Positions 1 to 64,000 of a stretch of DNA of 64,000 nt are shown one piece after another. A program made the position numbers and the translations under genes. Within the stretch, counting starts at the first letter, position 1, and each line of letters opens with the position of its first letter. The notes below the pieces were generated by a model that was not told the origin of the DNA, did no database searches, and saw only the letters and a list, made by a program, of their open reading frames with translations. The stretch is from Thiocapsa bogorovii (GTDB lineage: Bacteria > Pseudomonadota > Gammaproteobacteria > Chromatiales > Chromatiaceae): contig NZ_CP089309.1 in NCBI RefSeq assembly GCF_021228795.1, positions 1,550,001 through 1,614,000 on the forward strand, written 5' to 3'.

Positions 1-584
1 GAGACGCTGACGATCCCCGCAATCAGGGTGACCGCCCAAGCCGCGCGACGCGGCAGCTGCGCCACCTGCTCGGAGGCCATCCCATGGGCCCGGGCATAGG
101 GTGTGGTCAGCATCAGGAGCGGCAACTGCGCACGCGCCAACAGCGGAACCAGGATCAGGAGCCAAACCGAACCGCCGGCCATGAGGGCCTGGAGCGCGGC
201 CCATTTCGCAATCAAGACGAGCCCGATCGCGGTCACCGCGGCCGGTCCGCTGCGCGGGTCTTTCATGATCTCCAGGGTCCGCTCGCGGCTCGCGATCCCG
301 CCGACCCAGGCGTCCGCGCTGTCGGCCAGACCATCCAGATGCAGCGCACCGGTGGACCAGACCCAGAGGATCAGGATCAAGGCCGCCGCGACGCCCGGAT
401 CCACGGGCACGAGCGCGCCCCCGCCAAGCGCCAGCAAACAGCCCAGCAACGCCCCGATGAGCGGATACCAAGGTACCGACAGACCCGCATGCAGACCCGC
501 AAGTCCGGGTTCGATCTCACGGGGCTCTGGAAACGGCAGCCGCGTTAGGAGACGTCCGGCAAGCCAAAGCGGACGCAGGTCCAC
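1..584 (-). CDS. cobS: Adenosylcobinamide-GDP ribazoletransferase (cobalamin synthase), C-terminus cut by window edge
   Basis: CobS is an inner-membrane enzyme that joins adenosylcobinamide-GDP to alpha-ribazole, the last assembly step of cobalamin. About 194 codons are visible of the usual ~250. The start is a GTG at 584, immediately after the TGA of the upstream phosphatase. The N-terminus reads LRPLWLAGRLLTRLPFP, typical of CobS. The diagnostic motif HLDGLADSADAWVGG is present near residue 90, with hydrophobic segments around it. It is the last visible gene of the riboswitch-controlled cobalamin unit. The frame stays open to the window edge as far as I read it. Confidence 0.9.
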   Translation of the reverse strand, partial: MDLRPLWLAGRLLTRLPFPEPREIEPGLAGLHAGLSVPWYPLIGALLGCLLALGGGALVPVDPGVAAALILILWVWSTGALHLDGLADSADAWVGGIASRERTLEIMKDPRSGPAAVTAIGLVLIAKWAALQALMAGGSVWLLILVPLLARAQLPLLMLTTPYARAHGMASEQVAQLPRRAAWAVTLIAGIVSV

Positions 585-1166
585 TCAGGGAGGTCCGTGG
601 CGCATGAGACTGGGTCGCCCAGGAGACTCCGGAATCCGCAGTCGGGACAGAGAAGCCGGGGGGACTTCGATCAGGAGCGATGCCTCGGGCGGCATCCGCA
701 GCACCTCGGCGAGGACGACCCGAATCACGCCGCCGTGGGTGACGGCCAGTGTGAAGTCCTCGCCCTCCTCGCACACCTGACCCCAAGTCGCCATGACCCG
801 CTCGCGAAAGACGTCGAAAGGTTCCCCGCCGGGCGGCGCGTAGCCGACCGGATCATCCCAAAACCGGGTGAGCTCCTCGGACGGGATCTGATGCGCGGCC
901 AGTCCTTCCCAGGCACCGAATCCGCGCTCGCGCAGCCCGGACAGGCTGGATACGGGAAGTTTGCAGCGCTCGGCAAGGCGCTGTGCGAACGCGCTGCAAC
1001 GCAGCGACGGCGAGCAGACAATCCGCGTCCAATCCGGATTCTCGGCGGTCGCGCGCGTCATTTGCTCCCAGCCTTCTGCACTCAGGGGATCGTCATGTCC
1101 GCCCCGAAAACGCGCGCCACCCTGTGCCTCGCCATGGCGCAGCAGATCCACGAAGCGATCCTGCAT
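585..1166 (-). CDS. cobC: Histidine phosphatase family protein, probable alpha-ribazole phosphatase
   Basis: A 193-aa branch-1 histidine phosphatase. The catalytic LLRHGEAQGG lies close to the N-terminus, RERGFGAWEG supplies the second signature, and VTHGGVIR holds the second catalytic His. In cobalamin clusters this family removes phosphate from alpha-ribazole-5'-phosphate or cobalamin phosphate (the CobC role). I chose the ATG at 1166 because it overlaps the cobT stop as TGATG and places the RHG motif at the usual distance; a longer in-frame extension upstream is out of character (Arg-rich). Its position between cobT and cobS supports the pathway assignment. The substrate is inferred from context. 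Confidence 0.85.
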   Translation of the reverse strand: MQDRFVDLLRHGEAQGGARFRGGHDDPLSAEGWEQMTRATAENPDWTRIVCSPSLRCSAFAQRLAERCKLPVSSLSGLRERGFGAWEGLAAHQIPSEELTRFWDDPVGYAPPGGEPFDVFRERVMATWGQVCEEGEDFTLAVTHGGVIRVVLAEVLRMPPEASLLIEVPPASLSRLRIPESPGRPSLMRHGPP

Positions 1167-2221
1167 CAGGCCTCGCTCACGCCGGCCTCGCCGAAGGTCG
1201 CCATCTGCTGGTGCAGTGTGCAGGCCAGCCGCAGCAGGGGCACGGCGACGGCCGCGCCGCTCGCTTCGCCGAGTCGCAGTCCCAGATCGAGCAGCGGGTC
1301 GGCATCCAGCGCGTTCAGGATGCGACGATGCCCGGGTTCTGCCGAGCTGTGTGAAAACAACAGCCAATCGCGAACCTCCGGCTGCAGGCGCACGGCCGCA
1401 AGCGCAGATGCACTTACGATGAAGCCGTCGACCAACACCGGGAGTCCGCGCTGTGCGGCCGTGATGAAGGCACCGACCATGGCGGCAAGCTCGAAGCCGG
1501 AGAGACGGGCCAGAAGCTCCGACGTCGTTCGACCCGAGGTGGCGTGCAGCACAAGCGCCCTGGTGATGACCTCGGACTTATGCAGAACCCCGGGCTCATC
1601 GAGCCCAGTGCCGGGCCCGACGATCGCAGTGGCCGGCAACTCCAGCAGCGCACAGGCCAAGGCCGTGGCCGCGGTGGTGTTGGCGATCCCCATCTCGCCG
1701 CAGATCAACAAACGCGCCCCGCTGTCCACCGCACGCTCGGTCGCGGCGCGACCGGCATTCATGGCTGCGGCGAGTTGCTCGTCGGTCATCGCCGGCTCGC
1801 GCACGATGTTTCCGGATCCCGGGCCGATGCGCTCGGAGCGTACGTTCGCGATCGGCCCGGGATCCTCGACCGTCCCGAGATCCGTGATCTCCATGCGCGC
1901 ATCCAGTGCACGGGCGAGCACCGAGATCGCGGCGCCGCCCCCGGCGATGTTGCGAACCATCTGGTTGGTCACGGCCTGGGGGAAGGCCGAGACCCCCTCG
2001 GCCGCCACCCCGTGATCGGCGGCGAACAGCAAAATCTGCACCGGATCGGGGGACGGCGTGGGGGTGCCCTGCAATCCGGCGAGGCGGATCGCAATCTCTT
2101 CGAGACGTCCCAGAGAGCCGCGTGGTTTGGTGAGCTGATCCTGCCGGCGCCGCGCCGCATCGGCGGCCATGGCATCGATCGGCAGGCAAGGTTGGCTCAC
2201 CCAGCGCAGACCTTCGATCAT
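1166..2221 (-). CDS. cobT: Nicotinate-nucleotide--dimethylbenzimidazole phosphoribosyltransferase
   Basis: A 351-aa CobT, which makes alpha-ribazole phosphate from dimethylbenzimidazole and nicotinate mononucleotide. Visible family motifs are [13 protein letters not shown] near residue 33, [15 protein letters not shown], the Gly-rich [11 protein letters not shown], and [14 protein letters not shown] in the substrate-binding core. The start ATG at 2221 overlaps the cobU stop (ATGA). The end overlaps the phosphatase start, so translational coupling is likely. Length matches the family (about 350 aa). Confidence 0.95.
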
Positions 2222-2715
2222 ATCGGTTCTCCTTTCAGCACGAGCGGTAGACCGGCCACGGTCAGCACGACACGGTCGCAGCACGCCGCCAGATCTTGGT
2301 GCAGCACACCGGCCAGGTCGCAGAACCGCCGCGAGAGCGCACCGAGCGGTACCACACCCATATTCGTCTCGTTGCCGACCATGATGAGGCGTCCGGGCAC
2401 CCGCGAAACCACATCGAGCAATGCCCGGATCTGATCGTGCAGACCCGATTCATCCGTTTCCATAAGCCAATTCGTCAACCAGAGTGTAAGACAGTCGACC
2501 AGGATGCAGCGATCGGGCGCACCTTCGCGCGCCAGCACCTCGGCCAACAAGAGCGGTTCTTCGATGAGGCCCCAGTCGGGCGGGCGACGGTCACGATGCC
2601 CGGCAATCCGCCGGGTCATTTCGGCGTCCCCCGCCCGGGCGGTCGCGACATAGACAACCGGAAGTGTACTTTCGACCGCCAGACGCTCGGCCAGCCGACT
2701 CTTGCCCGAGCGCAC
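2218..2715 (-). CDS. cobU: Adenosylcobinamide kinase / adenosylcobinamide-phosphate guanylyltransferase (start uncertain)
   Basis: The bifunctional CobU/CobP phosphorylates adenosylcobinamide and transfers GMP to it. The P-loop ends in RSGKS, followed by VVYVATA, the HRDRRPPDW nucleotide-binding segment and [12 protein letters not shown]. The first GTG at 2715 would cut the P-loop: the frame reads [12 protein letters not shown], so coding must begin further upstream (at least to about 2733, possibly a CTG near 2775 beside the cobO stop). No ATG, GTG or TTG is found in that frame between cobO and 2715. The end overlaps cobT. Confidence 0.88.
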
Positions 2716-2777
2716 CCCGCCGAGGATCAGGCAGCGTCCGCCCGCGTCGGAGCGGGGGCGATGCGGATCATCCAGAC

Positions 2778-3383
2778 TCAGAGCTCGACCCCTTTCTGCG
2801 CCATGATGCCGGCATCGAAGGCATGTTTGAGCGGGCGCATCTCGGTGACCGTGTCGGCGATCTCGATCAACTCCGCGGGAGCCGCACGTCCGGTGACGAC
2901 CGCATGTTGATGGATGGGACGATTCTGCAGGGCATCAAGAACCACATCGAGCGGAACCAGGCGGAGCTTGAGCGCAATGTTGAGCTCGTCCATCACCACC
3001 ATGCCGAACGCGGGATCGGCGAGAAAAGCGGCCGCCTTCTCCCAGGCGGCCATGGCTGCACGCCGGTCGGCCTCCGCGTCCTGAGTCTCCCAGGTGAAGC
3101 CCTCGCCCATGACGTGATACTCCAGCTCGGGGAAGCGCCTGAAGAAAGCCTCCTCCCCCGTCGCGAAGCTGCCCTTGATGAACTGGACCACGGCAACCTT
3201 CATGCCGTGGCCCATCGCGCGAGCGACCATCCCGAAAGCCGAGGAGCTCTTGCCCTTGCCGTTGCCGGTATTGACGACCAGGACACCGCAGTCCTGGTCC
3301 GCCCGCGCAATGCGGGCATCCACGAGCTCCTTTTGGCGCTGCATGCGCCGGCGATGGCGCTCCTGTAAGCTCTCGTCGGTCAT
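2778..3383 (-). CDS. cobO: Corrinoid adenosyltransferase
   Basis: A 201-aa CobO/BtuR-type ATP:cob(I)alamin adenosyltransferase, which attaches the 5'-deoxyadenosyl group to the corrinoid cobalt. A basic N-terminal helix precedes the P-loop variant NTGNGKGKSSSAFG. VVQFIKG, the DELNIAL segment in the Walker B position and VVTGRAAP follow, as in the family. It overlaps the btuM stop by 4 bp and is followed by cobU. It would allow scavenged cobinamide or cobalamin to be adenosylated before nucleotide-loop assembly. Confidence 0.95.
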   Translation of the reverse strand: MTDESLQERHRRRMQRQKELVDARIARADQDCGVLVVNTGNGKGKSSSAFGMVARAMGHGMKVAVVQFIKGSFATGEEAFFRRFPELEYHVMGEGFTWETQDAEADRRAAMAAWEKAAAFLADPAFGMVVMDELNIALKLRLVPLDVVLDALQNRPIHQHAVVTGRAAPAELIEIADTVTEMRPLKHAFDAGIMAQKGVEL

Positions 3384-3967
3384 TGCGGGCGGGCACGCTC
3401 GGAACGCGCACCCGGCAGAGCGCGAGCGAGCGTCAGATGAACCACGGCGGCCAGACCCACATAGACCATCAGATGCAGCAGGGTCGCCGGCATGTAGGTC
3501 GCAAAGCGTCCGAGCAGCTCAAGCGCGCTCAGGTCAGCGAAGCGACCGGAGAAGAGATAAAAGCCGCCGCTGGCGAAGACCTCGGACAGAACACCGCCGA
3601 GAAGCAGCGTACCGAAGAGCAAAGGCAAGCCTTCCTTGGTCATCTCGAGGCGGCCGGCGGACCAGCGCCCCATCCCCCAGACCACACCGTAGGCCGGAAC
3701 CAACATCCAATAGGCCGGGGTCATGCAGTAGCCGCTCACACCGCCCCAGCCGATGGCGGTCAGATCGATGACGGTCGCCAGACCGAACAGGGCTGGGAAG
3801 CCCCAGATCGAGCGCAGATACAGACCGGCCAAGAAGAATACGGCCAAAGAGGCATCCGGAAGATGATGAGCCAGCGGTGCAAACTGCTGGCCGCGGGTCG
3901 CCGCCATGAGCGCGGCCAAACCAAGGCCGATCAGGATACGGCTGCGAGAATCTGTGATTGGGGTCAT
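3380..3967 (-). CDS. btuM: BtuM-type cobalamin transporter (solitary ECF S-component-like)
   Basis: A 195-aa integral membrane protein with about six hydrophobic segments. Its length, its place directly after btuB, and the segment HHLPDASLAVFFLAGLYL fit BtuM, the solitary S-component-like B12 transporter characterised in Thiobacillus denitrificans. A single Cys sits at residue 81 in SGYCMTPAYW. In the characterised protein a Cys at the equivalent position coordinates the cobalt and supports decyanation. No ECF ATPase genes are nearby. The assignment rests on context and remembered family features, not a search. Confidence 0.8.
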   Translation of the reverse strand: MTPITDSRSRILIGLGLAALMAATRGQQFAPLAHHLPDASLAVFFLAGLYLRSIWGFPALFGLATVIDLTAIGWGGVSGYCMTPAYWMLVPAYGVVWGMGRWSAGRLEMTKEGLPLLFGTLLLGGVLSEVFASGGFYLFSGRFADLSALELLGRFATYMPATLLHLMVYVGLAAVVHLTLARALPGARSERARPQ

Positions 3968-4080
3968 GTGGTCGGATCTCCTGGTCGCGTCGCCGGGGCG
4001 ACAATGTGGTGTTGCTCAAATCTCGTGCGGCCATTGTAGGTGGTCGCACGGGGTGTCGAAAGCGGAGCGACGTAGGGTGT

Positions 4081-5931
4081 CTACGGCTCATATCTCAAGG
4101 TCAGGTAAAACGCCCTCCCGGGCTGGTTGAACAGATAAGCGGTCTGGTAATCCTCGTCGAGTGCATTCTCCAGTCGCCCCTGGATGCGTACCGCCGGGGT
4201 GAAGGCATACTCGGCGCGCAGACCCAACAGGGTATATCCATCCAATCGCTCGTTGTTGGCCAGGTCGTCGAATGTTCGCCCGGCGACATAGAGGCTCAGG
4301 CCCGCCGACCAACGCTCGAACCGGCGGTCCAGATCGAGCTGGACCATCTGCTCGGGGCGCCTAGGCAGCAGGTTACCCTGATTCGGCCCGTTCGACCGGT
4401 TTTCGGGATCCAGCAGGGTGAGACTCGCGCCGAGATCCCACTCCCGAATACTCAGCATGCCGGACGCCTCGAAGCCGCGGATGCGGGCCGAGGCGATGTT
4501 GGCCGGGGCATAGGTGACCGCATCGAAGGCGATCAGGTCGTCGATGTCGGTCTGGTAGAGACTCAGTTCCCAGCGACCGAGAGGGAGGATTCCGGTCAAA
4601 CCCAGCTCGACGCTGGCCGACTCTTCGGGAGACAAATCCGGGTTGCCGAAGCCGGGATAGTAGAGGTCGTTGAAGGTCGGCGCCTTGAAGGCGGTACCGT
4701 AGGATGCAGAGACGCGAATCCCTTGCTCGAACAGATAACCCCAAGCGACGTTGCCGGTCGTCTGTCCGCCGAACTGCTGGTAGTCGTCGTATCTGAGGCT
4801 GGCGGCAAGCTCGTTCGCCCCAATGGAGCCGAGATATTGGCCGTAGACACCCGTGTTGCTTCGCGAGTCGTCAGTGTAGTCCACGGTGCCCGAGATCCGA
4901 TCGACCTGGTAGTCCAGACCCAAAGTAAAGAGTTGATCCGGGATCAAGGCGAGATCGTTCTGGATGCCGAAGTTGTCGCGCTCGGTCTCGAAGCTGTCGA
5001 CGAAACGCTCGGACACGAAGGCGTCGGAATAAAACGCCCGATACTTGTCCTGACTCCGACCGGCCGAGAGGATGAGGGTCCAGGGATCGAGCGGACGCAA
5101 GGTGCCTTCCACGCCGAACACTTGCTGCTCGGAGCGTGAGAGGTTGCCCGAGAAGATGGAGCCGTCGAAATCGGTGCGATTGTCGGAGGTGAGAAGACTG
5201 AAATCGACCTTGGCCCTGTCGGTGAACGCATAGCCGGCGCGTGCACTCACGCCCAGGTTGCGGTAACCGTCGCGATCCGGCTCGTCCACGCCGCAGCCGG
5301 CGAAGGGGAAGGCGCGGCCATCGCAGGCGTTGATCCCTTCGGTCTGCTCCATGTTGGCGCCGACGTCGAACCAGCCACGCTCCCCGCCGCCGGAGATGCC
5401 GCCTGCGATACTCGCCGTGTCGAAGCTCCCCGCGCCGACGCTGAATCGTGGTCGTAAGGGACCGCCACCGCGCCGGGTGAAGATCTGGATCACGCCGCCG
5501 ATCGCCTCCGAGCCGTAGAGGCTCGAGCGCGGGCCACGCACGACCTCGATGCGCTCGATCTGAGCGATGGGTAGATCCTGCAGCGGTGCGGTCCCGAGGG
5601 TCGCCGAACCCACCTTCACGCCATCGATCAGGACGAGCACATGGCCGGCATTGGTCCCGCGCAGGAAGAGCGACGAAGGCTGACCGGCCCCGCCGCTGCC
5701 CGAAATGGAGACGCCCGGCAGGCCGCGCAACGCATCCGGAACCGAGCGAAACTGACGACGCTCGATCTCTTCGCGATCGATCACGCTGACCGACGCCAGG
5801 GTCTGATCTTCGGACTCCGGCGTGCGCGTTGCCGTCACCACGAGGGGATCAAGGGTCACGGTCTGGGTGTCCGCATGAAGCGGCAGACCGAACGACAGCG
5901 ACAAGGCCGCCGCCACAACTGGGATTCTCAT
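4081..5931 (-). CDS. btuB: TonB-dependent cobalamin receptor
   Basis: About 616 aa. A signal peptide (residues 1-22) is followed by a TonB-box-like DPLVVTATR, a plug domain (SVIDREEIERRQ, LPGVSISG, FLRGTNAGHVLVLIDGVKV, IERIEVVRGPRSSLYGSEAIGG) and a beta-barrel ending in FYLTLRYEP. The ATG at 5931 is preferred over an upstream TTG because GGAG lies 7-8 bases before it. It transports B12 or cobinamide across the outer membrane. It is the first gene after the cobalamin riboswitch, and the salvage/assembly genes follow it. Confidence 0.92.
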   Translation of the reverse strand: MRIPVVAAALSLSFGLPLHADTQTVTLDPLVVTATRTPESEDQTLASVSVIDREEIERRQFRSVPDALRGLPGVSISGSGGAGQPSSLFLRGTNAGHVLVLIDGVKVGSATLGTAPLQDLPIAQIERIEVVRGPRSSLYGSEAIGGVIQIFTRRGGGPLRPRFSVGAGSFDTASIAGGISGGGERGWFDVGANMEQTEGINACDGRAFPFAGCGVDEPDRDGYRNLGVSARAGYAFTDRAKVDFSLLTSDNRTDFDGSIFSGNLSRSEQQVFGVEGTLRPLDPWTLILSAGRSQDKYRAFYSDAFVSERFVDSFETERDNFGIQNDLALIPDQLFTLGLDYQVDRISGTVDYTDDSRSNTGVYGQYLGSIGANELAASLRYDDYQQFGGQTTGNVAWGYLFEQGIRVSASYGTAFKAPTFNDLYYPGFGNPDLSPEESASVELGLTGILPLGRWELSLYQTDIDDLIAFDAVTYAPANIASARIRGFEASGMLSIREWDLGASLTLLDPENRSNGPNQGNLLPRRPEQMVQLDLDRRFERWSAGLSLYVAGRTFDDLANNERLDGYTLLGLRAEYAFTPAVRIQGRLENALDEDYQTAYLFNQPGRAFYLTLRYEP

Positions 5932-6091
5932 CGACAAACTCCATCAGAGGCCCGAGCGCACCCGCGGGGGCCAGCAGAAGAAGGGGTCGAGAGAGCGACG
6001 TCGGGCGAGAGCGGAGCCGCAGCAGAACGACGGGGCCGGCATCCCGGCCGGCCGCCCCGCGCGACCCCGGTTCGGGGCTCCGCCAGAGGCC

Positions 6092-6128
6092 TCGAAAACG
6101 CCAAGGGCCGACGGCAGGTCGGCCCTTG
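6092..6128 (-). terminator. Hairpin terminator in the riboswitch leader of btuB
   Basis: A perfect 10-bp stem (6103-6112 paired with 6118-6127, AAGGGCCGAC and its complement) with a 5-nt loop. On the minus strand it is followed by GGCGTTTTC. It lies between the cobalamin riboswitch and btuB, so it probably serves as the expression platform that stops transcription when B12 is bound. Confidence 0.75.
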
Positions 6129-6164
6129 CACGCGCGCGAAACGTATCGGTACGGTCCCCGATCA

Positions 6165-6335
6165 TCCGGCCGGTCTCCGGGCTCACGAGCGGGGTCGAAC
6201 CCCGGACGCGGCGCCTTCCCGTGAGGACTCACAGTGGCATCTCGCCGCGTCTTGACTCGTCTACCGTTGCGGGGGCAGCGTCGGATTTGCGGGTCCCGAG
6301 GACACCGCGCACCGTCTTCCCGTTTAACCCGGAAG
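6165..6335 (-). promoter_or_regulatory. Cobalamin (AdoCbl-type) riboswitch
   Basis: Read on the minus strand, the leader contains the conserved riboswitch blocks in order: GGTTAAACGGGAAGACGGTG (about 6313-6332), GCAAATCCGACGCTGCCCCC then GCAACGGTA (about 6260-6290), CCACTGTGAGTCC (about 6226-6238), and the B12 box AGCCCGGAGACCGGCC (about 6168-6183). It precedes btuB and the cob genes, with a hairpin terminator downstream. B12 binding should lower expression of the whole unit. Confidence 0.92.
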
Positions 6336-6463
6336 GCGAAGGCCTTCGAGGCACCGAACAATCAACGCAGCACTGTAGGGTTTTTGGAATCGGCGCGTCA
6401 ATCCGCAGAGCGCTTCTTCGAGGCCTAGCGCTGACCTGGATCAATAGACCGAGCACACGCGGG

Positions 6464-7429
6464 TCAGAAGATGGTGCTGATCAGATAGGAGGTGTAGGCG
6501 ACAAAACAGCCGAGGAGGAGCAGCCCCTCGAGTCGATTGATCCGACCCGGACCACGAAATCCGTAGCCGATGACGAACAGGGAGAGTGTCAAGGCGCCCA
6601 TGACCATCATATCGCGCGAGACCACCTCAGGTGGCACCGTCGTCGGATGGATGGCGCCCGCGATCCCGACGACCGCAAGGGTATTGAAGAGGTTGGAGCC
6701 GATCACGTTCCCGAGGGCCAGGTCGTGCTCGCCCTTGCGCACGGCGATGAGCGAGGAGGCCAGCTCGGGCAACGAGGTCCCGATCGCCACAATGGTCAGA
6801 CCGATGACGAGGTCGCTTACACCCAGGCCGTGGGCGATCTCGACCGCACCCCAGACGAGGATGCGCGAGCTGACGATCAGGAGCACCAGGCCGACGGCCA
6901 ACCAGGTCAGGGCGCGAGGCAGCGGTATGGGATGCGCTTCGAGCGACTCTACCACCTCGCCGGCCAGGGTATCGGAGCGCTGACGCAGACCCTCTCGGAT
7001 CGACCAGCCCATCAGGAGCGCAAATACAATCAAGAAGGACCAGGCATCCATGCGCGTGAGCTCCCCGTCCCACATCACGAGCACGGCGAAGGCGGTCACG
7101 GCCGCCAGGATCGGCAACTCCTTGCGCAGGATACTCGAATGCACGGCGATCGGGCTGATCAACGCCGTCAGACCCAAGATCAGGGCAATGTTCGTGATGT
7201 TTGATCCGTAGGCGTTGCCCAACGCCAGCCCCGGATTCCCCTGAGACGCCGAGATGGCGGAGACCACCATCTCGGGCGCGGAGGTACCGAAACCAATGAC
7301 GACCATGCCGATCAAAAGCGGCGGCATGCCCATGTGTCGGGCGGTCGCGGCAGCCCCGTCGACAAAGCGATCCGCGCTCCAGACCAGCAGGGCCAAACCA
7401 ACGATGACGGCAAGTATCGGCAGAGCCAT
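6464..7429 (-). CDS. Calcium/sodium antiporter (CaCA superfamily), paralogue 1
   Basis: A 321-aa protein with about ten membrane segments and the two inverted alpha-repeats of the cation/Ca2+ exchangers. The first is GFGTSAPEMVVSA with GNAYGSNITNIALILG (residues ~46-86); the second is AIGTSLPELASSLIAV with GNVIGSNLFNTLAVVG. These carry the acidic ion-binding residues. A hydrophilic loop lies between the halves. The ATG at 7429 is chosen because it starts directly at the first membrane segment. It is closely related to the next gene upstream and probably arose by tandem duplication. The transported ion cannot be fixed from sequence. Confidence 0.88.
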   Translation of the reverse strand: MALPILAVIVGLALLVWSADRFVDGAAATARHMGMPPLLIGMVVIGFGTSAPEMVVSAISASQGNPGLALGNAYGSNITNIALILGLTALISPIAVHSSILRKELPILAAVTAFAVLVMWDGELTRMDAWSFLIVFALLMGWSIREGLRQRSDTLAGEVVESLEAHPIPLPRALTWLAVGLVLLIVSSRILVWGAVEIAHGLGVSDLVIGLTIVAIGTSLPELASSLIAVRKGEHDLALGNVIGSNLFNTLAVVGIAGAIHPTTVPPEVVSRDMMVMGALTLSLFVIGYGFRGPGRINRLEGLLLLGCFVAYTSYLISTIF

Positions 7430-7558
7430 AGCGAGCGGGACGCCTCCTCGCGAGAATCCGGATGTGAAAAGGCCCCGCATTTTATCAGCCCGGAGCGTCG
7501 CGGACGCAGCCTCGCACCGCCGGATGGACGACGTGACCCGCGACCCTCCGCCCTCGCC

Positions 7559-8530
7559 CTACGGCTTGAATAGGGTGCTGATCAGGTAGGATGTGTAGCC
7601 GACATAGCAGGCCAGGAGCAGCAGTCCCTCGATGCGATTGATGCGACCCGGTCCGCGGAACCCGTAACCGATCACGAACAACGACAGGGTCAGCAGGCCC
7701 ATCACCATCATGTCGCGCGAGATGACCTCCGGGGGCACGACCATCGGATGGATCGCCCCCGCGATCCCCACCACGGCGAGCGTGTTGAACAGATTCGAGC
7801 CGATGATGTTGCCCAGGGCAATGTCGTGCTCGCCCTTGCGCGCGGCGATGATCGAGGAGGCGAGCTCGGGCAGCGAGGTTCCCACGGCGACGATCGTCAA
7901 ACCGATGATGAGGTCGCTCACACCGAGCGCGTGCGCGATCTCGACCGCTCCCCAGACCAAGAGTCGCGAGCTGACGATCAGAAAAACGAGGCCAATCACC
8001 AACCAGAGCAGCGCGCGGCGCAACGGCATCTCCGCCGCATCGAGCTCCTGCGTCATCTCCCCGGCCAAGGCATCGGAGCGATGTCGAAGACCTTCGCGAA
8101 CGGTCCAAGCCATCAGTGCCGCAAACACGCCCAGGAAGGCCCAAGCGTCCATTCGAGTCAAGTCGCCGTCCGCGAGCATGAAGACGGCAAAGACCGTGAC
8201 TGCCGCGAGGATCGGAAGCTCCTTGCGGAGCACGCTTGAGTGAACCGCGATGGGGCTGATGATCGCGGTGAGACCCAGGATCAACGCGATATTGGTGATG
8301 TTCGAACCGTAGGCATTCCCAAGCGCGAGCCCGGGGTTGCCCTGCATGGCTGCCAAGGCGGAGACGACCATCTCAGGGGCCGAGGTTCCGAAGCCGACGA
8401 TCACCATGCCGATCAGCAAGGGCGGCATGCCCAGATGTCGGGCGGTCACGGCGGAGCCTTCGACGAAGCGATCGGCGCTCCACAGCAGCAATGCCAGACC
8501 GAAGACGACGGAGAATGAAGCTAGAACCAT
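7559..8530 (-). CDS. Calcium/sodium antiporter (CaCA superfamily), paralogue 2
   Basis: A 323-aa exchanger nearly co-linear with its downstream neighbour (6464-7429), with the same alpha-repeat motifs GFGTSAPEMVVSALAA / GNAYGSNITN and VGTSLPELASSIIAA / GNIIGSNLFN. The central loop (RHRSDALAGEMTQ) differs most. It is separated from the downstream copy by about 130 bp, so the two could be co-transcribed. Both copies keep the conserved acidic residues, so neither looks decayed. Confidence 0.88.
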   Translation of the reverse strand: MVLASFSVVFGLALLLWSADRFVEGSAVTARHLGMPPLLIGMVIVGFGTSAPEMVVSALAAMQGNPGLALGNAYGSNITNIALILGLTAIISPIAVHSSVLRKELPILAAVTVFAVFMLADGDLTRMDAWAFLGVFAALMAWTVREGLRHRSDALAGEMTQELDAAEMPLRRALLWLVIGLVFLIVSSRLLVWGAVEIAHALGVSDLIIGLTIVAVGTSLPELASSIIAARKGEHDIALGNIIGSNLFNTLAVVGIAGAIHPMVVPPEVISRDMMVMGLLTLSLFVIGYGFRGPGRINRIEGLLLLACYVGYTSYLISTLFKP

Positions 8531-8634
8531 AAAGAGCGGAGACGCCTCGTCATAGTGGTTGGATCCAACAGGCTGCGGAGTCTACAGCGCCGACGGGAAG
8601 GTGCGAAGCGCCCGCGCTTCGCTAAAATCAAGGC

Positions 8635-9234
8635 ATGGATCCGATCTCCGCCGCCATCCTGCTCGCCATCATCATGGACCCGCTTGGGAACATCCCGGTG
8701 TTCCATGCGTTGCTCGGGCGCTATCCGCGCGGAAAACGTCTGCGCATCATCGGGCGCGAGCTGGCGATCGCCTACCTGGTGCTGGCGTTCTTCCTAGCGA
8801 GTGGCGACCTGGCGCTGAGGTATCTAGGGCTGAAGCAACCGGCGCTCGGTGTCGCAGGAGGCGTGGTGCTCTTCATCATCGCACTGCGGATGGTCTTCCC
8901 GGATCACGAAGCGGTCGAGCGTCGCGAGCTCGACGAGGAGCCATTCATCGTGCCGCTCGCGATACCCATGATCGCCGGCCCCTCTGCCCTCGCGGCCGTT
9001 CTGCTGCTGGTGAGCCGCGAGCCGGATCGTTTCTGGACCTGGCTCGCGGCATTGACCGCGGCCTGGGTCGTCAGCGCCGCCATCCTCTTGGCCTCGGGCC
9101 TCTTGATGGAGAAACTCGGCCCGCGAGCGCTTCGAGCCCTGGTCCGACTCACCGGGATGCTGCTGATCATGATGGCCGTGCAGATGCTGATGGACGGCGT
9201 GACGGCCTATATCGCCGACCTGCGGACCGGCTGA
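8635..9234 (+). CDS. MarC family integral membrane protein
   Basis: A 199-aa protein with six hydrophobic segments and the family signatures MDPLGNIPVFHALL at the N-terminus and PLAIPMIAGPSALA in the fourth segment. MarC/YhgN proteins are inner-membrane proteins of unknown transport role, despite early links to multiple antibiotic resistance. It is divergent from the exchanger pair. The start ATG at 8635 gives the usual length. Confidence 0.88.
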   Translation: MDPISAAILLAIIMDPLGNIPVFHALLGRYPRGKRLRIIGRELAIAYLVLAFFLASGDLALRYLGLKQPALGVAGGVVLFIIALRMVFPDHEAVERRELDEEPFIVPLAIPMIAGPSALAAVLLLVSREPDRFWTWLAALTAAWVVSAAILLASGLLMEKLGPRALRALVRLTGMLLIMMAVQMLMDGVTAYIADLRTG

Positions 9235-9560
9235 GCAGGGGCATCTTTGCTACGAGTTTGACCAGCGCGTGACCTGGTAGCCGCGCCTCCTGCACGCAAA
9301 GGCACAGCCGCCCTTGTGCGCCGCCTGTCTGCGGTACCCGAGAATCCCGTTTCAGCACACGGCAACACGACATCTCTGCTCCACCGTGAGGCCGGTGAGC
9401 GACCGGATGGCGCCTTGACCGATCCTCGACACCCCGTTAGCCTCGAAACGCGAGCGTCGCTAGACGGGCAAAAACGGTTGGATTTTCTATCCTCTGTCCG
9501 CTGCGCATCCTCTACCGTTACTGTCGAACCATCCAGTCCGAAAAATCCGGGAGCGAGACG
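9235..9560. other. Gene-poor spacer
   Basis: I see no convincing coding frame, RNA gene or repeat in this 326-bp stretch between the MarC gene and the next small secreted protein. It presumably holds the promoter of the latter; no clear -35/-10 pair stands out. Confidence 0.5.
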
Positions 9561-9989
9561 ATGAAGACGACGATGCTCACGGCAGCCGTCTTGGTCTGCG
9601 GTCTGGCGCAGGGCGTGGCTGCTGCCGATCTCGAGGGCAAGTGGGAGGCGCTGAGCAACACAGCGACCTCGATCACCGGCAACATTCAGGTCGCGGAGGA
9701 TGCGATCACGTTCGGCGACGGGACCAGGCTGGGGATGTCCGCCGACGGCTCGGCAACGGGCAAGTGGGGCGATCACCATGACCCGGTCGAGGGAGCGATC
9801 TACCGGCTGCAGCCGCCCGCCGACCCGGCGCTTCTCAACGGCAACCACTTCTGCGGCATGCCGGACAACAAGGTGACCTACGTCGTGCTCGCGCCCTTCG
9901 ACTCCGGGTTGAGCCTGCTCGTGTACACGGGCGACGCCAAGCCGACGCCGGACGCCAGTTCCTGCGCCATCTACAACTACGCCCGGTAG
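9561..9989 (+). CDS. Small secreted protein of unknown function
   Basis: 142 aa. A signal peptide (MKTTMLTAAVLVCGLAQGVAAA, cleavage near residue 21) is followed by a compact polar domain: DLEGKWEALSN, DAITFGDGTRLGMSADG, then CGMPDNKVTYVVLAPF and SSCAIYNYAR. Two Cys in the mature part could form a disulfide. The GKW...SITGNIQ pattern suggests a small beta-rich periplasmic domain, but I do not recognise the family. The gene stands alone. Confidence 0.75.
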   Translation: MKTTMLTAAVLVCGLAQGVAAADLEGKWEALSNTATSITGNIQVAEDAITFGDGTRLGMSADGSATGKWGDHHDPVEGAIYRLQPPADPALLNGNHFCGMPDNKVTYVVLAPFDSGLSLLVYTGDAKPTPDASSCAIYNYAR

Positions 9990-10349
9990 GCGGTTCCGGG
10001 GCCTTTCGGTCGTTCGACGGGAGTCCCGACCCGGAAGCCGTGCGACTGGTCGCTGGCCCGAGAAACAATTCCGGGAAGAACACAGGGTCCCCCAGCGGCT
10101 GTCTTCCGTGAACCGGCAACTCCGCTGTGCGAGGCCGAAGTCAGCCGTGTCGTCGAGCGCCGTTTGGTCCTGTATGAACGACGGTTTTTGGTGATCATCG
10201 CAGAGCACAGTCTGCCAATAGGCACAAGAAGAAACGCAGGCACTCGACCTTGAGGGATGTCTGAAGGCGATCTTCCCCCTGGGATACCATCGAACCTGTC
10301 ACCAAAGGAATTCGCGGCGCGGACGTCATCTAGCGCGTTCGTGACGGTA
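9990..10349. other. Gene-poor spacer
   Basis: No supported gene. Short frames on both strands lack recognisable content. The stretch leads into a probable gene remnant, so it may itself be decayed coding DNA. Confidence 0.4.
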
Positions 10350-10660
10350 TGAATCGCGCGTGCCGATCAATCATCCGGGAGTCCAAGCGTACCAAGAGTT
10401 GGTCCGGCGGCTGAGTGCAGTAGGTCAAAGACGATCAGCGTTCTGCGACGACTGATATCGCCGTCCGGGTCTCGCAGGTGCTGCCCAACGACATGGGGAA
10501 TTTTGGCGAGCAATACGGTGTGTGGGTCAGCGAATACCGATCTTTCATCGGGCTCGCCGCGGCACTGCGTGAGCAACGGATCCACGTGGCCGAGGCGAAG
10601 CGTGCCCCCTCGGGAAAGACCAGAAGATGGAGGTGCTCTGCCTCTCGCCTGTGGCCCTGA
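10350..10660 (+). pseudogene. Possible frameshifted gene remnant, family not recognised
   Basis: One frame reads NHPGVQAYQELVRRLSAVGQ and ends at a TGA near 10452. A second frame opens at the same place and continues DIAVRVSQVLPNDMGNFGE, YGVWVSEYRSFIGLAAALRE to about 10660. The protein-like composition that continues across a frame change suggests a decayed gene. I cannot name the family, and it could be chance. Confidence 0.25.
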
Positions 10661-10947
10661 AGCGCGATCCGGGGATCAGGCATCCGGCATGGAGGGAACT
10701 CTTTAAACCGGCGATTTTATTTGTTATTTTAACCCGATACTTATCCCTTGATGCGATCTCGTTCATGGCTACTCTGTACCCGAAGCACAACCCGGTGACC
10801 CCCTGCGGCTGGATCAAGCGCGGCGAAGATCACGAGGTGCGCGACAACACCCGGCGGCGGAGGCTCGACGCCACCCAAGGTAGCGGGCACCGTTTGGCTG
10901 TTCGCATTTGCGCCCCGCGTCAACTCTCAGCATCCTTGCCTTCGAGC

Positions 10948-11670
10948 GTGGCCGGAAGGGCGTTATGCCTGTGCCTGAGTCTGCTGGCTGTCGGTTGCAG
11001 CCCGCAACTAGCAACCAAGGCGGAAAACGGCGCTCATATGCCTAACCCGTTATTCAATGCAGCGTATTCTGAAGACGCAGATGTCCCGTTCGTTATGGAG
11101 CCGAAAAAGGCCATCGCCCATGGTTCCGGGCGGGATCTCTTCCAGTCGGAGAGCGCATCGCGCAGGACCAGGGCGATGGCAGATTGGGTTGTCAGCTCAA
11201 GAGACAATCTCAACATGCCGTTCGCAATTATCGATAAGGTCAACGCCAAGGTCTATGTCTTTGGCGCGGACGGACAGTTCTATGGAGCAGCGCCGGTGCT
11301 GCTTGGGCTGGCGAAGGGTGACCACTCTCTCCCCGGAATCGGCAAAATGCCAATGTCGCTTATCCCCCCCTCGGAGCGTACGACACCGGCGGGTCGTTTC
11401 GTCACCCAAATGGGCCGCGATCCCAAGGGCGAGCAAACACTCTGGCTGGACTACGAAGACGCCCTCTCGATGCATGCGGTCGTCAAGGGCACAGCCAAAG
11501 ATCGCCGGGCGGAGCGTCTGGCCAGTCCGTCGCCGCTTGATAACCGCATTTCGTTTGGCTGCATCAATGTTCCAGCGCCGTTCTTCCACAATGTGATCGC
11601 GACCAAGTTCTCCGATGCGGCAGGCATCGTTTATATCTTGCCGGAAACCAAGCAGTTCGAAAAATCATAA
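10948..11670 (+). CDS. L,D-transpeptidase (YkuD-fold) lipoprotein
   Basis: About 240 aa from a GTG at 10948. This start gives a lipoprotein signal, ALCLCLSLLAVGC, with the lipid-bearing Cys at residue 17. The frame stays open upstream to 10627, but that part has no protein-like character and an AT-rich promoter-like stretch lies at about 10711-10745. The catalytic domain has FAIIDKVNAKVYVFG, the TTPAGRFV signature, the His-containing segment SMHAVVKGT, and the active-site Cys in ISFGCINVP. The family cross-links peptidoglycan or anchors proteins in the periplasm. It is convergent with the next gene. Confidence 0.82.
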   Translation: MAGRALCLCLSLLAVGCSPQLATKAENGAHMPNPLFNAAYSEDADVPFVMEPKKAIAHGSGRDLFQSESASRRTRAMADWVVSSRDNLNMPFAIIDKVNAKVYVFGADGQFYGAAPVLLGLAKGDHSLPGIGKMPMSLIPPSERTTPAGRFVTQMGRDPKGEQTLWLDYEDALSMHAVVKGTAKDRRAERLASPSPLDNRISFGCINVPAPFFHNVIATKFSDAAGIVYILPETKQFEKS

Positions 11671-11694
11671 CTCGATTCCAGATCGTTCCATGCC

Positions 11695-12510
11695 TCACTG
11701 GAAGACAGCCGCCCCTGGCGCCAGGGTGCCAAGCGGCTGCGTATTGCATAGCTCGTCGATTGAGTGGGGGACCGAATTTAGATCTTGGAAAGGCGGTTCC
11801 CACCCTTTTTTCTTGTCGATCCAGCTCCGCAGGGGCATGACCATAGGCAGATGGCCGTTCGGGCGATACCAGGAATCGACGCTCCAGGGCATTCCGGTCT
11901 CCATATCGATGATGACTGCGGTCCAGTGAACCGCGGTGAGATCGAAACGACTGCGCACCCTGGGCGATGAGACCGCCCACCCGGCGAGCTCCCCGATATC
12001 CCGGAGAATGTGCAGATAGGTCGTGCTGTTGCTGGCGTTATCGACGCAATCCGTGCGTCCTGCGATTCCCGCCTCGTATGCGTTGACGGGAAGGTCATTG
12101 GCCAACAATGGCTGATATTTTTGTGCCAGCAATTCCATTTGCCAGACACCGATACGCACGTGCTGTAATCGATCGTGCAGACTCGTGCCCGGACATACGG
12201 CCATTTGCCTTTTGAGCAGGGCGATATCGTCGGGAGTGAAGGTCATGGCCTGTCTGCGCGCGCACGACCAGTTGAAACAGATTCGCAGCGTGACGGACCC
12301 GTCCCTGTGGATCGCGTACTCAGGCGGAAGTGGAATCGAAACCGATTCCCGAAGGTCATCGAAAAATTTCGCCGGTGACGGGGCGGCCGCGACCGAATCG
12401 GTATGGCCGAGGAGTATCGCGAAAAGGCCAATCACAGCGGGCCAAATGAGCATGACAGCCACCGGACTGGCATCAAAGGCTTGCCAGAATGAAGCTGGAC
12501 GGCCTTTCAT
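11695..12510 (-). CDS. Membrane-anchored protein with transglutaminase-like Cys-His-Asp signature
   Basis: About 271 aa from the ATG at 12510, chosen because the signal anchor PVAVMLIWPAVIGLFAILLG follows closely; the frame extends to 12678 with less typical sequence. The periplasmic part contains GRTDCVDNASNSTTYLHIL, VHWTAVIID and VDSWYRPNGH. This is a Cys, His, Asp order resembling the papain-like/transglutaminase fold. Exact family not recognised, and the catalytic assignment is inference. It ends about 25 bp from the convergent L,D-transpeptidase gene. Confidence 0.65.
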   Translation of the reverse strand: MKGRPASFWQAFDASPVAVMLIWPAVIGLFAILLGHTDSVAAAPSPAKFFDDLRESVSIPLPPEYAIHRDGSVTLRICFNWSCARRQAMTFTPDDIALLKRQMAVCPGTSLHDRLQHVRIGVWQMELLAQKYQPLLANDLPVNAYEAGIAGRTDCVDNASNSTTYLHILRDIGELAGWAVSSPRVRSRFDLTAVHWTAVIIDMETGMPWSVDSWYRPNGHLPMVMPLRSWIDKKKGWEPPFQDLNSVPHSIDELCNTQPLGTLAPGAAVFQ

Positions 12511-12678
12511 CGGGGCGCGCGTCCCTTGGTGCTCCTTCCTCGAGGGAAGTCTGTTCTGACGATCAGACGTCTCCTGCAGCTGAGCCGCGCCCCAGTTTTT
12601 CAGGGACTGCATTGCGGGTATAGTGCCGGGTGCAGCGCAAGCGCCGAGTCCTTTCACCCGGCATCCCGCCGTCGCCAC

Positions 12679-12720
12679 TTGCCGTCAACTTGGGTCTTTC
12701 GATCTCCAAGTTAACGGCAA
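12679..12720. repeat. 15-bp inverted repeat
   Basis: TTGCCGTCAACTTGG at 12679-12693 pairs with CCAAGTTAACGGCAA at 12706-12720 with one mismatch around a 12-nt loop. It lies between the small lipoprotein gene and the transglutaminase-like gene, both on the minus strand. There is no U-tract, so it may be an operator or an RNA processing hairpin rather than a simple terminator. Confidence 0.6.
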
Positions 12721-12743
12721 GAGCCATCAATGCCGTGAAGGGA

Positions 12744-12908
12744 TCAGCCGCGAGGCGGTATTGGTGCCGGCATCGGCGCTGGGGCCGGTGGCGGTGGCTC
12801 ATGCTTTGATGCGGTACTGCAAGCCGAGAGCCCCAACCCCAACCCCAGGCTCAGCCCCAAGACCAAAGAAATGCTGGTAAGAAGGGCACTTATGGATGTC
12901 TTGTTCAT
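12744..12908 (-). CDS. Small lipoprotein, 54 aa
   Basis: A short frame starts at an ATG preceded by AGGGGTAACGGCAA, a good ribosome-binding context. It encodes a lipoprotein: MNKTSISALLTSISLVLG, a Leu/Gly-rich membrane segment with lipobox LSAC, then a Pro-rich tail (HEPPPPAPAPMPAPIPPRG). No function can be assigned. Similar tiny Pro-tailed lipoproteins are common in the envelopes of Gram-negative bacteria. Confidence 0.65.
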   Translation of the reverse strand: MNKTSISALLTSISLVLGLSLGLGLGLSACSTASKHEPPPPAPAPMPAPIPPRG

Positions 12909-13231
12909 TTGCCGTTACCCCTTTTTTTAGCTCTGCAAATTCACGTTGCTGGAAGCACGGCAGCGACTTCGGTGCTCGGCTGCCCGCATCACCCACACGG
13001 AACTTTCTGTTCGTGTGCTTCCCAATATCCGATCTCTCCACCTGACTGTCAACGTAAAGATAGAAAATCCAACCGCCTACATTCAACCTCAATAGAGCAG
13101 TCGAACCCCTCAACCGTCGCATTTGCGAGGCTGCTGGGTGCACACAACCTAGCTGGCTGGGCGTTTTGGCTGAGGTCGGCGCCTGCAAGGGGTCGGGCGG
13201 TCACTCTCAAAAACGGGAGTCTCTAACCGCC
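12909..13231. other. Intergenic region upstream of PPK2 and the small lipoprotein
   Basis: Divergent promoter region of about 320 bp with no supported gene. It has an AT-richer patch at about 13015-13100 that may hold promoters for either side. Confidence 0.4.
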
Positions 13232-14152
13232 ATGAACTATGTCAAGCAATTCGGGGTGAAGCCGGGCAGCAAGGTCGACCTCGCCAAGGTCGCCGCGAGC
13301 TTTTCCAAGGTGCACGAATCCCACGAGCACGCCCTGCCCGAGATCGAGCAGTACAGTCAGAAGCTGCATGACCCGCAGTACTTGATGTACGCCGAGGACA
13401 AGCGCTGGCTGCTGATTTGCCTGCAGGGGCGCGACGCGGCCGGCAAGGATGGCACCATCAACCGCGTGCTCGGCGCCATGAACCCGCAGGGCTGCACGGT
13501 CACCGGCTTCAAGGTGCCGTCCAAGGACGAGGCGGATCACGATTTTCTGTGGCGCTATCATCGACAAACGTCGGCCAAGGGGCAGGTGGCGATCTTCAAC
13601 CGCTCCCATTACGAGGACGTGCTGGTCGTGCGGGTGCACGACCTGGTGCCGAAGGAGGTGTGGTCCAAGCGTTCCGCGCAGATCAACGACTTCGAGAAGA
13701 CCCTCGCCGACAACGGCACCCACATCCTGAAGTTCGACCTGCACATCGACCCGGAAGAGCAGCTCGAGCGCTTCAAGCAGCGCATCGACGACCCCGCCCG
13801 TCACTGGAAGATCAGCGATGGCGACTATGCGGAACGACCCTTCTGGGACGTCTACACCCAGGCCTTCGAGGATGCGATCGGCAAGTGCAGCACCGAGCAC
13901 GCCCCCTGGTTCGTCATCCCGTCGAATCATAAGTAGTTCCGCAACCTCGCCATCTCCCGCATCGTCGCCGAGACCCTCGAGTCGCTGAACATGCAGTTCC
14001 CGGAACCGACGGTCGACATCGAGGAGATCAAGCAGAAGTACCACGCGATTGTGGGCGCTGAAGGGGGTGATGGCGACGAGCAAACATCGACCGATGCGCA
14101 GAAGGAAAAGAAGGGCAAAAAGAAGACGAAGAAAAAGAAAGGCAAGCAATAG
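13232..14152 (+). pseudogene. ppk2: Polyphosphate kinase 2 gene with in-frame amber codon
   Basis: The frame encodes a PPK2-family kinase, which transfers phosphate between polyphosphate and nucleotides. The Walker A region LQGRDAAGKDG is at residues 64-74; FNRSHYEDVL and RVHDLVP follow, then DDPARHWKISDGD and a C-terminal WFVIPSNHK. Here a TAG (13934-13936) replaces the Trp expected in the HKWFRN motif. After it the frame continues with FRNLAISRIVAETLESL, IEEIKQKYHA and a Lys-rich tail to the TAG at 14150. A natural nonsense mutation, readthrough or a base-call error are all possible. Without the last ~70 residues the kinase is probably impaired. Confidence 0.85.
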
Positions 14153-14267
14153 TCGGCAGCGGCACCGGATTCGACGGGCTCGGAGCCGCACCGCGGAGCC
14201 CTGTTTGCGCTCGACGTCCGAGATACTCTTTGAGCAAGCCCGCAGAGGCATCCTCTAGGAGCATCCC

Positions 14268-15443
14268 ATGAAGACGACAAGCACCAAGCCTAGGGGTTGG
14301 AGCCTGCCCATCCTGCAAGGTGCATTGCCGATCAAAGCGGACCAGGTTCCGGCCGAGATCATTGCCGGGCTCACGCTGGCGGCGCTCGCGATCCCCGAGG
14401 TCATGGGCTACACGAAGATTGCGGGTATGCCGGTAATTACCGGTCTGTACACCATGCTGATTCCCACGGCGCTGTTCGCGCTGTTCGGCTCCTCGCGGCA
14501 CCTGGTCGTCGGGGCCGATTCCGCGACCGCGGCCATCCTCGCCGCGGGCTTGGTCGGCATCGCTTCGGTCGGCAGCGACCAGTATGTCGCGCTGGCGGCG
14601 TTGCTCGCCTTCATGGCGGCAAGCTTTCTGATCCTGGCGCGCGTCATCGGCTTGGGGTTCCTGGCCAACTTTCTGTCGCGCACCGTGCTGGTGGGTTTCC
14701 TGACCGGGGTGGGCATTGAGGTGGCGCTCGGGCAGGTCTCGGGCATGCTCGGGCTCAAGGGTGGCGGGCATGGCACCGTCGAGAAGGTCTGGGCCGATCT
14801 GCAGCAGCTCGATGCAGTGAATCTCTATGCTTTGGCCATCGCGATCGCGGTGCTGGTGGTCATCGTCGGTTCCAAGCTGGTGTCGAAGAAGATCCCCGGT
14901 GCGCTGATCGCCGTGATCGGCGCCATCGTCTTGTCGCTGATCGACCACACCCGGCGCGGTTACCGACCGAAGAACGCGCTGCTGGTGCCGGATGCATCCG
15001 GCGTGCTGAAGCCACGGCCGGTGACGTCCGGAGCCCAGGCCCTGCCCGGCCTGATCATCTACCGCTTCACGCACGGCATGTATTACGCCAACGCCCAGCA
15101 GCTGTCCGAGGAGGTCACGGGGCTTGCCGACAGCGCCGAGCCGCCACTGCGTTGGTTCTGCATCGACGGCTCGGCGGTCGACGATGTCGACTTCTCGGCC
15201 GCCGAGACCATGCGCTCACTGTTCGCCATCCTGAAGGACAAAGGGATACGCCTGGTCGTCGCGCAGCTCATGGATGACGTCGAAGACAACAGCCGTTACC
15301 ACTTCCACCAGTTGTTCGGGAAGGATGCCTTCTTCGACACGGTGGACGACGTCGTCGATGCCTACCGTTCGGCAGTGATTGACTCCCGGAAGATCGAAGC
15401 TGCCGTGAGTCTCCCTCCTTTGACGGACCGTCCCAGCGCTTAG
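14268..15443 (+). CDS. SulP family permease with a large internal deletion
   Basis: 391 aa against about 560 for the family. The N-terminal half is normal: LTLAALAIPEVMGYTKIAGM, TGLYTMLIP, then LVVGADSATAAILAAG, up to PGALIAVIGAIVLS. It then jumps straight into LIDHTRRGYRPKNALLV, the linker that normally follows the last membrane segment, and ends in a complete STAS domain (FCIDGSAVDDVDFSAAETM). About 170 residues, roughly half the membrane domain, are missing without loss of frame. Transport activity is doubtful. It follows the PPK2 gene on the same strand. The full-length SulP at 21260-22924 belongs to a different subgroup. Confidence 0.82.
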   Translation: MKTTSTKPRGWSLPILQGALPIKADQVPAEIIAGLTLAALAIPEVMGYTKIAGMPVITGLYTMLIPTALFALFGSSRHLVVGADSATAAILAAGLVGIASVGSDQYVALAALLAFMAASFLILARVIGLGFLANFLSRTVLVGFLTGVGIEVALGQVSGMLGLKGGGHGTVEKVWADLQQLDAVNLYALAIAIAVLVVIVGSKLVSKKIPGALIAVIGAIVLSLIDHTRRGYRPKNALLVPDASGVLKPRPVTSGAQALPGLIIYRFTHGMYYANAQQLSEEVTGLADSAEPPLRWFCIDGSAVDDVDFSAAETMRSLFAILKDKGIRLVVAQLMDDVEDNSRYHFHQLFGKDAFFDTVDDVVDAYRSAVIDSRKIEAAVSLPPLTDRPSA

Positions 15444-15588
15444 GGGCATGTGACATCCGCTGCGCGGTGCCACACATCCCCCTTGGCGCTCCTCACCGCG
15501 GCGCCCACCGCAACGAAATCACGAACGAGGCCGACGATGCACCCCTCGCCGATCCTCGGTGCGATTCCGCGATCGCGGGCACAGATGG

Positions 15589-16023
15589 TCAGGATAGGGT
15601 TCCCGCTCGACGTCGTTCCGCCGGCGAAAAGCCGGCTGCCGCGCGGTGTTGAACAGACTGGCCGTTCACGCTGAACAAGACCGTACCCTTCGCTTCACGC
15701 TTGACCCGGTACATAAGGTCGTCGGCAGCGGCCACTGCTTGCTCAGGCGATATGACCGAGTCCAGGAAGGTGACGACCCCGATGCTGCATGTGATCCTCC
15801 GATCATCCGGGCCGAAAGCGCGGTGAAGCTTCCCCGTGAGGTGCGAAATCACGTGCTTCGCTCCAGACCCATCGGTATTGGGCAAAACCAGTGCGAACTC
15901 ATCGCCCCCGAGTCGAGCGGCGGTGTCAACCTCGCGGACCGAGCTTCTCAGGACCTCGCCGATCGTTCGTAGCGCCCGGTCGCCCTCAGCGTGACCGTCC
16001 GTGTCGTTGTTCGGACGCGCCTG
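15589..16023 (-). pseudogene. 5'-truncated diguanylate cyclase (GGDEF) fragment
   Basis: Minus-strand coding remnant. NDTDGHAEGDRALRTIGEVL, then the active-site motif RLGGDEFALVLPNTDG, then ITCSIGVVTF and AADDLMYRVKREAKG, which together are most of a GGDEF domain. The N-terminal third of the domain and any sensor region are absent, and there is no start codon. It begins directly after the stop of the upstream thioesterase gene and in the same frame, suggesting a deletion joined the two. Confidence 0.75.
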
Positions 16024-16527
16024 TCACGACACGCCCGCCCGACTCTTGTGCAGTTGGCGGATCTCGTCGTGGCGGCGTTCGATCTCACGCCGGAACTCCC
16101 TTCGCAGGGCGGCGCTCTCGTAGCGGCGGCGTTCGTTGGGTGTTTCGATCTGCAGCTCGGGTACCTTCACCGGTCGGCCCTCGTCGTCGACCGCGACCAT
16201 CGTGAAATAGGATGTCATGGCGTGCCGGGTGGACTTGTGAATGATGTCCTCTGCGATGACCCGGATCCCAACCTCCATCGAGGTGTTGCCGGTGTAGTTC
16301 ACCGAGGCGAGGCAGGTGACCAGCTCGCCGACGCGGAGCGGCTGGCGAAAGAAGACCTGATCCACCGAGAGGGTCACCACATAGTGGTTGGAGTACCGTG
16401 CCGCGCACGCATAGGCAACCTGGTCGAGCAGCCGCAGGGTCGCACCTCCGTGGACATGACCTGAAAAATTGGCCATGTCCGGGGTCATCAGAAGTGTCAT
16501 CGTCAGTGTCTTGTGTTGTTGTTCCAT
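16024..16527 (-). CDS. Acyl-CoA thioesterase (hotdog fold, YciA/BACH-like)
   Basis: 167 aa. Hotdog-domain motifs are TPDMANFSGHVHGGATLRLLDQVAY near residues 15-40 (split here as MANFSGHVHGG and ATLRLLDQVAY), VTLSVDQVFFRQPLRVGEL, and SYFTMVAVDDEGRPVKVP. The N-x-x-G-x-V-x-G-G pattern carries the catalytic Asp/Asn region. A charged helical tail (residues ~135-167) follows. It hydrolyses acyl-CoA; chain specificity cannot be read from sequence. It stands alone and is divergent from nhaD. Confidence 0.85.
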   Translation of the reverse strand: MEQQHKTLTMTLLMTPDMANFSGHVHGGATLRLLDQVAYACAARYSNHYVVTLSVDQVFFRQPLRVGELVTCLASVNYTGNTSMEVGIRVIAEDIIHKSTRHAMTSYFTMVAVDDEGRPVKVPELQIETPNERRRYESAALRREFRREIERRHDEIRQLHKSRAGVS

Positions 16528-16707
16528 GTAAAACCCGCTTGGCTCGTGAGGAATCCGCTAGTATCTTGGGCACCGCCGCCGGCGCACGACCCGGGCACCG
16601 AGGCATCTGCGCCCTGTAGCGTCGTGAGACGGCGCCTCTGGATTGACGAAATCCTATGCAGACTCTCGAGGATGGGCCGCGCGATCGACTTTACGGCGAT
16701 CGCCGGT

Positions 16708-16750
16708 GATATTCATACCGGATCAGAGCAAGACATCTGGCATGAATATC
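16708..16750. promoter_or_regulatory. Inverted repeat upstream of nhaD, candidate operator
   Basis: GATATTCAT at 16708-16716 and ATGAATATC at 16742-16750 form a perfect 9-bp inverted repeat with a 25-nt spacer, about 70 bp before the nhaD start in the divergent thioesterase/nhaD region. The AT-rich half-sites in a high-GC context suggest a regulator site. The regulator is not known. Confidence 0.45.
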
Positions 16751-16820
16751 GCTCGAACATGGTCACCAACACGGACGCGCCCGCCCGCGACTCCGACACC
16801 TCTTCCCAGCAGGATTCATC

Positions 16821-18305
16821 ATGATGCGTGCCCCCGGACGCCTTTCGCTTGGACTCTACATGGGTCTTCTTGCTCTTCTCGTGCCGGGCCTTTCGCTCGC
16901 GAGCGAGTCGGGACAGTGGATCGACTTGACCGCGCATACCGTCGGCTATGCGGCCCTGATCATCTTCGTCGTCGCCTACGCGTTGGTGATGGCCGAGGAG
17001 TTCCTGCACCTGCGTAAATCCAAGCCGGTCATCATCGCTGCCGGGTTGATTTGGGCGCTGATCGCATACGTCTACTCCCAGAACGGTCTCACCCACGAGG
17101 CCGAGGCGGCGGTGCGGCACAACCTGCTGGAGTACTCCGAGCTGATGCTCTTCCTGCTGGTGGCGATGACTTATATCAACGCGATGCAGGAACGTCAGGT
17201 ATTCGACGCCTTGCGTGCTTGGCTGATCCGCAGGGGATTCGGTCTGCGCGCCCTCTTCTGGTTGACGGGAGGACTGGCGTTCGTCATCTCCCCGGTGGCC
17301 GACAACCTCACCACGGCGCTCTTGATGTGTGCGGTCGTCATGGCCGTCGGCGGTGACAACACCCGTTTCGTAACCCTGGCCTGCATCAACATTGTGGTCG
17401 CGGCAAATGCGGGCGGGGCCTTCAGCCCGTTCGGCGACATCACGACGCTGATGGTCTGGCAAAAGGGCATCATCGAATTCAATGGTTTCTTCGCGCTCTT
17501 CATTCCGGCACTCGTCAATTTTCTGGTTCCCGCGCTCTTTATGCATGCCGCCGTGCCGGACATCAAACCCGAGACGGTGTCGGTGCAACAGCCGCGTCGG
17601 GTATCCTTCTCGTACCATCGAGCCTCCGAGCCCACAGCCGAAACGGCGCCGGCGACAATCCATATGCGGCGCGGCGCCAGGCGCATCATCCTGCTGTTTC
17701 TGCTGACGATCGCTACGGCGGTAGGGTTTCACAGCTTCCTCAATCTACCACCCGTCATCGGCATGCTGACGGGCCTCGGCTATCTGCAATTCTTCGGCTT
17801 TTTTCTGCGGATGAGCCATCACGGCTGGCAGAAGCGCAACGCCGAGCGCGCGAACCTCATCGGCGACATCACGCCGTTCGATGTCTTCAACAAGGTCGCG
17901 CGCGCGGAGTGGGACACCCTGCTCTTCTTCTATGGCGTCGTCCTCTGTGTCGGCGGACTGGGATTCATCGGCTATCTCAGTCTGGCTTCGGATGTCATGT
18001 ATGAACAATGGGGACCGATTCCGGCCAATGTCGCCGTGGGGCTCCTGTCGGCGGTGGTCGACAATATCCCGGTGATGTTCGCCGTTCTGACCATGAATCC
18101 GGACATGGACCAAACGCAGTGGCTCCTGGTCACTTTGACGGCAGGCGTCGGCGGGTCACTGCTCTCGATCGGGTCGGCCGCAGGGGTCGCGCTGATGGGG
18201 CAGGCGCGCGGCATCTATACCTTTTTCGCACACCTGCGATGGACGCCCGAGATCGCCTTGGGATATTTCGCGAGCGTCGTCGTTCATTTGTGGATCAATG
18301 GCTGA
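16821..18305 (+). CDS. nhaD: NhaD-type Na+/H+ antiporter
   Basis: 494 aa with a signal-like first segment and about a dozen membrane helices. Family motifs include AEEFLHLRKSKPVI, ISPVADNLTTALLM, AANAGGAFSPFGDITTLMVW, and near the C-terminus SAVVDNIPVMFAVLTM with GGSLLSIGSAAGVALMG. The paired Asp/Asn-containing segments (VADNLTT and VVDNIP) are the ion-translocation region of the ion transporter superfamily. It exports Na+ in exchange for H+. A likely ribosome site, AGCAGGA, precedes the tandem ATGs. Confidence 0.9.
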   Translation: MMRAPGRLSLGLYMGLLALLVPGLSLASESGQWIDLTAHTVGYAALIIFVVAYALVMAEEFLHLRKSKPVIIAAGLIWALIAYVYSQNGLTHEAEAAVRHNLLEYSELMLFLLVAMTYINAMQERQVFDALRAWLIRRGFGLRALFWLTGGLAFVISPVADNLTTALLMCAVVMAVGGDNTRFVTLACINIVVAANAGGAFSPFGDITTLMVWQKGIIEFNGFFALFIPALVNFLVPALFMHAAVPDIKPETVSVQQPRRVSFSYHRASEPTAETAPATIHMRRGARRIILLFLLTIATAVGFHSFLNLPPVIGMLTGLGYLQFFGFFLRMSHHGWQKRNAERANLIGDITPFDVFNKVARAEWDTLLFFYGVVLCVGGLGFIGYLSLASDVMYEQWGPIPANVAVGLLSAVVDNIPVMFAVLTMNPDMDQTQWLLVTLTAGVGGSLLSIGSAAGVALMGQARGIYTFFAHLRWTPEIALGYFASVVVHLWING

Positions 18306-18332
18306 CGTCCGCATACCGCGGCGAACCTACCG

Positions 18333-18878
18333 ATGAGGCGATGGTGGCGCGGGCGTCGCTCTGCCGTCTCGAGCCTCATGATCGCGCTGATCCTAACCGG
18401 CGCTTGGTTGATGGAGCGCTGGGGACCGGGTCTGAACCCGGTCGATTGGTCGTTCGCCGCGTCCGGTCGGCTCTGCGCCTTGGATCAGGTGGTGGATGGA
18501 GATTCGCTGCGACTGACGTGCAGCGGCAAGCCCGTCGAGGTCCGTCTGTACTGTATCGACGCACCCGAGAAAGACCAGAAGCCGTGGAGCAATCGGTCCC
18601 GAGCACATCTGAAGCGAATCGCCGCGGATCGGGTCGAGCTGCGGCCCATCGAGACCGACCGCTTCGGGCGGACGGTGGCCGAGGTGTACTCCGCCGACGG
18701 CGAGCGACGCTCGTTGAACCTCGAGCAGGTCAAGCAGGGGCAGGCTGCGGTCTATCCCCGCTATTGCGCAGAGTCGCGTTTCTTCCGCGCGGAGCGCGAG
18801 GCTCGCGCCGCGGCGATTGGTATCTGGAGCACGCAGGGGGAGCATCAGACGCCTTGGGCCTTTCGCCATCGGCATTGA
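18333..18878 (+). CDS. Thermonuclease family (SNase-like) protein
   Basis: 181 aa. An N-terminal membrane anchor or signal (SSLMIALILTGAWLM) precedes an SNase-like OB domain: VVDGDSLRLTC, VRLYCIDAPEKDQ with the Arg and Glu of the active site, then ETDRFGRTVAEVY with the second Arg, and the family-typical VKQGQAAVY. It should act outside the cytoplasm as a nuclease, although many family members are uncharacterised. It starts 27 bp after nhaD and may be co-transcribed. Confidence 0.85.
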   Translation: MRRWWRGRRSAVSSLMIALILTGAWLMERWGPGLNPVDWSFAASGRLCALDQVVDGDSLRLTCSGKPVEVRLYCIDAPEKDQKPWSNRSRAHLKRIAADRVELRPIETDRFGRTVAEVYSADGERRSLNLEQVKQGQAAVYPRYCAESRFFRAEREARAAAIGIWSTQGEHQTPWAFRHRH

Positions 18879-18912
18879 GGTGCCCGCAAGAGACGCGATG
18901 ATGCCGCTCCGA

Positions 18913-19482
18913 TCAGGGCCTCAGTATCCTGCCCGTACGCCCGTCTCGGATGCAGGAGGGTTGGTCGGATCCGACACAGGGCCCTGTTAGGATCATGTCC
19001 GGAGCCTCGTCGAGCGCCAGTCGGACCTGCAAGGCCGTCCGGGCCGGTCTTCGGCTGGCTTGGTTGGCACTCGTGGAGACGATGGCGCCACCGTAGGTAC
19101 GGCAAAGCGCAGCGGCGAGCGGATGTGCCGTCACCCGAACCCCGAGGGTCTCGAAACGCCCGGTGAGCCAGCGGGGTGTCTCGGACCGCGCCGGCAGAAG
19201 CCAGGTATTCGGCCCCGGCCAGGTGGCCCGGATCTCAGCCATTCGATCGGCATCGAGCTGCAGCACGAAGGGTTCGATCTGGCCCGGATCCGAGGCGATC
19301 AGGATCAACCCCTTGGCGACATCACGGCGCTTCATGCTCAGAAGCCGCGCGACCGCATCGCCGTTCCAGGGGTCGCAACCCAAGCCGTATACGGCCTCGG
19401 TCGGATACGCGACGACGCCTCCGCTCGCAATGATGCGCGCGGCACGCCGTAACCCATAGTCGTGAAAATAAGGCGAGGTCAT
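18913..19482 (-). CDS. tsaC: Threonylcarbamoyl-AMP synthase (Sua5/YciO/YrdC family)
   Basis: 189 aa. The YrdC domain is complete: VVAYPTEAVYGLGCDPWN at residues ~23-40, KRRDVAKGLILIAS, WPGPNTWLLPA, GVRVTAHPLAAALC and GAIVSTSANQAS. It makes threonylcarbamoyl-AMP for the t6A37 modification of ANN-decoding tRNAs. The short length matches TsaC rather than the longer Sua5. It is convergent with the thermonuclease gene. Confidence 0.93.
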   Translation of the reverse strand: MTSPYFHDYGLRRAARIIASGGVVAYPTEAVYGLGCDPWNGDAVARLLSMKRRDVAKGLILIASDPGQIEPFVLQLDADRMAEIRATWPGPNTWLLPARSETPRWLTGRFETLGVRVTAHPLAAALCRTYGGAIVSTSANQASRRPARTALQVRLALDEAPDMILTGPCVGSDQPSCIRDGRTGRILRP

Positions 19483-19761
19483 CGGGGAACCAAGCTGGGT
19501 GCCGGGGATCCCACGGAGGCGACCGAGATTCGGGCGTGGTCACGGTCGGGGGACGAGCCCCGGCCCGCATTGCCGGATCGCAACGCACCCAGAGACCGGG
19601 AATCGGTATACTTCGACGCTTCTCGCCGACGGTGATCCAGGCAGGAGCAGCCGGGCCAGAAATGCGAATCCCGCAGGGATGGCCTCGGTATTCCCGCACC
19701 CTCGGCGATGCCCGGCACGTGCCCGAACTCTTTTCCCCTCTTACCTACCGGAGTTAATGTC

Positions 19762-19962
19762 ATGACCCTGATCAAAAATGTTGGTAAAACCGATCGAAAT
19801 ATCCGTCTGGCCGCCGGCGGCGTGCTGGTTTTCCTCGGCATCGTCACCAACACCGTGCTCTTTTCGATCATCGGCTTGGTCGTTCTCGCGACCGGCGCGA
19901 TCGGCACTTGCCCCGCGTACATGCCGTTGAACATCAACACCAACAAGGACGACAAGGCCTGA
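19762..19962 (+). CDS. DUF2892 (YgaP-like) small membrane protein
   Basis: 66 aa. It starts MTLIKNVGKTDRNIRLAAGG, the family signature, followed by two hydrophobic segments, GCCPAY-like GTCPAYMPLNI, and a charged tail. Such proteins are the membrane part of YgaP-type rhodaneses, but here it stands alone. The ATG at 19762 follows CCGGAGTTAATGTC, giving a suitable ribosome site. Confidence 0.85.
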   Translation: MTLIKNVGKTDRNIRLAAGGVLVFLGIVTNTVLFSIIGLVVLATGAIGTCPAYMPLNINTNKDDKA

Positions 19963-19980
19963 TCTAGGCCACGGGAGCAG

Positions 19981-20066
19981 GCTTGCCGACCACCCGCCCT
20001 TCACGGGCGGTGACCGGCAAGCAGAACGGAATCGAACGGCTCGGATTCGAAAGAACCCGAGCCGTT
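19981..20066. terminator. Two consecutive hairpins between convergent genes
   Basis: The first hairpin (19981-20022) pairs GCTTGCCG with CGGCAAGC around an inner CACCCGCCC/GGGCGGTG stem. The second (20035-20066) pairs AACGGCTCGG with CCGAGCCGTT, 10 bp perfect. They lie between the DUF2892 gene and the convergent methyltransferase gene, as expected for a shared bidirectional terminator, although U-tracts are weak. Confidence 0.6.
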
Positions 20067-20107
20067 TGGGTCTGTCGTTCGGGTCCCGAGACCTCAAGCG
20101 GCGACGA

Positions 20108-21154
20108 TCAAGCCGGACGCTCGAAAAGATAGTGACTCACGTACCACTCCTGCCCCTTTCGGTACCCGAATAGTTCGGCGCAGGCCATGAAAAACAACCG
20201 CCAGCGCATCCACCACACGCCCGCTTGAGCGCCGCCGTAGGTCTCTTCGAGAATCGGCCAGACGCGATCGCGTGCGGCATCTATCCGCTCCAACCAGGCA
20301 TTGAGCGTGCGCTCGTAATGCCGGCCATCCCAGCGCCAGCGCGTCACCAGCTTGAGATGTTCCTGAAAATGCAGCGGTAGATCGTCGCTCGGCATGATAC
20401 CGCCCGCGAAGAAATAGTGACTCATCCAGTCGCTCGGCCCCACGTCCTCGAAGGGATAGGGATGCTCGCGATGGACGAAGATATGCATCAGGAAGTGCCC
20501 GCCCGGCCTCAGCCAGTCATGCACGCGCGCGTACAGCTTGCGGTGGTTTCGCATGTGCTCGAACATTTCCAGCGACACGATCCGGTCGAATTGGCCGTCC
20601 GCCTGGAAATCGTTCATATCCGCGGTCACGATCTCCAGATTGGTCAGACCCCGTCGGTCCCGCTCTGCCTCGATGAAGGCGCGCTGCCCGCTTGAGTTCG
20701 ATACGCCGGTGATTCGGCAGTTCGGGAATCGCTCGGCCAGATACAGACTCAAGGCGCCCCATCCGCAACCCAGCTCCAGCACCCGATCGCCGTCTTGGAT
20801 CCCGGCCCGCTCGGCCGTGATGGCCAAGGAGGCCTCTTCCGCTTCTTCGAGCGACGTGATGCTCTCGGGCCAATAGCAGGAGCTGTATTTGCGACGCGGC
20901 CCCAACACGAGATCGAAGAAGGAGGCCGGCAGCTCGTAGTGCTGCTCGTTCGCACGCTCCGGCACGTCCGCGATCGGCGAGGCGTCCATCATGGCGATGA
21001 AGTCGCGTTTCTCGCGCATCGCCGCCTCGCAATCCTCCGTCGGCAAGGTCGCCAGTCGTCCGCGCAGCAAGGCGCGAATGCCGCTACGCGTCACGCTGTC
21101 GGGGACCTTACCTTGCTCGACCCACCGGATCGCCGTCTCTGTTGCACGCACCAT
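20108..21154 (-). CDS. CFA-synthase family SAM-dependent methyltransferase
   Basis: 348 aa from the ATG at 21154. Related to cyclopropane-fatty-acyl-phospholipid synthase: YELPASFFDLVLGPRRKYSS, CYWP, the SAM-binding VLELGCGWGALSLYLAERFP, ITGVSNSSGQRAFIE, VSLEMFEHMRN and HIFVHREHPYPFE, with a C-terminal YGYRKG-like FGYRKGQEWYVSHYLF. It is shorter than E. coli Cfa at the N-terminus, like the family of uncharacterised CFA-like methyltransferases. The lipid substrate and product are not fixed by sequence. Confidence 0.82.
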   Translation of the reverse strand: MVRATETAIRWVEQGKVPDSVTRSGIRALLRGRLATLPTEDCEAAMREKRDFIAMMDASPIADVPERANEQHYELPASFFDLVLGPRRKYSSCYWPESITSLEEAEEASLAITAERAGIQDGDRVLELGCGWGALSLYLAERFPNCRITGVSNSSGQRAFIEAERDRRGLTNLEIVTADMNDFQADGQFDRIVSLEMFEHMRNHRKLYARVHDWLRPGGHFLMHIFVHREHPYPFEDVGPSDWMSHYFFAGGIMPSDDLPLHFQEHLKLVTRWRWDGRHYERTLNAWLERIDAARDRVWPILEETYGGAQAGVWWMRWRLFFMACAELFGYRKGQEWYVSHYLFERPA

Positions 21155-21259
21155 CGTCGTCTCCTTGTTCGTCCCGTGACCAGGCGTCGACACGGAGGTA
21201 TTGGCGAGGAACCCCGAGGGCAAGCCGGCCGTGCAATTTTCCGCCGGACAAGCTCGACG

Positions 21260-22924
21260 CTAGCGCGGCGGCAACTGCTCCAACGCAAGCTTCAAGGCAG
21301 CCTCGCGATCCTCGACCCAACGATCCTCACGCATGGCGCCGCGCAAACCCAGGTGCTCCAGACGCTCGCGCGGCTGGCCGTGAACACCGGCCATGTAGAC
21401 CGCGTGACCTTGCGAGAGCGCATCGCGTACCGTCGACTCGACGGCGACCGCGGTCGTCACACCCATGTGCGGGACCTGACTCAGATCGATCACGACCGCC
21501 TGTGCACCCTTGAGCTTGGGGCTTTGACGACTGATGGCGGCCGCGGCACCGAAGACCAGCGGGCCGCTGAGATACAGGATCTTCACCCGACCGCGCCCTT
21601 GGGCGAGCAGCGATCGCTCCTCGCACGAGAGACCGGCGCACGGGGCCTCGTCGCGCGTGCGACGTGCCGGGAGAACACAGACGGACTCTTCCTGCACGTC
21701 GGCGAGACGTCGAATGGTGAGGACATTGGCGACGAAGAGACCGATCGCCACGGCGGTAATCAGATCGACGAAAACCGTCATCAAGATCACGGCGTAGGTG
21801 ATCAAGGCGCCCTTGAGCGACACGCGATGGGCGCGGGCGAGGAAACTCCAATCGATGATGTCGATACCGACCTTCACGGCGATGCCCGCAAGAACCGCGA
21901 GAGGGATGTTCGCGGTCAGTGCACCCGCCCAGACCACAACGACGGCCAGGATCGCCGCCCGAGTCAGACCCGAGAGTGCGGTCCGCCCGCCGGCCTGAAT
22001 GTTCACGACCGTGCCCATCGTCGCCCCGGCACCCGGCAGACCGCCGAACAAGCCGGAGGCCAGATTACCGATCCCCTGCCCCAACAGTTCCTTATCGGAA
22101 TCCACCTGTTTGCGGGTCAAGCTGCCTGCGATCACCGAGGTCAGCAGGGCGTCTACCGAGCCGAGCATCGCCAACACGAGCGCGTCGATCAGGATGGTCT
22201 GCCATTGCGCGACGCTGAACACGGGCATCTGTAACGAGGGCAGACCGCTCGGGATCTCGCCGATGCGCCGAATGTCCTGATCGCCCAGCCAGTAGACCGC
22301 GATCAGGGTGCCCACGACCAACACGACCAATTGCGGCGGCAGGATCCGCTTGACGCGGGCCGGCATCAGAAAAAGGATCGCGAGCGTCATCGCGGCCAAG
22401 GCGGCCTCGCGCAGATCGATCGACCCGATCAACCCGGGCAGTGCCCGCAGGGTTCCGATCACCCCGCCGCCCGGGGCCGCGTGTCCGAGCAATCCGGGCA
22501 GCTGGAGGATGACGAGAATAATGCCGATCCCCGACATAAAGCCGGAGATGACAGTGAAAGGCATCATGGTGACATAGCGCCCGAGCTTCATCGCACCGAA
22601 CGCGATCTGAAAGAGACCGGCGAGCATCACGACCGTAAAGGCCATGGCCATGCCTTGCTCGGGATCGGCGGCGATCAGCGAGGCAATCACCGCGGTAAAC
22701 ACCACGGTCATGGGACCGGTGGGCTCGGAGATGAGCGTGGGCGTCCCGCCGAACAGCGCTGCGAACAAGCCGATCAGGACCGCGCCGTACAGTCCGGCCT
22801 CCGCGCCCGCCCCGGATGCGACCCCGAAGGCGAGCGCCATCGGCAGCGCGATCACGGCAGCAGTCACCCCGCCGAAGAGGTCACCGCGGAGGTTATCGAA
22901 ACGGATCTCGTTGAAAACGCGCAT
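21260..22924 (-). CDS. SulP family anion permease, BicA-like candidate bicarbonate transporter
   Basis: 554 aa, full length. The N-terminus NLRGDLFGGVTAAVIALPMA resembles cyanobacterial BicA, followed by GTPTLISEPTGPMTVVFTAV, LGSVDALLTSVIAGSLTRKQ and LPGAGATMGTVVNIQAGGRT, and a C-terminal STAS domain (VVIDLSQVPHMGVTTAVAVE). About twelve to fourteen membrane segments are evident. It is divergent from cbbL with a 318-bp shared region, which suggests HCO3- supply to the carboxysome. Sulfate or another anion remains possible. Confidence 0.83.
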   Translation of the reverse strand: MRVFNEIRFDNLRGDLFGGVTAAVIALPMALAFGVASGAGAEAGLYGAVLIGLFAALFGGTPTLISEPTGPMTVVFTAVIASLIAADPEQGMAMAFTVVMLAGLFQIAFGAMKLGRYVTMMPFTVISGFMSGIGIILVILQLPGLLGHAAPGGGVIGTLRALPGLIGSIDLREAALAAMTLAILFLMPARVKRILPPQLVVLVVGTLIAVYWLGDQDIRRIGEIPSGLPSLQMPVFSVAQWQTILIDALVLAMLGSVDALLTSVIAGSLTRKQVDSDKELLGQGIGNLASGLFGGLPGAGATMGTVVNIQAGGRTALSGLTRAAILAVVVVWAGALTANIPLAVLAGIAVKVGIDIIDWSFLARAHRVSLKGALITYAVILMTVFVDLITAVAIGLFVANVLTIRRLADVQEESVCVLPARRTRDEAPCAGLSCEERSLLAQGRGRVKILYLSGPLVFGAAAAISRQSPKLKGAQAVVIDLSQVPHMGVTTAVAVESTVRDALSQGHAVYMAGVHGQPRERLEHLGLRGAMREDRWVEDREAALKLALEQLPPR

Positions 22925-23242
22925 AGATGACTCCGAGGGGCGACTCCGATGTCTTAAAGTCGGCTAACCAGTATCCCGGCCGGCCCGATTGAGCGATAAT
23001 AGTTGTTTCTTAAGTCTTACATTGATCTTCGTCTATGGGCGAGTCGATTCTCATGGCAACGCTAACGCTGAAGCGACCGGGGCTGCGAATGCCGCGCCGT
23101 CGTTACATAGACTATCGCTGATGCCATTGATAGAAAATATCGACTTTTTCCTATAGCACCACTTCAAGTAAGGTTGCGATCTCAGAGTTCGAAACGGCCT
23201 CCGCAGGCGAGGCGGACCAGGCACAGACCACAGGAGCTGACC
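22925..23242. promoter_or_regulatory. Divergent promoter region of sulP and the carboxysome operon
   Basis: 318 bp, AT-richer than its flanks. A candidate sigma70 promoter for cbbL is TTGATA (23127-23132) with CTATAG (23151-23156). TTA-N8-TAA at 22954-22967 contains a LysR-type T-N11-A element, and GATA-N5-TATC lies at 23129-23141; either could be a CbbR site. A ribosome site, CAGGAG, precedes the cbbL ATG. All are read by eye. Confidence 0.5.
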
Positions 23243-24658
23243 ATGAGCGTGAAGACCTACGATGCCGGTGTAAAAGAATACCGGGCCATGTATTGGACGC
23301 CGGACTATGTCCCTCTCGACACCGACCTCTTGGCCTGTTTCAAATGCACCGGCCAGCCGGGCGTGCCGCGCGAAGAGGTCGCCGCCGCCGTGGCTGCAGA
23401 GTCCTCGACCGGCACCTGGAGCACGGTGTGGTCGGAGCTCCTGACCGACCTCGAATTCTATAAAGGCCGCGCCTACCGCATCGAAGACGTGCCCGGCGAC
23501 AAAGAGTCCTTCTACGCCTTCATCGCCTACCCGATCGATCTCTTCGAGGAAGGCTCCGTCGTCAACGTCCTCACCTCGCTCGTCGGCAACGTGTTCGGAT
23601 TCAAGGCGTTGCGCCACCTGCGCCTGGAAGATATCCGCTTCCCGATCGCTTACGTGAAGACCTGCATGGGTCCGCCCAGCGGCATCCAGGTCGAGCGCGA
23701 CAAGCTCAACAAGTACGGACGACCGATGCTCGGCGCCACGATTAAGCCCAAGCTCGGCCTGTCGGCCAAGAACTACGGGCGTGCCGTTTACGAGTGTCTG
23801 CGTGGCGGTCTCGACCTGACGAAGGACGACGAGAACGTCAACTCCCAACCCTTCATGCGCTGGCAGAACCGTTTCGAGTTCGTCGCCGAGGCCGTATCTG
23901 CGGCTCAGGCCGAGACCGGAGAGCGCAAGGGCCATTACCTGAACGTGACCGCCCCGGATCCGGAGCAGATGTACGAGCGTGCCGAGTTCGCCAAAGAGCT
24001 GGGTCAGCCGATCATCATGCACGACTTCCTGACCGGCGGATTCACCGCGAACACGGGCCTGGCCAAGTGGTGTCGGAAGAACGGACTCCTGCTCCACATC
24101 CACCGCGCCATGCACGCGGTCATCGACCGTCATCCCAAGCACGGTATCCATTTCCGGGTGCTGGCCAAGTGCCTGCGTCTCTCGGGCGGCGACCACCTGC
24201 ACACCGGCACGGTCGTGGGTAAGCTCGAGGGCGACCGCGGCTCCACGCTCGGCTTCGTCGATCTGCTGCGCGAATCCTTCATCCCCGAAGACCGCGCCCG
24301 CGGCATCTTCTTCGATCAGGATTGGGGCTCCATGCCAGGCGTCTTCGCTGTCGCCTCCGGCGGTATCCACGTCTGGCACATGCCCGCGCTGGTCACCATC
24401 TTCGGCGACGACTCGGTCCTGCAGTTCGGTGGTGGTACCCAGGGTCATCCGTGGGGCAACGCGGCCGGCGCCGCTGCCAACCGCGTGGCGCTCGAAGCCT
24501 GCGTAAAGGCCCGCAACGAGGGACGCGAGCTCGAGAAGGAAGCGCGCGAGATCATGACCGCAGCGGCCAAGCACAGCCCGGAACTGGCGATCGCGATGGA
24601 GACCTGGAAAGAAATCAAGTTCGAGTTCGATACCGTCGACAAGCTCGACGTGGGTTGA
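23243..24658 (+). CDS. cbbL: RuBisCO large subunit, form IA (carboxysomal)
   Basis: 471 aa. It carboxylates ribulose-1,5-bisphosphate inside the carboxysome. The N-terminus [18 protein letters not shown] is form IA. The active site is complete: TIKPKLGLS, the carbamylated Lys in [28 protein letters not shown], and loop 6 [12 protein letters not shown] followed by [16 protein letters not shown]. The ATG at 23243 is chosen for its ribosome site and family length; the frame runs further upstream without homology. It is the first gene of the carboxysome operon. Confidence 0.97.
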
Positions 24659-24820
24659 GGGAAGCCTCCAGTCTTCTGCCGCCAGCCTCCTGCTCGGGAT
24701 AGCCCGAGCTGCGATGCGAATCCGGCACCAGCCGAGAGCTGGCGGCTGGAGCCCGGCGGCAGGAAGCGCTGACCCACTTACGACCGAACCCAACGCATTC
24801 GCACAACGAGGACCGAAACC
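24659..24820 (+). repeat. Hairpin-rich spacer between cbbL and cbbS
   Basis: This 162-bp spacer contains a tight hairpin, GCTCGGG (24692-24698) with CCCGAGC (24703-24709), enclosed by a longer inverted repeat, GCCGCCAGC (24678-24686) with GCTGGCGGC (24738-24746). The structures could slow exonuclease or RNase processing between the two RuBisCO messages and so tune subunit ratio. That role is inference. Confidence 0.55.
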
Positions 24821-25165
24821 ATGCCGTTCCAAAGCACCACGGGCGATTACCAGACCAAATACACACTGGAGACCTTCGGGTTTCTGCCGCCGATGACGCA
24901 AGAGGAGATCTTCGATCAGATCGCCTACATCATCGCGCAGGGTTGGACGCCGGGCATTGAGCATATCCATCCCAGCAAGTCCATGAACCACTACTGGACC
25001 ATGTGGAAGCTGCCCTTCTTCGGGGTGACCGATCTGGCCCAGGTGGTGAGCGAGCTCGAGGCCTGCCATCGCTCCTATCCGGATCACCACGTCCGTGTGA
25101 CCGGCTACGACAACTACACCCAGAGCCAGGGTTCCTGTTTCGTGGTGTTCGAGGGTCGCGGCTGA
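24821..25165 (+). CDS. cbbS: RuBisCO small subunit
   Basis: 114 aa. Family landmarks are YTLETFGFLPPMTQEEI, AYIIAQGWTPGIEHI, NHYWTMWKLPFFG and HVRVTGYDNYTQSQGSCFVVF. It caps the large-subunit octamer to give L8S8. It lies 162 bp after cbbL and is followed by csoS2, the standard alpha-carboxysome order. Confidence 0.97.
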   Translation: MPFQSTTGDYQTKYTLETFGFLPPMTQEEIFDQIAYIIAQGWTPGIEHIHPSKSMNHYWTMWKLPFFGVTDLAQVVSELEACHRSYPDHHVRVTGYDNYTQSQGSCFVVFEGRG

Positions 25166-25360
25166 TCGTAGAGCCGTCGGCAGTCAACGTCCGGCGGTGC
25201 GTCCAGGCACCGTCGGATGGAGAGGTGCCGAACACTTGAGATCCAGTGTTTCAACACCGAGCGGGCGGCGCGTTCGCCGAGCCGGTGATGCGAACGGAGT
25301 CAGGCGTACATCCCGCCGTCGCTATCACCGCTGATGCGCTCCACGTCCAAGGGAACGACC

Positions 25361-27811
25361 ATGGCTAGCAAAGCGAATCTGAGATCGAGCGGCCGCGAGG
25401 CGGCCCTGGCACGTCGCCGTGCCTTGTCCACTCAGGGCAAACGCACCAGCGCTGCCCCCGGAACGGCCGAGCGCAGCCGCAAGCCCGACGCCGCTGCGGT
25501 ACGTCGCCCTGCCCCGTCGCAGCCGCAGGCATCTCCGGCTGCTACGGCGGAATCGGTGTCGAGCACTGGATGGGCCGGCGGCTCATCGGCCCCTTCGGCA
25601 TCCAGGCTCGCAACGCCCGTTCGGCGAGTTCAGGCCCAGGTGTCTGCCTCCGGCTCGAGTCGGGCAGAGGCCAGGGCGCGACGCGAAGCGCTGTCCAAGG
25701 CCGGCAAGCGAGCGGACCGCAGGGCGGATCGCACACGCGCCCCTGAGACGAAAGCGTCGGCCAAGGTCGTTCGCGAAAAAGGTACCGACTGCGGCTGCGG
25801 CTGCGGGGGGAGTCCGGAGACGGTGGAGGAGCGTGGCTCGATGGCGAGCGCGGCACGTCAATCGTCGGATCGCCGCGGCGCATCTTCGCTCGGGAGCGCG
25901 ACCAACGGGTCGCGTCGCAACAACGGCAAGCGCATCACCGCCGTCAAACCGACGGGTCGGATGTTGGCGCTCGCCCGGCGCACGGCGACCTCCGGACGCG
26001 GCAAGGCTGCGGTGAACACGCCGACCACAACGGCGAGCCTCGCGCGGCAAGCCAATCCAAAGTTGTCGGGGCGCGACCTCGCGCAGACCGTCCGCGCCAG
26101 CCGCAGTGCCGCAGGCGCGGCGGGAACACGCAAGGTCCAAGCAACGGGCCGGGTGAGACCCGGACGCGAGCGGCCGGTCGGCGGCGCGCAGGACCAACCC
26201 TGGAAGGTCGGTCTGAGCGAGACCGCGCAAGGCCAGTTCGTGACCGGAACCCGCGTCGGACGCAGTCAATCGGTGACGGGCGACGAACCGAGCGTATGTC
26301 GCGAGGTCACGGGGACCGAATACATGGGCGCCGAGATCTTTCGCGAGTTCTGCCAGACCGAGCCGCCGAAACCAACCCCGAAGGTTCGCGTCACGACGAC
26401 GAGCCACGGCAACGCCGTGACCGGGAACGAGGTGGGGCGTTCGACCCGCGTCACGGGTGATGAGCCCGGCACCTGCAAGACCGTCACGGGTACCGAGTAT
26501 CTGTCGGCCGAGCAGGCGAGCGCGTTCTGCGGAACCGAGCTCCCCCCGAACCCCCGGCAAACCGGGCGGACGCGGACCACCGGCGGTCGCCCCGTATCCG
26601 GTGTCGCCCCGGGGCTTTCGGCCAAGGTGACAGGCAACGAGCACGGTGCAGGCATTCAACCGACCGGCAGTCAGTACATGTCCTCGGCCAACGGCGAGGT
26701 GTCGGAGCTCAAAAAGGCGCCGCCGAAGGTCGAGCTGACGCAGACGCTCGGCGGTGGTTCCGTGACCGGAACTCGCGTCGGGCGCAGCACCAAGCTGACC
26801 GGCGACGAGCCTGGCAGCTGTCGGCTGGTGACCGGCGACGAGTATGTCGGCGCCGAGCAATATAAGGAGTTCTGCGGCATCCAGCCCGCACCGCTGGAGG
26901 CACCCAAGGTCGGGCGATCCTCGACCCCGAAGGGCCTATCGGTCTCCGGCACCCAGACCGGTCGCTCGGGTCGCGTGACCGGCGACGAGCCCGGCACCTG
27001 CAAGGTGGTGACCGGAACGCCCTATGCGGGACTCGAACAGGCGGCGACTTATTGCGCTCCGGAACAGCAGCGCATGATTGCCGAGCGGATGCGCCCGATG
27101 GCGAGCGCCATGGCGGCGGCGCGCATGACCGGCATCCAGCCGGGGATCGGTGGCGTCATGACGGGTGCGTCTCGGGGTGCCTGCGAGGACATCAGCGGAA
27201 CGCCGTACGTCGGTGTCGACCAGATGGAAGAGACCTGCGGAAACGCCGCTCGCCCCGGCGACAGCGACTTCCCTCAGCCGCTCCCTCAATCCAGCGAGGG
27301 CGCGCCTTGGCAAAGTTTCAGTGTCGAATCCCCGGCCCGACAAGCCTTTCAGTCGCGTCAGGACAACGCGGTCACGGGAACACTCTACGAGCAGGAGGGG
27401 CGGATTACCGGCCCTTTCGGGATGGGCACGGGCAAGATCACGGGCACTGAGCAATTTCGCTTCGACCGTGGACAGTCCGTGCCGAGCAACCTCCTGCAGA
27501 TGGAGCCCGCCGAGACGCCAGGGGTCGACACGGCAGCGGCAGCGGTCCGCTCCCGCGTGACGGGCGAGGGTCAGACCGCCGGAAAGAAGATCACGGGTGA
27601 CGATTGGGAACGTGGGGAGCGTGTCACCGGGACCGAAGGTCCGTCGGCACGGCGTCGCAACCCGACGCGCCCCGGCCCGGTGGCTGCGATGGGGGCCGTC
27701 AAGCCCAAACGCAACGAGGAGCTTCCCGCGCCGGTGAGTCGTGTGACCGGAGCGAGCGGCAATACGGACCGCGGCTCGCTCATCACCTACTCGGGTGGAG
27801 CGCGGGGCTGA
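25361..27811 (+). CDS. csoS2: Carboxysome assembly scaffold CsoS2
   Basis: 816 aa, intrinsically disordered and repetitive. N-terminal repeats of the ARRRALSTQGK / ARREALSKAGKR type (residues ~9-230) bind RuBisCO. About six middle repeats (from residue ~279) carry VTGxxxGRSxxVTGDEPGxCxxVTGTEY units with spaced Cys and contact the shell. The C-terminal part has ITGPFGMGTGKITGTEQFR and ends in SRVTGASGNTDRGSLITYSG. The third middle repeat (KVTGNEHGAGIQPTGSQY) lacks the Cys. The ATG at 25361 follows AAGGGAACGACC. A C-rich heptamer at 26542-26548 could support the known two-form expression by frameshifting. Confidence 0.95.
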   Translation: MASKANLRSSGREAALARRRALSTQGKRTSAAPGTAERSRKPDAAAVRRPAPSQPQASPAATAESVSSTGWAGGSSAPSASRLATPVRRVQAQVSASGSSRAEARARREALSKAGKRADRRADRTRAPETKASAKVVREKGTDCGCGCGGSPETVEERGSMASAARQSSDRRGASSLGSATNGSRRNNGKRITAVKPTGRMLALARRTATSGRGKAAVNTPTTTASLARQANPKLSGRDLAQTVRASRSAAGAAGTRKVQATGRVRPGRERPVGGAQDQPWKVGLSETAQGQFVTGTRVGRSQSVTGDEPSVCREVTGTEYMGAEIFREFCQTEPPKPTPKVRVTTTSHGNAVTGNEVGRSTRVTGDEPGTCKTVTGTEYLSAEQASAFCGTELPPNPRQTGRTRTTGGRPVSGVAPGLSAKVTGNEHGAGIQPTGSQYMSSANGEVSELKKAPPKVELTQTLGGGSVTGTRVGRSTKLTGDEPGSCRLVTGDEYVGAEQYKEFCGIQPAPLEAPKVGRSSTPKGLSVSGTQTGRSGRVTGDEPGTCKVVTGTPYAGLEQAATYCAPEQQRMIAERMRPMASAMAAARMTGIQPGIGGVMTGASRGACEDISGTPYVGVDQMEETCGNAARPGDSDFPQPLPQSSEGAPWQSFSVESPARQAFQSRQDNAVTGTLYEQEGRITGPFGMGTGKITGTEQFRFDRGQSVPSNLLQMEPAETPGVDTAAAAVRSRVTGEGQTAGKKITGDDWERGERVTGTEGPSARRRNPTRPGPVAAMGAVKPKRNEELPAPVSRVTGASGNTDRGSLITYSGGARG

Positions 27812-27902
27812 GCCACGCACGAGCGCACGGACCCGAGCGATCGGGTCCGCCGTGCCGAATCGCACGCGAACCATCACCGGAATCTGACGAGACAACGAGG
27901 TC

Positions 27903-29615
27903 ATGTCGAGACAACGCCGTCCAACCCGAGCGAGCCTCATCTGGGCATCCGCACCCGCACCCGCCGCGCCGGCCTACCGCCCGCGCGCTCGGGGCGAGTC
28001 CGGGTCCGGCGCGCCCACGGCGACGCGTGAACCGACCGTGGCCGAATCGGCTGCTCCGACACCGAGCACGCCCGAGCCGACGCCAAAGACGCGTGGCGCG
28101 CGGATGCGTCCGCGGCCGTCGTCTCGAACAGCCGCTACCGATGCCGCCAAGCGATCGGCACGCCAGGCCAAGCGGCCCGTCGTTGCGGCAGAGGTGTCTC
28201 GACAGGTTCGGGGCCCGAGCGGACAACACCCGCTGACCGACCGCGAGGGCAACGCGAGGCTGCAGCGGTATGAGGATCGGATCAAGACGGGATTCGATCG
28301 GATCGTGCCGGTACTCAAGCAGATCTCGGCGCTCCAGCATGAGGCCGACTTCGAACGGCAAGCCCAGGCGATCGCCCGCGCCGAGCTGGGGTTTGAGCTG
28401 CCCGATCACATGCTGGCGGATGCGTGGGTGACCCAGCTCGATCTACGGCGTCTGTTCGCCTGGTGCGTGTTCGAGACCTACCGTCGGATGGCGGATGACT
28501 TCTTCGCGAACGACCCGCTCGGCGGGCGCGAGGTGAGAGATTTCGACCGCTTTCTTCAAGACTGCGGATTTCATCAGCTGGATGTGACGCCCTGCGCCGA
28601 CGGACGATTGGCCCACGCGATCAGCTACGTGCTGCGTCTGCCGTTCGGCGCCGTGCGGCGTAAGCCCTACGCCGGTGGACTGTTCGATATCGAGAATACC
28701 GTGTCCAAGTGGGGCGAGGTCGAGCTCGGTCGCTTCCGGGAAGGCGTTCCGAACACCGCGGATGCGCCGACCCGCTATTTGAAGGCGGTGATCTACCACT
28801 ACAGCTCGGTGGATCCGCACCATCAGGGCTGCGCGGCCCATGGATCGAACGATGCTGTGGCTGCACAGGCCGCCTTGGACCGACTCCTGGCCTTCCGGCA
28901 ATCGGTCGAAAATGGGTTCTGCTGCGGTGCCTCTGTGGCGCTGCTGCTGATCGGTTTAGATACGGACACGGACGCGATCCGGATCCACGTGCCCGACGGC
29001 GAGGGCCACATCGATCTCACGCAATCGGTGGATGCGATCAAGGTGCATGCGATCACGCGTGAGCTGGAGCCGACCGCAGCACGTGCGAGGGTCGCCGAGC
29101 TGATCAAGGCGCACGCCCCGGCGAACGCCGACCCGGGCATGCTCCGGTTGGTCGCACGGCTGATCGAGAACAACCTGTCGCAGATCGACTACGTGCGCCA
29201 GGTACACGGCGGACACTACGCGGATGTGGGTCACGCCGAGCGGTTCATGGGCGTGGGCATCGGGTTCGAGGAGATCCAGCTGCGCAACCTGACCTACTTC
29301 GCCTATCTCTACACGGTCGAGGAAGGAGCGGCAGATCTGGACGTCGGACGCAAGATCTTCGGCGGACTCAATGTTTCACGCGGACTGCCGATCCCGATCG
29401 TCGTCCGCTTCGATTATCACGGCGGGGTGCCGGGCGCGCGCGAGCGCGCGGCGACACGCTGTCGGCAGCTCGATGCAGCGCTCGCCGACCGGTTCGCCGA
29501 TCTGGCAGACCAGGGTCTCCTGCACCGACTGCTCGTCGTGCGCGACAGCGACTCTGGCGCGGGTATCGAGGTCATCGGATCCTCGCTGGAACCGGTCACG
29601 GCGGGAGGTCACTGA
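27903..29615 (+). CDS. csoSCA: Carboxysome shell carbonic anhydrase
   Basis: 570 aa. It converts HCO3- to CO2 beside RuBisCO. A low-complexity Ala/Pro/Arg-rich N-terminus (residues 1-100), longer than in many homologues, probably tethers it to RuBisCO or CsoS2. The catalytic domain has CADGR (Cys231, Asp233, Arg235), YHYSSVDPHHQGCAAHGSND (His299, Cys310), whose spacing matches the zinc ligands of the Halothiobacillus enzyme, and GLDTDTDAIRIHVPD. The C-terminal defunct repeat follows. It ends directly at the csoS4A start. Confidence 0.95.
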   Translation: MSRQRRPTRASLIWASAPAPAAPAYRPRARGESGSGAPTATREPTVAESAAPTPSTPEPTPKTRGARMRPRPSSRTAATDAAKRSARQAKRPVVAAEVSRQVRGPSGQHPLTDREGNARLQRYEDRIKTGFDRIVPVLKQISALQHEADFERQAQAIARAELGFELPDHMLADAWVTQLDLRRLFAWCVFETYRRMADDFFANDPLGGREVRDFDRFLQDCGFHQLDVTPCADGRLAHAISYVLRLPFGAVRRKPYAGGLFDIENTVSKWGEVELGRFREGVPNTADAPTRYLKAVIYHYSSVDPHHQGCAAHGSNDAVAAQAALDRLLAFRQSVENGFCCGASVALLLIGLDTDTDAIRIHVPDGEGHIDLTQSVDAIKVHAITRELEPTAARARVAELIKAHAPANADPGMLRLVARLIENNLSQIDYVRQVHGGHYADVGHAERFMGVGIGFEEIQLRNLTYFAYLYTVEEGAADLDVGRKIFGGLNVSRGLPIPIVVRFDYHGGVPGARERAATRCRQLDAALADRFADLADQGLLHRLLVVRDSDSGAGIEVIGSSLEPVTAGGH

Positions 29616-29891
29616 ATGAAGATCTGTCAGGTGGAACGCCCGCTGGTTTCGACCAACCGGATTCCGGGGTTTGAACATAAGAACCTCCAGGTGGTGCGCG
29701 ACGGGAGCACACAACAGGTCGCGGTCGATGCCGTCGGCTGCATGCCCGGTGACTGGGTGATCTGTGTCGGCAGCTCCGCGGCACGCGAGGCGGCGGGCAG
29801 CAAAGAGTATCCGAGCGATCTGACCATCGTCGGCATCATCGATCATTGGCCGCCCGAGACGGGCGCCGCCGGGTCGGGAGGCGCAGGCTGA
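29616..29891 (+). CDS. csoS4A: Carboxysome shell vertex pentamer CsoS4A
   Basis: 91 aa BMV-fold protein (EutN/CcmL family). MKICQVERPLVSTNRIPGFE, MPGDWVICVGSSAAREAAG and the terminal TIVGIIDHW are conserved. Pentamers cap the icosahedral vertices and seal the shell. The start abuts the csoSCA stop; the end overlaps csoS4B by one base (TGATG). Confidence 0.95.
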   Translation: MKICQVERPLVSTNRIPGFEHKNLQVVRDGSTQQVAVDAVGCMPGDWVICVGSSAAREAAGSKEYPSDLTIVGIIDHWPPETGAAGSGGAG

Positions 29892-30196
29892 TGGAGATCA
29901 GGCAGGTCGTCGGGTCGCTGGTCTGCACGCATCGTATCGCCGGTCTCGGACATTGGGATCTGCGGCTGCTGCAGGACACGAAGGGCAAGCATTATGTCGC
30001 GACCGACCCGGTGGATGCCCGCCCCGGCGACTGGGTCTTCGTGGTCAGCGGATCGGCCGCGCGGTACGCGATGGGGGACGCCGGGATCCTCACCGACTTG
30101 ACGATCGGCGGGATCATCGACCGCTGGGAGGAGGAGCGAGCCGCGGCGGTCGAGCCGACCTCGGCCACCTCGGCCACCACGGCCCGAGCGGCATGA
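29891..30196 (+). CDS. csoS4B: Carboxysome shell vertex pentamer CsoS4B
   Basis: 101 aa, paralogue of the preceding gene: MEIRQVVGSLVCTHRIAGLG, ARPGDWVFVVSGSAARYAMG, LTIGGIIDRW. A short Ala/Thr-rich tail extends beyond the fold. The ATG at 29891 overlaps the csoS4A stop, so an upstream in-frame ATG is not needed. Confidence 0.95.
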   Translation: MEIRQVVGSLVCTHRIAGLGHWDLRLLQDTKGKHYVATDPVDARPGDWVFVVSGSAARYAMGDAGILTDLTIGGIIDRWEEERAAAVEPTSATSATTARAA

Positions 30197-30318
30197 GTGA
30201 CAGCATCGAGCGCGGATCGCCCGGCGCGATCGGCATCGACGAAGGGCTTTGAAACTGGATTGAAGATGATCGGGCAGCATCGCCCGGGGCGACTTGGTAC
30301 ACAGAGGAGACACGAACG

Positions 30319-30624
30319 ATGGCAAGCGACAAATTCGGAATCGCGCTCGGGATGATCGAGACCCGCGGACTGGTCCCCGCGATCGAAGCGGCGGACGCCA
30401 TGACCAAGGCCGCCGAGGTGCGCCTGATCGGGCGCGAGTTCGTTGGTGGGGGCTACGTCACCGTACTGGTACGCGGCGAAACGGGCGCGGTCAACGCCGC
30501 GGTCCGCGCCGGTGCCGATGCCTGCGAGCGCGTCGGTGACGGCCTGGTCGCGGCGCACATCATTGCCCGCCCGCACCGCGAGGTCGAGCCGATCCTCCCG
30601 GTCGGCGGCCCCGCCGTCGACTGA
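30319..30624 (+). CDS. csoS1: Carboxysome shell hexamer CsoS1 (first copy)
   Basis: 101 aa BMC-domain protein: [51 protein letters not shown] with the pore motif, and [16 protein letters not shown]. Hexamers tile the shell facets. It is preceded by AGGAG 10-15 bases before the ATG. It shares a 116-bp almost identical tract with the next copy. Confidence 0.95.
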
Positions 30625-30727
30625 GCAAAACGCGGCAGCCCGCGACGCGCCGAAGGCCGCGAGGCCAAAGCGAGTCGCGACCCATTCATCAACGATTAAC
30701 ACGACACTTAGAGATTGGAGAGCACAG

Positions 30728-31036
30728 ATGGCCAGTGAAAGCTACGGTATCGCATTGGGGATGATCGAGACGCGCGGACTGGTTCCCGCCATTGAAGCGG
30801 CGGACGCCATGACCAAGGCCGCCGAGGTGCGCCTGATCGGGCGCGAGTTCGTCGGTGGGGGCTACGTCACCGTACTGGTACGCGGCGAAACGGGCGCGGT
30901 CAACGCCGCAGTCCGCGCTGGTGCAGATGCTTGTGAGCGTGTGGGCGACGGACTGGTCGCGGCACACATCATTGCCCGTCCGCACCGCGAGGTCGAGCCG
31001 ATCCTGAACCGGACCCTGCCGGCGGCTTCCGACTGA
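30728..31036 (+). CDS. csoS1: Carboxysome shell hexamer CsoS1 (second copy)
   Basis: 102 aa. It differs from the first copy mainly at the ends (ASESYG at the start, [10 protein letters not shown] at the end). The frame extends upstream through the spacer, but the ATG at 30728 with GATTGGAGAGCAC before it is the homologous start. Two near-identical hexamers are common in alpha-carboxysome operons, where three copies are also found. Confidence 0.95.
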
Positions 31037-31090
31037 TCGAGTGGCGTTCAGCCATGAGCCGCTCGATACCGGCGGCAAGGGTGTTGAAGC

Positions 31091-31567
31091 ATGAGACACG
31101 CACGCATTCATCCTCGTACCCTTGGCTATCTCGGTCGTGCCTTGAGCTTGGAGCTGTCCGCAGTCCAGCAGTACATGACCCAGGCCTCGCTCGCAGAGGC
31201 CTGGGGTCTGCCCGAGGCAGCGGTGCGTTTTCGCGAGGAAACGGTCGAAGAAATGCAGCATGCCGAGCGCATTATCCAACGGATGTTGGCGCTGGGTGTC
31301 GCACCGAACGGCTCGCACCTGCGCCCGGCCGGCGTCGCACGCAACCTGGTCGACCTGTTGCGACAGGATGCAGTGCTCGAAGTCGAGATCGTCGCCCTCT
31401 ATCGGGAGGCCGTGACCTTCTGTCGTCGGATCGGGGATCGCGACAACGGTGACTTCTTCGAGGCACTGCTCGACGAGGAGGCCGCCCATGCCCGCGAGAT
31501 CGATGACTGGCTCGCCTCACTCGGTGTGCCGCGCTATCGCGAGGCCGCTGAACGTGCCTATTTCTGA
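31091..31567 (+). CDS. Bacterioferritin-like protein of the carboxysome operon
   Basis: 158 aa, four-helix ferritin-like fold: RALSLELSAVQQYMTQASLA, FREETVEEMQHAERIIQRM (E-x-x-H metal ligand), VEIVALYREAV and LLDEEAAHAREIDDWL (second E-x-x-H). The diiron ligands appear intact. Such a gene commonly sits after csoS1 in alpha-carboxysome operons; its role in carboxysome function is not established. It may guard against iron or oxygen damage. Confidence 0.88.
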   Translation: MRHARIHPRTLGYLGRALSLELSAVQQYMTQASLAEAWGLPEAAVRFREETVEEMQHAERIIQRMLALGVAPNGSHLRPAGVARNLVDLLRQDAVLEVEIVALYREAVTFCRRIGDRDNGDFFEALLDEEAAHAREIDDWLASLGVPRYREAAERAYF

Positions 31568-31579
31568 GGGATCCCCGTC

Positions 31580-31849
31580 ATGAACCAAGGCTGGACCGAA
31601 CGTCGCCGTCCGATACGCCTCGAACGCCGTTTGGAGTTCGCCGACTACGAGAACACCCGCGATTTTCTCGATCGGGCGGCCGCACTCTCCGAGCGTGTCG
31701 GTCTGTACCCGGACATGAGCTTCGGACGAACCTACGTGAACATCACTTTGCATGCCGAAGACGACGCGAACGAGGTGGGAGAGCCGCTTCGGCAGTTCGC
31801 GCGCGAGATCGATGCGCTGCTCGACACCGAGAGGACCCTCGATGAGTGA
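31580..31849 (+). CDS. acRAF: Alpha-carboxysome RuBisCO assembly factor (pterin dehydratase-like)
   Basis: 89 aa, pterin-4a-carbinolamine dehydratase-like fold: LERRLEFADYENTRDFLDRA, VGLYPDMSFGRTYVNITLHA, FAREIDALL. It lacks the classical catalytic His pair of true dehydratases as far as I can see. acRAF helps fold or assemble form IA RuBisCO in alpha-carboxysome organisms. Its last 8 bases overlap the next gene. Confidence 0.88.
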   Translation: MNQGWTERRRPIRLERRLEFADYENTRDFLDRAAALSERVGLYPDMSFGRTYVNITLHAEDDANEVGEPLRQFAREIDALLDTERTLDE

Positions 31850-32135
31850 TCAGCCCGTCAAAGAAGACGTTCCCGAAAGACCCGAGGCGCCGACCGAGAC
31901 ATCGCCCGCCACTCCTGCAAAGCGCCGAGCGTCGGCCAAGCCGAAAGCGGTACCTCGATCCACCGCGAGCAGCACTGCCTCCGCGTCGACAGCCGGCAAG
32001 CGCACGGAGAAGAGCCAATCCGGGCCGCGCTCCGCGATCGTCGCCGGTACACGAACCACCACCTCAAAGCCCATCAAAACACAGGCAGAGCCGACGAACA
32101 CGGTGTCGCGGTCCCGCAGGGTTTGGCCGGACTGA
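31842..32135 (+). CDS. McdB-like disordered carboxysome positioning protein (no McdA neighbour)
   Basis: 97 aa, almost entirely Ala, Ser, Thr, Pro, Lys and Arg, with no hydrophobic core: MSDQPVKEDVPERPEAPTE, ATPAKRRASAKPKAVPRS and the terminal SRSRRVWPD. Alpha-type McdB proteins are small, disordered, encoded next to acRAF, and carry an invariant Trp within the last few residues; here Trp95 of 97 fits. The ParA-like ATPase McdA that normally lies between acRAF and McdB is missing. The ATG overlaps acRAF, so it is part of the operon. Assignment is by context and the Trp rule. Confidence 0.6.
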   Translation: MSDQPVKEDVPERPEAPTETSPATPAKRRASAKPKAVPRSTASSTASASTAGKRTEKSQSGPRSAIVAGTRTTTSKPIKTQAEPTNTVSRSRRVWPD

Positions 32136-32208
32136 GCGCCCGAACGCTGCTCACCCCCACCCGGCAGTGACCCACTTCGTGCTGAACACAAGCCTTCAAC
32201 GGCCTTAA

Positions 32209-32228
32209 CGATCGCATTCAAGCGATCG
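32209..32228. terminator. Short palindrome between the carboxysome operon and cbbR
   Basis: CGATCGC (32209-32215) pairs with GCGATCG (32222-32228) around a 6-nt loop, about 75 bp after the last operon gene. It may be a weak terminator or an operator; no U-tract follows. Confidence 0.35.
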
Positions 32229-32291
32229 CTCACCTGCCGGGCGACGACCGCTTCGGCTCCCGGATCCCGGTTCAATCGTTAGCAGGGCAAG

Positions 32292-33305
32292 ATGATGACC
32301 ACGTCGAGCCAGGCCCCAAAAGGGTTGCCCCAAAGCGATGCAACCGGTCGCTTCGTGCGACACGCCACCTTGCGTCAGCTCCAACTTCTCGAGGCCATCG
32401 TCCGTCTCGGCAGTTTCACGCGTGCCGCCGAAGAGATGTTCTTGACCCAACCCACGGTGTCGATGCAGATCAAGAAACTGACCGACACGGTCGGGACGCC
32501 TCTCTTCCTGCATGTGGGTCGCAACGTCGAGCCGACCGACGCCGGACGCGAGGTCTATGCCGCCTGCCGCACCATCCTGCGCTCGCTCACCGACCTCGAA
32601 ATCAAGCTCGCCGACCTCAAGGGACTAAAGAGCGGGCATTTTCGTCTAGGCGTCATTACGACCGCAAAATACTTCGCACCCGAGATCCTCGGTGCCTTCT
32701 GCGAGCGGTTTCCCGGCATCGACGTCTCGCTGAAGGTCACGAACCGCACCCGCATCATCGAGCGGATGGCAGCCAACGACGACGATCTTTACATCTTCGG
32801 CGAGCCCGCCCACGCCGGCCTGGATGTCGAGGCGACCTTTCTCGCACCGAACCCCCTGATCATGCTCGCGCGGACCGATCATCCGCTGGTCGGTCAATCC
32901 GGGATCACGATGGAACGTCTGGCACAGGAGCGCTTCCTGCTCCGCGAGCCCGGCTCGGGCATCCGCGACTCGGTCGTGCGCAGCTTCGCAGAGAAGGGCC
33001 TGCGCCCGAACGTGCGGATGGAGCTCGGCAGCAACGAAGCGATCAAACACGCGATCATCGCCGGCCTCGGAATCTCTGCGCTTTCGCTTCACACCCTCAC
33101 GCTCGACGGGGGTGCCGGGCGACTCGCGATGCTGGATGTCGAGGGCTTCCCGATCGAGCGGAGCTGGTATCTAGTCCACCCGAAGGGCCGCGATCTTTCG
33201 ACCATCGCCAAGGCATTCCTGGCCTTCGCCGTCGACCTCGAGCGCGAGATCACCGCCTCGCTCGAGCGAACCTACGACCTCTTGCGAGCCCCGTCGGCAC
33301 GCTAA
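32292..33305 (+). CDS. cbbR: LysR-type RuBisCO operon regulator CbbR
   Basis: 337 aa. N-terminal helix-turn-helix: TLRQLQLLEAIVRLGSFTRA, AAEEMFLTQPTVSMQIKKL. The effector-binding domain has FRLGVITTAKYFAPEILGAF and RFLLREPGSGIRDSV, close to CbbR of autotrophs. CbbR senses metabolites such as RuBP or NADPH and activates cbb promoters. Unusually it lies downstream of and co-directional with the operon, rather than divergent from cbbL. It has its own 156-bp upstream region. Confidence 0.9.
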   Translation: MMTTSSQAPKGLPQSDATGRFVRHATLRQLQLLEAIVRLGSFTRAAEEMFLTQPTVSMQIKKLTDTVGTPLFLHVGRNVEPTDAGREVYAACRTILRSLTDLEIKLADLKGLKSGHFRLGVITTAKYFAPEILGAFCERFPGIDVSLKVTNRTRIIERMAANDDDLYIFGEPAHAGLDVEATFLAPNPLIMLARTDHPLVGQSGITMERLAQERFLLREPGSGIRDSVVRSFAEKGLRPNVRMELGSNEAIKHAIIAGLGISALSLHTLTLDGGAGRLAMLDVEGFPIERSWYLVHPKGRDLSTIAKAFLAFAVDLEREITASLERTYDLLRAPSAR

Positions 33306-33402
33306 AACGCATCGGGAAGACTTGCCGGCTCTGCGTTGGGCTTTGCGATTCGAGCCGGCGACCGCAAATATCGGTTACCGGAAATTCACCTGAGTAACGA
33401 CC

Positions 33403-34080
33403 ATGCCGACGCGACTTTTCCTGGTTCGCCACGGTGCGACCGAGCTGACTGCCGAGGATCGTTTCTCGGGCGCGACCGATGTACCGCTCTCCGAGGAGGG
33501 ACGCAAGCAGGTCGAAAATCTTGCCAGCCGCCTCGCTGGCGAGCCGCTCGATGCCATCTATGCGAGCCCGATGGGGCGCACGGTGGAGACGGCACGGATC
33601 CTGGCCAAGCCTCACGGCACTGCGGTTCGCGTCGAGACGGAGCCCGCGCTGCGCGAGATCGATTACGGACACTGGGAAGGAAAGACACGGGCCGAGGTCG
33701 AGGCGCAGTACGGCGACGAATACGAGAATTGGCAGGAAGACCCACTCACGATCGCGCCGCGAGACGGTGAATCCGGCGTTCAAGTGCTCGCGCGGGCCTT
33801 ACCGGTTGTGCGACGTATCGTGGAGCAGCACCACAAAGGCTCCGTGTTGGTGGTCTGCCACAAAGGAACCAACAGGCTTCTGATCAGTAGCCTGCTGGGT
33901 TTCGATGCGCGCGGTTATCGCGATCGGTTGGATCAGAGTCCGGCGGCGTTGAATATTCTAGATTTCGTCAGCCCGGTGCGGGCACGCCTCCGCCTCTTCA
34001 ACGATGTCTCGCACTACGAAGGTGTTCCCGATCGCACCTTCTCGCAACGCCTGTCGCGTTGGTGGTCGCCGCGCAGCTGA
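33403..34080 (+). CDS. Histidine phosphatase (phosphoglycerate mutase-like) family protein
   Basis: 225 aa: RLFLVRHGATELTAEDRFSG at the N-terminus with the catalytic RHG, SPMGRTVETARILA, LREIDYGHWEGKT and VCHKGTNRLLISSLLG with Lys in place of the usual second-signature pattern (HKG). The family includes cofactor-dependent mutases and many phosphatases. Its position after cbbR hints at sugar-phosphate metabolism, but the substrate is unknown. Confidence 0.85.
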   Translation: MPTRLFLVRHGATELTAEDRFSGATDVPLSEEGRKQVENLASRLAGEPLDAIYASPMGRTVETARILAKPHGTAVRVETEPALREIDYGHWEGKTRAEVEAQYGDEYENWQEDPLTIAPRDGESGVQVLARALPVVRRIVEQHHKGSVLVVCHKGTNRLLISSLLGFDARGYRDRLDQSPAALNILDFVSPVRARLRLFNDVSHYEGVPDRTFSQRLSRWWSPRS

Positions 34081-34401
34081 TCTTTGCCCGCGCCGGGGAT
34101 GGGTTGTGCCAAGGGAGAAACGACCAGCTCTCTCAGACGGCGGCAACTCGCCCTGCGCCGCATCGCACGGTGCCGAGATCATTGCCGATCGGTTTCATCG
34201 GCACATACGGACCGGCCGCACGTTCGGCTTGCGCGATTTCAGCCCGCGCCTCTAAGCATGCCTCGGGCAGGCACCGCGACCGCCATGCTGGCCCCAAGCC
34301 CGGCCGCAGGATCACCCGCACGTGCGACATGTTTGCCCCATTCAAAGAAGAATGCGTTCGATAGACTGCCCCCGTAATGTCCCCGCAATGTAGAGGCCGA
34401 T
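34081..34401. other. Spacer with a short tandem repeat before the glutathionyl-hydroquinone reductase gene
   Basis: About 320 bp without a supported gene. Two adjacent copies of CCCCGYAATGT (34370-34380 and 34381-34391) sit 11 bp before the downstream start and may be a regulator site. A 25-bp segment near 34140 resembles one near 36268. Confidence 0.4.
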
Positions 34402-35379
34402 ATGACTGATGCTCCTGCAGACACCGGCGAATTCATCCGCTGGGAATCCGGCTTCCGGAATTGGGTTACGCCGGACGGCAGCCCGGGTCCGTGCGGCGAG
34501 GGCGGCTTCAAGGCCGAGCCCGGCCGCTATCACCTCTATGTGTCATACGCTTGCCCCTGGGCCCATCGCACGCTGATCTTCCGAGCGCTGAAGGGCCTGG
34601 AGGATGCGATCTCCGTATCGGTCGTGCATCCGGTGATGCCGTCGGAGAGCTGGGTGTTCGGCGACTATCCGGGCGCAACGCCGGATCAGCTTCACGGCTT
34701 CGAGAAATTGCACCAGCTCTACGAGCACAGCGCACCGGGCTTCGATGGCGTGGTCACTGTGCCGGTGCTGTTCGACAAGCAGCGTGACGTCATCGTCAAT
34801 AACGAGTCGTCAGAGATCATCCGCATGCTGAACAGCGCCTTCGACCACTGGGGGCGGGCCGACGTGGACTTCTATCCGTCGGAACTGCGCGAGGACATCG
34901 ACGCCGTCAACGCGTTGGTCTACGAAAACATCAACAACGGCGTTTACCGGACCGGCTTCGCAACGACGCAGAACGCTTACGAGGCGGCCTTCGATCGGCT
35001 GTTCGAGACCCTCGATCAGCTCGAAGCCCGGCTCGTACGGCAGCGCTACCTGGTCGGCGACGCGATGACAGAGGCAGACTGGCGCCTGTTCACGACCCTG
35101 GTGCGCTTTGACCCCGTCTACCACGGCCACTTCAAATGCAATCAGCGGCGCCTCGTGGACTATCCCAACCTCTGGGCCTATACGCGCGAGCTCTATCAGG
35201 TGCCCGGCGTTGCGCCGACCGTGAACATGGACCACATCAAGCGGCACTACTACGGCAGCCACAAGCAGATCAACCCGAACGGCATCGTACCGAAGGGGCC
35301 GGCGCTGGACTTCACGGCGCCCCACGGGCGCGATCGGCTCGGCGGCGGAGGCAGTCCCGAGGAAAAGCGGGGAACGTGA
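34402..35379 (+). CDS. Glutathionyl-hydroquinone reductase (ECM4/YqjG family)
   Basis: 325 aa Xi-class glutathione transferase. The active-site Cys is in YVSYACPWAHRTLIFRALKG (Cys near residue 51). VHPVMPSESWVF, TVPVLFDKQ, IVNNESSEIIRMLN and the C-terminal domain YLVGDAMTEADWRLFTTLVR are typical. It uses glutathione to reduce glutathionyl-hydroquinones, a quinone-detoxification step. The C-terminal tail past residue 300 is Gly/charged and may be extra. Confidence 0.9.
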   Translation: MTDAPADTGEFIRWESGFRNWVTPDGSPGPCGEGGFKAEPGRYHLYVSYACPWAHRTLIFRALKGLEDAISVSVVHPVMPSESWVFGDYPGATPDQLHGFEKLHQLYEHSAPGFDGVVTVPVLFDKQRDVIVNNESSEIIRMLNSAFDHWGRADVDFYPSELREDIDAVNALVYENINNGVYRTGFATTQNAYEAAFDRLFETLDQLEARLVRQRYLVGDAMTEADWRLFTTLVRFDPVYHGHFKCNQRRLVDYPNLWAYTRELYQVPGVAPTVNMDHIKRHYYGSHKQINPNGIVPKGPALDFTAPHGRDRLGGGGSPEEKRGT

Positions 35380-35424
35380 GAAAAAGGGGACGGCAAACGC
35401 GGGGAGCCCGTCCGCTGAAGGATC

Positions 35425-35508
35425 CGAGCGAGCACCGAGACGCTCAGGGACAACCTGCGCGCCCGTGTCGAGCATCCGTTTCACGTGATCAAGAAACGGC
35501 GTGACCTA
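35425..35508 (+). pseudogene. IS5-family transposase C-terminal scrap
   Basis: The frame reads ETLRDNLRARVEHPFHVIKK, matching the conserved VEHPFxxIK region of IS5-type transposases, with nothing of the element on either side. It marks an old insertion just before the HIT gene. Confidence 0.6.
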
Positions 35509-36036
35509 ATGACCGAATGGACGACCCGTATGAGCAGCACACCTTCAGAACAGAATTGCTACTTTTGTAAAGTTTCAAGGGGCGAAGCCGACCCCTTTAT
35601 CTTTGAAAACCGGTCTTTTGTGGGAATCTTCGACACTCACCCCGTCAATCCAGGGCACGCCTTGATGATTCCAAGGAGGCATGTCCTATCCATTTTTCAG
35701 CTGACCGAAACAGAGCAAGCGGACTATTTCGATGCCATTCGTGGGGTCAAAGCCGCTATTGAAGACACTGATCTGAAGGAGCTTTACTTAAACATGCTCG
35801 GCAGGGACGATCTCAAAGACCGGCCCAAAGACCATATCGAGACAGTCTTGAAGCTGAGTTTCCTGGGAAATAAGCCTGATGCATACACTGTCGGCAACAA
35901 CGATGGAAGAGAAGCAGGAAGAAGCATTGACCATTTACATGTCATTCTCTTGCCGCGCTATCGCGGAGATGTCGACGACCCTAAGGGCGGTATTCGCAAT
36001 GTGATACCGGGAAGAGCAAACTATCCGAGACGTTGA
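35509..36036 (+). CDS. HIT family protein
   Basis: About 175 aa (an ATG at 35530 is an alternative start). CYFCKVSRGEADPFIFEN and FDTHPVNPGHALMIPRRHV precede the histidine triad RSIDHLHVILLPR near residue 150. HIT proteins hydrolyse nucleotide-phosphate bonds, for example adenylated adducts. Base composition is more AT-rich than its neighbours and the gene sits after an IS5 scrap, so recent transfer is plausible. Confidence 0.85.
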   Translation: MTEWTTRMSSTPSEQNCYFCKVSRGEADPFIFENRSFVGIFDTHPVNPGHALMIPRRHVLSIFQLTETEQADYFDAIRGVKAAIEDTDLKELYLNMLGRDDLKDRPKDHIETVLKLSFLGNKPDAYTVGNNDGREAGRSIDHLHVILLPRYRGDVDDPKGGIRNVIPGRANYPRR

Positions 36037-36110
36037 AGGTTGGACGGGGGGCAGAACGGGAATGGGGGGCGAGTACCTGTCTTGTCGCCACTGAAACCGG
36101 CCAACCCTTC

Positions 36111-36254
36111 CTTGGTGGCAATTTGCCAAGCGGTCGCCGCGCTCACCCAAACAGGATTCGCCTCGTTTCCGATCGCGGTACGCGCGGCCGGAGACAGTTT
36201 GGCATCTCCATCAAGCCACCACAGCAGGGCATGCGTATCGAGCAACAAGCGCAT
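36111..36254 (-). pseudogene. Truncated PIN-domain (VapC-type) toxin gene
   Basis: The first 48 codons of a VapC-like toxin, MRLLLDTHALLWWLDGDAKL through SAATAWQIATK, then unrelated sequence. A full-length close relative is at 49369-49755. No antitoxin frame is seen upstream here. Confidence 0.75.
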
Positions 36255-36296
36255 TTTAGTCACAACGGCAACTCGCCCTGCCCCGCATCATCGGCT

Positions 36297-36580
36297 CAGC
36301 CTGCTCGTCCAGCTTCCGCTGGCCTGCCGCACTTGGGCAACTAGAAGCACTGCACGGTCATCGCTTCAAACTCCCGACAGAAGGAATCATTGCCGACGGG
36401 CTGTTCTTGATCGAGTGCCGGCCGCAGATCGCCCACCGATTTGTCGTCGGGCGCTCCGCGTAACAGCGCCCGATAGACGCTTCGGCGCGTTTTATCGTCA
36501 TCGCCGAGGCCGGGATAGCGCGCGTCCGGCGTAAGCAGCGCGATCGGTTCGCCGCAGGCATTGGCGCGGTAGCTGCGTCA
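36297..36580 (-). pseudogene. RAYT (Y1) transposase C-terminal remnant
   Basis: Minus-strand frame with PIALLTPDARYPGLGDDD, RRSVYRALLRGAPDDKS, GDLRPALDQEQPVGND and FEAMTVQCF. This matches the C-terminal part of the larger remnant at 37071-37790. The N-terminal catalytic region is absent. Confidence 0.65.
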
Positions 36581-36630
36581 GACGTCGAGAGCAGCAGAGC
36601 CGGGGAAGGTTCCCCGGCGCCGCCAGCGCG

Positions 36631-36810
36631 TTATTGATATTTCGCGCAACCATCCTTGTCTTTGATCGGTTCTAAGAACATGGCGTCGAACCATGGCACC
36701 TGTTTTCCACAGATATGGTAAAGGTTAACCGAATTAGAGTGGCCCTTAAAGAACAAACCTATGCCAACGACCACGATGGCGAATATAAACAACAGGAACA
36801 GTGATCTCAT
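36631..36810 (-). CDS. Small single-pass membrane protein, 59 aa
   Basis: Starts MRSLFLLFIFAIVVVGIGLF, one membrane segment, followed by a short polar tail with two Cys (HICGKQVPW, DGCAKYQ). CAGGAGAA lies 9 bases before the ATG, a strong ribosome site. Function unknown; composition is AT-richer than the surroundings. Confidence 0.6.
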   Translation of the reverse strand: MRSLFLLFIFAIVVVGIGLFFKGHSNSVNLYHICGKQVPWFDAMFLEPIKDKDGCAKYQ

Positions 36811-37070
36811 CAAAGATTCTCCTGAAGTGGCGGCAAGTGACGGCTCGACGGCCAGTGTTATCTCGATCTCTCTGCATATTCGAAATCCAAGCGCCCACGC
36901 GAGTCCAAGACGCCAGGAGGCTTGAGATTAGCGAGGACTGACGGGCTGGTCAACGGTTACGAAACAAGTTGACTGTCAATCAGATAGCCTCGACTGCGCG
37001 CAAGAGCGACGGGGATAAAGGCGTCGGCCTCAATTGATTCAACGGCCACGCGTCCTGTCGGTATCCTTGG
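36811..37070. other. Spacer without supported genes
   Basis: About 260 bp; no protein-like frame. It includes the upstream region of the small membrane protein and a stretch (TCAACGGTTACGAAACAAG near 36953) resembling part of the palindromic region at 49160. Confidence 0.4.
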
Positions 37071-37790
37071 CTATTGCGGCTCGTCCAGCTTCCGCGGCCT
37101 GCCGCGCTTGCGCAATCGGCAACGCTGGCCGGTCATCGCTTCGCTCTCCCGATAGAAGCGATCATTGCCAACAGGCTGGTCTTGGTCGAGTGCGAGCCGC
37201 AGATCGCCTGGCGGTTTGTCGTCCGGCGCTATGCGGAAGTGTTCCCGGTAGGCGGCACGGCGCGCGTCTTCGTCATCGCCGAGTCCGATGTGGCGCGCGT
37301 GCGGCGTCAGTAGCGCGCCGAGCTCACCGATCGCGCTGGCCGGGTAGCTGAACCAGCGGTACAGGGCGGGGTCCGCCACCATGCCGGCGTGCACGGGTTT
37401 CAGCTCGACGCGACGCTGGCCGAGCAGCAGGTCGGTTTCGGCCGGGACCAGCGAGAATTTGTAGCGGCCGTCCCAGAGGGTGCGGGTACGCCCATAGGTG
37501 TGGTTGACGCACTGCACGTAGCAGCGACCGACCGAGACCAGCACCAGCGGCACGCGTTCGGCCTGTTCGGGCGCAAGCAACAGATGGAGCTGGTCATCAG
37601 CACGTAGGCGTCCATCCGGCAGCGCTCGCGCGTCCGCCCCTTGCGCTGCCAGCCGGGGAAATAAGCCAGTCTTGGCCCTCGAAGAAGCGCGCCGCTCGGT
37701 TCTGGCCGCGCTGCATACTGTGCAGCGGCAAGTCATCGACATGAATCCGTGTCCGGCGGAGCATGAGGAACAAGGATAGCAGCAGAAATT
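37071..37790 (-). pseudogene. Frameshifted RAYT (REP-associated tyrosine transposase)
   Basis: Readable parts are QADDQLHLLLAPEQAERV-like LHLLLAPEQAERVPLVLVSV, YVQCVNHTYGRTRTLWDGRY, AGMVADPALYRWFSYPAS, GDLRLALDQDQPVGNDRFY and MTGQRCRLRKRGRPRKL. The N-terminal ~90 residues are out of frame or garbled, including the first catalytic His region. The usual NHxH reads DQLHLLL, so one catalytic His is lost. Clearly a decayed single-strand transposase. Confidence 0.75.
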
Positions 37791-37902
37791 GAGCCCCATT
37801 TTGACGCCCCTCTGCTGCGGCTCCTGCCTTGACGACATTGAACTGCCCGACTGCTATCCTGTCCGCTGATAGATCTTCGCGAGCTACATTTGAAGGTAGG
37901 CT

Positions 37903-38130
37903 ATGGACATTGACCGAATCACCTTGGATCCGGCTGTCATGGGCGGCAAGCCCTGCATCCGAGGTCTGCGGGTCACGGTCGGAACGGTGCTCGGACTCAT
38001 GGCCGAGGGCGTCAGCAGGGAGCGCATCCTTTCCGCGTACCCCTATCTCGAGCCCGAGGACCTGGATGCAGCGCTGGCCTATGCCGCCTGGCGTCTGGAG
38101 GAACGTGAAGAGGACCTAACCGCGGCATGA
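37903..38130 (+). CDS. DUF433 antitoxin-like protein (copy 1)
   Basis: 75 aa: MDIDRITLDPAVMGGKPCIR, GLRVTVGTVLGLMAEG, YPYLEPEDLDAALAYAAW. DUF433 proteins have a winged-helix-like fold and usually act as the antitoxin of a DUF5615 toxin. Its stop overlaps the next gene's start (ATGA), as in the intact pairs. A second copy lies at 41489-41701. Confidence 0.85.
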   Translation: MDIDRITLDPAVMGGKPCIRGLRVTVGTVLGLMAEGVSRERILSAYPYLEPEDLDAALAYAAWRLEEREEDLTAA

Positions 38131-38393
38131 CCCTGCGGCTGGTCATCGATGTCAATCTCTCGCCGGAGTGGGTACCTGTTCTGACCGAAGCGGGATTCGA
38201 GACCGTCCACTGGACGCAGGTCGGAGATCCTTCTGCGCCTGACCGCTGTTGTCTCTCACACTGTTTCACCGGCCGGTTCTCGGATTATGTCGCAGCACAC
38301 TGCGGGCGCTTTCCCGCACTCATGACTCCGGTGGAGCAGTGTTGGGAGATGGAATACGGTGAGGAAGGTCGCGTGAGCGGGCGGTGTGCGTAA
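38127..38393 (+). pseudogene. Truncated DUF5615 PIN-like toxin
   Basis: The first ~40 residues, MTLRLVIDVNLSPEWVPVL to VHWTQVGDPSAPD, match the DUF5615 N-terminus including the first acidic residue. The remainder (RCCLSHCFTGRF onward) is unrelated and comes from RAYT-associated flanking DNA. The toxin is therefore probably inactive while its DUF433 partner remains. Confidence 0.7.
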
Positions 38394-38472
38394 GCGGCCG
38401 CGGACCGGGGTTCGTCGGGGTCGCGACGGGGTGAAGGGTCAGGTCTCACATGTAACGCAACCGCAGGTCCGG

Positions 38473-39590
38473 TCAGAATGGTAGGGCGAGGTCTCCGACG
38501 ACACCCTCGTGACGTCTCATGGTCCGACTGACGGTCATGCGGCTGACGCCGAAATGCTCGGCGATGGCCTGCATGCTGTAGGCGCCGCTGCGGAACGCCT
38601 CGACAATCGCGGAGTCGCGGTCGGGACAGCTCGAAGCATAGTCGTCCAACGGCTTTGCCAACGCACGGCGCTGGCGTTTCGGGATCTCGCGCAGCGGACG
38701 CTTCGGGTCGATCAGCGCCTGCATGCGCTCGACAAATTGCTCGGATCCCAGGTAGATCTGGCCCTTCAGCCCCGACCAGGGACCGGCGGCGCCGATGCCT
38801 TCGGCGACGAACCGCCGGTAGCCGGCCACCGCTTCGACCCTGCGCTCGGCGAACGCCCGCAACAACCAGTCCGTCTCCAGGAATGCCGGTACCGAGCCCT
38901 CCTCTCCGACCGTCGCACGGTAACTGCTCCACGGCCAGTCGCCCGGCGCTCGCACCATTCCGGCGCGGACGGGATTCAGCACGACATAGCGGGCCAGCTC
39001 CAGCAGGTAACGCTCACGCTCCACCAGGATGGCCTTGAAACGGCCCTGGAACAGGTGCCCGACGCGCCCGTGGGCGCGGTTGACATACTGCGTGTAGACG
39101 CCGTTGAGCTGGCGCATGCCTTTGGAGAGATTGGCATCCGGCGTCTCCAACAACAGGTGGTAGTGGTTCGTCATCGGGATCTCGCGCAGCGGACGCCTCG
39201 GGTCGATCAGCGCCTGCATGCGCTCGACAAATTGCTCGGAGCCCATGTAGATCTGGCCCTTCAGCCCTGACCAGGGACCCGCGTCGCCGATGCCTTCGGC
39301 GACGAACCGCCGGTAGCCGGCCACCGCTTCGGCCCTGCCCTCGGCGAACGCCCGCAACACCCAGTCCGTCTCCAGGAATGCCGGGACGGGGATCTCCTCT
39401 CCGACCGTCGCACGGTAACTGCTCCACGGCCAGGCGCCCGGCGCTCCTACCATTCCGGCGCGGACGGGAATCAGCACCACATAGCGGGCCAGCTCCAGCA
39501 GGTAACGCTCACGCTCCACCAGGATGGCCTTGAAGCGGCCCTGAAACAGGTGCCCGACACGCCCGTAGGCGGCGGTTCAGGTACTGCGTG
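38473..39590 (-). pseudogene. Chimeric RAYT transposase with internal tandem duplication
   Basis: A 348-aa open frame carries two copies of the same segment: VERERYLLELARYVVL..., WPWSSYRATVGEE and IYMGSEQFVERMQALID occur twice. They are joined at REIP, where the first copy runs straight into MTNHYHLLLETPDANLSKGM of a second. The true N-terminus (first ~70 residues) is missing, and upstream homology continues to about 39590 in another frame. The intact relative is at 50410-51264. Likely product of unequal recombination between two copies. Confidence 0.8.
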
Positions 39591-39838
39591 TACAAGAGCG
39601 AACCCTCGCCATATGCACAGAGCGAGGCGTCGATGTATCCCGGACAGACGGGCCGGCGATTGTCCCTCCCCCAAGAGAACCTCCCTCAGGAAAACCTCCC
39701 CCAAGAACCGAGCGGTAGTTGAACCGCAGTGAACATGTTTTGACCGTTGCCTTTGTCTGTTTTGAACAGCATCTGAGCAGGGCGGGGATAAGATCCTCAC
39801 CGTCTGTGCTACTTCAACCTTTCAGAGAGACGCAAAAC
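39591..39838. other. Upstream region of the fasciclin genes
   Basis: About 250 bp with no gene. It contains the related short motifs CCTCCCCCAAGA, CCTCCCTCAGGA and CCTCCCCCAAGA near 39664-39705, an imperfect direct repeat that may be a regulator site. Confidence 0.35.
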
Positions 39839-40525
39839 ATGTCGATCCGCAACGCAACACTGACCACCGCCGCCCTACTCGCCCTTGGACTGAATGCCGG
39901 AGCCATCTCGTCCGCCCTTGCCGGCGAGGGCTGCGACCGCATGAAGGCCGCCCGGGGTCATTCGGGCTATGAGTATCCCCCGATGGCAGGATTCGTCAGT
40001 CACGGTCACGGGTATCACCGTCCGCCGATGATGGACCCTTACGGAATGCAGCCCGCCATGTACTGGGGCACGCAGCCGCCGACCCTCGTGAAGACGTCGC
40101 TGGCAGAGACCGCGGCCGCCGCCCCCGGCGACATCGTCGACGTTGCGATCGGCGCCGGGAGCTTCGAGACGCTCGTGGCCGCCGTGAAGGCCGCCGGATT
40201 GGTTGAGACCCTTAAGGGCGAAGGCCCTTTTACGGTGTTTGCACCGACCGACGAGGCATTCGGGAAGATTCCCCGGGATGAGCTCGAGGCCCTGCTCGCA
40301 GACAAGGATGCCTTGGTTGCCGTGCTCACCTACCACGTCGTCCCGGGCAAGGTCATGGCGGCGGATGTCGTCGGCCTCGACAAAGCCACGACAGTACAAG
40401 GAAGCACGCTCGCGATCGACACCAGTGACGGCGTCAAGGTCGACGGCGCAAAGGTCGTGCAGGCGGATATCGAAACGAGCAACGGCGTCATACACGTCAT
40501 CGATGCGGTCATGATGCCCGAGTAA
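39839..40525 (+). CDS. Secreted fasciclin-domain protein (first)
   Basis: 228 aa. Signal peptide residues 1-28, then a His/Tyr/Pro/Met-rich stretch ([17 protein letters not shown]), then one fasciclin (FAS1) domain: [52 protein letters not shown] and a terminal [17 protein letters not shown]1 domains mediate adhesion or protein contacts outside the cell. The ATG at 39839 follows GAGAGACGCAAAAC. A second fasciclin gene follows. Confidence 0.88.
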
Positions 40526-40634
40526 TCAAGCACGGCATGCCGTGACGTGTGACCCTCCGCGACGCAGCGCTCAGGAGCCAATCGCGTCGCGGCACTCTCT
40601 TCCCTGCCGTGCCAAACTCACCCGGAGAATCCTC

Positions 40635-41252
40635 ATGTATCCATCGAGATCATATCGCCCGTCCTACGGAAAGACCCTGATCATCATCGGGGCCTTGTTC
40701 GCCCCGACCCTTGCAATGTCATCGGAATCTGGGCCGCACACCGAAGGGGTCGGTCTCCCCGGCGCGGCGATGTCGGCGCCCAGTCGAACGCCCGCACCCG
40801 CCCCGCTCACCAACTCGGTAAACGATCGGGTCAACTGGGCCGGATTTGTTGCGGACGTCCTCGAAAACAAAGTGACGAGTGCGGTCGATACACCCGTTTC
40901 GGTCGAGTTCTTCATGAGTCTTTTCCGCGCGGTCAGTTGGGGATCGGCACCCGGCGTCGATGGGGCCTATACGCTTTTCCTTCCCATCGACAGCGCCTTC
41001 TCGCAAACCTCCGGAGAGAGGCTTGATGCGCTGATCCATAACCCCGAAGCGTTGCGGTCACTGATCGGCGCACACATCGTCTCCGGCAGATTGACGGACG
41101 CAGACTTGGAGCGCGGCGGGGCATTCACGTCGTTGAGTGGCGATCGGATCGCGGCCGACTGGACCGAAACCCCGTCTGTCAACGGGGCAGCCGTGATCGG
41201 CACGACAGAGCTCGAGCACGGTGTTGTGCACGTGATCGATCGCTTGTTGTGA
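40635..41252 (+). CDS. Secreted fasciclin-like protein (second)
   Basis: 205 aa. Signal segment YGKTLIIIGALFAPTLAMS, then a divergent FAS1 domain: AYTLFLPIDSAFSQTSGE, LIGAHIVSGRLTDADL and ELEHGVVHVIDRLL. The central part is less conserved than in the first gene. The ATG at 40635 follows CGGAGAATCCTC. The two genes, 109 bp apart, may be co-expressed. Confidence 0.8.
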   Translation: MYPSRSYRPSYGKTLIIIGALFAPTLAMSSESGPHTEGVGLPGAAMSAPSRTPAPAPLTNSVNDRVNWAGFVADVLENKVTSAVDTPVSVEFFMSLFRAVSWGSAPGVDGAYTLFLPIDSAFSQTSGERLDALIHNPEALRSLIGAHIVSGRLTDADLERGGAFTSLSGDRIAADWTETPSVNGAAVIGTTELEHGVVHVIDRLL

Positions 41253-41488
41253 GATCCGAACAGCCCGGACGGTGACGCCGCGGCGGCCGACAAAGAGGTC
41301 TGGTAATTGAGCGAAAAATGGTGGTCCCTTTTCGCATTTGGAGGGATAGGCTGTACCTCCTAACCTGCTGCCGACCAGTCGGGCCCGGTCGTCATTCTGC
41401 TGCGACTCCGGCCCTTGAAGACAGTGAACAGTCCGACTGCTATTCCGCCTGCTCAACGATCTTCGCGTGCCGCATGTCGAGGTAAGCC

Positions 41489-41701
41489 ATGGACATCGAT
41501 CGAATCACCTTGGATCCGGCTGTCATGGGAGGCAAGCCCTGCATACGAGGTCTGCGGGTCACGGTCGGAACGGTGCTCGGACTTAGGGCGGAGGGTGTCG
41601 GCAGGGAGCGCATCCTTTCCGCTTTTCCCTATCTCGAGCCCGACGACCTGGATGCAGCGCTGGCCTATGCCGCCTGGCGTCTGGAGGAAGTAGAAGATTG
41701 A
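41489..41701 (+). CDS. DUF433 antitoxin-like protein (copy 2, without partner)
   Basis: 70 aa, nearly the same as 37903-38130 for its whole length, with a related ~70-bp upstream region, so the copies come from one duplication. No DUF5615 frame follows the stop at 41701. An orphan antitoxin. Confidence 0.82.
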   Translation: MDIDRITLDPAVMGGKPCIRGLRVTVGTVLGLRAEGVGRERILSAFPYLEPDDLDAALAYAAWRLEEVED

Positions 41702-41840
41702 CAAAGCGTCGCAGTGTCACCCTTTAGCTGACCCCGCCCGTATGAGGCGGCCATTAGACTACCTCAACGGCCTCGACCGGCATCATATCTACCTCCCGGG
41801 CCGAGCAGACGGGCCTCCGCGAGCGCGCCATGCCCTTCGG

Positions 41841-42581
41841 TCAGCGGGTGGCTGGTGGAATATGTCGTTCGTGGTAGACCCGGACCACCGCCTTGACATC
41901 TTCGGGGTGGTCAGCTCGCTCCATTTCGACAACGGCCTCGCGCAAGAAGGCGGGGAGGTCTGCCGGCATGTGTTCCGCCATTCGGTCGAAGGCGCACTCC
42001 ATGAGCTCGCTGTCGTGACTGCGGATGGCGACACTGTTCAACTCATTGTGCATCAGGCGCGAGGATTCGGCGGACTCGATGCCGGACTCCACGCCCGGGG
42101 TGAAGGCGGTTAACACCTCGTCCATCAAGTAGCCGAGCGTTGCCAGCCGCTCGGGCTCATGGGTCTCGCGGGCCAGGGCAGCGAAGGCATTCGCCACGGG
42201 CTCCAGGCTTTCGAGCCTAGCGCCGAGGCGGGCAATGGATACCGCTAGGCCGGCGACCGCATGGCGCAGTTGTTTCAGTTCTTCGAGACAACCGGCGGTC
42301 TCCAGGTCCGCGACCAATCCGGTCGTGGCGCGCAGGAGTTGGTTGCCGGCGACCTCGATGTCTTCGGCGGAGCCCATCGCTGCGCCATCGCCGTCCAGGT
42401 TCACCTGCGTCCCGTCGCTGCTTAAGCTCACGGCGAGGTTGACGAACTTAACCAGTGCGTAGCCCGCGGAATGGGCGCGTTCCAGGGTCTCCGGGTCATC
42501 GGGATTCGCTTCGGTCAGAACATCGAACGCCGCACTGATGACGCTTCCGATGCTCTCGATTGCTACGTTACCTTGGCTCAT
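41841..42581 (-). CDS. Hypothetical protein, 246 aa, mostly helical
   Basis: From the ATG at 42581: MSQGNVAIESIGSVISAAF, ERAHSAGYALVKFVNLAVSL, CLEELKQLRHAVAGLAVSIA. Soluble, acidic, alpha-helical with Leu/Ala heptad-like spacing and no recognisable catalytic motif. The frame extends to 42701, but the ATG at 42581 gives a better start (AATGGTCAGGGAATC context is on the other side; assignment by composition). Family not recognised. Confidence 0.6.
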   Translation of the reverse strand: MSQGNVAIESIGSVISAAFDVLTEANPDDPETLERAHSAGYALVKFVNLAVSLSSDGTQVNLDGDGAAMGSAEDIEVAGNQLLRATTGLVADLETAGCLEELKQLRHAVAGLAVSIARLGARLESLEPVANAFAALARETHEPERLATLGYLMDEVLTAFTPGVESGIESAESSRLMHNELNSVAIRSHDSELMECAFDRMAEHMPADLPAFLREAVVEMERADHPEDVKAVVRVYHERHIPPATR

Positions 42582-42889
42582 GGTCAGGGAATCCTCACAC
42601 GGATGAAGGGCGAATGCCCACAGGTCGTTCGCGCGCTGCCGTGCGTTGGAGTGATGCAAGTGGTTGGTGCGCAACAGACGCAAGTCATACGACGTCTCCA
42701 ATTTTCCGCACGCAAACAGTCGGGTATCAGCCGAGTATAGGCTACCCAGGACTCTCTTGCGGTTTGAGGTTCCCCACGAAAATTGGAGAATCCGCGGTGC
42801 GGCAAAGGCAAGCGCGGCGCACGTCGGACCATCTGTTTGTGGCTCGAAGCCGACCTGCAGATCTCCGGGTGGCCGGGCCTCCGATGTAA
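42582..42889. other. Spacer left of IS66 copy 1
   Basis: About 300 bp with no supported gene. Its last bases, CGATGTAA (42882-42889), are the target-site duplication of the IS66 element. The sequence continues beyond the element as RAYT-flanking DNA. Confidence 0.45.
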
Positions 42890-42905
42890 GTAAGCGTCCG
42901 GCGAA

Positions 42906-44573
42906 CTACCGGATTGACCCTTCCCTTTTGAGGTCGTCCATTTTCAGATTGTGCGGCAGCAGCGCCGCGACCGCCTCGGGGGACTTGGCACCGGGCAGGT
43001 GCTCGAAGAGGTGGTTGAGGTAGGCCCAAGGCTCCAGGCCATTGGCCTTGGCGGTTTCGATCAGGCTGAAGAGCAGCGCGCTGGTTTCGGCGCCCTTGGG
43101 ACTGCCGGCGAAGAGCCAGTTCTTTCTCCCGACCACAAAGGGCCGGATGGCGTTTTCGGCGATGTTGTTGTCGATCTCCAGGTGCCCGTCCTCGAGAAAG
43201 GTGATGAGGATCGGCCATTGGCCGAGGGCATAGGCGATGGCTTCGCCGAGCAGGCTTTTGGGAAGCACGCGGGTGGCGGTGCGATCCAGCCACCGGCGGA
43301 TGCGCATGAGGATCGCTCGACTGTGCTCGCTACGCCCGCGCAGCCGGGTCTGGGGATCGGCGTCGCGCAGGCGCCGCTCCACCGCATAGAGCTCCCCGAT
43401 CAGGGCCACCATCTGCTGCGCGGCACCGGCGTTGCGCCCGTTGGCGGCATCGACGAACTTGCGTCGCACGTGCGCCCAGCACCCGGCATGGCCGATGACT
43501 CCGGGCGCAGCGGCGAGGACACCATAGGCGCCGTAGCCGTCGGATTGCAGATACAACGGCAGCGGCGGCGGATCGACGTCGCTCGCGAACAGCACCCGAC
43601 GAGGGACTTCCGCGGCCCGGCTCGGGGCATACTCGAACCAGCGCACCGGTGTGCCCGGCGGCCCGCCGCAAAACACCCACATGTAGGAGTCTTGCGTGTT
43701 CTCGCGTCCGGGCTCGCGCAGGACCTGCACCGGCGTCTCGTCGATATGCACCACCGCTCCCCGGCGCAGCAGGTCTTTCAGCGCCGCGGCGACGGGTTGC
43801 AGCGGAACCTGCAGTTGGATGAGCAAGCCCGCCATGGTTTGGCGCCCGAGCGCGATGCCCTCGCGCGCGAAGATCGTCTCCTGACGATACAGCGGCAGGG
43901 CATCGACGAACTTGGCCGTCACGATGGAGGCCAGCAATGAGCTGTGGGCGATGGATTTGGGGATGATCTGCGCCGGACGCGGGGCGATCTTCACCCCGAC
44001 CTCCGCGCCCGGCACATCTTCGTTACGGGCAACGTATTTGGCGCGCTTGTATTCGATGACGTAGGTCTGGCGGGGGATGACCGCCAGTTGCTCGGAGCTG
44101 TCGTAGCCGATCAAGACCCAATCCTCGCCCATGGCGGCTTTCTCCGCCTCGGGCAGATCCAGGATACGCTCGACCCGCGGCAGATGGCTCGGCAGCGGCC
44201 GGCGCACCGGCTTGCCCTTGGGCGGCGCGAGGGTGTCTTCGGCGGGTGTCGCCGGCGGCGCGGTGTCGGCCGGCAGCTCGGCTTCCAGTTCGGCGATCAG
44301 CGCCTCGAGCTCGGTCTCGTCAAACAGCCCGAGCTGACTCTCGGGGATGCGATCGGCACTGCGGCCGAAGCGCTTGCGCCGCAACAGCTCGATGTACTCG
44401 AGCAACTGGTCAATACGCCGGGTCTGCTGTTGCAGGGTATTGGAGTGCTGTTCCAACTGCAGCGACTGTTCGGCTCGCTCGCGTTCGGATTGCGCCAGTT
44501 GATCGCTTAACCGGCCAATGATCCCGTGGAGCATCTCGGGGTCATTCGGAAGTCTTTGAAGCGGGCCGTCCAT
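42906..44573 (-). CDS. tnpC: IS66 transposase TnpC (copy 1)
   Basis: 555 aa DDE transposase. N-terminal coiled coil (QSLQLEQHSNTLQQQTRRID), a Zn-binding-like region, then the catalytic core HIDETPVQVLREPG, LQSDGYGAYGVLA, and GHLEIDNNIAENAIRPFVVG followed by FAGSPKGAETSALLFSLIE. It ends 16 bp from the IS end. Confidence 0.95.
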   Translation of the reverse strand: MDGPLQRLPNDPEMLHGIIGRLSDQLAQSERERAEQSLQLEQHSNTLQQQTRRIDQLLEYIELLRRKRFGRSADRIPESQLGLFDETELEALIAELEAELPADTAPPATPAEDTLAPPKGKPVRRPLPSHLPRVERILDLPEAEKAAMGEDWVLIGYDSSEQLAVIPRQTYVIEYKRAKYVARNEDVPGAEVGVKIAPRPAQIIPKSIAHSSLLASIVTAKFVDALPLYRQETIFAREGIALGRQTMAGLLIQLQVPLQPVAAALKDLLRRGAVVHIDETPVQVLREPGRENTQDSYMWVFCGGPPGTPVRWFEYAPSRAAEVPRRVLFASDVDPPPLPLYLQSDGYGAYGVLAAAPGVIGHAGCWAHVRRKFVDAANGRNAGAAQQMVALIGELYAVERRLRDADPQTRLRGRSEHSRAILMRIRRWLDRTATRVLPKSLLGEAIAYALGQWPILITFLEDGHLEIDNNIAENAIRPFVVGRKNWLFAGSPKGAETSALLFSLIETAKANGLEPWAYLNHLFEHLPGAKSPEAVAALLPHNLKMDDLKREGSIR

Positions 44574-44621
44574 GAACTGAATAATACCGGAATACCGACC
44601 TTCATTCGAGCGTCATCGCGT

Positions 44622-44975
44622 TTAAAGCAGGTCGAATTCAGCCCGCCGATGGGCTTTGACACGGCGCGGATCGAGCCCTTCGAGCAACCAGCCCAATTCG
44701 CGGATCGAGAGCATGACCGGTGTGACGCTCTGCGGCGCCGGCCACCAAAACCGCTCGCGCTCCAAACGCCGATACCACAGCCAAAAGCCGTTGTTGTGCC
44801 AATAGAGAATCTTGAGCTTGTCGCGGCTGCGATTACAGAAGACGAACAGATGATCCGAGAACGGATCGGCCTGCAGCACATCGACCACCAAGGCCGCAAG
44901 ACCGTCGATTTGTTTGCGCATGTCCGTGGCCCCTGCAGCCAGATACACCTGCGTGCGTGCGCCGAAGCCGATCAT
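44622..44975 (-). CDS. tnpB: IS66 accessory protein TnpB (copy 1)
   Basis: 117 aa: MIGFGARTQVYLAAGATDMR, LFVFCNRSRDKLKILYW and FWWPAPQSVTPVML, the IS66 Orf2 signature. Required with TnpA for IS66 transposition. The ATG overlaps the tnpA stop. Confidence 0.93.
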   Translation of the reverse strand: MIGFGARTQVYLAAGATDMRKQIDGLAALVVDVLQADPFSDHLFVFCNRSRDKLKILYWHNNGFWLWYRRLERERFWWPAPQSVTPVMLSIRELGWLLEGLDPRRVKAHRRAEFDLL

Positions 44976-45331
44976 GCCGTCGTGCGCTGCGCGAGCACAT
45001 CCACCACCCGCGCGAGTGTGGCGCCATCGCATCCGGGCGGGACCTCCAGGCGCACGCCGTCACCGAAGACGACGGTCAGCACCCGATCACGGCGCGCCGG
45101 CTCGAGGGCTTCACTGAATTGCACCGGCAGCAAGCATAACGGCGCCTCGGCGCGGGATCGCGCCGGGCCGCCGCCCGCTTGGTGCTCCCGGCCGAAGACG
45201 GCCCGCCACCGCGACAGACTCCCGGTGGAAATGCCGTGGTGTTCGCAGTACTGTGCCTGCGTCAGACCACTGCCCGGCCAGCCCCGGACCAACTCCCGCC
45301 ACTGCTCGCGACTGCGCCGCTTCTCTGCCAT
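44972..45331 (-). CDS. tnpA: IS66 accessory protein TnpA (copy 1)
   Basis: 119 aa with a helix-turn-helix: MAEKRRSREQWRELVRGW, LTQAQYCEHHGISTGSLSRW. The ATG at 45331 is the homologous start; the frame extends upstream through the IS end by chance. Confidence 0.9.
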   Translation of the reverse strand: MAEKRRSREQWRELVRGWPGSGLTQAQYCEHHGISTGSLSRWRAVFGREHQAGGGPARSRAEAPLCLLPVQFSEALEPARRDRVLTVVFGDGVRLEVPPGCDGATLARVVDVLAQRTTA

Positions 45332-45422
45332 GCTTTTCCCCTCGGTGCGTGGAACATGGCGGCATCTTGCAGATCGCGCAGTGCGCGGGATAGATGTATT
45401 TCGCTGGACGCTTACCGATGTA

Positions 45423-45690
45423 ACGCAACCGCCGGTCGGGTCAGAGTGGCCGGGCGAGGTCTCCGAGGGCACCCTCGTGACTTTTACGGCACGACTGACG
45501 GTCATGCGGCTGACGCCGAAATGTTCGGCGACGGCCTGCATGCTGTAGGCACCGCTGTGGAATGCCTCGACAATCGCGCAGTCGCGGTTTGGAAATCTCG
45601 AAGCATCGTCGGCCAACGGCTTTGCCAAGGCACGGCGCTGGCGTTTCGGGATCTCGGGCAGCGGACGCTTCGGGTCGATCAGGGTTGCGG
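45423..45690 (-). pseudogene. RAYT transposase C-terminal remnant
   Basis: Minus-strand frame with MAKPLADDASRFPNRDCAIV, EAFHSGAYSMQAVAEHFG and VSRMTVSRAV, matching the C-terminal helix-turn-helix of the RAYT at 50410-51264. The catalytic part is missing. IS66 copy 1 inserted just past its 3' end. Confidence 0.75.
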
Positions 45691-45730
45691 TCGCCGGACT
45701 CGCTCGGCTCGCCGATCTTTAACGTCGCGT

Positions 45731-46219
45731 TCAGCGCGTGACCGTTTCCGGGAATGATCCGCCGAGCTGGCTGCGGATTTGCCGGCGAACGTGGCTCGAG
45801 AGATAGAGTCCGTGGATGTCCACAAGCTCATCGACCTTGGTCATGGCGGTCGATGCGTCGAGGTGGCCCAGGCGGTGGGCCAAAACGATCAGTCCAAGGG
45901 TGCCGATTGGCCTCAGGCCCATCTGACTGGCTCTGCTCCTGGCGGCTTTGTCGTCGATGGCAACGAGATCGATGCCCTGCTCGCGTGCCAGGACGATGGC
46001 TTCGACCTCCCCCCGATGCAGGGTGCCGATCGCGCCTCGAACGAACGCATCCCCGATCTCGGATAATCCCCGGCATTCGATGAAGCCGGGCAGATCCAAT
46101 CTGGTCTCGGCCACCACCGCCGGTGGTGCGAGAACCTGCAAGAAGCAGCTCTGCAGCATCGGAAGCAACTCAATCTTCGCGAGGAAGATCAGAGGACTGG
46201 CATTGGTGACGAGTCTCAC
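45731..46219 (-). CDS. DUF3368 PIN-like toxin (copy 1, antitoxin disrupted)
   Basis: 162 aa: MRLVTNASPLIFLAKIELLP, LHRGEVEAIVLAREQGIDLV, AIDDKAARSRASQMGL and IGTLGLIVLAHRLGH. Acidic residues of the PIN-like site (N6/D-region, E-x-E, DD) are present, so the nuclease looks intact. Its ATG overlaps the stop of the upstream antitoxin gene, which is split by IS66 copy 2. It differs from the copy at 59957-60445 by only a few residues. Confidence 0.82.
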   Translation of the reverse strand: MRLVTNASPLIFLAKIELLPMLQSCFLQVLAPPAVVAETRLDLPGFIECRGLSEIGDAFVRGAIGTLHRGEVEAIVLAREQGIDLVAIDDKAARSRASQMGLRPIGTLGLIVLAHRLGHLDASTAMTKVDELVDIHGLYLSSHVRRQIRSQLGGSFPETVTR

Positions 46220-46378
46220 GAACGCCGGTCCACGAGCGCTTCGACGAGCCGCAGGTCGTCGTCCACGGTCTCGTCGGCGATGACAAAGCCGTGACCGAAG
46301 TGCTCCTTAAGCCGGTAGTGGAACTCCTCGTAGCCAAGGCCGGCGAGGGCCGCGGCGGCGCCGTAAGCGTCCGGCGAA

Positions 46379-48046
46379 CTACCGGATTGACCCTTCCCTT
46401 TTGAGGTCGTCCATTTTCAGATTGTGCGGCAGCAGCGCCGCGACCGCCTCGGGGGACTTGGCACCGGGCAGGTGCTCGAAGAGGTGGTTGAGGTAGGCCC
46501 AAGGCTCCAGGCCATTGGCCTTGGCGGTTTCGATCAGGCTGAAGAGCAGCGCGCTGGTTTCGGCGCCCTTGGGACTGCCGGCGAAGAGCCAGTTCTTTCT
46601 CCCGACCACAAAGGGCCGGATGGCGTTTTCGGCGATGTTGTTGTCGATCTCCAGGTGCCCGTCCTCGAGAAAGGTGATGAGGATCGGCCATTGGCCGAGG
46701 GCATAGGCGATGGCTTCGCCGAGCAGGCTTTTGGGAAGCACGCGGGTGGCGGTGCGATCCAGCCACCGGCGGATGCGCATGAGGATCGCTCGACTGTGCT
46801 CGCTACGCCCGCGCAGCCGGGTCTGGGGATCGGCGTCGCGCAGGCGCCGCTCCACCGCATAGAGCTCCCCGATCAGGGCCACCATCTGCTGCGCGGCACC
46901 GGCGTTGCGCCCGTTGGCGGCATCGACGAACTTGCGTCGCACGTGCGCCCAGCACCCGGCATGGCCGATGACTCCGGGCGCAGCGGCGAGGACACCATAG
47001 GCGCCGTAGCCGTCGGATTGCAGATACAACGGCAGCGGCGGCGGATCGACGTCGCTCGCGAACAGCACCCGACGAGGGACTTCCGCGGCCCGGCTCGGGG
47101 CATACTCGAACCAGCGCACCGGTGTGCCCGGCGGCCCGCCGCAAAACACCCACATGTAGGAGTCTTGCGTGTTCTCGCGTCCGGGCTCGCGCAGGACCTG
47201 CACCGGCGTCTCGTCGATATGCACCACCGCTCCCCGGCGCAGCAGGTCTTTCAGCGCCGCGGCGACGGGTTGCAGCGGAACCTGCAGTTGGATGAGCAAG
47301 CCCGCCATGGTTTGGCGCCCGAGCGCGATGCCCTCGCGCGCGAAGATCGTCTCCTGACGATACAGCGGCAGGGCATCGACGAACTTGGCCGTCACGATGG
47401 AGGCCAGCAATGAGCTGTGGGCGATGGATTTGGGGATGATCTGCGCCGGACGCGGGGCGATCTTCACCCCGACCTCCGCGCCCGGCACATCTTCGTTACG
47501 GGCAACGTATTTGGCGCGCTTGTATTCGATGACGTAGGTCTGGCGGGGGATGACCGCCAGTTGCTCGGAGCTGTCGTAGCCGATCAAGACCCAATCCTCG
47601 CCCATGGCGGCTTTCTCCGCCTCGGGCAGATCCAGGATACGCTCGACCCGCGGCAGATGGCTCGGCAGCGGCCGGCGCACCGGCTTGCCCTTGGGCGGCG
47701 CGAGGGTGTCTTCGGCGGGTGTCGCCGGCGGCGCGGTGTCGGCCGGCAGCTCGGCTTCCAGTTCGGCGATCAGCGCCTCGAGCTCGGTCTCGTCAAACAG
47801 CCCGAGCTGACTCTCGGGGATGCGATCGGCACTGCGGCCGAAGCGCTTGCGCCGCAACAGCTCGATGTACTCGAGCAACTGGTCAATACGCCGGGTCTGC
47901 TGTTGCAGGGTATTGGAGTGCTGTTCCAACTGCAGCGACTGTTCGGCTCGCTCGCGTTCGGATTGCGCCAGTTGATCGCTTAACCGGCCAATGATCCCGT
48001 GGAGCATCTCGGGGTCATTCGGAAGTCTTTGAAGCGGGCCGTCCAT
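46379..48046 (-). CDS. tnpC: IS66 transposase TnpC (copy 2)
   Basis: 555 aa, residue-for-residue the same as the TnpC of copy 1, with the DDE core (HIDETPVQ, SDGYGAYG, DNNIAENAIRP) intact. Confidence 0.95.
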   Translation of the reverse strand: MDGPLQRLPNDPEMLHGIIGRLSDQLAQSERERAEQSLQLEQHSNTLQQQTRRIDQLLEYIELLRRKRFGRSADRIPESQLGLFDETELEALIAELEAELPADTAPPATPAEDTLAPPKGKPVRRPLPSHLPRVERILDLPEAEKAAMGEDWVLIGYDSSEQLAVIPRQTYVIEYKRAKYVARNEDVPGAEVGVKIAPRPAQIIPKSIAHSSLLASIVTAKFVDALPLYRQETIFAREGIALGRQTMAGLLIQLQVPLQPVAAALKDLLRRGAVVHIDETPVQVLREPGRENTQDSYMWVFCGGPPGTPVRWFEYAPSRAAEVPRRVLFASDVDPPPLPLYLQSDGYGAYGVLAAAPGVIGHAGCWAHVRRKFVDAANGRNAGAAQQMVALIGELYAVERRLRDADPQTRLRGRSEHSRAILMRIRRWLDRTATRVLPKSLLGEAIAYALGQWPILITFLEDGHLEIDNNIAENAIRPFVVGRKNWLFAGSPKGAETSALLFSLIETAKANGLEPWAYLNHLFEHLPGAKSPEAVAALLPHNLKMDDLKREGSIR

Positions 48047-48094
48047 GAACTGAATAATACCGGAATACCGACCTTCATTCGAGCGTCATCGCGT

Positions 48095-48448
48095 TTAAAG
48101 CAGGTCGAATTCAGCCCGCCGATGGGCTTTGACACGGCGCGGATCGAGCCCTTCGAGCAACCAGCCCAATTCGCGGATCGAGAGCATGACCGGTGTGACG
48201 CTCTGCGGCGCCGGCCACCAAAACCGCTCGCGCTCCAAACGCCGATACCACAGCCAAAAGCCGTTGTTGTGCCAATAGAGAATCTTGAGCTTGTCGCGGC
48301 TGCGATTACAGAAGACGAACAGATGATCCGAGAACGGATCGGCCTGCAGCACATCGACCACCAAGGCCGCAAGACCGTCGATTTGTTTGCGCATGTCCGT
48401 GGCCCCTGCAGCCAGATACACCTGCGTGCGTGCGCCGAAGCCGATCAT
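48095..48448 (-). CDS. tnpB: IS66 accessory protein TnpB (copy 2)
   Basis: 117 aa, the same as copy 1 TnpB, coupled to tnpA by overlapping stop and start codons. Confidence 0.93.
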   Translation of the reverse strand: MIGFGARTQVYLAAGATDMRKQIDGLAALVVDVLQADPFSDHLFVFCNRSRDKLKILYWHNNGFWLWYRRLERERFWWPAPQSVTPVMLSIRELGWLLEGLDPRRVKAHRRAEFDLL

Positions 48449-48804
48449 GCCGTCGTGCGCTGCGCGAGCACATCCACCACCCGCGCGAGTGTGGCGCCAT
48501 CGCATCCGGGCGGGACCTCCAGGCGCACGCCGTCACCGAAGACGACGGTCAGCACCCGATCACGGCGCGCCGGCTCGAGGGCTTCACTGAATTGCACCGG
48601 CAGCAAGCATAACGGCGCCTCGGCGCGGGATCGCGCCGGGCCGCCGCCCGCTTGGTGCTCCCGGCCGAAGACGGCCCGCCACCGCGACAGACTCCCGGTG
48701 GAAATGCCGTGGTGTTCGCAGTACTGTGCCTGCGTCAGACCACTGCCCGGCCAGCCCCGGACCAACTCCCGCCACTGCTCGCGACTGCGCCGCTTCTCTG
48801 CCAT
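48445..48804 (-). CDS. tnpA: IS66 accessory protein TnpA (copy 2)
   Basis: 119 aa helix-turn-helix protein, the same as copy 1. Here the upstream sequence differs, confirming the ATG at 48804 as start. Confidence 0.9.
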   Translation of the reverse strand: MAEKRRSREQWRELVRGWPGSGLTQAQYCEHHGISTGSLSRWRAVFGREHQAGGGPARSRAEAPLCLLPVQFSEALEPARRDRVLTVVFGDGVRLEVPPGCDGATLARVVDVLAQRTTA

Positions 48805-49010
48805 GCTTTTCCCCTCGGTGCGTGGAACATGGCGGCATCTTGCAGATCGCGCAGTGCGCGGGATAGATGTATTTCGCTGGACGCTTACGCGGCGCCGAAG
48901 CTGATTTTGTGCGCTTGGTAAAGACCGGCAGCGAGGAAGAAATCGCCGGCACCGCTCCCGAGGGGCTCCAGCACCGGGGCGAAGTCCGGATTGATGGTTG
49001 GTGTCGGCAT

Positions 49011-49368
49011 GGTCGGGCTCCGGACTTGGTTAGCTGAATCGGGTGGTTGATCTTCTTGAGTTTAACGTGAAATACGTCGGGGCCTCAGACCAAGCCGGCA
49101 GCCGCACCATCGTCTTTCATCGTCGTGGGTACCCCAGGATCCGAGAGGCATGAAAGTTATCAACGGTTCAGAAACAACCGGTGCATCTTCGGACTGTCGA
49201 CCGGGTGATTCAGGCTCAAGTGTCACCGAGCCTGAACCAATTGTTTCTGAATCGTCACGGCGTCAACTGTCAGCGGAATGAGGTGTCGCCGGTCGGCGCG
49301 ACCGGTGATTGCTACCTTAATTGGCTAAAGCGCGCGGGGATCGAGCAGAAATTAAGCCTAACCCCGGC
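49011..49368. other. Spacer with nested inverted repeats
   Basis: About 350 bp without a gene. TTCAGAAACAA (49167-49177) pairs with TTGTTTCTGAA (49241-49251), and inside it TTCAGGCTC (49209-49217) pairs with GAGCCTGAA (49228-49236). The nested arrangement could be a structured RNA or a mobile-element end. The left part is the promoter of the broken antitoxin gene. Confidence 0.5.
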
Positions 49369-49755
49369 TTACCAGAGCCGCTGCACCTTAAAGCTGTCGA
49401 ACAGAGTTTCATTGCTGACTAGCGTCATGCCCTCGACCTGCGCCTGAGCAATCAGCATCCGGTCGAAAGGATCGCGATGGGCGTGCTGCAAAAGGCCAGC
49501 CTTGCGGGCATGCTCGACGCTGATCGCGAGTGGGATGAAGACTTGATCGGACAGGATCTCGGGAAGCCGCGCGGCCACCTCGACGGCTTCAGGCAGCTTG
49601 CCGATCCGAACCTTGGTGGCAATTTCCCAAGCCGTCGCCGCGCTCACCCAAACAGGATGCGCCTCGTTTCCGATCGCGGTACGCGCGGCCGGAGACAGTT
49701 TGGCATCTCCATCGAGCCACCACAGCAGGGCATGCGCATCGGGCAACAAGCGCAT
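49369..49755 (-). CDS. vapC: PIN-domain toxin, VapC type
   Basis: 128 aa: MRLLPDAHALLWWLDGDAKL with the first catalytic Asp, VSAATAWEIATKVRIGKL with Glu, HRDPFDRMLIAQAQVEGMTL with the third acidic cluster, and VSNETLFDSF. PIN toxins cleave RNA such as initiator tRNA. The usual LLLDTH reads LLPDAH here. It follows its antitoxin gene by 3 bp. A truncated relative is at 36111-36254. Confidence 0.88.
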   Translation of the reverse strand: MRLLPDAHALLWWLDGDAKLSPAARTAIGNEAHPVWVSAATAWEIATKVRIGKLPEAVEVAARLPEILSDQVFIPLAISVEHARKAGLLQHAHRDPFDRMLIAQAQVEGMTLVSNETLFDSFKVQRLW

Positions 49756-49758
49756 GCG

Positions 49759-49992
49759 TCATCCCTCCCAAGCGCTCAACTCATCCTCGGGCAACGGCTC
49801 GAAGAACCCCTCATCGACCCGTGCTCGTCCGGCCATGGTTCCAAACCGGCGTCCCACACGGGACGACCGAATGGCACTGAGACGCGCAATCGGCACGCCG
49901 CCCTCCACGATCAAGATGTCATCTCCGTGGCTCGCCTGCTCGATCAACCTGGAGAGCTGAGTTTCGGCCTCACGCACGCTGACTTGCTGCAT
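49759..49992 (-). CDS. Phd/YefM-type antitoxin
   Basis: 77 aa: MQQVSVREAETQLSRLIEQA, HGDDILIVEGGVPIARL, then a charged C-terminus that would wrap the toxin. It binds DNA through the N-terminal fold and represses its own operon with the toxin. Immediately upstream of vapC. Confidence 0.88.
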   Translation of the reverse strand: MQQVSVREAETQLSRLIEQASHGDDILIVEGGVPIARLSAIRSSRVGRRFGTMAGRARVDEGFFEPLPEDELSAWEG

Positions 49993-50168
49993 CTGAACGC
50001 TCCGGCTGGTGTGGGCTGAGCAGCCCTCAAAGCGCCAGGGATTGGCAAAACCTGGCGCTCTGGATTAGAGAGACGTGATAAGCATCTAGCCGACCCCCGC
50101 CGGCGGGCCTGCAGTTAAGGGGGTGGAAGAGAGCACCTGAGCTGGAGACCCGGCAGGAGGAGTCGACG

Positions 50169-50335
50169 ATGAAACTCTACGGCGGAATCGATCTGCATTC
50201 CAACAATAGTGTCGTGGCCCTGTTGGACGACGAGGACCGCGTGGTGTAACGCAAGCGGTTGGCGAACGGGGCGCCGCTCATGCTCGCATCCCTGGCGCCG
50301 TATCGCGAGACGATCACGGGATTGGTGGGTGGCGG
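50169..50335 (+). pseudogene. IS110-family transposase N-terminal remnant
   Basis: MKLYGGIDLHSNNSVVALLD and DEDRVV are the DEDD-transposase N-terminus (IS110/IS1111), with the first catalytic Asp. A TAA replaces the next codon; RKRLANGAPLMLASLAPYRE continues in the same frame and then stops matching. An AGGAGGAGTC ribosome site still precedes the ATG. Confidence 0.75.
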
Positions 50336-50409
50336 GGTCAGGTGGATGGCGGGGTCAGGTCGCCTACGTAACGCAACCTCCGATCGGGTCAGAGTGGCGG
50401 GGCGAGGTT

Positions 50410-51264
50410 TCAGAGGACACCCTCGTGACGTCTCACGGCCCGACTGACGGTCATGCGGCTGACGCCGAAATGCTCGGCGATGGCCTGCATGCTGTAAGCA
50501 CCGCTGCGGAACGCCTCGACAATCGCGCAGTCGCGGTCGGGAAAGCTCGAAGCATAGTCGGCCAACGGCTTGGCCAAGGCGCGGCGCTGGCGCTTCGGGA
50601 TCTCGCGCAGCGGACGCTTCGGGTCGATCAGTGCCTGCATGCGCTCGACAAATTGCTCGGAGCCCAAGTAGATCTGGCCCTTCAGCCCTGACCAGGGCGC
50701 GGCGGCGCCGATGCCTTCGGCGACGAACCGCCGGTAGCCGGCCACCGCTTCGGCCCTGCGCTCGGCGAACGCCCGCAACACCCAGTCCGTCTCCAGGAAT
50801 GCCGGTACGGAGCCCTCCTCTCCGACCGTCGCACGGTAACTGCTCCACGGCCAGTCGCCCGGCGCTCCCGCCATTCCGGCGCGGACGGGATTCAGCACCA
50901 CATAGCGGGCCAGCTCCAGCAGGTAACGCTCACGCTCCACCAGGATGGCCTTGAAACGCCCCTGAAACAGGTGCCCAACGCGCCCGTGGGCGCGGTTGAC
51001 ATACTGCGTATAGACGCCGTTGAGCTGGCGCATGCCCTTGGAGAGATTGGCATCCGGCGTCTCCAACAGCAGATGGTAGTGGTTCGTCATCAGGCAATAG
51101 GCATGACAGATCCAGTTGAACCGCTCGCAGGTCTGTCCCAGGATGCCGAGAAACGCCGCCCGGTCGCCATCGGCGTCGCCGAGAAAGATGCTGCGCCGCT
51201 CGTTGCCGCGTGCCGTCACGTGATAGAGCGCGCCGGCAAATTCCAGCCGGAGGGGCCTCGCCAT
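50410..51264 (-). CDS. RAYT (REP-associated tyrosine) Y1 transposase, intact
   Basis: 284 aa. MARPLRLEFAGALYHVTARG, then the HUH-like His pair in MTNHYHLLLETP, then the putative catalytic Tyr in GVYTQYVNRAHGRVGH. A C-terminal helix-turn-helix reads SGAYSMQAIAEHFGVSRMTV. Y1 enzymes nick and join single-stranded DNA at REP hairpins. Full length and free of stops, so it may be the active source of the remnants at 38473, 45423 and their flanking repeats. Confidence 0.88.
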   Translation of the reverse strand: MARPLRLEFAGALYHVTARGNERRSIFLGDADGDRAAFLGILGQTCERFNWICHAYCLMTNHYHLLLETPDANLSKGMRQLNGVYTQYVNRAHGRVGHLFQGRFKAILVERERYLLELARYVVLNPVRAGMAGAPGDWPWSSYRATVGEEGSVPAFLETDWVLRAFAERRAEAVAGYRRFVAEGIGAAAPWSGLKGQIYLGSEQFVERMQALIDPKRPLREIPKRQRRALAKPLADYASSFPDRDCAIVEAFRSGAYSMQAIAEHFGVSRMTVSRAVRRHEGVL

Positions 51265-51292
51265 CGTTCTCCTCGTCGCCGCGAAAAACTAC

Positions 51293-51710
51293 AGAACACC
51301 ATAGAGCAAGCCCGCAGGATGTTCAATGTGAGACCTGACCCCCCGCCTCTTCGGTCTTGGCAAGAGTAAAGACCCGACCCCGAACCCCCGCGGGCGCCTC
51401 ATGCAGCCAGCCGAGGTAGGCAAGCCGATCTTGGTCGTCGAAGAAGCACGCCGCATCGTTGTGGCCGCGCTGCACGATGTGCAGCGGCAAGCCGTCGATA
51501 TGGATGCGTGTGCGGCGACGCATGGGGCGCAAGCGCAGCAAAAATTAAGCCTGGCCCCTTTTCCCCGCCGCCGGTGGTGCGAGAACCTGCAAGAAGCAGC
51601 TCCGCAGCATAGGCGCAAGCATAGCAGAAATTGAGCCTGGCCCCTTTTCCTCGAAAACCTAAAGCACACCATAGACCAAGCCCGCCGGATGTTCAATATG
51701 AGACCTGACC
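51293..51710. repeat. RAYT-associated ~50-bp direct repeat, two copies
   Basis: 51293-51342 and 51661-51710 are near-identical (ACACCATAGAgCAAGCCCGC, GGATGTTCAATrTGAGACC, TGACCC). Related TCAGGTCTCACAT is seen at about 38440 beside another RAYT. A companion motif, AGCAGAAATTGAGCCTGGCC, occurs near 51540, 51620 and in variants at 37785 and 49347. Confidence 0.65.
51323..51541 (-). pseudogene. RAYT N-terminal remnant (second subfamily)
   Basis: IHIDGLPLHIVQRGHNDAAC and FFDDQDRLAYLGWLHEAPAG match the N-terminus of the RAYT subfamily found broken at 37071-37790; the rest is absent. The stretch 51542-51946 beyond it shows only repeats and no gene. Confidence 0.65.
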
Positions 51711-51946
51711 CTAGGCCTAGGGAGTTCAATCTGACGGTTTTCACGCACTTTCCGGTCCCGCAGTCCCTTGCCGGAGAAATGCCGCCTTGAGCTCTGCAAG
51801 ATATTGATCTTGTTAGAATCTTCCTCTTTTTTTGAGTCGGACAAAACTGCATGAGCGGAACATGGGCTAGACCAGGCAAATTGAACATCCTACCCTAGGC
51901 CCCTCAGCCTTCTTTGTGACCCCAGCCTTCTTTCTCGCGCCTCCCG

Positions 51947-52921
51947 CTAGATTTCGAACCACCAGCACTTTCCAACCCCAACGGAATAGCAGTCATAGTT
52001 ATACTTCTGGGGATCTGCATGTACCACCTCAACGCTTCTATTCTCTTGACAATACTTAAGGGCGCCTAGAACTTGGACCTTGGTTCCGTTCAGATTCACC
52101 ACGATGTTGAAAGCCGCGCCGTAAAGTTCGCCGATGCGACACATTACATTGTAAGAACCGACATAATCACGCGAACCCACGAGAAAGATCTTCTCAATCT
52201 TATAACCAAACTCATTTATTACTGCTTCGCTCCTCCTGAGAAACACTTGATCCACATCTTTTTTGTACTGTTGCTCGCTCTGCCCTATCACAATGATTCG
52301 ATCTGGCTCCAATTTCTTGATCGTCATTAAAGCGCGCTCGGGCTCGTGGCCCAACTGAACAGCTAAGAGGCTGCTCTTATGCACTCCTTGCCGACCGTTA
52401 AATCCAGGTATAGAGGAAATTCGCCTCACCCCCTTACTGAGCCACCCAATCGACTCCTTTTCGATTTCCGAAGCATAGCGCTCAGGCTCGTGATAAAAAA
52501 TCCCAATACGAGTGCAAGGATTCAGGCGCGCCACGTAATCAACCAGAATTATCATCCTTTCTCGCGGAAACGTGGAAATATCGACAACTACCCGCCCCCC
52601 CGCCCTCAAGTCAAGCCCCAGCTTATTGTCCAGGCAATTAAGTAATTCGCCACCAAACCCCCGCGGAACGGCCACTTCTTCAACAGTTACTCCAACGGCT
52701 TCCCTGAGTCGTCGGACCAGCGTCTCATGATTACAGGCATACTTTTCCGAGCCACTGAAACTCTCCGTATGAACCACGACCGCCCTTGTGGCAACCGATA
52801 AGAGTGCAGTCTGGCCCAATATACCAAGGCAGCGGTCCTCATAGCTCGAATGGCAGACCACTGCAACCGCGCCATTGCCAACTTCGGCAATTATTCCGTC
52901 ATGACATTCGCTCAATTTCAT
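51947..52921 (-). CDS. Rossmann-like protein of unknown function in the candidate defence island
   Basis: 324 aa, not recognised with confidence. Two alpha/beta modules are visible: AVAVVCHSSYEDRCLG and GGRVVVDISTFPRERMIILV in the first; PDRIIVIGQSEQQ, KIEKIFLVGSRDYVGSYNVM, NIVVNLNGTKVQVLGALKYC and VEVVHADPQKYNYDCYSVG in the second. The NLNGTK segment is reminiscent of the N-x-T/N-G-G-T-K loop of CARF-type nucleotide sensors, which is only an analogy. Its start overlaps the stop of the ATPase gene (4 bp), so the two are coupled. No membrane segment. Confidence 0.7.
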   Translation of the reverse strand: MKLSECHDGIIAEVGNGAVAVVCHSSYEDRCLGILGQTALLSVATRAVVVHTESFSGSEKYACNHETLVRRLREAVGVTVEEVAVPRGFGGELLNCLDNKLGLDLRAGGRVVVDISTFPRERMIILVDYVARLNPCTRIGIFYHEPERYASEIEKESIGWLSKGVRRISSIPGFNGRQGVHKSSLLAVQLGHEPERALMTIKKLEPDRIIVIGQSEQQYKKDVDQVFLRRSEAVINEFGYKIEKIFLVGSRDYVGSYNVMCRIGELYGAAFNIVVNLNGTKVQVLGALKYCQENRSVEVVHADPQKYNYDCYSVGVGKCWWFEI

Positions 52922-54294
52922 TCATCCATCTCCGCCCACAAACCGAGATGACCCTGCCTCCCTTCGTCTCCCTTGTCTCTCGAACCAAAGACCACATTTC
53001 GTAGGAAACTCTCCGGGTCTCTGGCTGCCAACTCAACATCCTGAATGCGGATCTCACATCGCCCTTGAAGCTTGACTCCAAGCCCCTTACGCGGCACCAG
53101 CCTCCGATTCAAAACGTAAGTTGGAAATTTCACTCCGGTCGGAGTCTTTGCTGGGTAGTCCTGCTTCCGCCGATGCAGCACAGACTCTCTCACGGCGATA
53201 TCCAATATCGTCTTCCCAAATGAGCCCTCTTCTATAGTCCCCTTGATTGCGACCGCAATGACTTCACCGTCTTTTACATCTGAATGCAACCGATGATAGA
53301 ACAACGCCGAAAGGCTCTCCGCCAAGTTTATTATGTGCCTTCCATTCACCTCGTGTTCATTGTGGGACAGCGAACTGGTATCACCGGCAGTCTCACCCAT
53401 GCTCTTAATCATGTCGTTTGAATACGCCTTGATCGCGTCATTCTGAATTTCCACCCCAATTTTTTTCCCTTTTGCGGGAGTCCACCCAGCGTCGAGAGCC
53501 TTCGATACGATATGACTGCAAATCTCCAGAAACTGCCGAAATATTCCCGATGAGATATCAACAATAGTGTTCTGGCCAGCATACCTATGCTCGACCTTGT
53601 TCTTTCTCAAATACCGGAAATAATACGAAACCTTTTGCTTGTCATAGAAGCTCTGGAAACTATTCGGTCGCCTGCCCGCTGGCATATGATCAAAAGCTTC
53701 CCGCATTTCAGCTTTCACCAAATCGCGAAGCTCACTACCCCTCCGCCAATCCTCAAAAAGGGACGAAAACGATAGATCGCTTGGCCAATTGGAAGATTCG
53801 AGACGTTTGTTCGCAATTTCGATCACTGTTTTCTTATAATTCCCTTCTCCACGGGCTCCTTCAAGCCCCTTGTCCAGCCAAATCAGCTCGATTAAATCAT
53901 AGTCATCTCCCTCTCTGTAGGTTCGACCTCGCCCTGCCAAATTCGTCCTCCGCCCAAAGGTCATAATGCCAAATTTATAGCATATGAGCGCATGATTTCT
54001 TTCGGCAGCGCAACGAAATAGATACTCTTGCTGCTCGGAGTTCAACGAGTCGAAGTCATCGATCAGCAAAAAGAAAGGACAAGTTAAATTTAAAGTCTTA
54101 TGAATTGCTGTCAAGAAAGAATAAAACGAGGTAGAGACCGCCAGCCGCGTATTATACGAAGTTGCATCTGCGCCTGGCAGAAGAGAAGCAATGTGATTAT
54201 CGATTTCCTCAATACACTCATCGCATTTCTCCAAAGCGACGCAACTGAGTTTACCCCAAGTATTGCAAGCCTCCCCATCCTCAAGCCGCAACAA
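52918..54294 (-). CDS. ATPase C-terminal part (Walker B and winged region), second half of a split gene
   Basis: 458 aa from a TTG. Walker B is CPFFLLIDDFDSLNSEQQ (acidic pair at residues 79-80). FGIMTFGRRTNLAGRGRTYR and ISSGIFRQFLEICSHIVSKA resemble ORC/Cdc6-family ATPases of bacterial defence loci. There is no Walker A; that motif is at the end of the preceding frame (54300-55724). The two frames join if one base is restored in the GGGGAAAA run near 54310, so a 1-bp deletion, a sequencing error or programmed -1 shifting should be considered. About 300 residues follow the ATPase core without a known domain. Confidence 0.7.
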   Translation of the reverse strand: MLRLEDGEACNTWGKLSCVALEKCDECIEEIDNHIASLLPGADATSYNTRLAVSTSFYSFLTAIHKTLNLTCPFFLLIDDFDSLNSEQQEYLFRCAAERNHALICYKFGIMTFGRRTNLAGRGRTYREGDDYDLIELIWLDKGLEGARGEGNYKKTVIEIANKRLESSNWPSDLSFSSLFEDWRRGSELRDLVKAEMREAFDHMPAGRRPNSFQSFYDKQKVSYYFRYLRKNKVEHRYAGQNTIVDISSGIFRQFLEICSHIVSKALDAGWTPAKGKKIGVEIQNDAIKAYSNDMIKSMGETAGDTSSLSHNEHEVNGRHIINLAESLSALFYHRLHSDVKDGEVIAVAIKGTIEEGSFGKTILDIAVRESVLHRRKQDYPAKTPTGVKFPTYVLNRRLVPRKGLGVKLQGRCEIRIQDVELAARDPESFLRNVVFGSRDKGDEGRQGHLGLWAEMDE

Positions 54295-54299
54295 GCGAC

Positions 54300-55724
54300 T
54301 TAATTTTCCCCGAATTGCCCCAAGCCATTCTCTATCCTCGTGTTCTCGTCAATCAAGACAGACAGACTATCGACGGCTCTAGCAACGAAAAACAGGGTCA
54401 ACCGTTCCCCGAAAAGAGCGGCGCGTCGATCGCGGTCACCTATAACCTGAACATCCGTTCGCGCAAAGCCCTTCGTTGATATCCTGCAATAGATCCCAAA
54501 ATATTCGAGCTGCCTTAGACGTTCGTCAGCTTTTCTTGATTCCAACGCTGCATGCTGTGCGTCAATAGAGAGATACCGCAATAACATTGTCTTTCCGGTG
54601 CCTCGCTGACCCTCTACTATAGCGTCAAACTTATTTGTTATCCTATTCAGGAAATTATTCTTATCTACAAATAGCTTGGGTATTATATGTGGATTGATGT
54701 CGTTGGCCGCGACTGAATCAAAAGGATTCTCATACTGAACAGCAACGTGAACTCTCTCTATCGGGACCTCTTCTATTCGACCGCCTTGGTCGGCCACTGA
54801 CGGCAAACGAACAGGAATCGATTTACTCAATTTGGCGTTCTTCTCCCATGTACCAGAGTCGTTGGCGTATTCAACCAACTGACACACCAGCCTAGACTTC
54901 GCCAGGTCCACGTCAATAATCCAAAACGATTGCTCCCACTCCGCACCCTGATAGGCTGCGCCTGCTGCAAATGATGCGATACCAGCACCAGTCGCCGCGA
55001 ACGCGCTTTTCCCAGATCGTTCATGCAGGTGTCCGTGAAGGTAGACGTGCGGACCCGTTTCTTGATTGAGCGTCGATGAAAGCTTCTGCGCGTTCCAGTC
55101 CGCAAGCCAATCTAGCGGATGATGCCCTACAGCAATTATTAAGTTTGTCTCCGCATCAAAGTCTTTCAGACAACCATTGATGCTATTCATGTCGACGCAC
55201 AGTCTTCTTTCATCATCGTTGCCACAGGAAAGAACAGCTGTATTCAAGCATAAAAAATGGATCGGCAACCCTTGCTTCTCGACACTTACGCAGTCGATGA
55301 ACGGGTTCTCTCGCCATCCATTTAGAAAGTTATCATTCTGAATTTGCTCAAAGCAATCGAAGAACGGCCGAAGATGATTGTGAGAGCGATATATCTTCCC
55401 TTTCTGTCGATTGAACGAATCTTCCGTAGGCGACGCTAGCCTTAGATCGTCAATCTCCGCCGACGCGCGATCTACATCATGATTTCCCGGGACCACCAAA
55501 ATCTGGCTACAAGTAACCGCTGCCAAACGCGAAAGCCAGTCAAATCCCTCCATCAGTTCCGTTTCGTTAGCGCGTTGTGAGAGGTCTCCGGAAAAGATCA
55601 GAAAATCCAAGTTAATGCTGTTGGTATCGAAGTACTTCGATATGCCTTTGAGCATACGTTCCTGCTCAGCCGCGTTGTCTGAGATCCCGAAGTGAACATC
55701 TGAAACATGAAGAATCCGAACCAT
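54300..55724 (-). CDS. Metallophosphoesterase fused to a P-loop ATPase N-terminus
   Basis: 474 aa. Residues 1-270 form a calcineurin-like phosphoesterase with all motifs: HVSDVHFG (Asp9, His11), SGDLS (Asp47), PGNHDVDR (Asn81, His82), VGHHP (His201) and LHGHLHE (His230, His232, His234). A linker (~280-350) leads to a Walker A, EGQRGTGKTMLLRYLS (residues 371-386), and then EYFGIYCRIST. The frame ends at 54300 and the ATPase continues in the next ORF. The phosphoesterase could act on nucleic acid or nucleotides, gated by the ATPase. It follows the methyltransferase gene by 52 bp. Codon use is AT-richer than in the carboxysome genes. Confidence 0.8.
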   Translation of the reverse strand: MVRILHVSDVHFGISDNAAEQERMLKGISKYFDTNSINLDFLIFSGDLSQRANETELMEGFDWLSRLAAVTCSQILVVPGNHDVDRASAEIDDLRLASPTEDSFNRQKGKIYRSHNHLRPFFDCFEQIQNDNFLNGWRENPFIDCVSVEKQGLPIHFLCLNTAVLSCGNDDERRLCVDMNSINGCLKDFDAETNLIIAVGHHPLDWLADWNAQKLSSTLNQETGPHVYLHGHLHERSGKSAFAATGAGIASFAAGAAYQGAEWEQSFWIIDVDLAKSRLVCQLVEYANDSGTWEKNAKLSKSIPVRLPSVADQGGRIEEVPIERVHVAVQYENPFDSVAANDINPHIIPKLFVDKNNFLNRITNKFDAIVEGQRGTGKTMLLRYLSIDAQHAALESRKADERLRQLEYFGIYCRISTKGFARTDVQVIGDRDRRAALFGERLTLFFVARAVDSLSVLIDENTRIENGLGQFGEN

Positions 55725-55776
55725 TGTCAGCGCCCTGTACTGTGCATGGCAGCGTGTATTGGATGAAAGCTAAGCG

Positions 55777-56832
55777 TCATGCCGAGACGATTTTATCAAA
55801 TATTGCTTTCGCAAGCAGTGGTGGAACTGCGTTACCCACCTGTTGTTGTTGGAATCCTATCGACCCCTTGAAGTGATACCAGTCCGGGAAGGACTGCAGT
55901 CTTGCTGCCTCTCGCACTGACAGTCCTCGGTTTTGCCTAGGATGAATAAGCATGTTCTTTCGAAAGTTTCCAAGAACGACGGAGGGCTGATCTTCTGCAA
56001 GCCTGCGATAGATTCCTGTATGGCAACGACGGACGTCTTTGTAATTTCCCATCATCTTTTCTGGAATGCTCTCCCAATTGGCTCCCTGTGGAATATACGC
56101 GTATCTTTCAAGCACCTGCGAACTATTTCTTGACACGAGGTGGTTCGTACACCCTATTTGGCTACCACGGAGTGAATACGCGTAAGACGTTGTCGGCTCC
56201 GCCACATATGGTAAGAAGCATGTTGATGCACCATTATTGAGTTCCGGTAAGTCAAATATTGCGTCGCGAACACAAACGGCACCCCCACGGTGGGCTTGAG
56301 GAAATTCGAATGCTCTCTCCCCTAGCGAAGCAACAATAAAAAAACGCTGCCGGTTCTGAGGCACACCATAGTCAACAGCATTCAGGATCGCTTGTGCGAA
56401 AGAGTAGCCCAAGCCAGTAAGTTCCTCGCCGATCATCCTTACAAAAAAACCCCCTTCCGTTTCGACGAATCCCTTGACGTTCTCAAAAACCACCCATTCA
56501 GGCATATAAAGTGAAACGATCCTCAAGAATTCTTTGAACAGCCAGTTGTTCAGATTACTTTTCGACCTATTCCTCTGATTCGAAGTTGAAAAACCCTGGC
56601 AAGGAGGCCCCCCAAAAAGGACTATCTCGGATTTACGTGTAATTGGGAGTTTCTCAAACTTGCGGATATCGTCGTTGAAGAATACGGATGGGCGTCCGTG
56701 ATTATGAAGATAGGTTTCACCCGCGTGCCTGTCGTGCTCGGCAACAATACAAGGGGTAATGCCTGCTAGTCTTGCGCCCAGCGACATGCCCCCCGCTCCT
56801 GAGAATAAATCTATCCCGATCACAAGCGCCAA
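55777..56832 (-). CDS. C5-cytosine DNA methyltransferase
   Basis: 351 aa. Conserved motifs in order: I DLFSGAGGMSLG (residues 8-19), IV FGGPPCQGFS with catalytic Cys78, VI ENVKGF (117-122), VIII QNRQRFF (159-165), IX SVREAARLQSFPDWY and X QVGNAVPPLLAKAIF. The target-recognition region (~170-290) is short and not assignable. It makes 5-methylcytosine at an unknown site. First gene of the AT-rich island; no restriction endonuclease is adjacent. Confidence 0.93.
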   Translation of the reverse strand: MALVIGIDLFSGAGGMSLGARLAGITPCIVAEHDRHAGETYLHNHGRPSVFFNDDIRKFEKLPITRKSEIVLFGGPPCQGFSTSNQRNRSKSNLNNWLFKEFLRIVSLYMPEWVVFENVKGFVETEGGFFVRMIGEELTGLGYSFAQAILNAVDYGVPQNRQRFFIVASLGERAFEFPQAHRGGAVCVRDAIFDLPELNNGASTCFLPYVAEPTTSYAYSLRGSQIGCTNHLVSRNSSQVLERYAYIPQGANWESIPEKMMGNYKDVRRCHTGIYRRLAEDQPSVVLGNFRKNMLIHPRQNRGLSVREAARLQSFPDWYHFKGSIGFQQQQVGNAVPPLLAKAIFDKIVSA

Positions 56833-56887
56833 TTCACTCGCTGAGCAATGTTAAGAACGTTCCGCATAAAACGGGGAATTAAAATAA

Positions 56888-57208
56888 TTAAAAGGAGGCA
56901 GGCCATGTTTTCAACCGCGTCAGCTCCTCATACATCCAAGCCGGGTTGAGATCCGCGCCATTCGGCCAGGTGACAACGCCCATTTCAAGACGCGCTTGCT
57001 TGAAGTAGCTCGGATCATTGAGCGGTTCGTAGATGCCGCGGTCATGAGCCGAGGTGAACGCCGAGAGATCTGCGACGCCGCTGGTGCCATCTTGGAATGT
57101 CACCGCCCGGCGATAGTCCGGCAATATCGACAATCCCTTCACGCGCCAAGGAGAGGCCGGAATCACTCCAATGGCGCGATCCGTTTCGGAAGCTGCTTCA
57201 ATTGGCAT
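56888..57208 (-). CDS. DUF2442 family protein (copy 1)
   Basis: About 106 aa from the ATG at 57208: VKGLSILPDYRRAVTFQDGT, FTSAHDRGIYEPLNDPSYF, VVTWPNGADLNPAWMYEEL. DUF2442 proteins usually pair with DUF4160 proteins in small operons suspected to be toxin-antitoxin-like. Its partner here is reduced to a scrap (57209-57270). A near copy is at 59147-59497. Confidence 0.82.
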   Translation of the reverse strand: MPIEAASETDRAIGVIPASPWRVKGLSILPDYRRAVTFQDGTSGVADLSAFTSAHDRGIYEPLNDPSYFKQARLEMGVVTWPNGADLNPAWMYEELTRLKTWPASF

Positions 57209-57270
57209 AGTGTCCAATCCTCCATCTGTTCTTCGCTGTGCTCGACGGCCACTCGATTGTCAGGGAACTA
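57209..57270 (-). pseudogene. DUF4160 C-terminal scrap
   Basis: About 60 bp matching the end of the intact DUF4160 gene (59494-59709; coding for LTIEWAVEHREELMEDWR) but lacking one base, so frameshifted. It ends where the group II intron 3' end begins, so the intron or an associated rearrangement removed the rest. Confidence 0.6.
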
Positions 57271-57318
57271 AAAGGGGGGTCGCGGTAGGGACGGAGGTTA
57301 CCCCCCGCCCCCCGCACA

Positions 57319-57351
57319 GATCCGTACGTGCGGAATTACCGCATACGGCTC
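57319..57351 (-). ncRNA. Group II intron domain V
   Basis: On the minus strand GAGCCGTATGCGG, loop TAATT and CCGCACGTACGGATC form the typical domain V hairpin with the AGC-type triad at its base, 11 bp after the reverse transcriptase stop. Confidence 0.75.
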
Positions 57352-57361
57352 CTGCCTCGGG

Positions 57362-58918
57362 TCATGACGCGAAGCGAACCGTCGGGTAGGGGTGAGCCAG
57401 TTTCACCGACGGTAGATATTTTCGAGCCAGCCTGTTACACCTCGACCAGGGCATCCGGTGCTTGTGACTACGCCGCATGAGAGACTGACGCCAGGCGCGG
57501 GTGACTTCCGCTCGGAAGCCGTCCAGGCGTTTGAGATTGCCCGGCACCGCGTGGTAGTTGAAGTAGCCCCGCAGGACGCGGCCCAGCCATTTTCCTTGCT
57601 CCGGAATTGGCGCGTGGCGCTGCTCCCTCAGTCGCCCCCGGATCGCCGCCAGCGTCGCCCGCATCCGCTTTTTGACGGTGCGTCTGACGATCGCGAATCG
57701 GCCTTTCCGGGTCTTGCCGCAGATGTGCGTAAAGCCGAGAAAATCAAACGTCTCCGGCTTTCCCAATCCCTGGCGTTTCCGGTTGGAAGCAGCGTAGCGG
57801 CCAAACTCGATCAGCCGCGTCTTCTCCGGATGCAGTTCCAGACCGAAGCGCTGAAGGCGTTCGCGCAGGTCCGCAAGGAAGCCGCGCGCCTCCACCTCAG
57901 CCTGAAATCCATACACGCTATCATCGGCATAGCGGACCAGGATGACCTGGCCGCGCGCGTGCCGCCGGCGCCATTGGTGCGCCCAAAGGTCGTGAACGTA
58001 GTGCAAGTAGATATTCGCCAGTAACGGCGAAATCACCGCACCTTGCGGCGTACCCCGTTCGCCGGGAACCCGCCGTCCTTGTTCGTCGATGACGCCTGCT
58101 TTCAGCCAGTTGCGGATCAGTCGAAGGATCCGTCGATCCGCGATCCGGTGTTCCAGGAATCGCATCATCCACCCGTGATCGAGCATGTCGAAGAACGAAC
58201 GGATGTCTGCGTCCAAGACCCAGTTGACCGGCCTGGTGTCGATGGCGACATAGAGCGCGTCCAGCGCTTGGTGTTGGCTCCTGCCAGGTCGAAAGCCATA
58301 GGAGAACCCCAAGAAATCCGTTTCATAAATCGCGTTGAGGACGGTCACCACCGCCTGCTGCACGATCTTATCTTCCAAGGCGGCAATCCCCAGCGGACGC
58401 AAACGACCATCCGCCTTGGGGATGTAGACTCGCCGCGACGGCGTGGCGCGATAGGCACCGGTATGAATCCGCCGGTGCAAGTCCTCCAGCCGACTGGCGA
58501 GGCCCCCCTCGTAGCTGGTCCAGGTCACGCCGTCCACCCCCGCCGCCGCGTCCCGGCGAAGCGCATGGAAGCTCTCCTCCAGTAGCGTCGGTGTGATGTG
58601 GTGCAGCAGTGCCGTGAACTGTGCCCGCCGATCCCGGCGGGCCGCTTCGCGTACGCCTTCGAGACCCATCGACACGCGATCCCGGCTCTGTGTCCGGTGC
58701 GTGGGCGCCTCTCCAGCGTTCCCCTCGGCTACGCCCCTTCCCTCCACCACCTCCGCGGGGTTGTCCCCCTTGTTCGGCAGCTTCTTCGGTACTACGAGCG
58801 TATCCGACTTCTCATCCGCGTCGATGGCGGGATGACGGCTTTGCCTTCCCCGCCCCACCCGGTCGGCGCCGGGTACGGATGAGACCTCCCAGGTCCTGTG
58901 CAAAAGGCTTCCCGGCAT
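57362..58918 (-). CDS. ltrA: Group II intron reverse transcriptase/maturase
   Basis: About 518 aa from the ATG at 58918 (the frame is open to 59038). VDGVTWTSYEGGLASRL, PSRRVYIPKADGRLRPLGIA, VLDADIRSFFDMLDH, GTPQGAVISPLLANIYLHYV, the catalytic LVRYADDSVYGF and FDFLGFTHICGK make up the RT domain. The maturase-specific region WLGRVLRGYFNYHAVPGN follows. No HNH endonuclease domain, as in class C introns. It supports splicing and reverse-splicing mobility. Confidence 0.92.
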   Translation of the reverse strand: MPGSLLHRTWEVSSVPGADRVGRGRQSRHPAIDADEKSDTLVVPKKLPNKGDNPAEVVEGRGVAEGNAGEAPTHRTQSRDRVSMGLEGVREAARRDRRAQFTALLHHITPTLLEESFHALRRDAAAGVDGVTWTSYEGGLASRLEDLHRRIHTGAYRATPSRRVYIPKADGRLRPLGIAALEDKIVQQAVVTVLNAIYETDFLGFSYGFRPGRSQHQALDALYVAIDTRPVNWVLDADIRSFFDMLDHGWMMRFLEHRIADRRILRLIRNWLKAGVIDEQGRRVPGERGTPQGAVISPLLANIYLHYVHDLWAHQWRRRHARGQVILVRYADDSVYGFQAEVEARGFLADLRERLQRFGLELHPEKTRLIEFGRYAASNRKRQGLGKPETFDFLGFTHICGKTRKGRFAIVRRTVKKRMRATLAAIRGRLREQRHAPIPEQGKWLGRVLRGYFNYHAVPGNLKRLDGFRAEVTRAWRQSLMRRSHKHRMPWSRCNRLARKYLPSVKLAHPYPTVRFAS

Positions 58919-59146
58919 GCTCAGGGTCTCCGACCGCGCGGGATCGTCTGCGCACTTGCGATTAGCGCCCGCAGCCGTGTCGCCTTCCGCCTGTCTGTAC
59001 GACGTCGGCATCCCGGAGTTCGTGATTTCGCGGCTCAATGGCTGGCCTGCCGGTTTCCCCTGTCAACGCTTGGAGCTACGCCTCACGGCATATCCCCCAT
59101 GACTCGGGGCCGAAACGAATCGCCCTTTCTATTTCGTATCGAACTT

Positions 59147-59497
59147 TCATCGACTACCTCTTGCCAGTTTGTCCTGGCGCATCACAGACCACGTTTTAAA
59201 CTGTACCAGTTCCTCATACATCCAAGCCGGGTCGAGATCCGTCCCGTTCGGCCAGGTGACAACACCCATTTGAAGACGCGCTTGCTTAAAGTAGCTCGGA
59301 TCCTTGAGCGGTTCGTAGATGCCGCGGTCATGAGCCGAGGTGACCGCCGAGAGATCTGCGACACCGCTGGTGCCGTCTTGGAAGGTCACCGCCAGGCGAT
59401 AGTCCGGCAAGATCGACAACCCCTTCACGCGCCACGGAGCGGCTGGAATCACTCCAATGGCGCGATCCGTTTCGGAAGCTGCATCAATTGGCATCAT
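59147..59497 (-). CDS. DUF2442 family protein (copy 2)
   Basis: 116 aa from the ATG at 59497, which overlaps the DUF4160 stop (ATGA). Nearly the same as copy 1 until the last ~15 residues (VMRQDKLARGSR), which are replaced. The intact pair DUF4160-DUF2442 shows the ancestral arrangement. Confidence 0.85.
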   Translation of the reverse strand: MMPIDAASETDRAIGVIPAAPWRVKGLSILPDYRLAVTFQDGTSGVADLSAVTSAHDRGIYEPLKDPSYFKQARLQMGVVTWPNGTDLDPAWMYEELVQFKTWSVMRQDKLARGSR

Positions 59498-59709
59498 CTC
59501 CAATCCTCCATCAGTTCTTCGCGGTGCTCGACGGCCCACTCGATTGTCAGGGCGAGGGCCCGCTTCGGCAGTCGTCCACCAATGACTTCGAGCGTGCGGA
59601 TATCGATCAGCGCTTCGTGCTCGGCGTAAAGGGCATGGAAATGCGGCGGTGCGTGCTCACGCCAGAACATTTGGATCACGATTCCGAAGAATTGGCTGAT
59701 GGTGGGCAT
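59494..59709 (-). CDS. DUF4160 family protein
   Basis: 71 aa: MPTISQFFGIVIQMFWREHA, PPHFHALYAEHEALIDI, RTLEVIGGRLPKRALAL. The PPHFHA motif is the family hallmark. Function unsettled; such pairs are suspected toxin-antitoxin modules. Confidence 0.88.
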   Translation of the reverse strand: MPTISQFFGIVIQMFWREHAPPHFHALYAEHEALIDIRTLEVIGGRLPKRALALTIEWAVEHREELMEDWR

Positions 59710-59956
59710 CCAGTGATTTCAGCCTCCGTGTGCGAATCGATTTGTCGACGATCCTAAGCCGGACGAGGTTTAGGGGCAAGCCCGGGTGAGCAGGGAGATT
59801 GACGTCTTGGCTGGTGGTTCTTCCGGGCTGGGCTCCGTGATTTCCGTGCCGCTCGAAGGGGCCCGACGACCCGTCATGCAGATTGAGCGGACGTCCCCGC
59901 TGCCGGGGGAAAAGGGGCTCAATTTCTTCACAGCTCGCCGATCTTTTACGTCGCGT
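59710..59956. other. Spacer upstream of DUF4160, downstream of the PIN gene
   Basis: About 250 bp with no gene. It contains GGGGCTCAATTTCTTC near 59917, a variant of the RAYT-associated motif, and shares its last ~50 bp with the same position after the copy at 45731. Confidence 0.45.
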
Positions 59957-60445
59957 TCAGCGCTTGACCGTGCCCGTGAATGATCCGCCGAGCTGGCTGC
60001 GGATTTGCCGGCGAACGTGGCTCGAGAGATAGAGGCCGTGGATGTCCACAAGCTCATCGACCTTGGTCATAGCGGTCAATGCGTCGAGGTGGCCCAAGCG
60101 GTGGGCCAAAACGATCAGGCCAAGGGTGCCGATGGGCCTCAGGCCCATCTGACTGGCTCTGCTCCGGGCGGCTTTGTCGTCGATGGCAACGAGATCGATG
60201 CCCTGCTCGCGTGCCAGGACGATGGCTTCCACCTCCCCCCGATGCAGGGTGCCGATCGCGCCGCGAACGAACGCATGCCCGATCTCTGATAATTCCCGGC
60301 ATTCGATGAAGCCGGGCAGATCCAACCTGGTCTCGGCCACCACCGCCGGTGGTGCGAGAACCTGCAAGAAGCAGCTCCGCAGCATCGGAAGCAATTCAAT
60401 CTTCGCGAGGAAGATCAGAGGACTGGCATTGGTAACGAGTCTCAC
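59957..60445 (-). CDS. DUF3368 PIN-like toxin (copy 2)
   Basis: 162 aa, almost identical to 45731-46219: MRLVTNASPLIFLAKIELLP, LHRGEVEAIVLAREQGIDLV, AIDDKAARSRASQ. Overlaps its intact antitoxin gene by 4 bp. Differences are scattered single residues (for example LRSCF for LQSCF, FTGTVKR for FPETVTR at the end). Confidence 0.85.
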   Translation of the reverse strand: MRLVTNASPLIFLAKIELLPMLRSCFLQVLAPPAVVAETRLDLPGFIECRELSEIGHAFVRGAIGTLHRGEVEAIVLAREQGIDLVAIDDKAARSRASQMGLRPIGTLGLIVLAHRLGHLDALTAMTKVDELVDIHGLYLSSHVRRQIRSQLGGSFTGTVKR

Positions 60446-60702
60446 GAGCGCCGGTCCACGAGCGCTTCGACCAGCCGCAGGTCGTCCTCCACGGTCTCGT
60501 CGGCGACGACAAAGCCGTGACCGAAGTGCTCCTTAAGCCGGTAGTGGAACTCCTCGTAGCCGAGGCCGGCGAGGGCCGCGGCGGCGCCGAAACTGATCTT
60601 GTGCGCTTGGTACAGACCGGCGGCGAGGAAGAAATCGCCGGCACCGTTCCCGAGGGGCTCCAGCACCGGGGCGAAGTCCGGATTGATGGTTGGTGTCGGC
60701 AT
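60442..60702 (-). CDS. UPF0175 antitoxin (intact copy)
   Basis: 86 aa: MPTPTINPDFAPVLEPLGNG, YQAHKISFGAAAALAGLGYE, EFHYRLKEHFGHGFVVADE. UPF0175 proteins are the usual antitoxin partners of DUF3368 toxins. It could also neutralise the orphaned toxin at 45731-46219, whose own antitoxin gene is broken. Confidence 0.85.
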   Translation of the reverse strand: MPTPTINPDFAPVLEPLGNGAGDFFLAAGLYQAHKISFGAAAALAGLGYEEFHYRLKEHFGHGFVVADETVEDDLRLVEALVDRRS

Positions 60703-60828
60703 GGCCGGGCTCCGGACTTGGTTGACTGAATCGGGTGGTCGGTTCTGTCAAGTTTAGCGCAGAAGACGTGCCATCATTGGACGACGACGTGCCTCTCCCG
60801 GATCTCATGCAAGGGAAACGGGGCCGGC

Positions 60829-63800
60829 TCAATTCATGGACAACGGCAACTCGCTCTTCGTCGCCCGCTTCTCGCCCCACGACAGCACGACCACAGTCAG
60901 GGCCGGCAGAAAGGTAAGGGTGACCGTTGCCGCACCCATCAGGCCGAACAAGACAATCACCCCCACACCGCGATAGAGCTCGGTGCCTTCGCCGGGCAGA
61001 AAGACCAGAGGCGACAGGCCGCAGATGGTGGTCAGGGTCGTCATGGCGATGGGGCGCAGGCGGATCTGAACCGCGTCCACCACGGCGTCCACCACCGAAA
61101 CACCCTGCTGGCGGAGGTTTTGGCGGGCCTGGTCCACCACCAAGATCGGGTTGTTCACAACCGTTCCCATCAGGATCAGGAAGCCCAGCATGGTGATCAT
61201 GTCGAAGGGCTGGCTCAGCGGCATCAGGCCGATCGTGGGCAATAGGCCCCCGACCAGGTTCAGTAGCGCCAGCCCGACGATGCCGCCGGCGATGCCCAAT
61301 GGAATGGCGGTCATGATCAGCAGCGGGAAGCCCCAATGCGCAAAGATCGCCACCAGCACCAGATAGATGATGACCATCGCAATCAGGAAGTTGCCGGTCA
61401 AGGCGTCACGGGTGGCGTCGAGCTGGTCACTGGCCCCCGAGATCTCCACGCTCACGTCCGACGGCAGCTCGCCGCTGCGGCGCATGGCGCCAAGCAGCTC
61501 CTCCTTCACGCGCGCGACACCCGTTTCCAGGGGCACGTCGTCCGGCGGGATCACGTTCAGGGTGACGGTGCGACGACCGTCCACCCGGCGCACCGTGCTG
61601 GCGTCCACGGCCTCCTCGATCGTCGCCAGGCCGGACAGCGGCAAGGTGGCGCCCCCTGGCGTGTGAATCATCACATTGGGCAGCTCGTCCAGGCGAGGCT
61701 CCCGGCCCTGGCTGCCGTAGAGATAGATATCGATCTTGTCGTCGTCGAGGAAGAAATCGTCCAGGTATGCCCCTTCGGTCAGGGCGGCGATGGTGAAGCC
61801 GATCGCCTCGGTGTCCAGACCCAGCTCGGCGGCCCGATTCCAGTCCGGGCGCACCTGGATCAAGGGCTGAGCCAGAGACAGGGTGGGCGGTTGGGTCTGG
61901 ATGCGCGGGTTGTCGAAGATCTCCCGGGCGCGTTCGTAGGCGGCGTTGGCCGAGCGGTAGATGGACACCGGATCCGGGCCGGAGATATCCAGGTTGATGC
62001 TGCGGGTCCCGCCGTCGTTGCTGGAGATGATGGAGCCCTTGGCGGCGAATGCCCGCATGCCTGCAAACTGCTCGTAGAGACCGGTGATCTCGTCCATTAA
62101 TGCCTCGATGTGCGACGGATCGATGGTCTCGGCGATGATACGTAGGTTGGTGGGCCGGACCTGCATGTTCAGGTAGGCGAGCGGCGGTACCGAGACCTCG
62201 CCGGCCGCGTAGGCGTCGCTCGCGGCGCCGACGTGCGGCAGGAAATGGCCTTCGATCTGTTTGGCGATGGCCTCCATCTCGGACAGGTTGTAGCCGGGCG
62301 GTGCATTCATGGAGGCGAAGGTCTTCGGCTCTTCGCCCTCCGGCAGATACTCGGCGGGAGGCGTCAACGCCAGGATGATCCAGAGGCTCAGTCCAACCGT
62401 GACCAGGATCGTGAGTACCCGTCGCACGGCACTGCCGACCAGCCAGCGCACGCCACCCACGATGCCTTCTGCCCAGCCGCCGGCCCGACCTCCGAAAGGG
62501 GCGTTGCCGGATCCGTCCGCGGCCGTTTCGCGCACACCGAAGCCCATCCGTGCGCTGAGGGTGGGAATCAGCGTGACGGCCACCAGCATCGAGGCCAGGA
62601 TGGCCGCGGAGATCGCAATGGCCACATCGGAGTAGAGTTGTCCCGCTTCCTGCTCGATGAAGAGGATGGGCAGGAACACCAGGATGGTGGTCATGGTGGA
62701 TGCGAGCACCGCCGGCCAGACCTCCTGGACGCCCTTGAGCGCGGAATCGAACCGGTTCAGCCCCAGACGACGATGACGCTCGATGTTCTCCAGCACCACG
62801 ATGCTGTTGTCCACGGTCATCCCGATGGCGAACGCGATGCCGGCCAACGAGATGACGTTGATGGTGCGCCCGGCGATCAGCAGACCCATGAAGGCCGCGA
62901 TGGCGCACAAGGGGATGCCGATCACCGCGACCAGCGTGGCCCGGGACGAGCGCAGGAAGAGAAACAACACCAGGGAGGCAAACACCGCACCGATCGCCAG
63001 ATTGTTGCGGACGTTGGCCACCGATGCCTCCACGTAGCGGGCATCGTCGGCGGTGAGGTCGAGCCGCATCCCGGCGGGCTCCAAGACCTCCCGGTTGATG
63101 GCATCGACCTCCTTCAGCATGGCCCGTTTGATGTCGATGACGTTGGAGCCGCTCTCCCGCCTCACCTGCAACCCCAGGACCCGCTGGCCGTTGACGAAGG
63201 ACACGGCGCGAATCCGGGAGTGATCCTGACGCACGCTGGCGACATCCGAGAGCCTGACCACGCTGTCGCCGGTGCGCGACACCACCAGTTGCTCCAGCTC
63301 CTCGAGATCCTCGAACCGTCCCAGGGTGCGCAGCAGGTAGCTGCGCTTCCCCGAATCGATCTCGCCGCCGGACACATCGCGATTCCGGGCCGTGACGGCA
63401 TCCCGCAGGTCCACCAGGCTCAGTCCGCGCTGGGCCAGTTTCAGCTCGTCCACCGTGATCTGGACCTGGCGCTCGGCACCGCCCCCGACCGTGACCTCGG
63501 ACACACCCGGCACGCTCTCCATGCGCGGCCGAACCCGGTCCTCGACAAAGTCACGCATCAGGTCGATGTCCAGCTCCCGAGGGTTGCCCATCAGGGTGGA
63601 GATCCTGAAGTACATGAAGGCATTGGCGGAGAACGACGCCGCGACGATGCGGGGCTCGTCCACGTTGCGGGGGTAATCCGACACCTGGCTGAGGGCGTTG
63701 TTGATCTGGATCAGCGCCTCGGTGATGTCGACACCGAACGGGAATTCCAGCTCGATCTCCGATGCACCGAAGGACGCGGACGAGATCATTCGGGTCAGGT

Positions 63801-64000
63801 TGGGCACATTGCGCAGGTAGCGCTCCTGCTCGATGAGGATCTCTTTCTCGATGTCCTGCGGGGTCGCCCCCGGCCATCGGGTCTCAACCGTCACCGTGCG
63901 GGTTTCCAGATCCGGGATCATCTGCACCGGGATGCGCAAGGCCGCGGCGCTGCCCAGAATGGCCAGGATCAGGGTGATCACGGCCACCAGGGTGCCGTGT
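60829..64000 (-). CDS. RND efflux transporter permease subunit, N-terminus beyond window
   Basis: At least 1056 codons visible, open to the window edge (the first residues, HGTLVAVITLILAILGS, lie in the first membrane helix, so little is missing). Family features: VQMIPDLETRTVTVETRWPG, ATPQDIEKEILIEQER, the TM4 segment IAFAIGMTVDNSIVVLENIE with Asp for proton relay, two large periplasmic loops, and a C-terminal half with LMGTVVNNPILVVDQARQN. It is a proton-driven tripartite pump of the AcrB/HAE-1 group. Substrate unknown; partner adaptor is presumably outside the window. Confidence 0.93.
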   Translation of the reverse strand, partial: HGTLVAVITLILAILGSAAALRIPVQMIPDLETRTVTVETRWPGATPQDIEKEILIEQERYLRNVPNLTRMISSASFGASEIELEFPFGVDITEALIQINNALSQVSDYPRNVDEPRIVAASFSANAFMYFRISTLMGNPRELDIDLMRDFVEDRVRPRMESVPGVSEVTVGGGAERQVQITVDELKLAQRGLSLVDLRDAVTARNRDVSGGEIDSGKRSYLLRTLGRFEDLEELEQLVVSRTGDSVVRLSDVASVRQDHSRIRAVSFVNGQRVLGLQVRRESGSNVIDIKRAMLKEVDAINREVLEPAGMRLDLTADDARYVEASVANVRNNLAIGAVFASLVLFLFLRSSRATLVAVIGIPLCAIAAFMGLLIAGRTINVISLAGIAFAIGMTVDNSIVVLENIERHRRLGLNRFDSALKGVQEVWPAVLASTMTTILVFLPILFIEQEAGQLYSDVAIAISAAILASMLVAVTLIPTLSARMGFGVRETAADGSGNAPFGGRAGGWAEGIVGGVRWLVGSAVRRVLTILVTVGLSLWIILALTPPAEYLPEGEEPKTFASMNAPPGYNLSEMEAIAKQIEGHFLPHVGAASDAYAAGEVSVPPLAYLNMQVRPTNLRIIAETIDPSHIEALMDEITGLYEQFAGMRAFAAKGSIISSNDGGTRSINLDISGPDPVSIYRSANAAYERAREIFDNPRIQTQPPTLSLAQPLIQVRPDWNRAAELGLDTEAIGFTIAALTEGAYLDDFFLDDDKIDIYLYGSQGREPRLDELPNVMIHTPGGATLPLSGLATIEEAVDASTVRRVDGRRTVTLNVIPPDDVPLETGVARVKEELLGAMRRSGELPSDVSVEISGASDQLDATRDALTGNFLIAMVIIYLVLVAIFAHWGFPLLIMTAIPLGIAGGIVGLALLNLVGGLLPTIGLMPLSQPFDMITMLGFLILMGTVVNNPILVVDQARQNLRQQGVSVVDAVVDAVQIRLRPIAMTTLTTICGLSPLVFLPGEGTELYRGVGVIVLFGLMGAATVTLTFLPALTVVVLSWGEKRATKSELPLSMN

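Follow-up and report, generated by a model that had tools for sequence, protein, structure and literature searches.

Organization of the island

What do four closely spaced genes of an AT-rich island in Thiocapsa bogorovii encode, and do they together form a defence system? The window analysed here is a stretch of 64,000 nucleotides (contig NZ_CP089309.1, positions 1,550,001 to 1,614,000), and the initial annotation had read in it a compact minus-strand unit that differs in composition from the DNA around it. Both points hold: the frames lie at the positions given in Table 1, with gaps of 52 and 5 bases between successive frames and a 4-base overlap of the last pair, and GC is 0.47-0.52 in the island versus about 0.57-0.70 in nearly all other 1-kb windows, the four frames themselves having 48-50% GC. 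By-eye reading of the translations also places IS66, RAYT, an intron reverse transcriptase and toxin-antitoxin genes around the island.

Table 1. Features of the island (positions counted from the first letter of the window).
Feature	Position	Strand	Basis
m5C DNA methyltransferase, 351 aa	55777..56832	-	PF00145, 1.6e-59
474-aa frame: metallophosphoesterase (MPE) and start of ORC/CDC6-like ATPase	54300..55724	-	open reading frame
Calcineurin-like MPE domain (474-aa frame, residues 1-305)	54810..55724	-	PF00149, 2.1e-15
N-terminal part of ORC/CDC6-like AAA+ ATPase, Walker A GQRGTGKT	54327..54728	-	PF24389, positions about 1-130
49-base overlap of two out-of-phase ATPase open frames (break)	54300..54348	-	frame reading
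Rest of ORC/CDC6-like ATPase, Walker B FLLIDDFD, 458 aa, TTG codon start	52918..54294	-	PF24389, positions 164-567, 2.2e-43
CARF6-family protein (324 aa)	51947..52921	-	PADLOC PDLC01917, 3.9e-31

Profile searches agreed with the calls of an m5C methyltransferase and a calcineurin-like phosphoesterase, while the last gene, previously described as a two-module alpha/beta protein, is now assigned to the CARF6 family. This protein also matches PF19810, at 3.5e-5 and below the Pfam cut-off, and its HFX_2341_N score is 24.7 bits against a cut-off of 30. Among the aligned CARF members, PDLC01917 was matched by 41/42, and at E<=0.1 HFX_2341_N by 15/42 and CARF_Card1 by 2/42; a search of the CARF profile against PDB sequences gave ten hits with E values of 1 or less, and no hit bore a CARF name. 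The protein is presumed to act as a nucleotide sensor.

The ATPase is split between two frames

The phosphoesterase had further been described as joined to a P-loop ATPase. Both domains are real, but the ATPase is spread over the second and third genes, which are not independent because both match one Pfam family, ORC-CDC6-like PF24389, at positions 1-125 and 164-567 (87 and 149 bits; cut-off 27). In addition, the ATPase part of the 474-aa frame matches PADLOC PDLC01925 at 3e-12. Walker A and Walker B are present, but in two different frames, unlike the single open frame carrying both motifs in 40/40 relatives. A programmed frameshift was rejected, as the 49-base overlap contains no in-frame X_XXY_YYZ heptamer; three slippery heptamers do occur in frame, all about 900 bases or more upstream of the overlap.

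Since the break separates the two Walker motifs of the ATPase, this copy is probably damaged or mis-sequenced, hence inactive or affected by a sequence error. It is fairly probable that the operon of the window is a decayed, non-functioning remnant, although a sequencing slip may be the cause and the other components have kept their signatures. The MPE metal site is retained, and the methyltransferase motifs are preserved in an alignment that includes the window (PPCQ in 33/34, ENV and QxRxR each in 34/34 sequences). The CARF6 protein retains most of its signature residues (E28, R30, D114, Y143, G191 and K281), departing from the family at 8 of the 31 columns that are conserved in 85% or more.

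A conserved operon in eight phyla

A scan seeded with the ATPase yielded 40 loci in 8 phyla, the phylum labels being assigned manually on the basis of record titles. The CARF gene adjoins the ATPase gene in all 40, a methyltransferase of the same subfamily accompanies it in 33, and an HD-domain enzyme takes the position of the window's MPE in 36; methyltransferase and HD genes were counted if they lay on the ATPase strand with midpoints within 4.5 kb. Co-occurrence as neighbours in unrelated genomes, the check named beforehand, is thus observed. The ATPase alignment (A1) had nine seeds: the window, three sequences obtained with CARF queries (L005, L006 and L007) and five obtained with ATPase queries. 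The CARF count of 40/40 is for this reason not fully independent. Four seed contigs, recognised by their equal lengths, recurred among the 40 (L043, L054, L066, L067), and their exclusion (n=36) left CARF in 36, HD in 32 and the methyltransferase in 32. The component profiles were built from the seed members, the window and L032.

The ATPases of these relatives are diverse (median identity 38.5%; 37 clusters at 70%), and all 40 carry an arginine in the P-loop. ORC-CARF gaps range from -77 to +14 bases. The methyltransferase gene (n=33) directly precedes the HD gene in 29 loci, follows CARF in three (L052, L065, L075) and directly precedes the ATPase in one (L073). Four loci are truncated at a contig end or close to one (L044, L054, L061, L067); L048, L063 and L066 have readable flanks yet no operon methyltransferase near the ATPase, the same is true of L048 and L073 for the HD enzyme, and in L074 about 1 kb separates the two pieces of the HD gene.

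The window has the same methyltransferase subfamily, ORC and CARF in operon order, but between methyltransferase and ORC it carries the MPE instead of an HD-CE enzyme, and no HD profile match was obtained across the window. The island is thus a divergent relative of a widespread conserved operon, with a DS-8-like MPE in the HD place.

The methyltransferase of the window has a median identity of 55% to the 33 methyltransferases of its relatives. We also searched 72,556 plasmid records, starting from the methyltransferase and keeping strong matches (E<=1e-60). Four records were matched, and HD, ORC and CARF adjoin in 4/4, so the reading as an orphan methyltransferase was rejected. Complete operon copies were additionally found on three viral-contig records, while a single-protein scan of viral contigs and a scan of phage records gave no useful result, and a near-identity plasmid search returned only two matches of about 70 bases. 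In a second sample, drawn from another class, PF24389 matched 3/385 genomes at E<=1e-15. Two new loci from this sample, L106 and L107, stand outside the 40-locus count; their matches to the CARF profile have E values of 5e-11 and 2e-8, respectively.

Different enzymes precede the ATPase-CARF pair

The enzyme in the variable position was HD-CE (PF24391, over cut-off) in both HD proteins scanned, and in L030 it is PRTase-CE that precedes ORC-CARF. MPE genes occupy this place in a further set of operons, mostly from Rhizobiales, on the three plasmids read (Agrobacterium, Ensifer and Sinorhizobium) and in two genomes, G475 and G624, that belong to a single family. ATPase relatives occur on 34 plasmid records, of which 21 are from Agrobacterium and 8 from Sinorhizobium. 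The five MPE-ORC-CARF loci examined share the three domains and their order with the window, whereas their genes are unfused and the operon methyltransferase was found in none of the stretches fetched around them. Their MPE is distant from that of the window (2.5e-6), and descent of the latter from the rhizobial operons was rejected on this weak similarity and on separate placement in both trees, which have long branches. The MPE-ATPase fusion itself had no second example in the searches made.

The window MPE matches the NCBIfam model DS8_antiphage at 9e-31, its 106 bits lying far under the cut-off of 790. Like the 474-aa frame, DS-8 carries its metallophosphoesterase and its P-loop NTPase on a single chain, and its anti-phage defence requires residues of both the metallophosphatase and the ATPase; DS-8 is however described there as a single NACHT protein, in contrast to the ORC-like ATPase, CARF protein and methyltransferase of the window (PMC13092281). 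The PADLOC candidate PDC-S60 gave no full-length match, the match covering positions 1-311 of the 1027-position model.

Relation to described systems

The combination had been put forward as unrecognised. None of our searches turned up its exact make-up a second time, but the parts are not unknowns: the CARF family, the Pfam ORC-CDC6-like ATPase and the HD-CE partner (two proteins scanned) are already described. No library model names the methyltransferase-HD-ORC-CARF set, nor do titles or abstract openings among the literature matches listed. We thus found no name for the combination, yet its parts belong to described conflict families. Nicastro et al. reportedly described HD-CE, PRTase-CE and Calcineurin-CE in 2023 as nucleotide-targeting conflict effectors, an account that may cover this operon. 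We take the "CE" in HD-CE and PRTase-CE (PF24390) to be a naming for conflict systems, and the ATPase family PF24389 bears the accession neighbouring these two. A P-loop arginine AAA+ domain paired with CARF, as seen here, also marks the Zn ribbon-kinase-AAA+-CARF-wHTH proteins (PADLOC CARF6--CARF_STK_AAA), in which AAA+ and CARF share a single chain with a fused kinase, and the accessible part of that source describes neither an HD or MPE hydrolase nor a methyltransferase (Makarova et al., 2014; PMC4012209).

Proposed function

The annotation of a self-marking methylase and an NTPase switch without a restriction enzyme was a fair reading. We surmise, with a probability of roughly 0.5, that the operon is an infection-aborting defence system in which methyltransferase, ATPase and CARF protein gate a nucleotide-hydrolysing effector. 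The methyltransferase would mark host DNA at one fixed motif, and the ATPase with its P-loop arginine would assemble on unmarked invading DNA. The CARF protein would bind a nucleotide cue, and both proteins would jointly set free the effector. This effector, which is HD-CE in most members but the DS-8-like metallophosphoesterase in the window, may then halt phage replication by hydrolysing nucleotides. Besides the conserved gene neighbourhood, the exchange of effectors, the P-loop arginine and the residues that DS-8 needs for defence, the thymidylate synthase genes beside 8/40 loci and the complete copies on viral-contig records speak for this reading. The sequences show the domains, their conserved association, the exchange of enzymes before the ATPase and the residues of the active sites; defence, self-marking, ligand, substrate and this order of events are what we infer.

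An m5C methyltransferase is common to the window and type II restriction-modification; Pfam recognised no restriction endonuclease among the four window proteins, and the ATPase and CARF protein are extra to a type II system. The operon could be an unusual restriction-modification system, its methyltransferase guarding a motif and its ORC-like ATPase loading the HD or MPE enzyme for cleavage of DNA that lacks the methyl mark. We regard this as unlikely, as the effector slot is occupied by unrelated hydrolases and Pfam recognised no DNA-recognition domain in the window's MPE frame or in either HD protein scanned. Purple acid phosphatases and phosphodiesterases outscore Mre11; the CARF protein, present throughout the 40 loci, is no restriction component; and the five MPE-ORC-CARF loci examined do without the methyltransferase in the stretches fetched.

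The effector might instead be a phosphodiesterase of signalling nucleotides, as SMPDL3A is for cGAMP, with the CARF protein measuring the same messenger, so that the operon would regulate or silence another immune signal without killing. This seems decidedly unlikely, since the four operon proteins include no nucleotide cyclase and the palm domain PF22335 of Cas10, the enzyme that would supply cyclic oligoadenylate to a type III CRISPR effector, has no match over cut-off in the host genome, its sole weak match being a GGDEF protein (one model). A housekeeping or metabolic operon for control of nucleotide or DNA modification, carried on mobile DNA by chance, is highly improbable given its patchy occurrence (the CARF query matched 3/369 genomes of the class, window included), its presence on plasmids and viral-contig records and the standing of its parts in a defence-gene library or under conflict-system names, even if thymidylate synthase genes directly adjoin 8/40 loci.

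More tentatively, the infection-aborting reading can be extended to a cross-phylum immune system, unnamed as a whole, that would combine an m5C self-mark of fixed specificity, a two-key gate of ORC-like ATPase and CARF in an operon free of CRISPR and cyclase genes, an exchangeable HD-CE or metallophosphoesterase enzyme and a recurrent accessory thymidylate synthase. If so, CARF sensing would operate outside CRISPR, in a methylation-guarded system of at least eight phyla, and unrelated hydrolases could fill one effector slot. This would join the questions of what free-standing CARF6 proteins sense and of how a methylation-guarded system that lacks a restriction enzyme can halt infection, and both would become approachable with four-gene operons of clonable size. 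The recurrent thymidylate synthase would then suggest that the target or cue is the pool of thymidine or modified-pyrimidine nucleotides.

Conservation of the operon

The methyltransferase, an HD-domain enzyme, an ORC-CDC6-like ATPase (ORC, PF24389) and a CARF6-family protein (CARF) constitute a conserved operon, in which the HD enzyme of most relatives occupies the place held in the window by a calcineurin-like metallophosphoesterase (MPE). This order recurred in the neighbourhoods found with the CARF query, which matched two plasmids and 3 of the 369 class genomes scanned, that of the window among them, as well as on plasmids found with the ATPase, and both scanned HD proteins belong to Pfam HD-CE (PF24391). 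GTDB genomes were scanned once with the ATPase alignment, yielding 40 loci, and the co-occurrence as neighbours in unrelated genomes at issue in the initial annotation was borne out: the CARF gene lies next to the ATPase in 40/40 loci from eight phyla, 36 of which also have the HD enzyme and 33 the methyltransferase. By labels assigned by hand from record titles, these loci fall into Pseudomonadota (22), Bacteroidota (7), Acidobacteriota (3), Gemmatimonadota, Planctomycetota and Bacillota (2 each), Thermodesulfobacteriota and Verrucomicrobiota (1 each). Their ATPases have a median identity of 38.5% and form 37 clusters at 70% and 21 at 50%, and the ORC-CARF gaps range from -77 to +14 bases. 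Seeds and profiles came in part from CARF-linked loci and four of the 40 loci are seed contigs; among the 36 non-seed loci, CARF is present throughout, and HD and the methyltransferase in 32 each. ORC and CARF identities co-vary across loci (Spearman 0.75); since the methyltransferase follows ORC (0.38) and HD (0.25) far less, it is the looser partner.

Starting from the window methyltransferase (METHYLTRANSFERASE), relatives at E ≤ 1e-60 were found in only 4 of 72,556 plasmid records (Agrobacterium salinitolerans, Spirosoma rhododendri, Rhizobium leguminosarum and Yoonia). HD, ORC and CARF adjoin it in all four, thus this subfamily travels with the operon on plasmids. Its C-terminal motifs are strongly conserved among 34 sequences, which suggests that the subfamily recognises one motif. 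The operon is also complete on three viral-contig records (L103-L105), and ORC plus CARF occur in a fourth (L102); at locus L048, neither effector nor methyltransferase accompanies the pair, which follows phage tail-like genes (by eye).

The island in Thiocapsa bogorovii

The four-gene minus-strand unit and its AT-rich character, both previously proposed, held up, with four frames and a GC content of 47-52% inside versus mostly 57-70% in the surrounding region. According to Pfam, the second frame joins the phosphoesterase to the ATPase start (PF24389 positions 1-125) and the third carries the remainder (164-567); the last gene, with a sub-threshold HFX_2341_N match, is CARF6 in PADLOC (3.9e-31). 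In sequence searches, the nearest solved relative of the methyltransferase is DNMT1, ahead of the HhaI and HaeIII methylases.

Coordinates and positions of the features
Feature	Position	Strand	Record	Basis
Four-gene unit	51947-56832	-	window	
C-5 cytosine DNA methyltransferase	55777-56832	-	window	Pfam
Direct repeat, DUF2442-like genes	56899-57198; 59185-59484		window	gene identity by eye
Intron-type reverse transcriptase	57362-59038		window	by eye
IS66-type transposase frames	42906-44573; 46379-48046		window	by eye
dGTPase, PRTase-CE, ORC, CARF	5345-11015		L030	
Long ORC protein and neighbourhood	5139-13705		L037	
ThyX	downstream of operon		L046, L047, L056, L065	
ThyA	overlaps methyltransferase start		L049, L073	
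ThyA-like	downstream of operon		L078, L080	

The ATPase is divided between Walker A and Walker B, its two open frames overlapping by 49 bases and the second having TTG as its earliest start codon. As no in-frame slippery heptamer lies within this overlap and both Walker motifs share one frame in 40/40 relatives, the window copy is probably frameshifted or mis-sequenced. Nearby, the reverse transcriptase is flanked by a 300-base repeat (91% identical), and the two 555-aa transposase frames, identical over their first 60 residues, lie a few kb from the island.

Relation to known systems

No PADLOC or NCBIfam model names the methyltransferase-HD-ORC-CARF combination or matches the two scanned HD proteins, and the combination did not appear in the portions of literature searched, among the matches listed. 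The window phosphoesterase matches the front part of the PADLOC candidate PDC-S60, and NCBIfam DS8_antiphage at 9e-31 with a score far under the cut-off. HD-CE, PRTase-CE and ORC-CDC6-like are neighbouring Pfam accessions; the first two reportedly stem from the 2023 work of Nicastro and colleagues, who may well have catalogued this operon already.

We infer that the operon is a defence system, in which self would be marked by methylation and an effector, HD or MPE, gated jointly by ATPase and CARF, would hydrolyse nucleotides. Like the CARF-fused AAA+ domains described in PMC4012209, the ATPase has an arginine in its P-loop (40/40). ORC/CDC6 ATPases occur repeatedly in conflict systems (PMC10853773) and in BREX (PMC12839542), and DS-8 phage defence needs both metallophosphatase and ATPase residues (PMC13092281). 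We count as support for this scheme the thymidylate synthase genes (ThyX or ThyA family) directly next to the operon in 8/40 loci, whose products could refill or modify the pool attacked by the effector, or supply a cue. Plasmid L009 likewise has an annotated thyX at the end of its CARF gene. One Cas10 palm model gave no match over cut-off in the host genome, which makes a messenger of type III CRISPR origin unlikely. Locus L030, another nucleotide-themed relative, carries the gene of a dGTPase that scores above the NCBIfam cut-off for anti-phage dGTPases, and a dUTPase-like gene (by eye) on the opposite strand.

Of 398 genomes sampled more broadly across the phylum with the Pfam profile, 13 have PF24389, and 7 of these 13 have a CARF6-like neighbour by our own profile, one of them weak (L035, 1e-5), so the family serves other systems too. 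Loci L035, L036 and L038 hold a further PF24389 system, in which a GAGFD-type protein lies downstream of the ATPase and the surrounding genes are SIS-, PfkB- and NADAR-like (by eye); in L035, this protein is the one that matches CARF weakly. The ORC protein of locus L037 (1239 aa) has a kinase-like front (by eye) and lies in a region that also holds two m5C methyltransferases and a Vsr. Within the host's family, genus g498 may have expanded a family of MPE switches: five of its genomes each hold 3-4 scored matches to the window-type MPE (L083-L101), the open frames being 364-1649 aa long.
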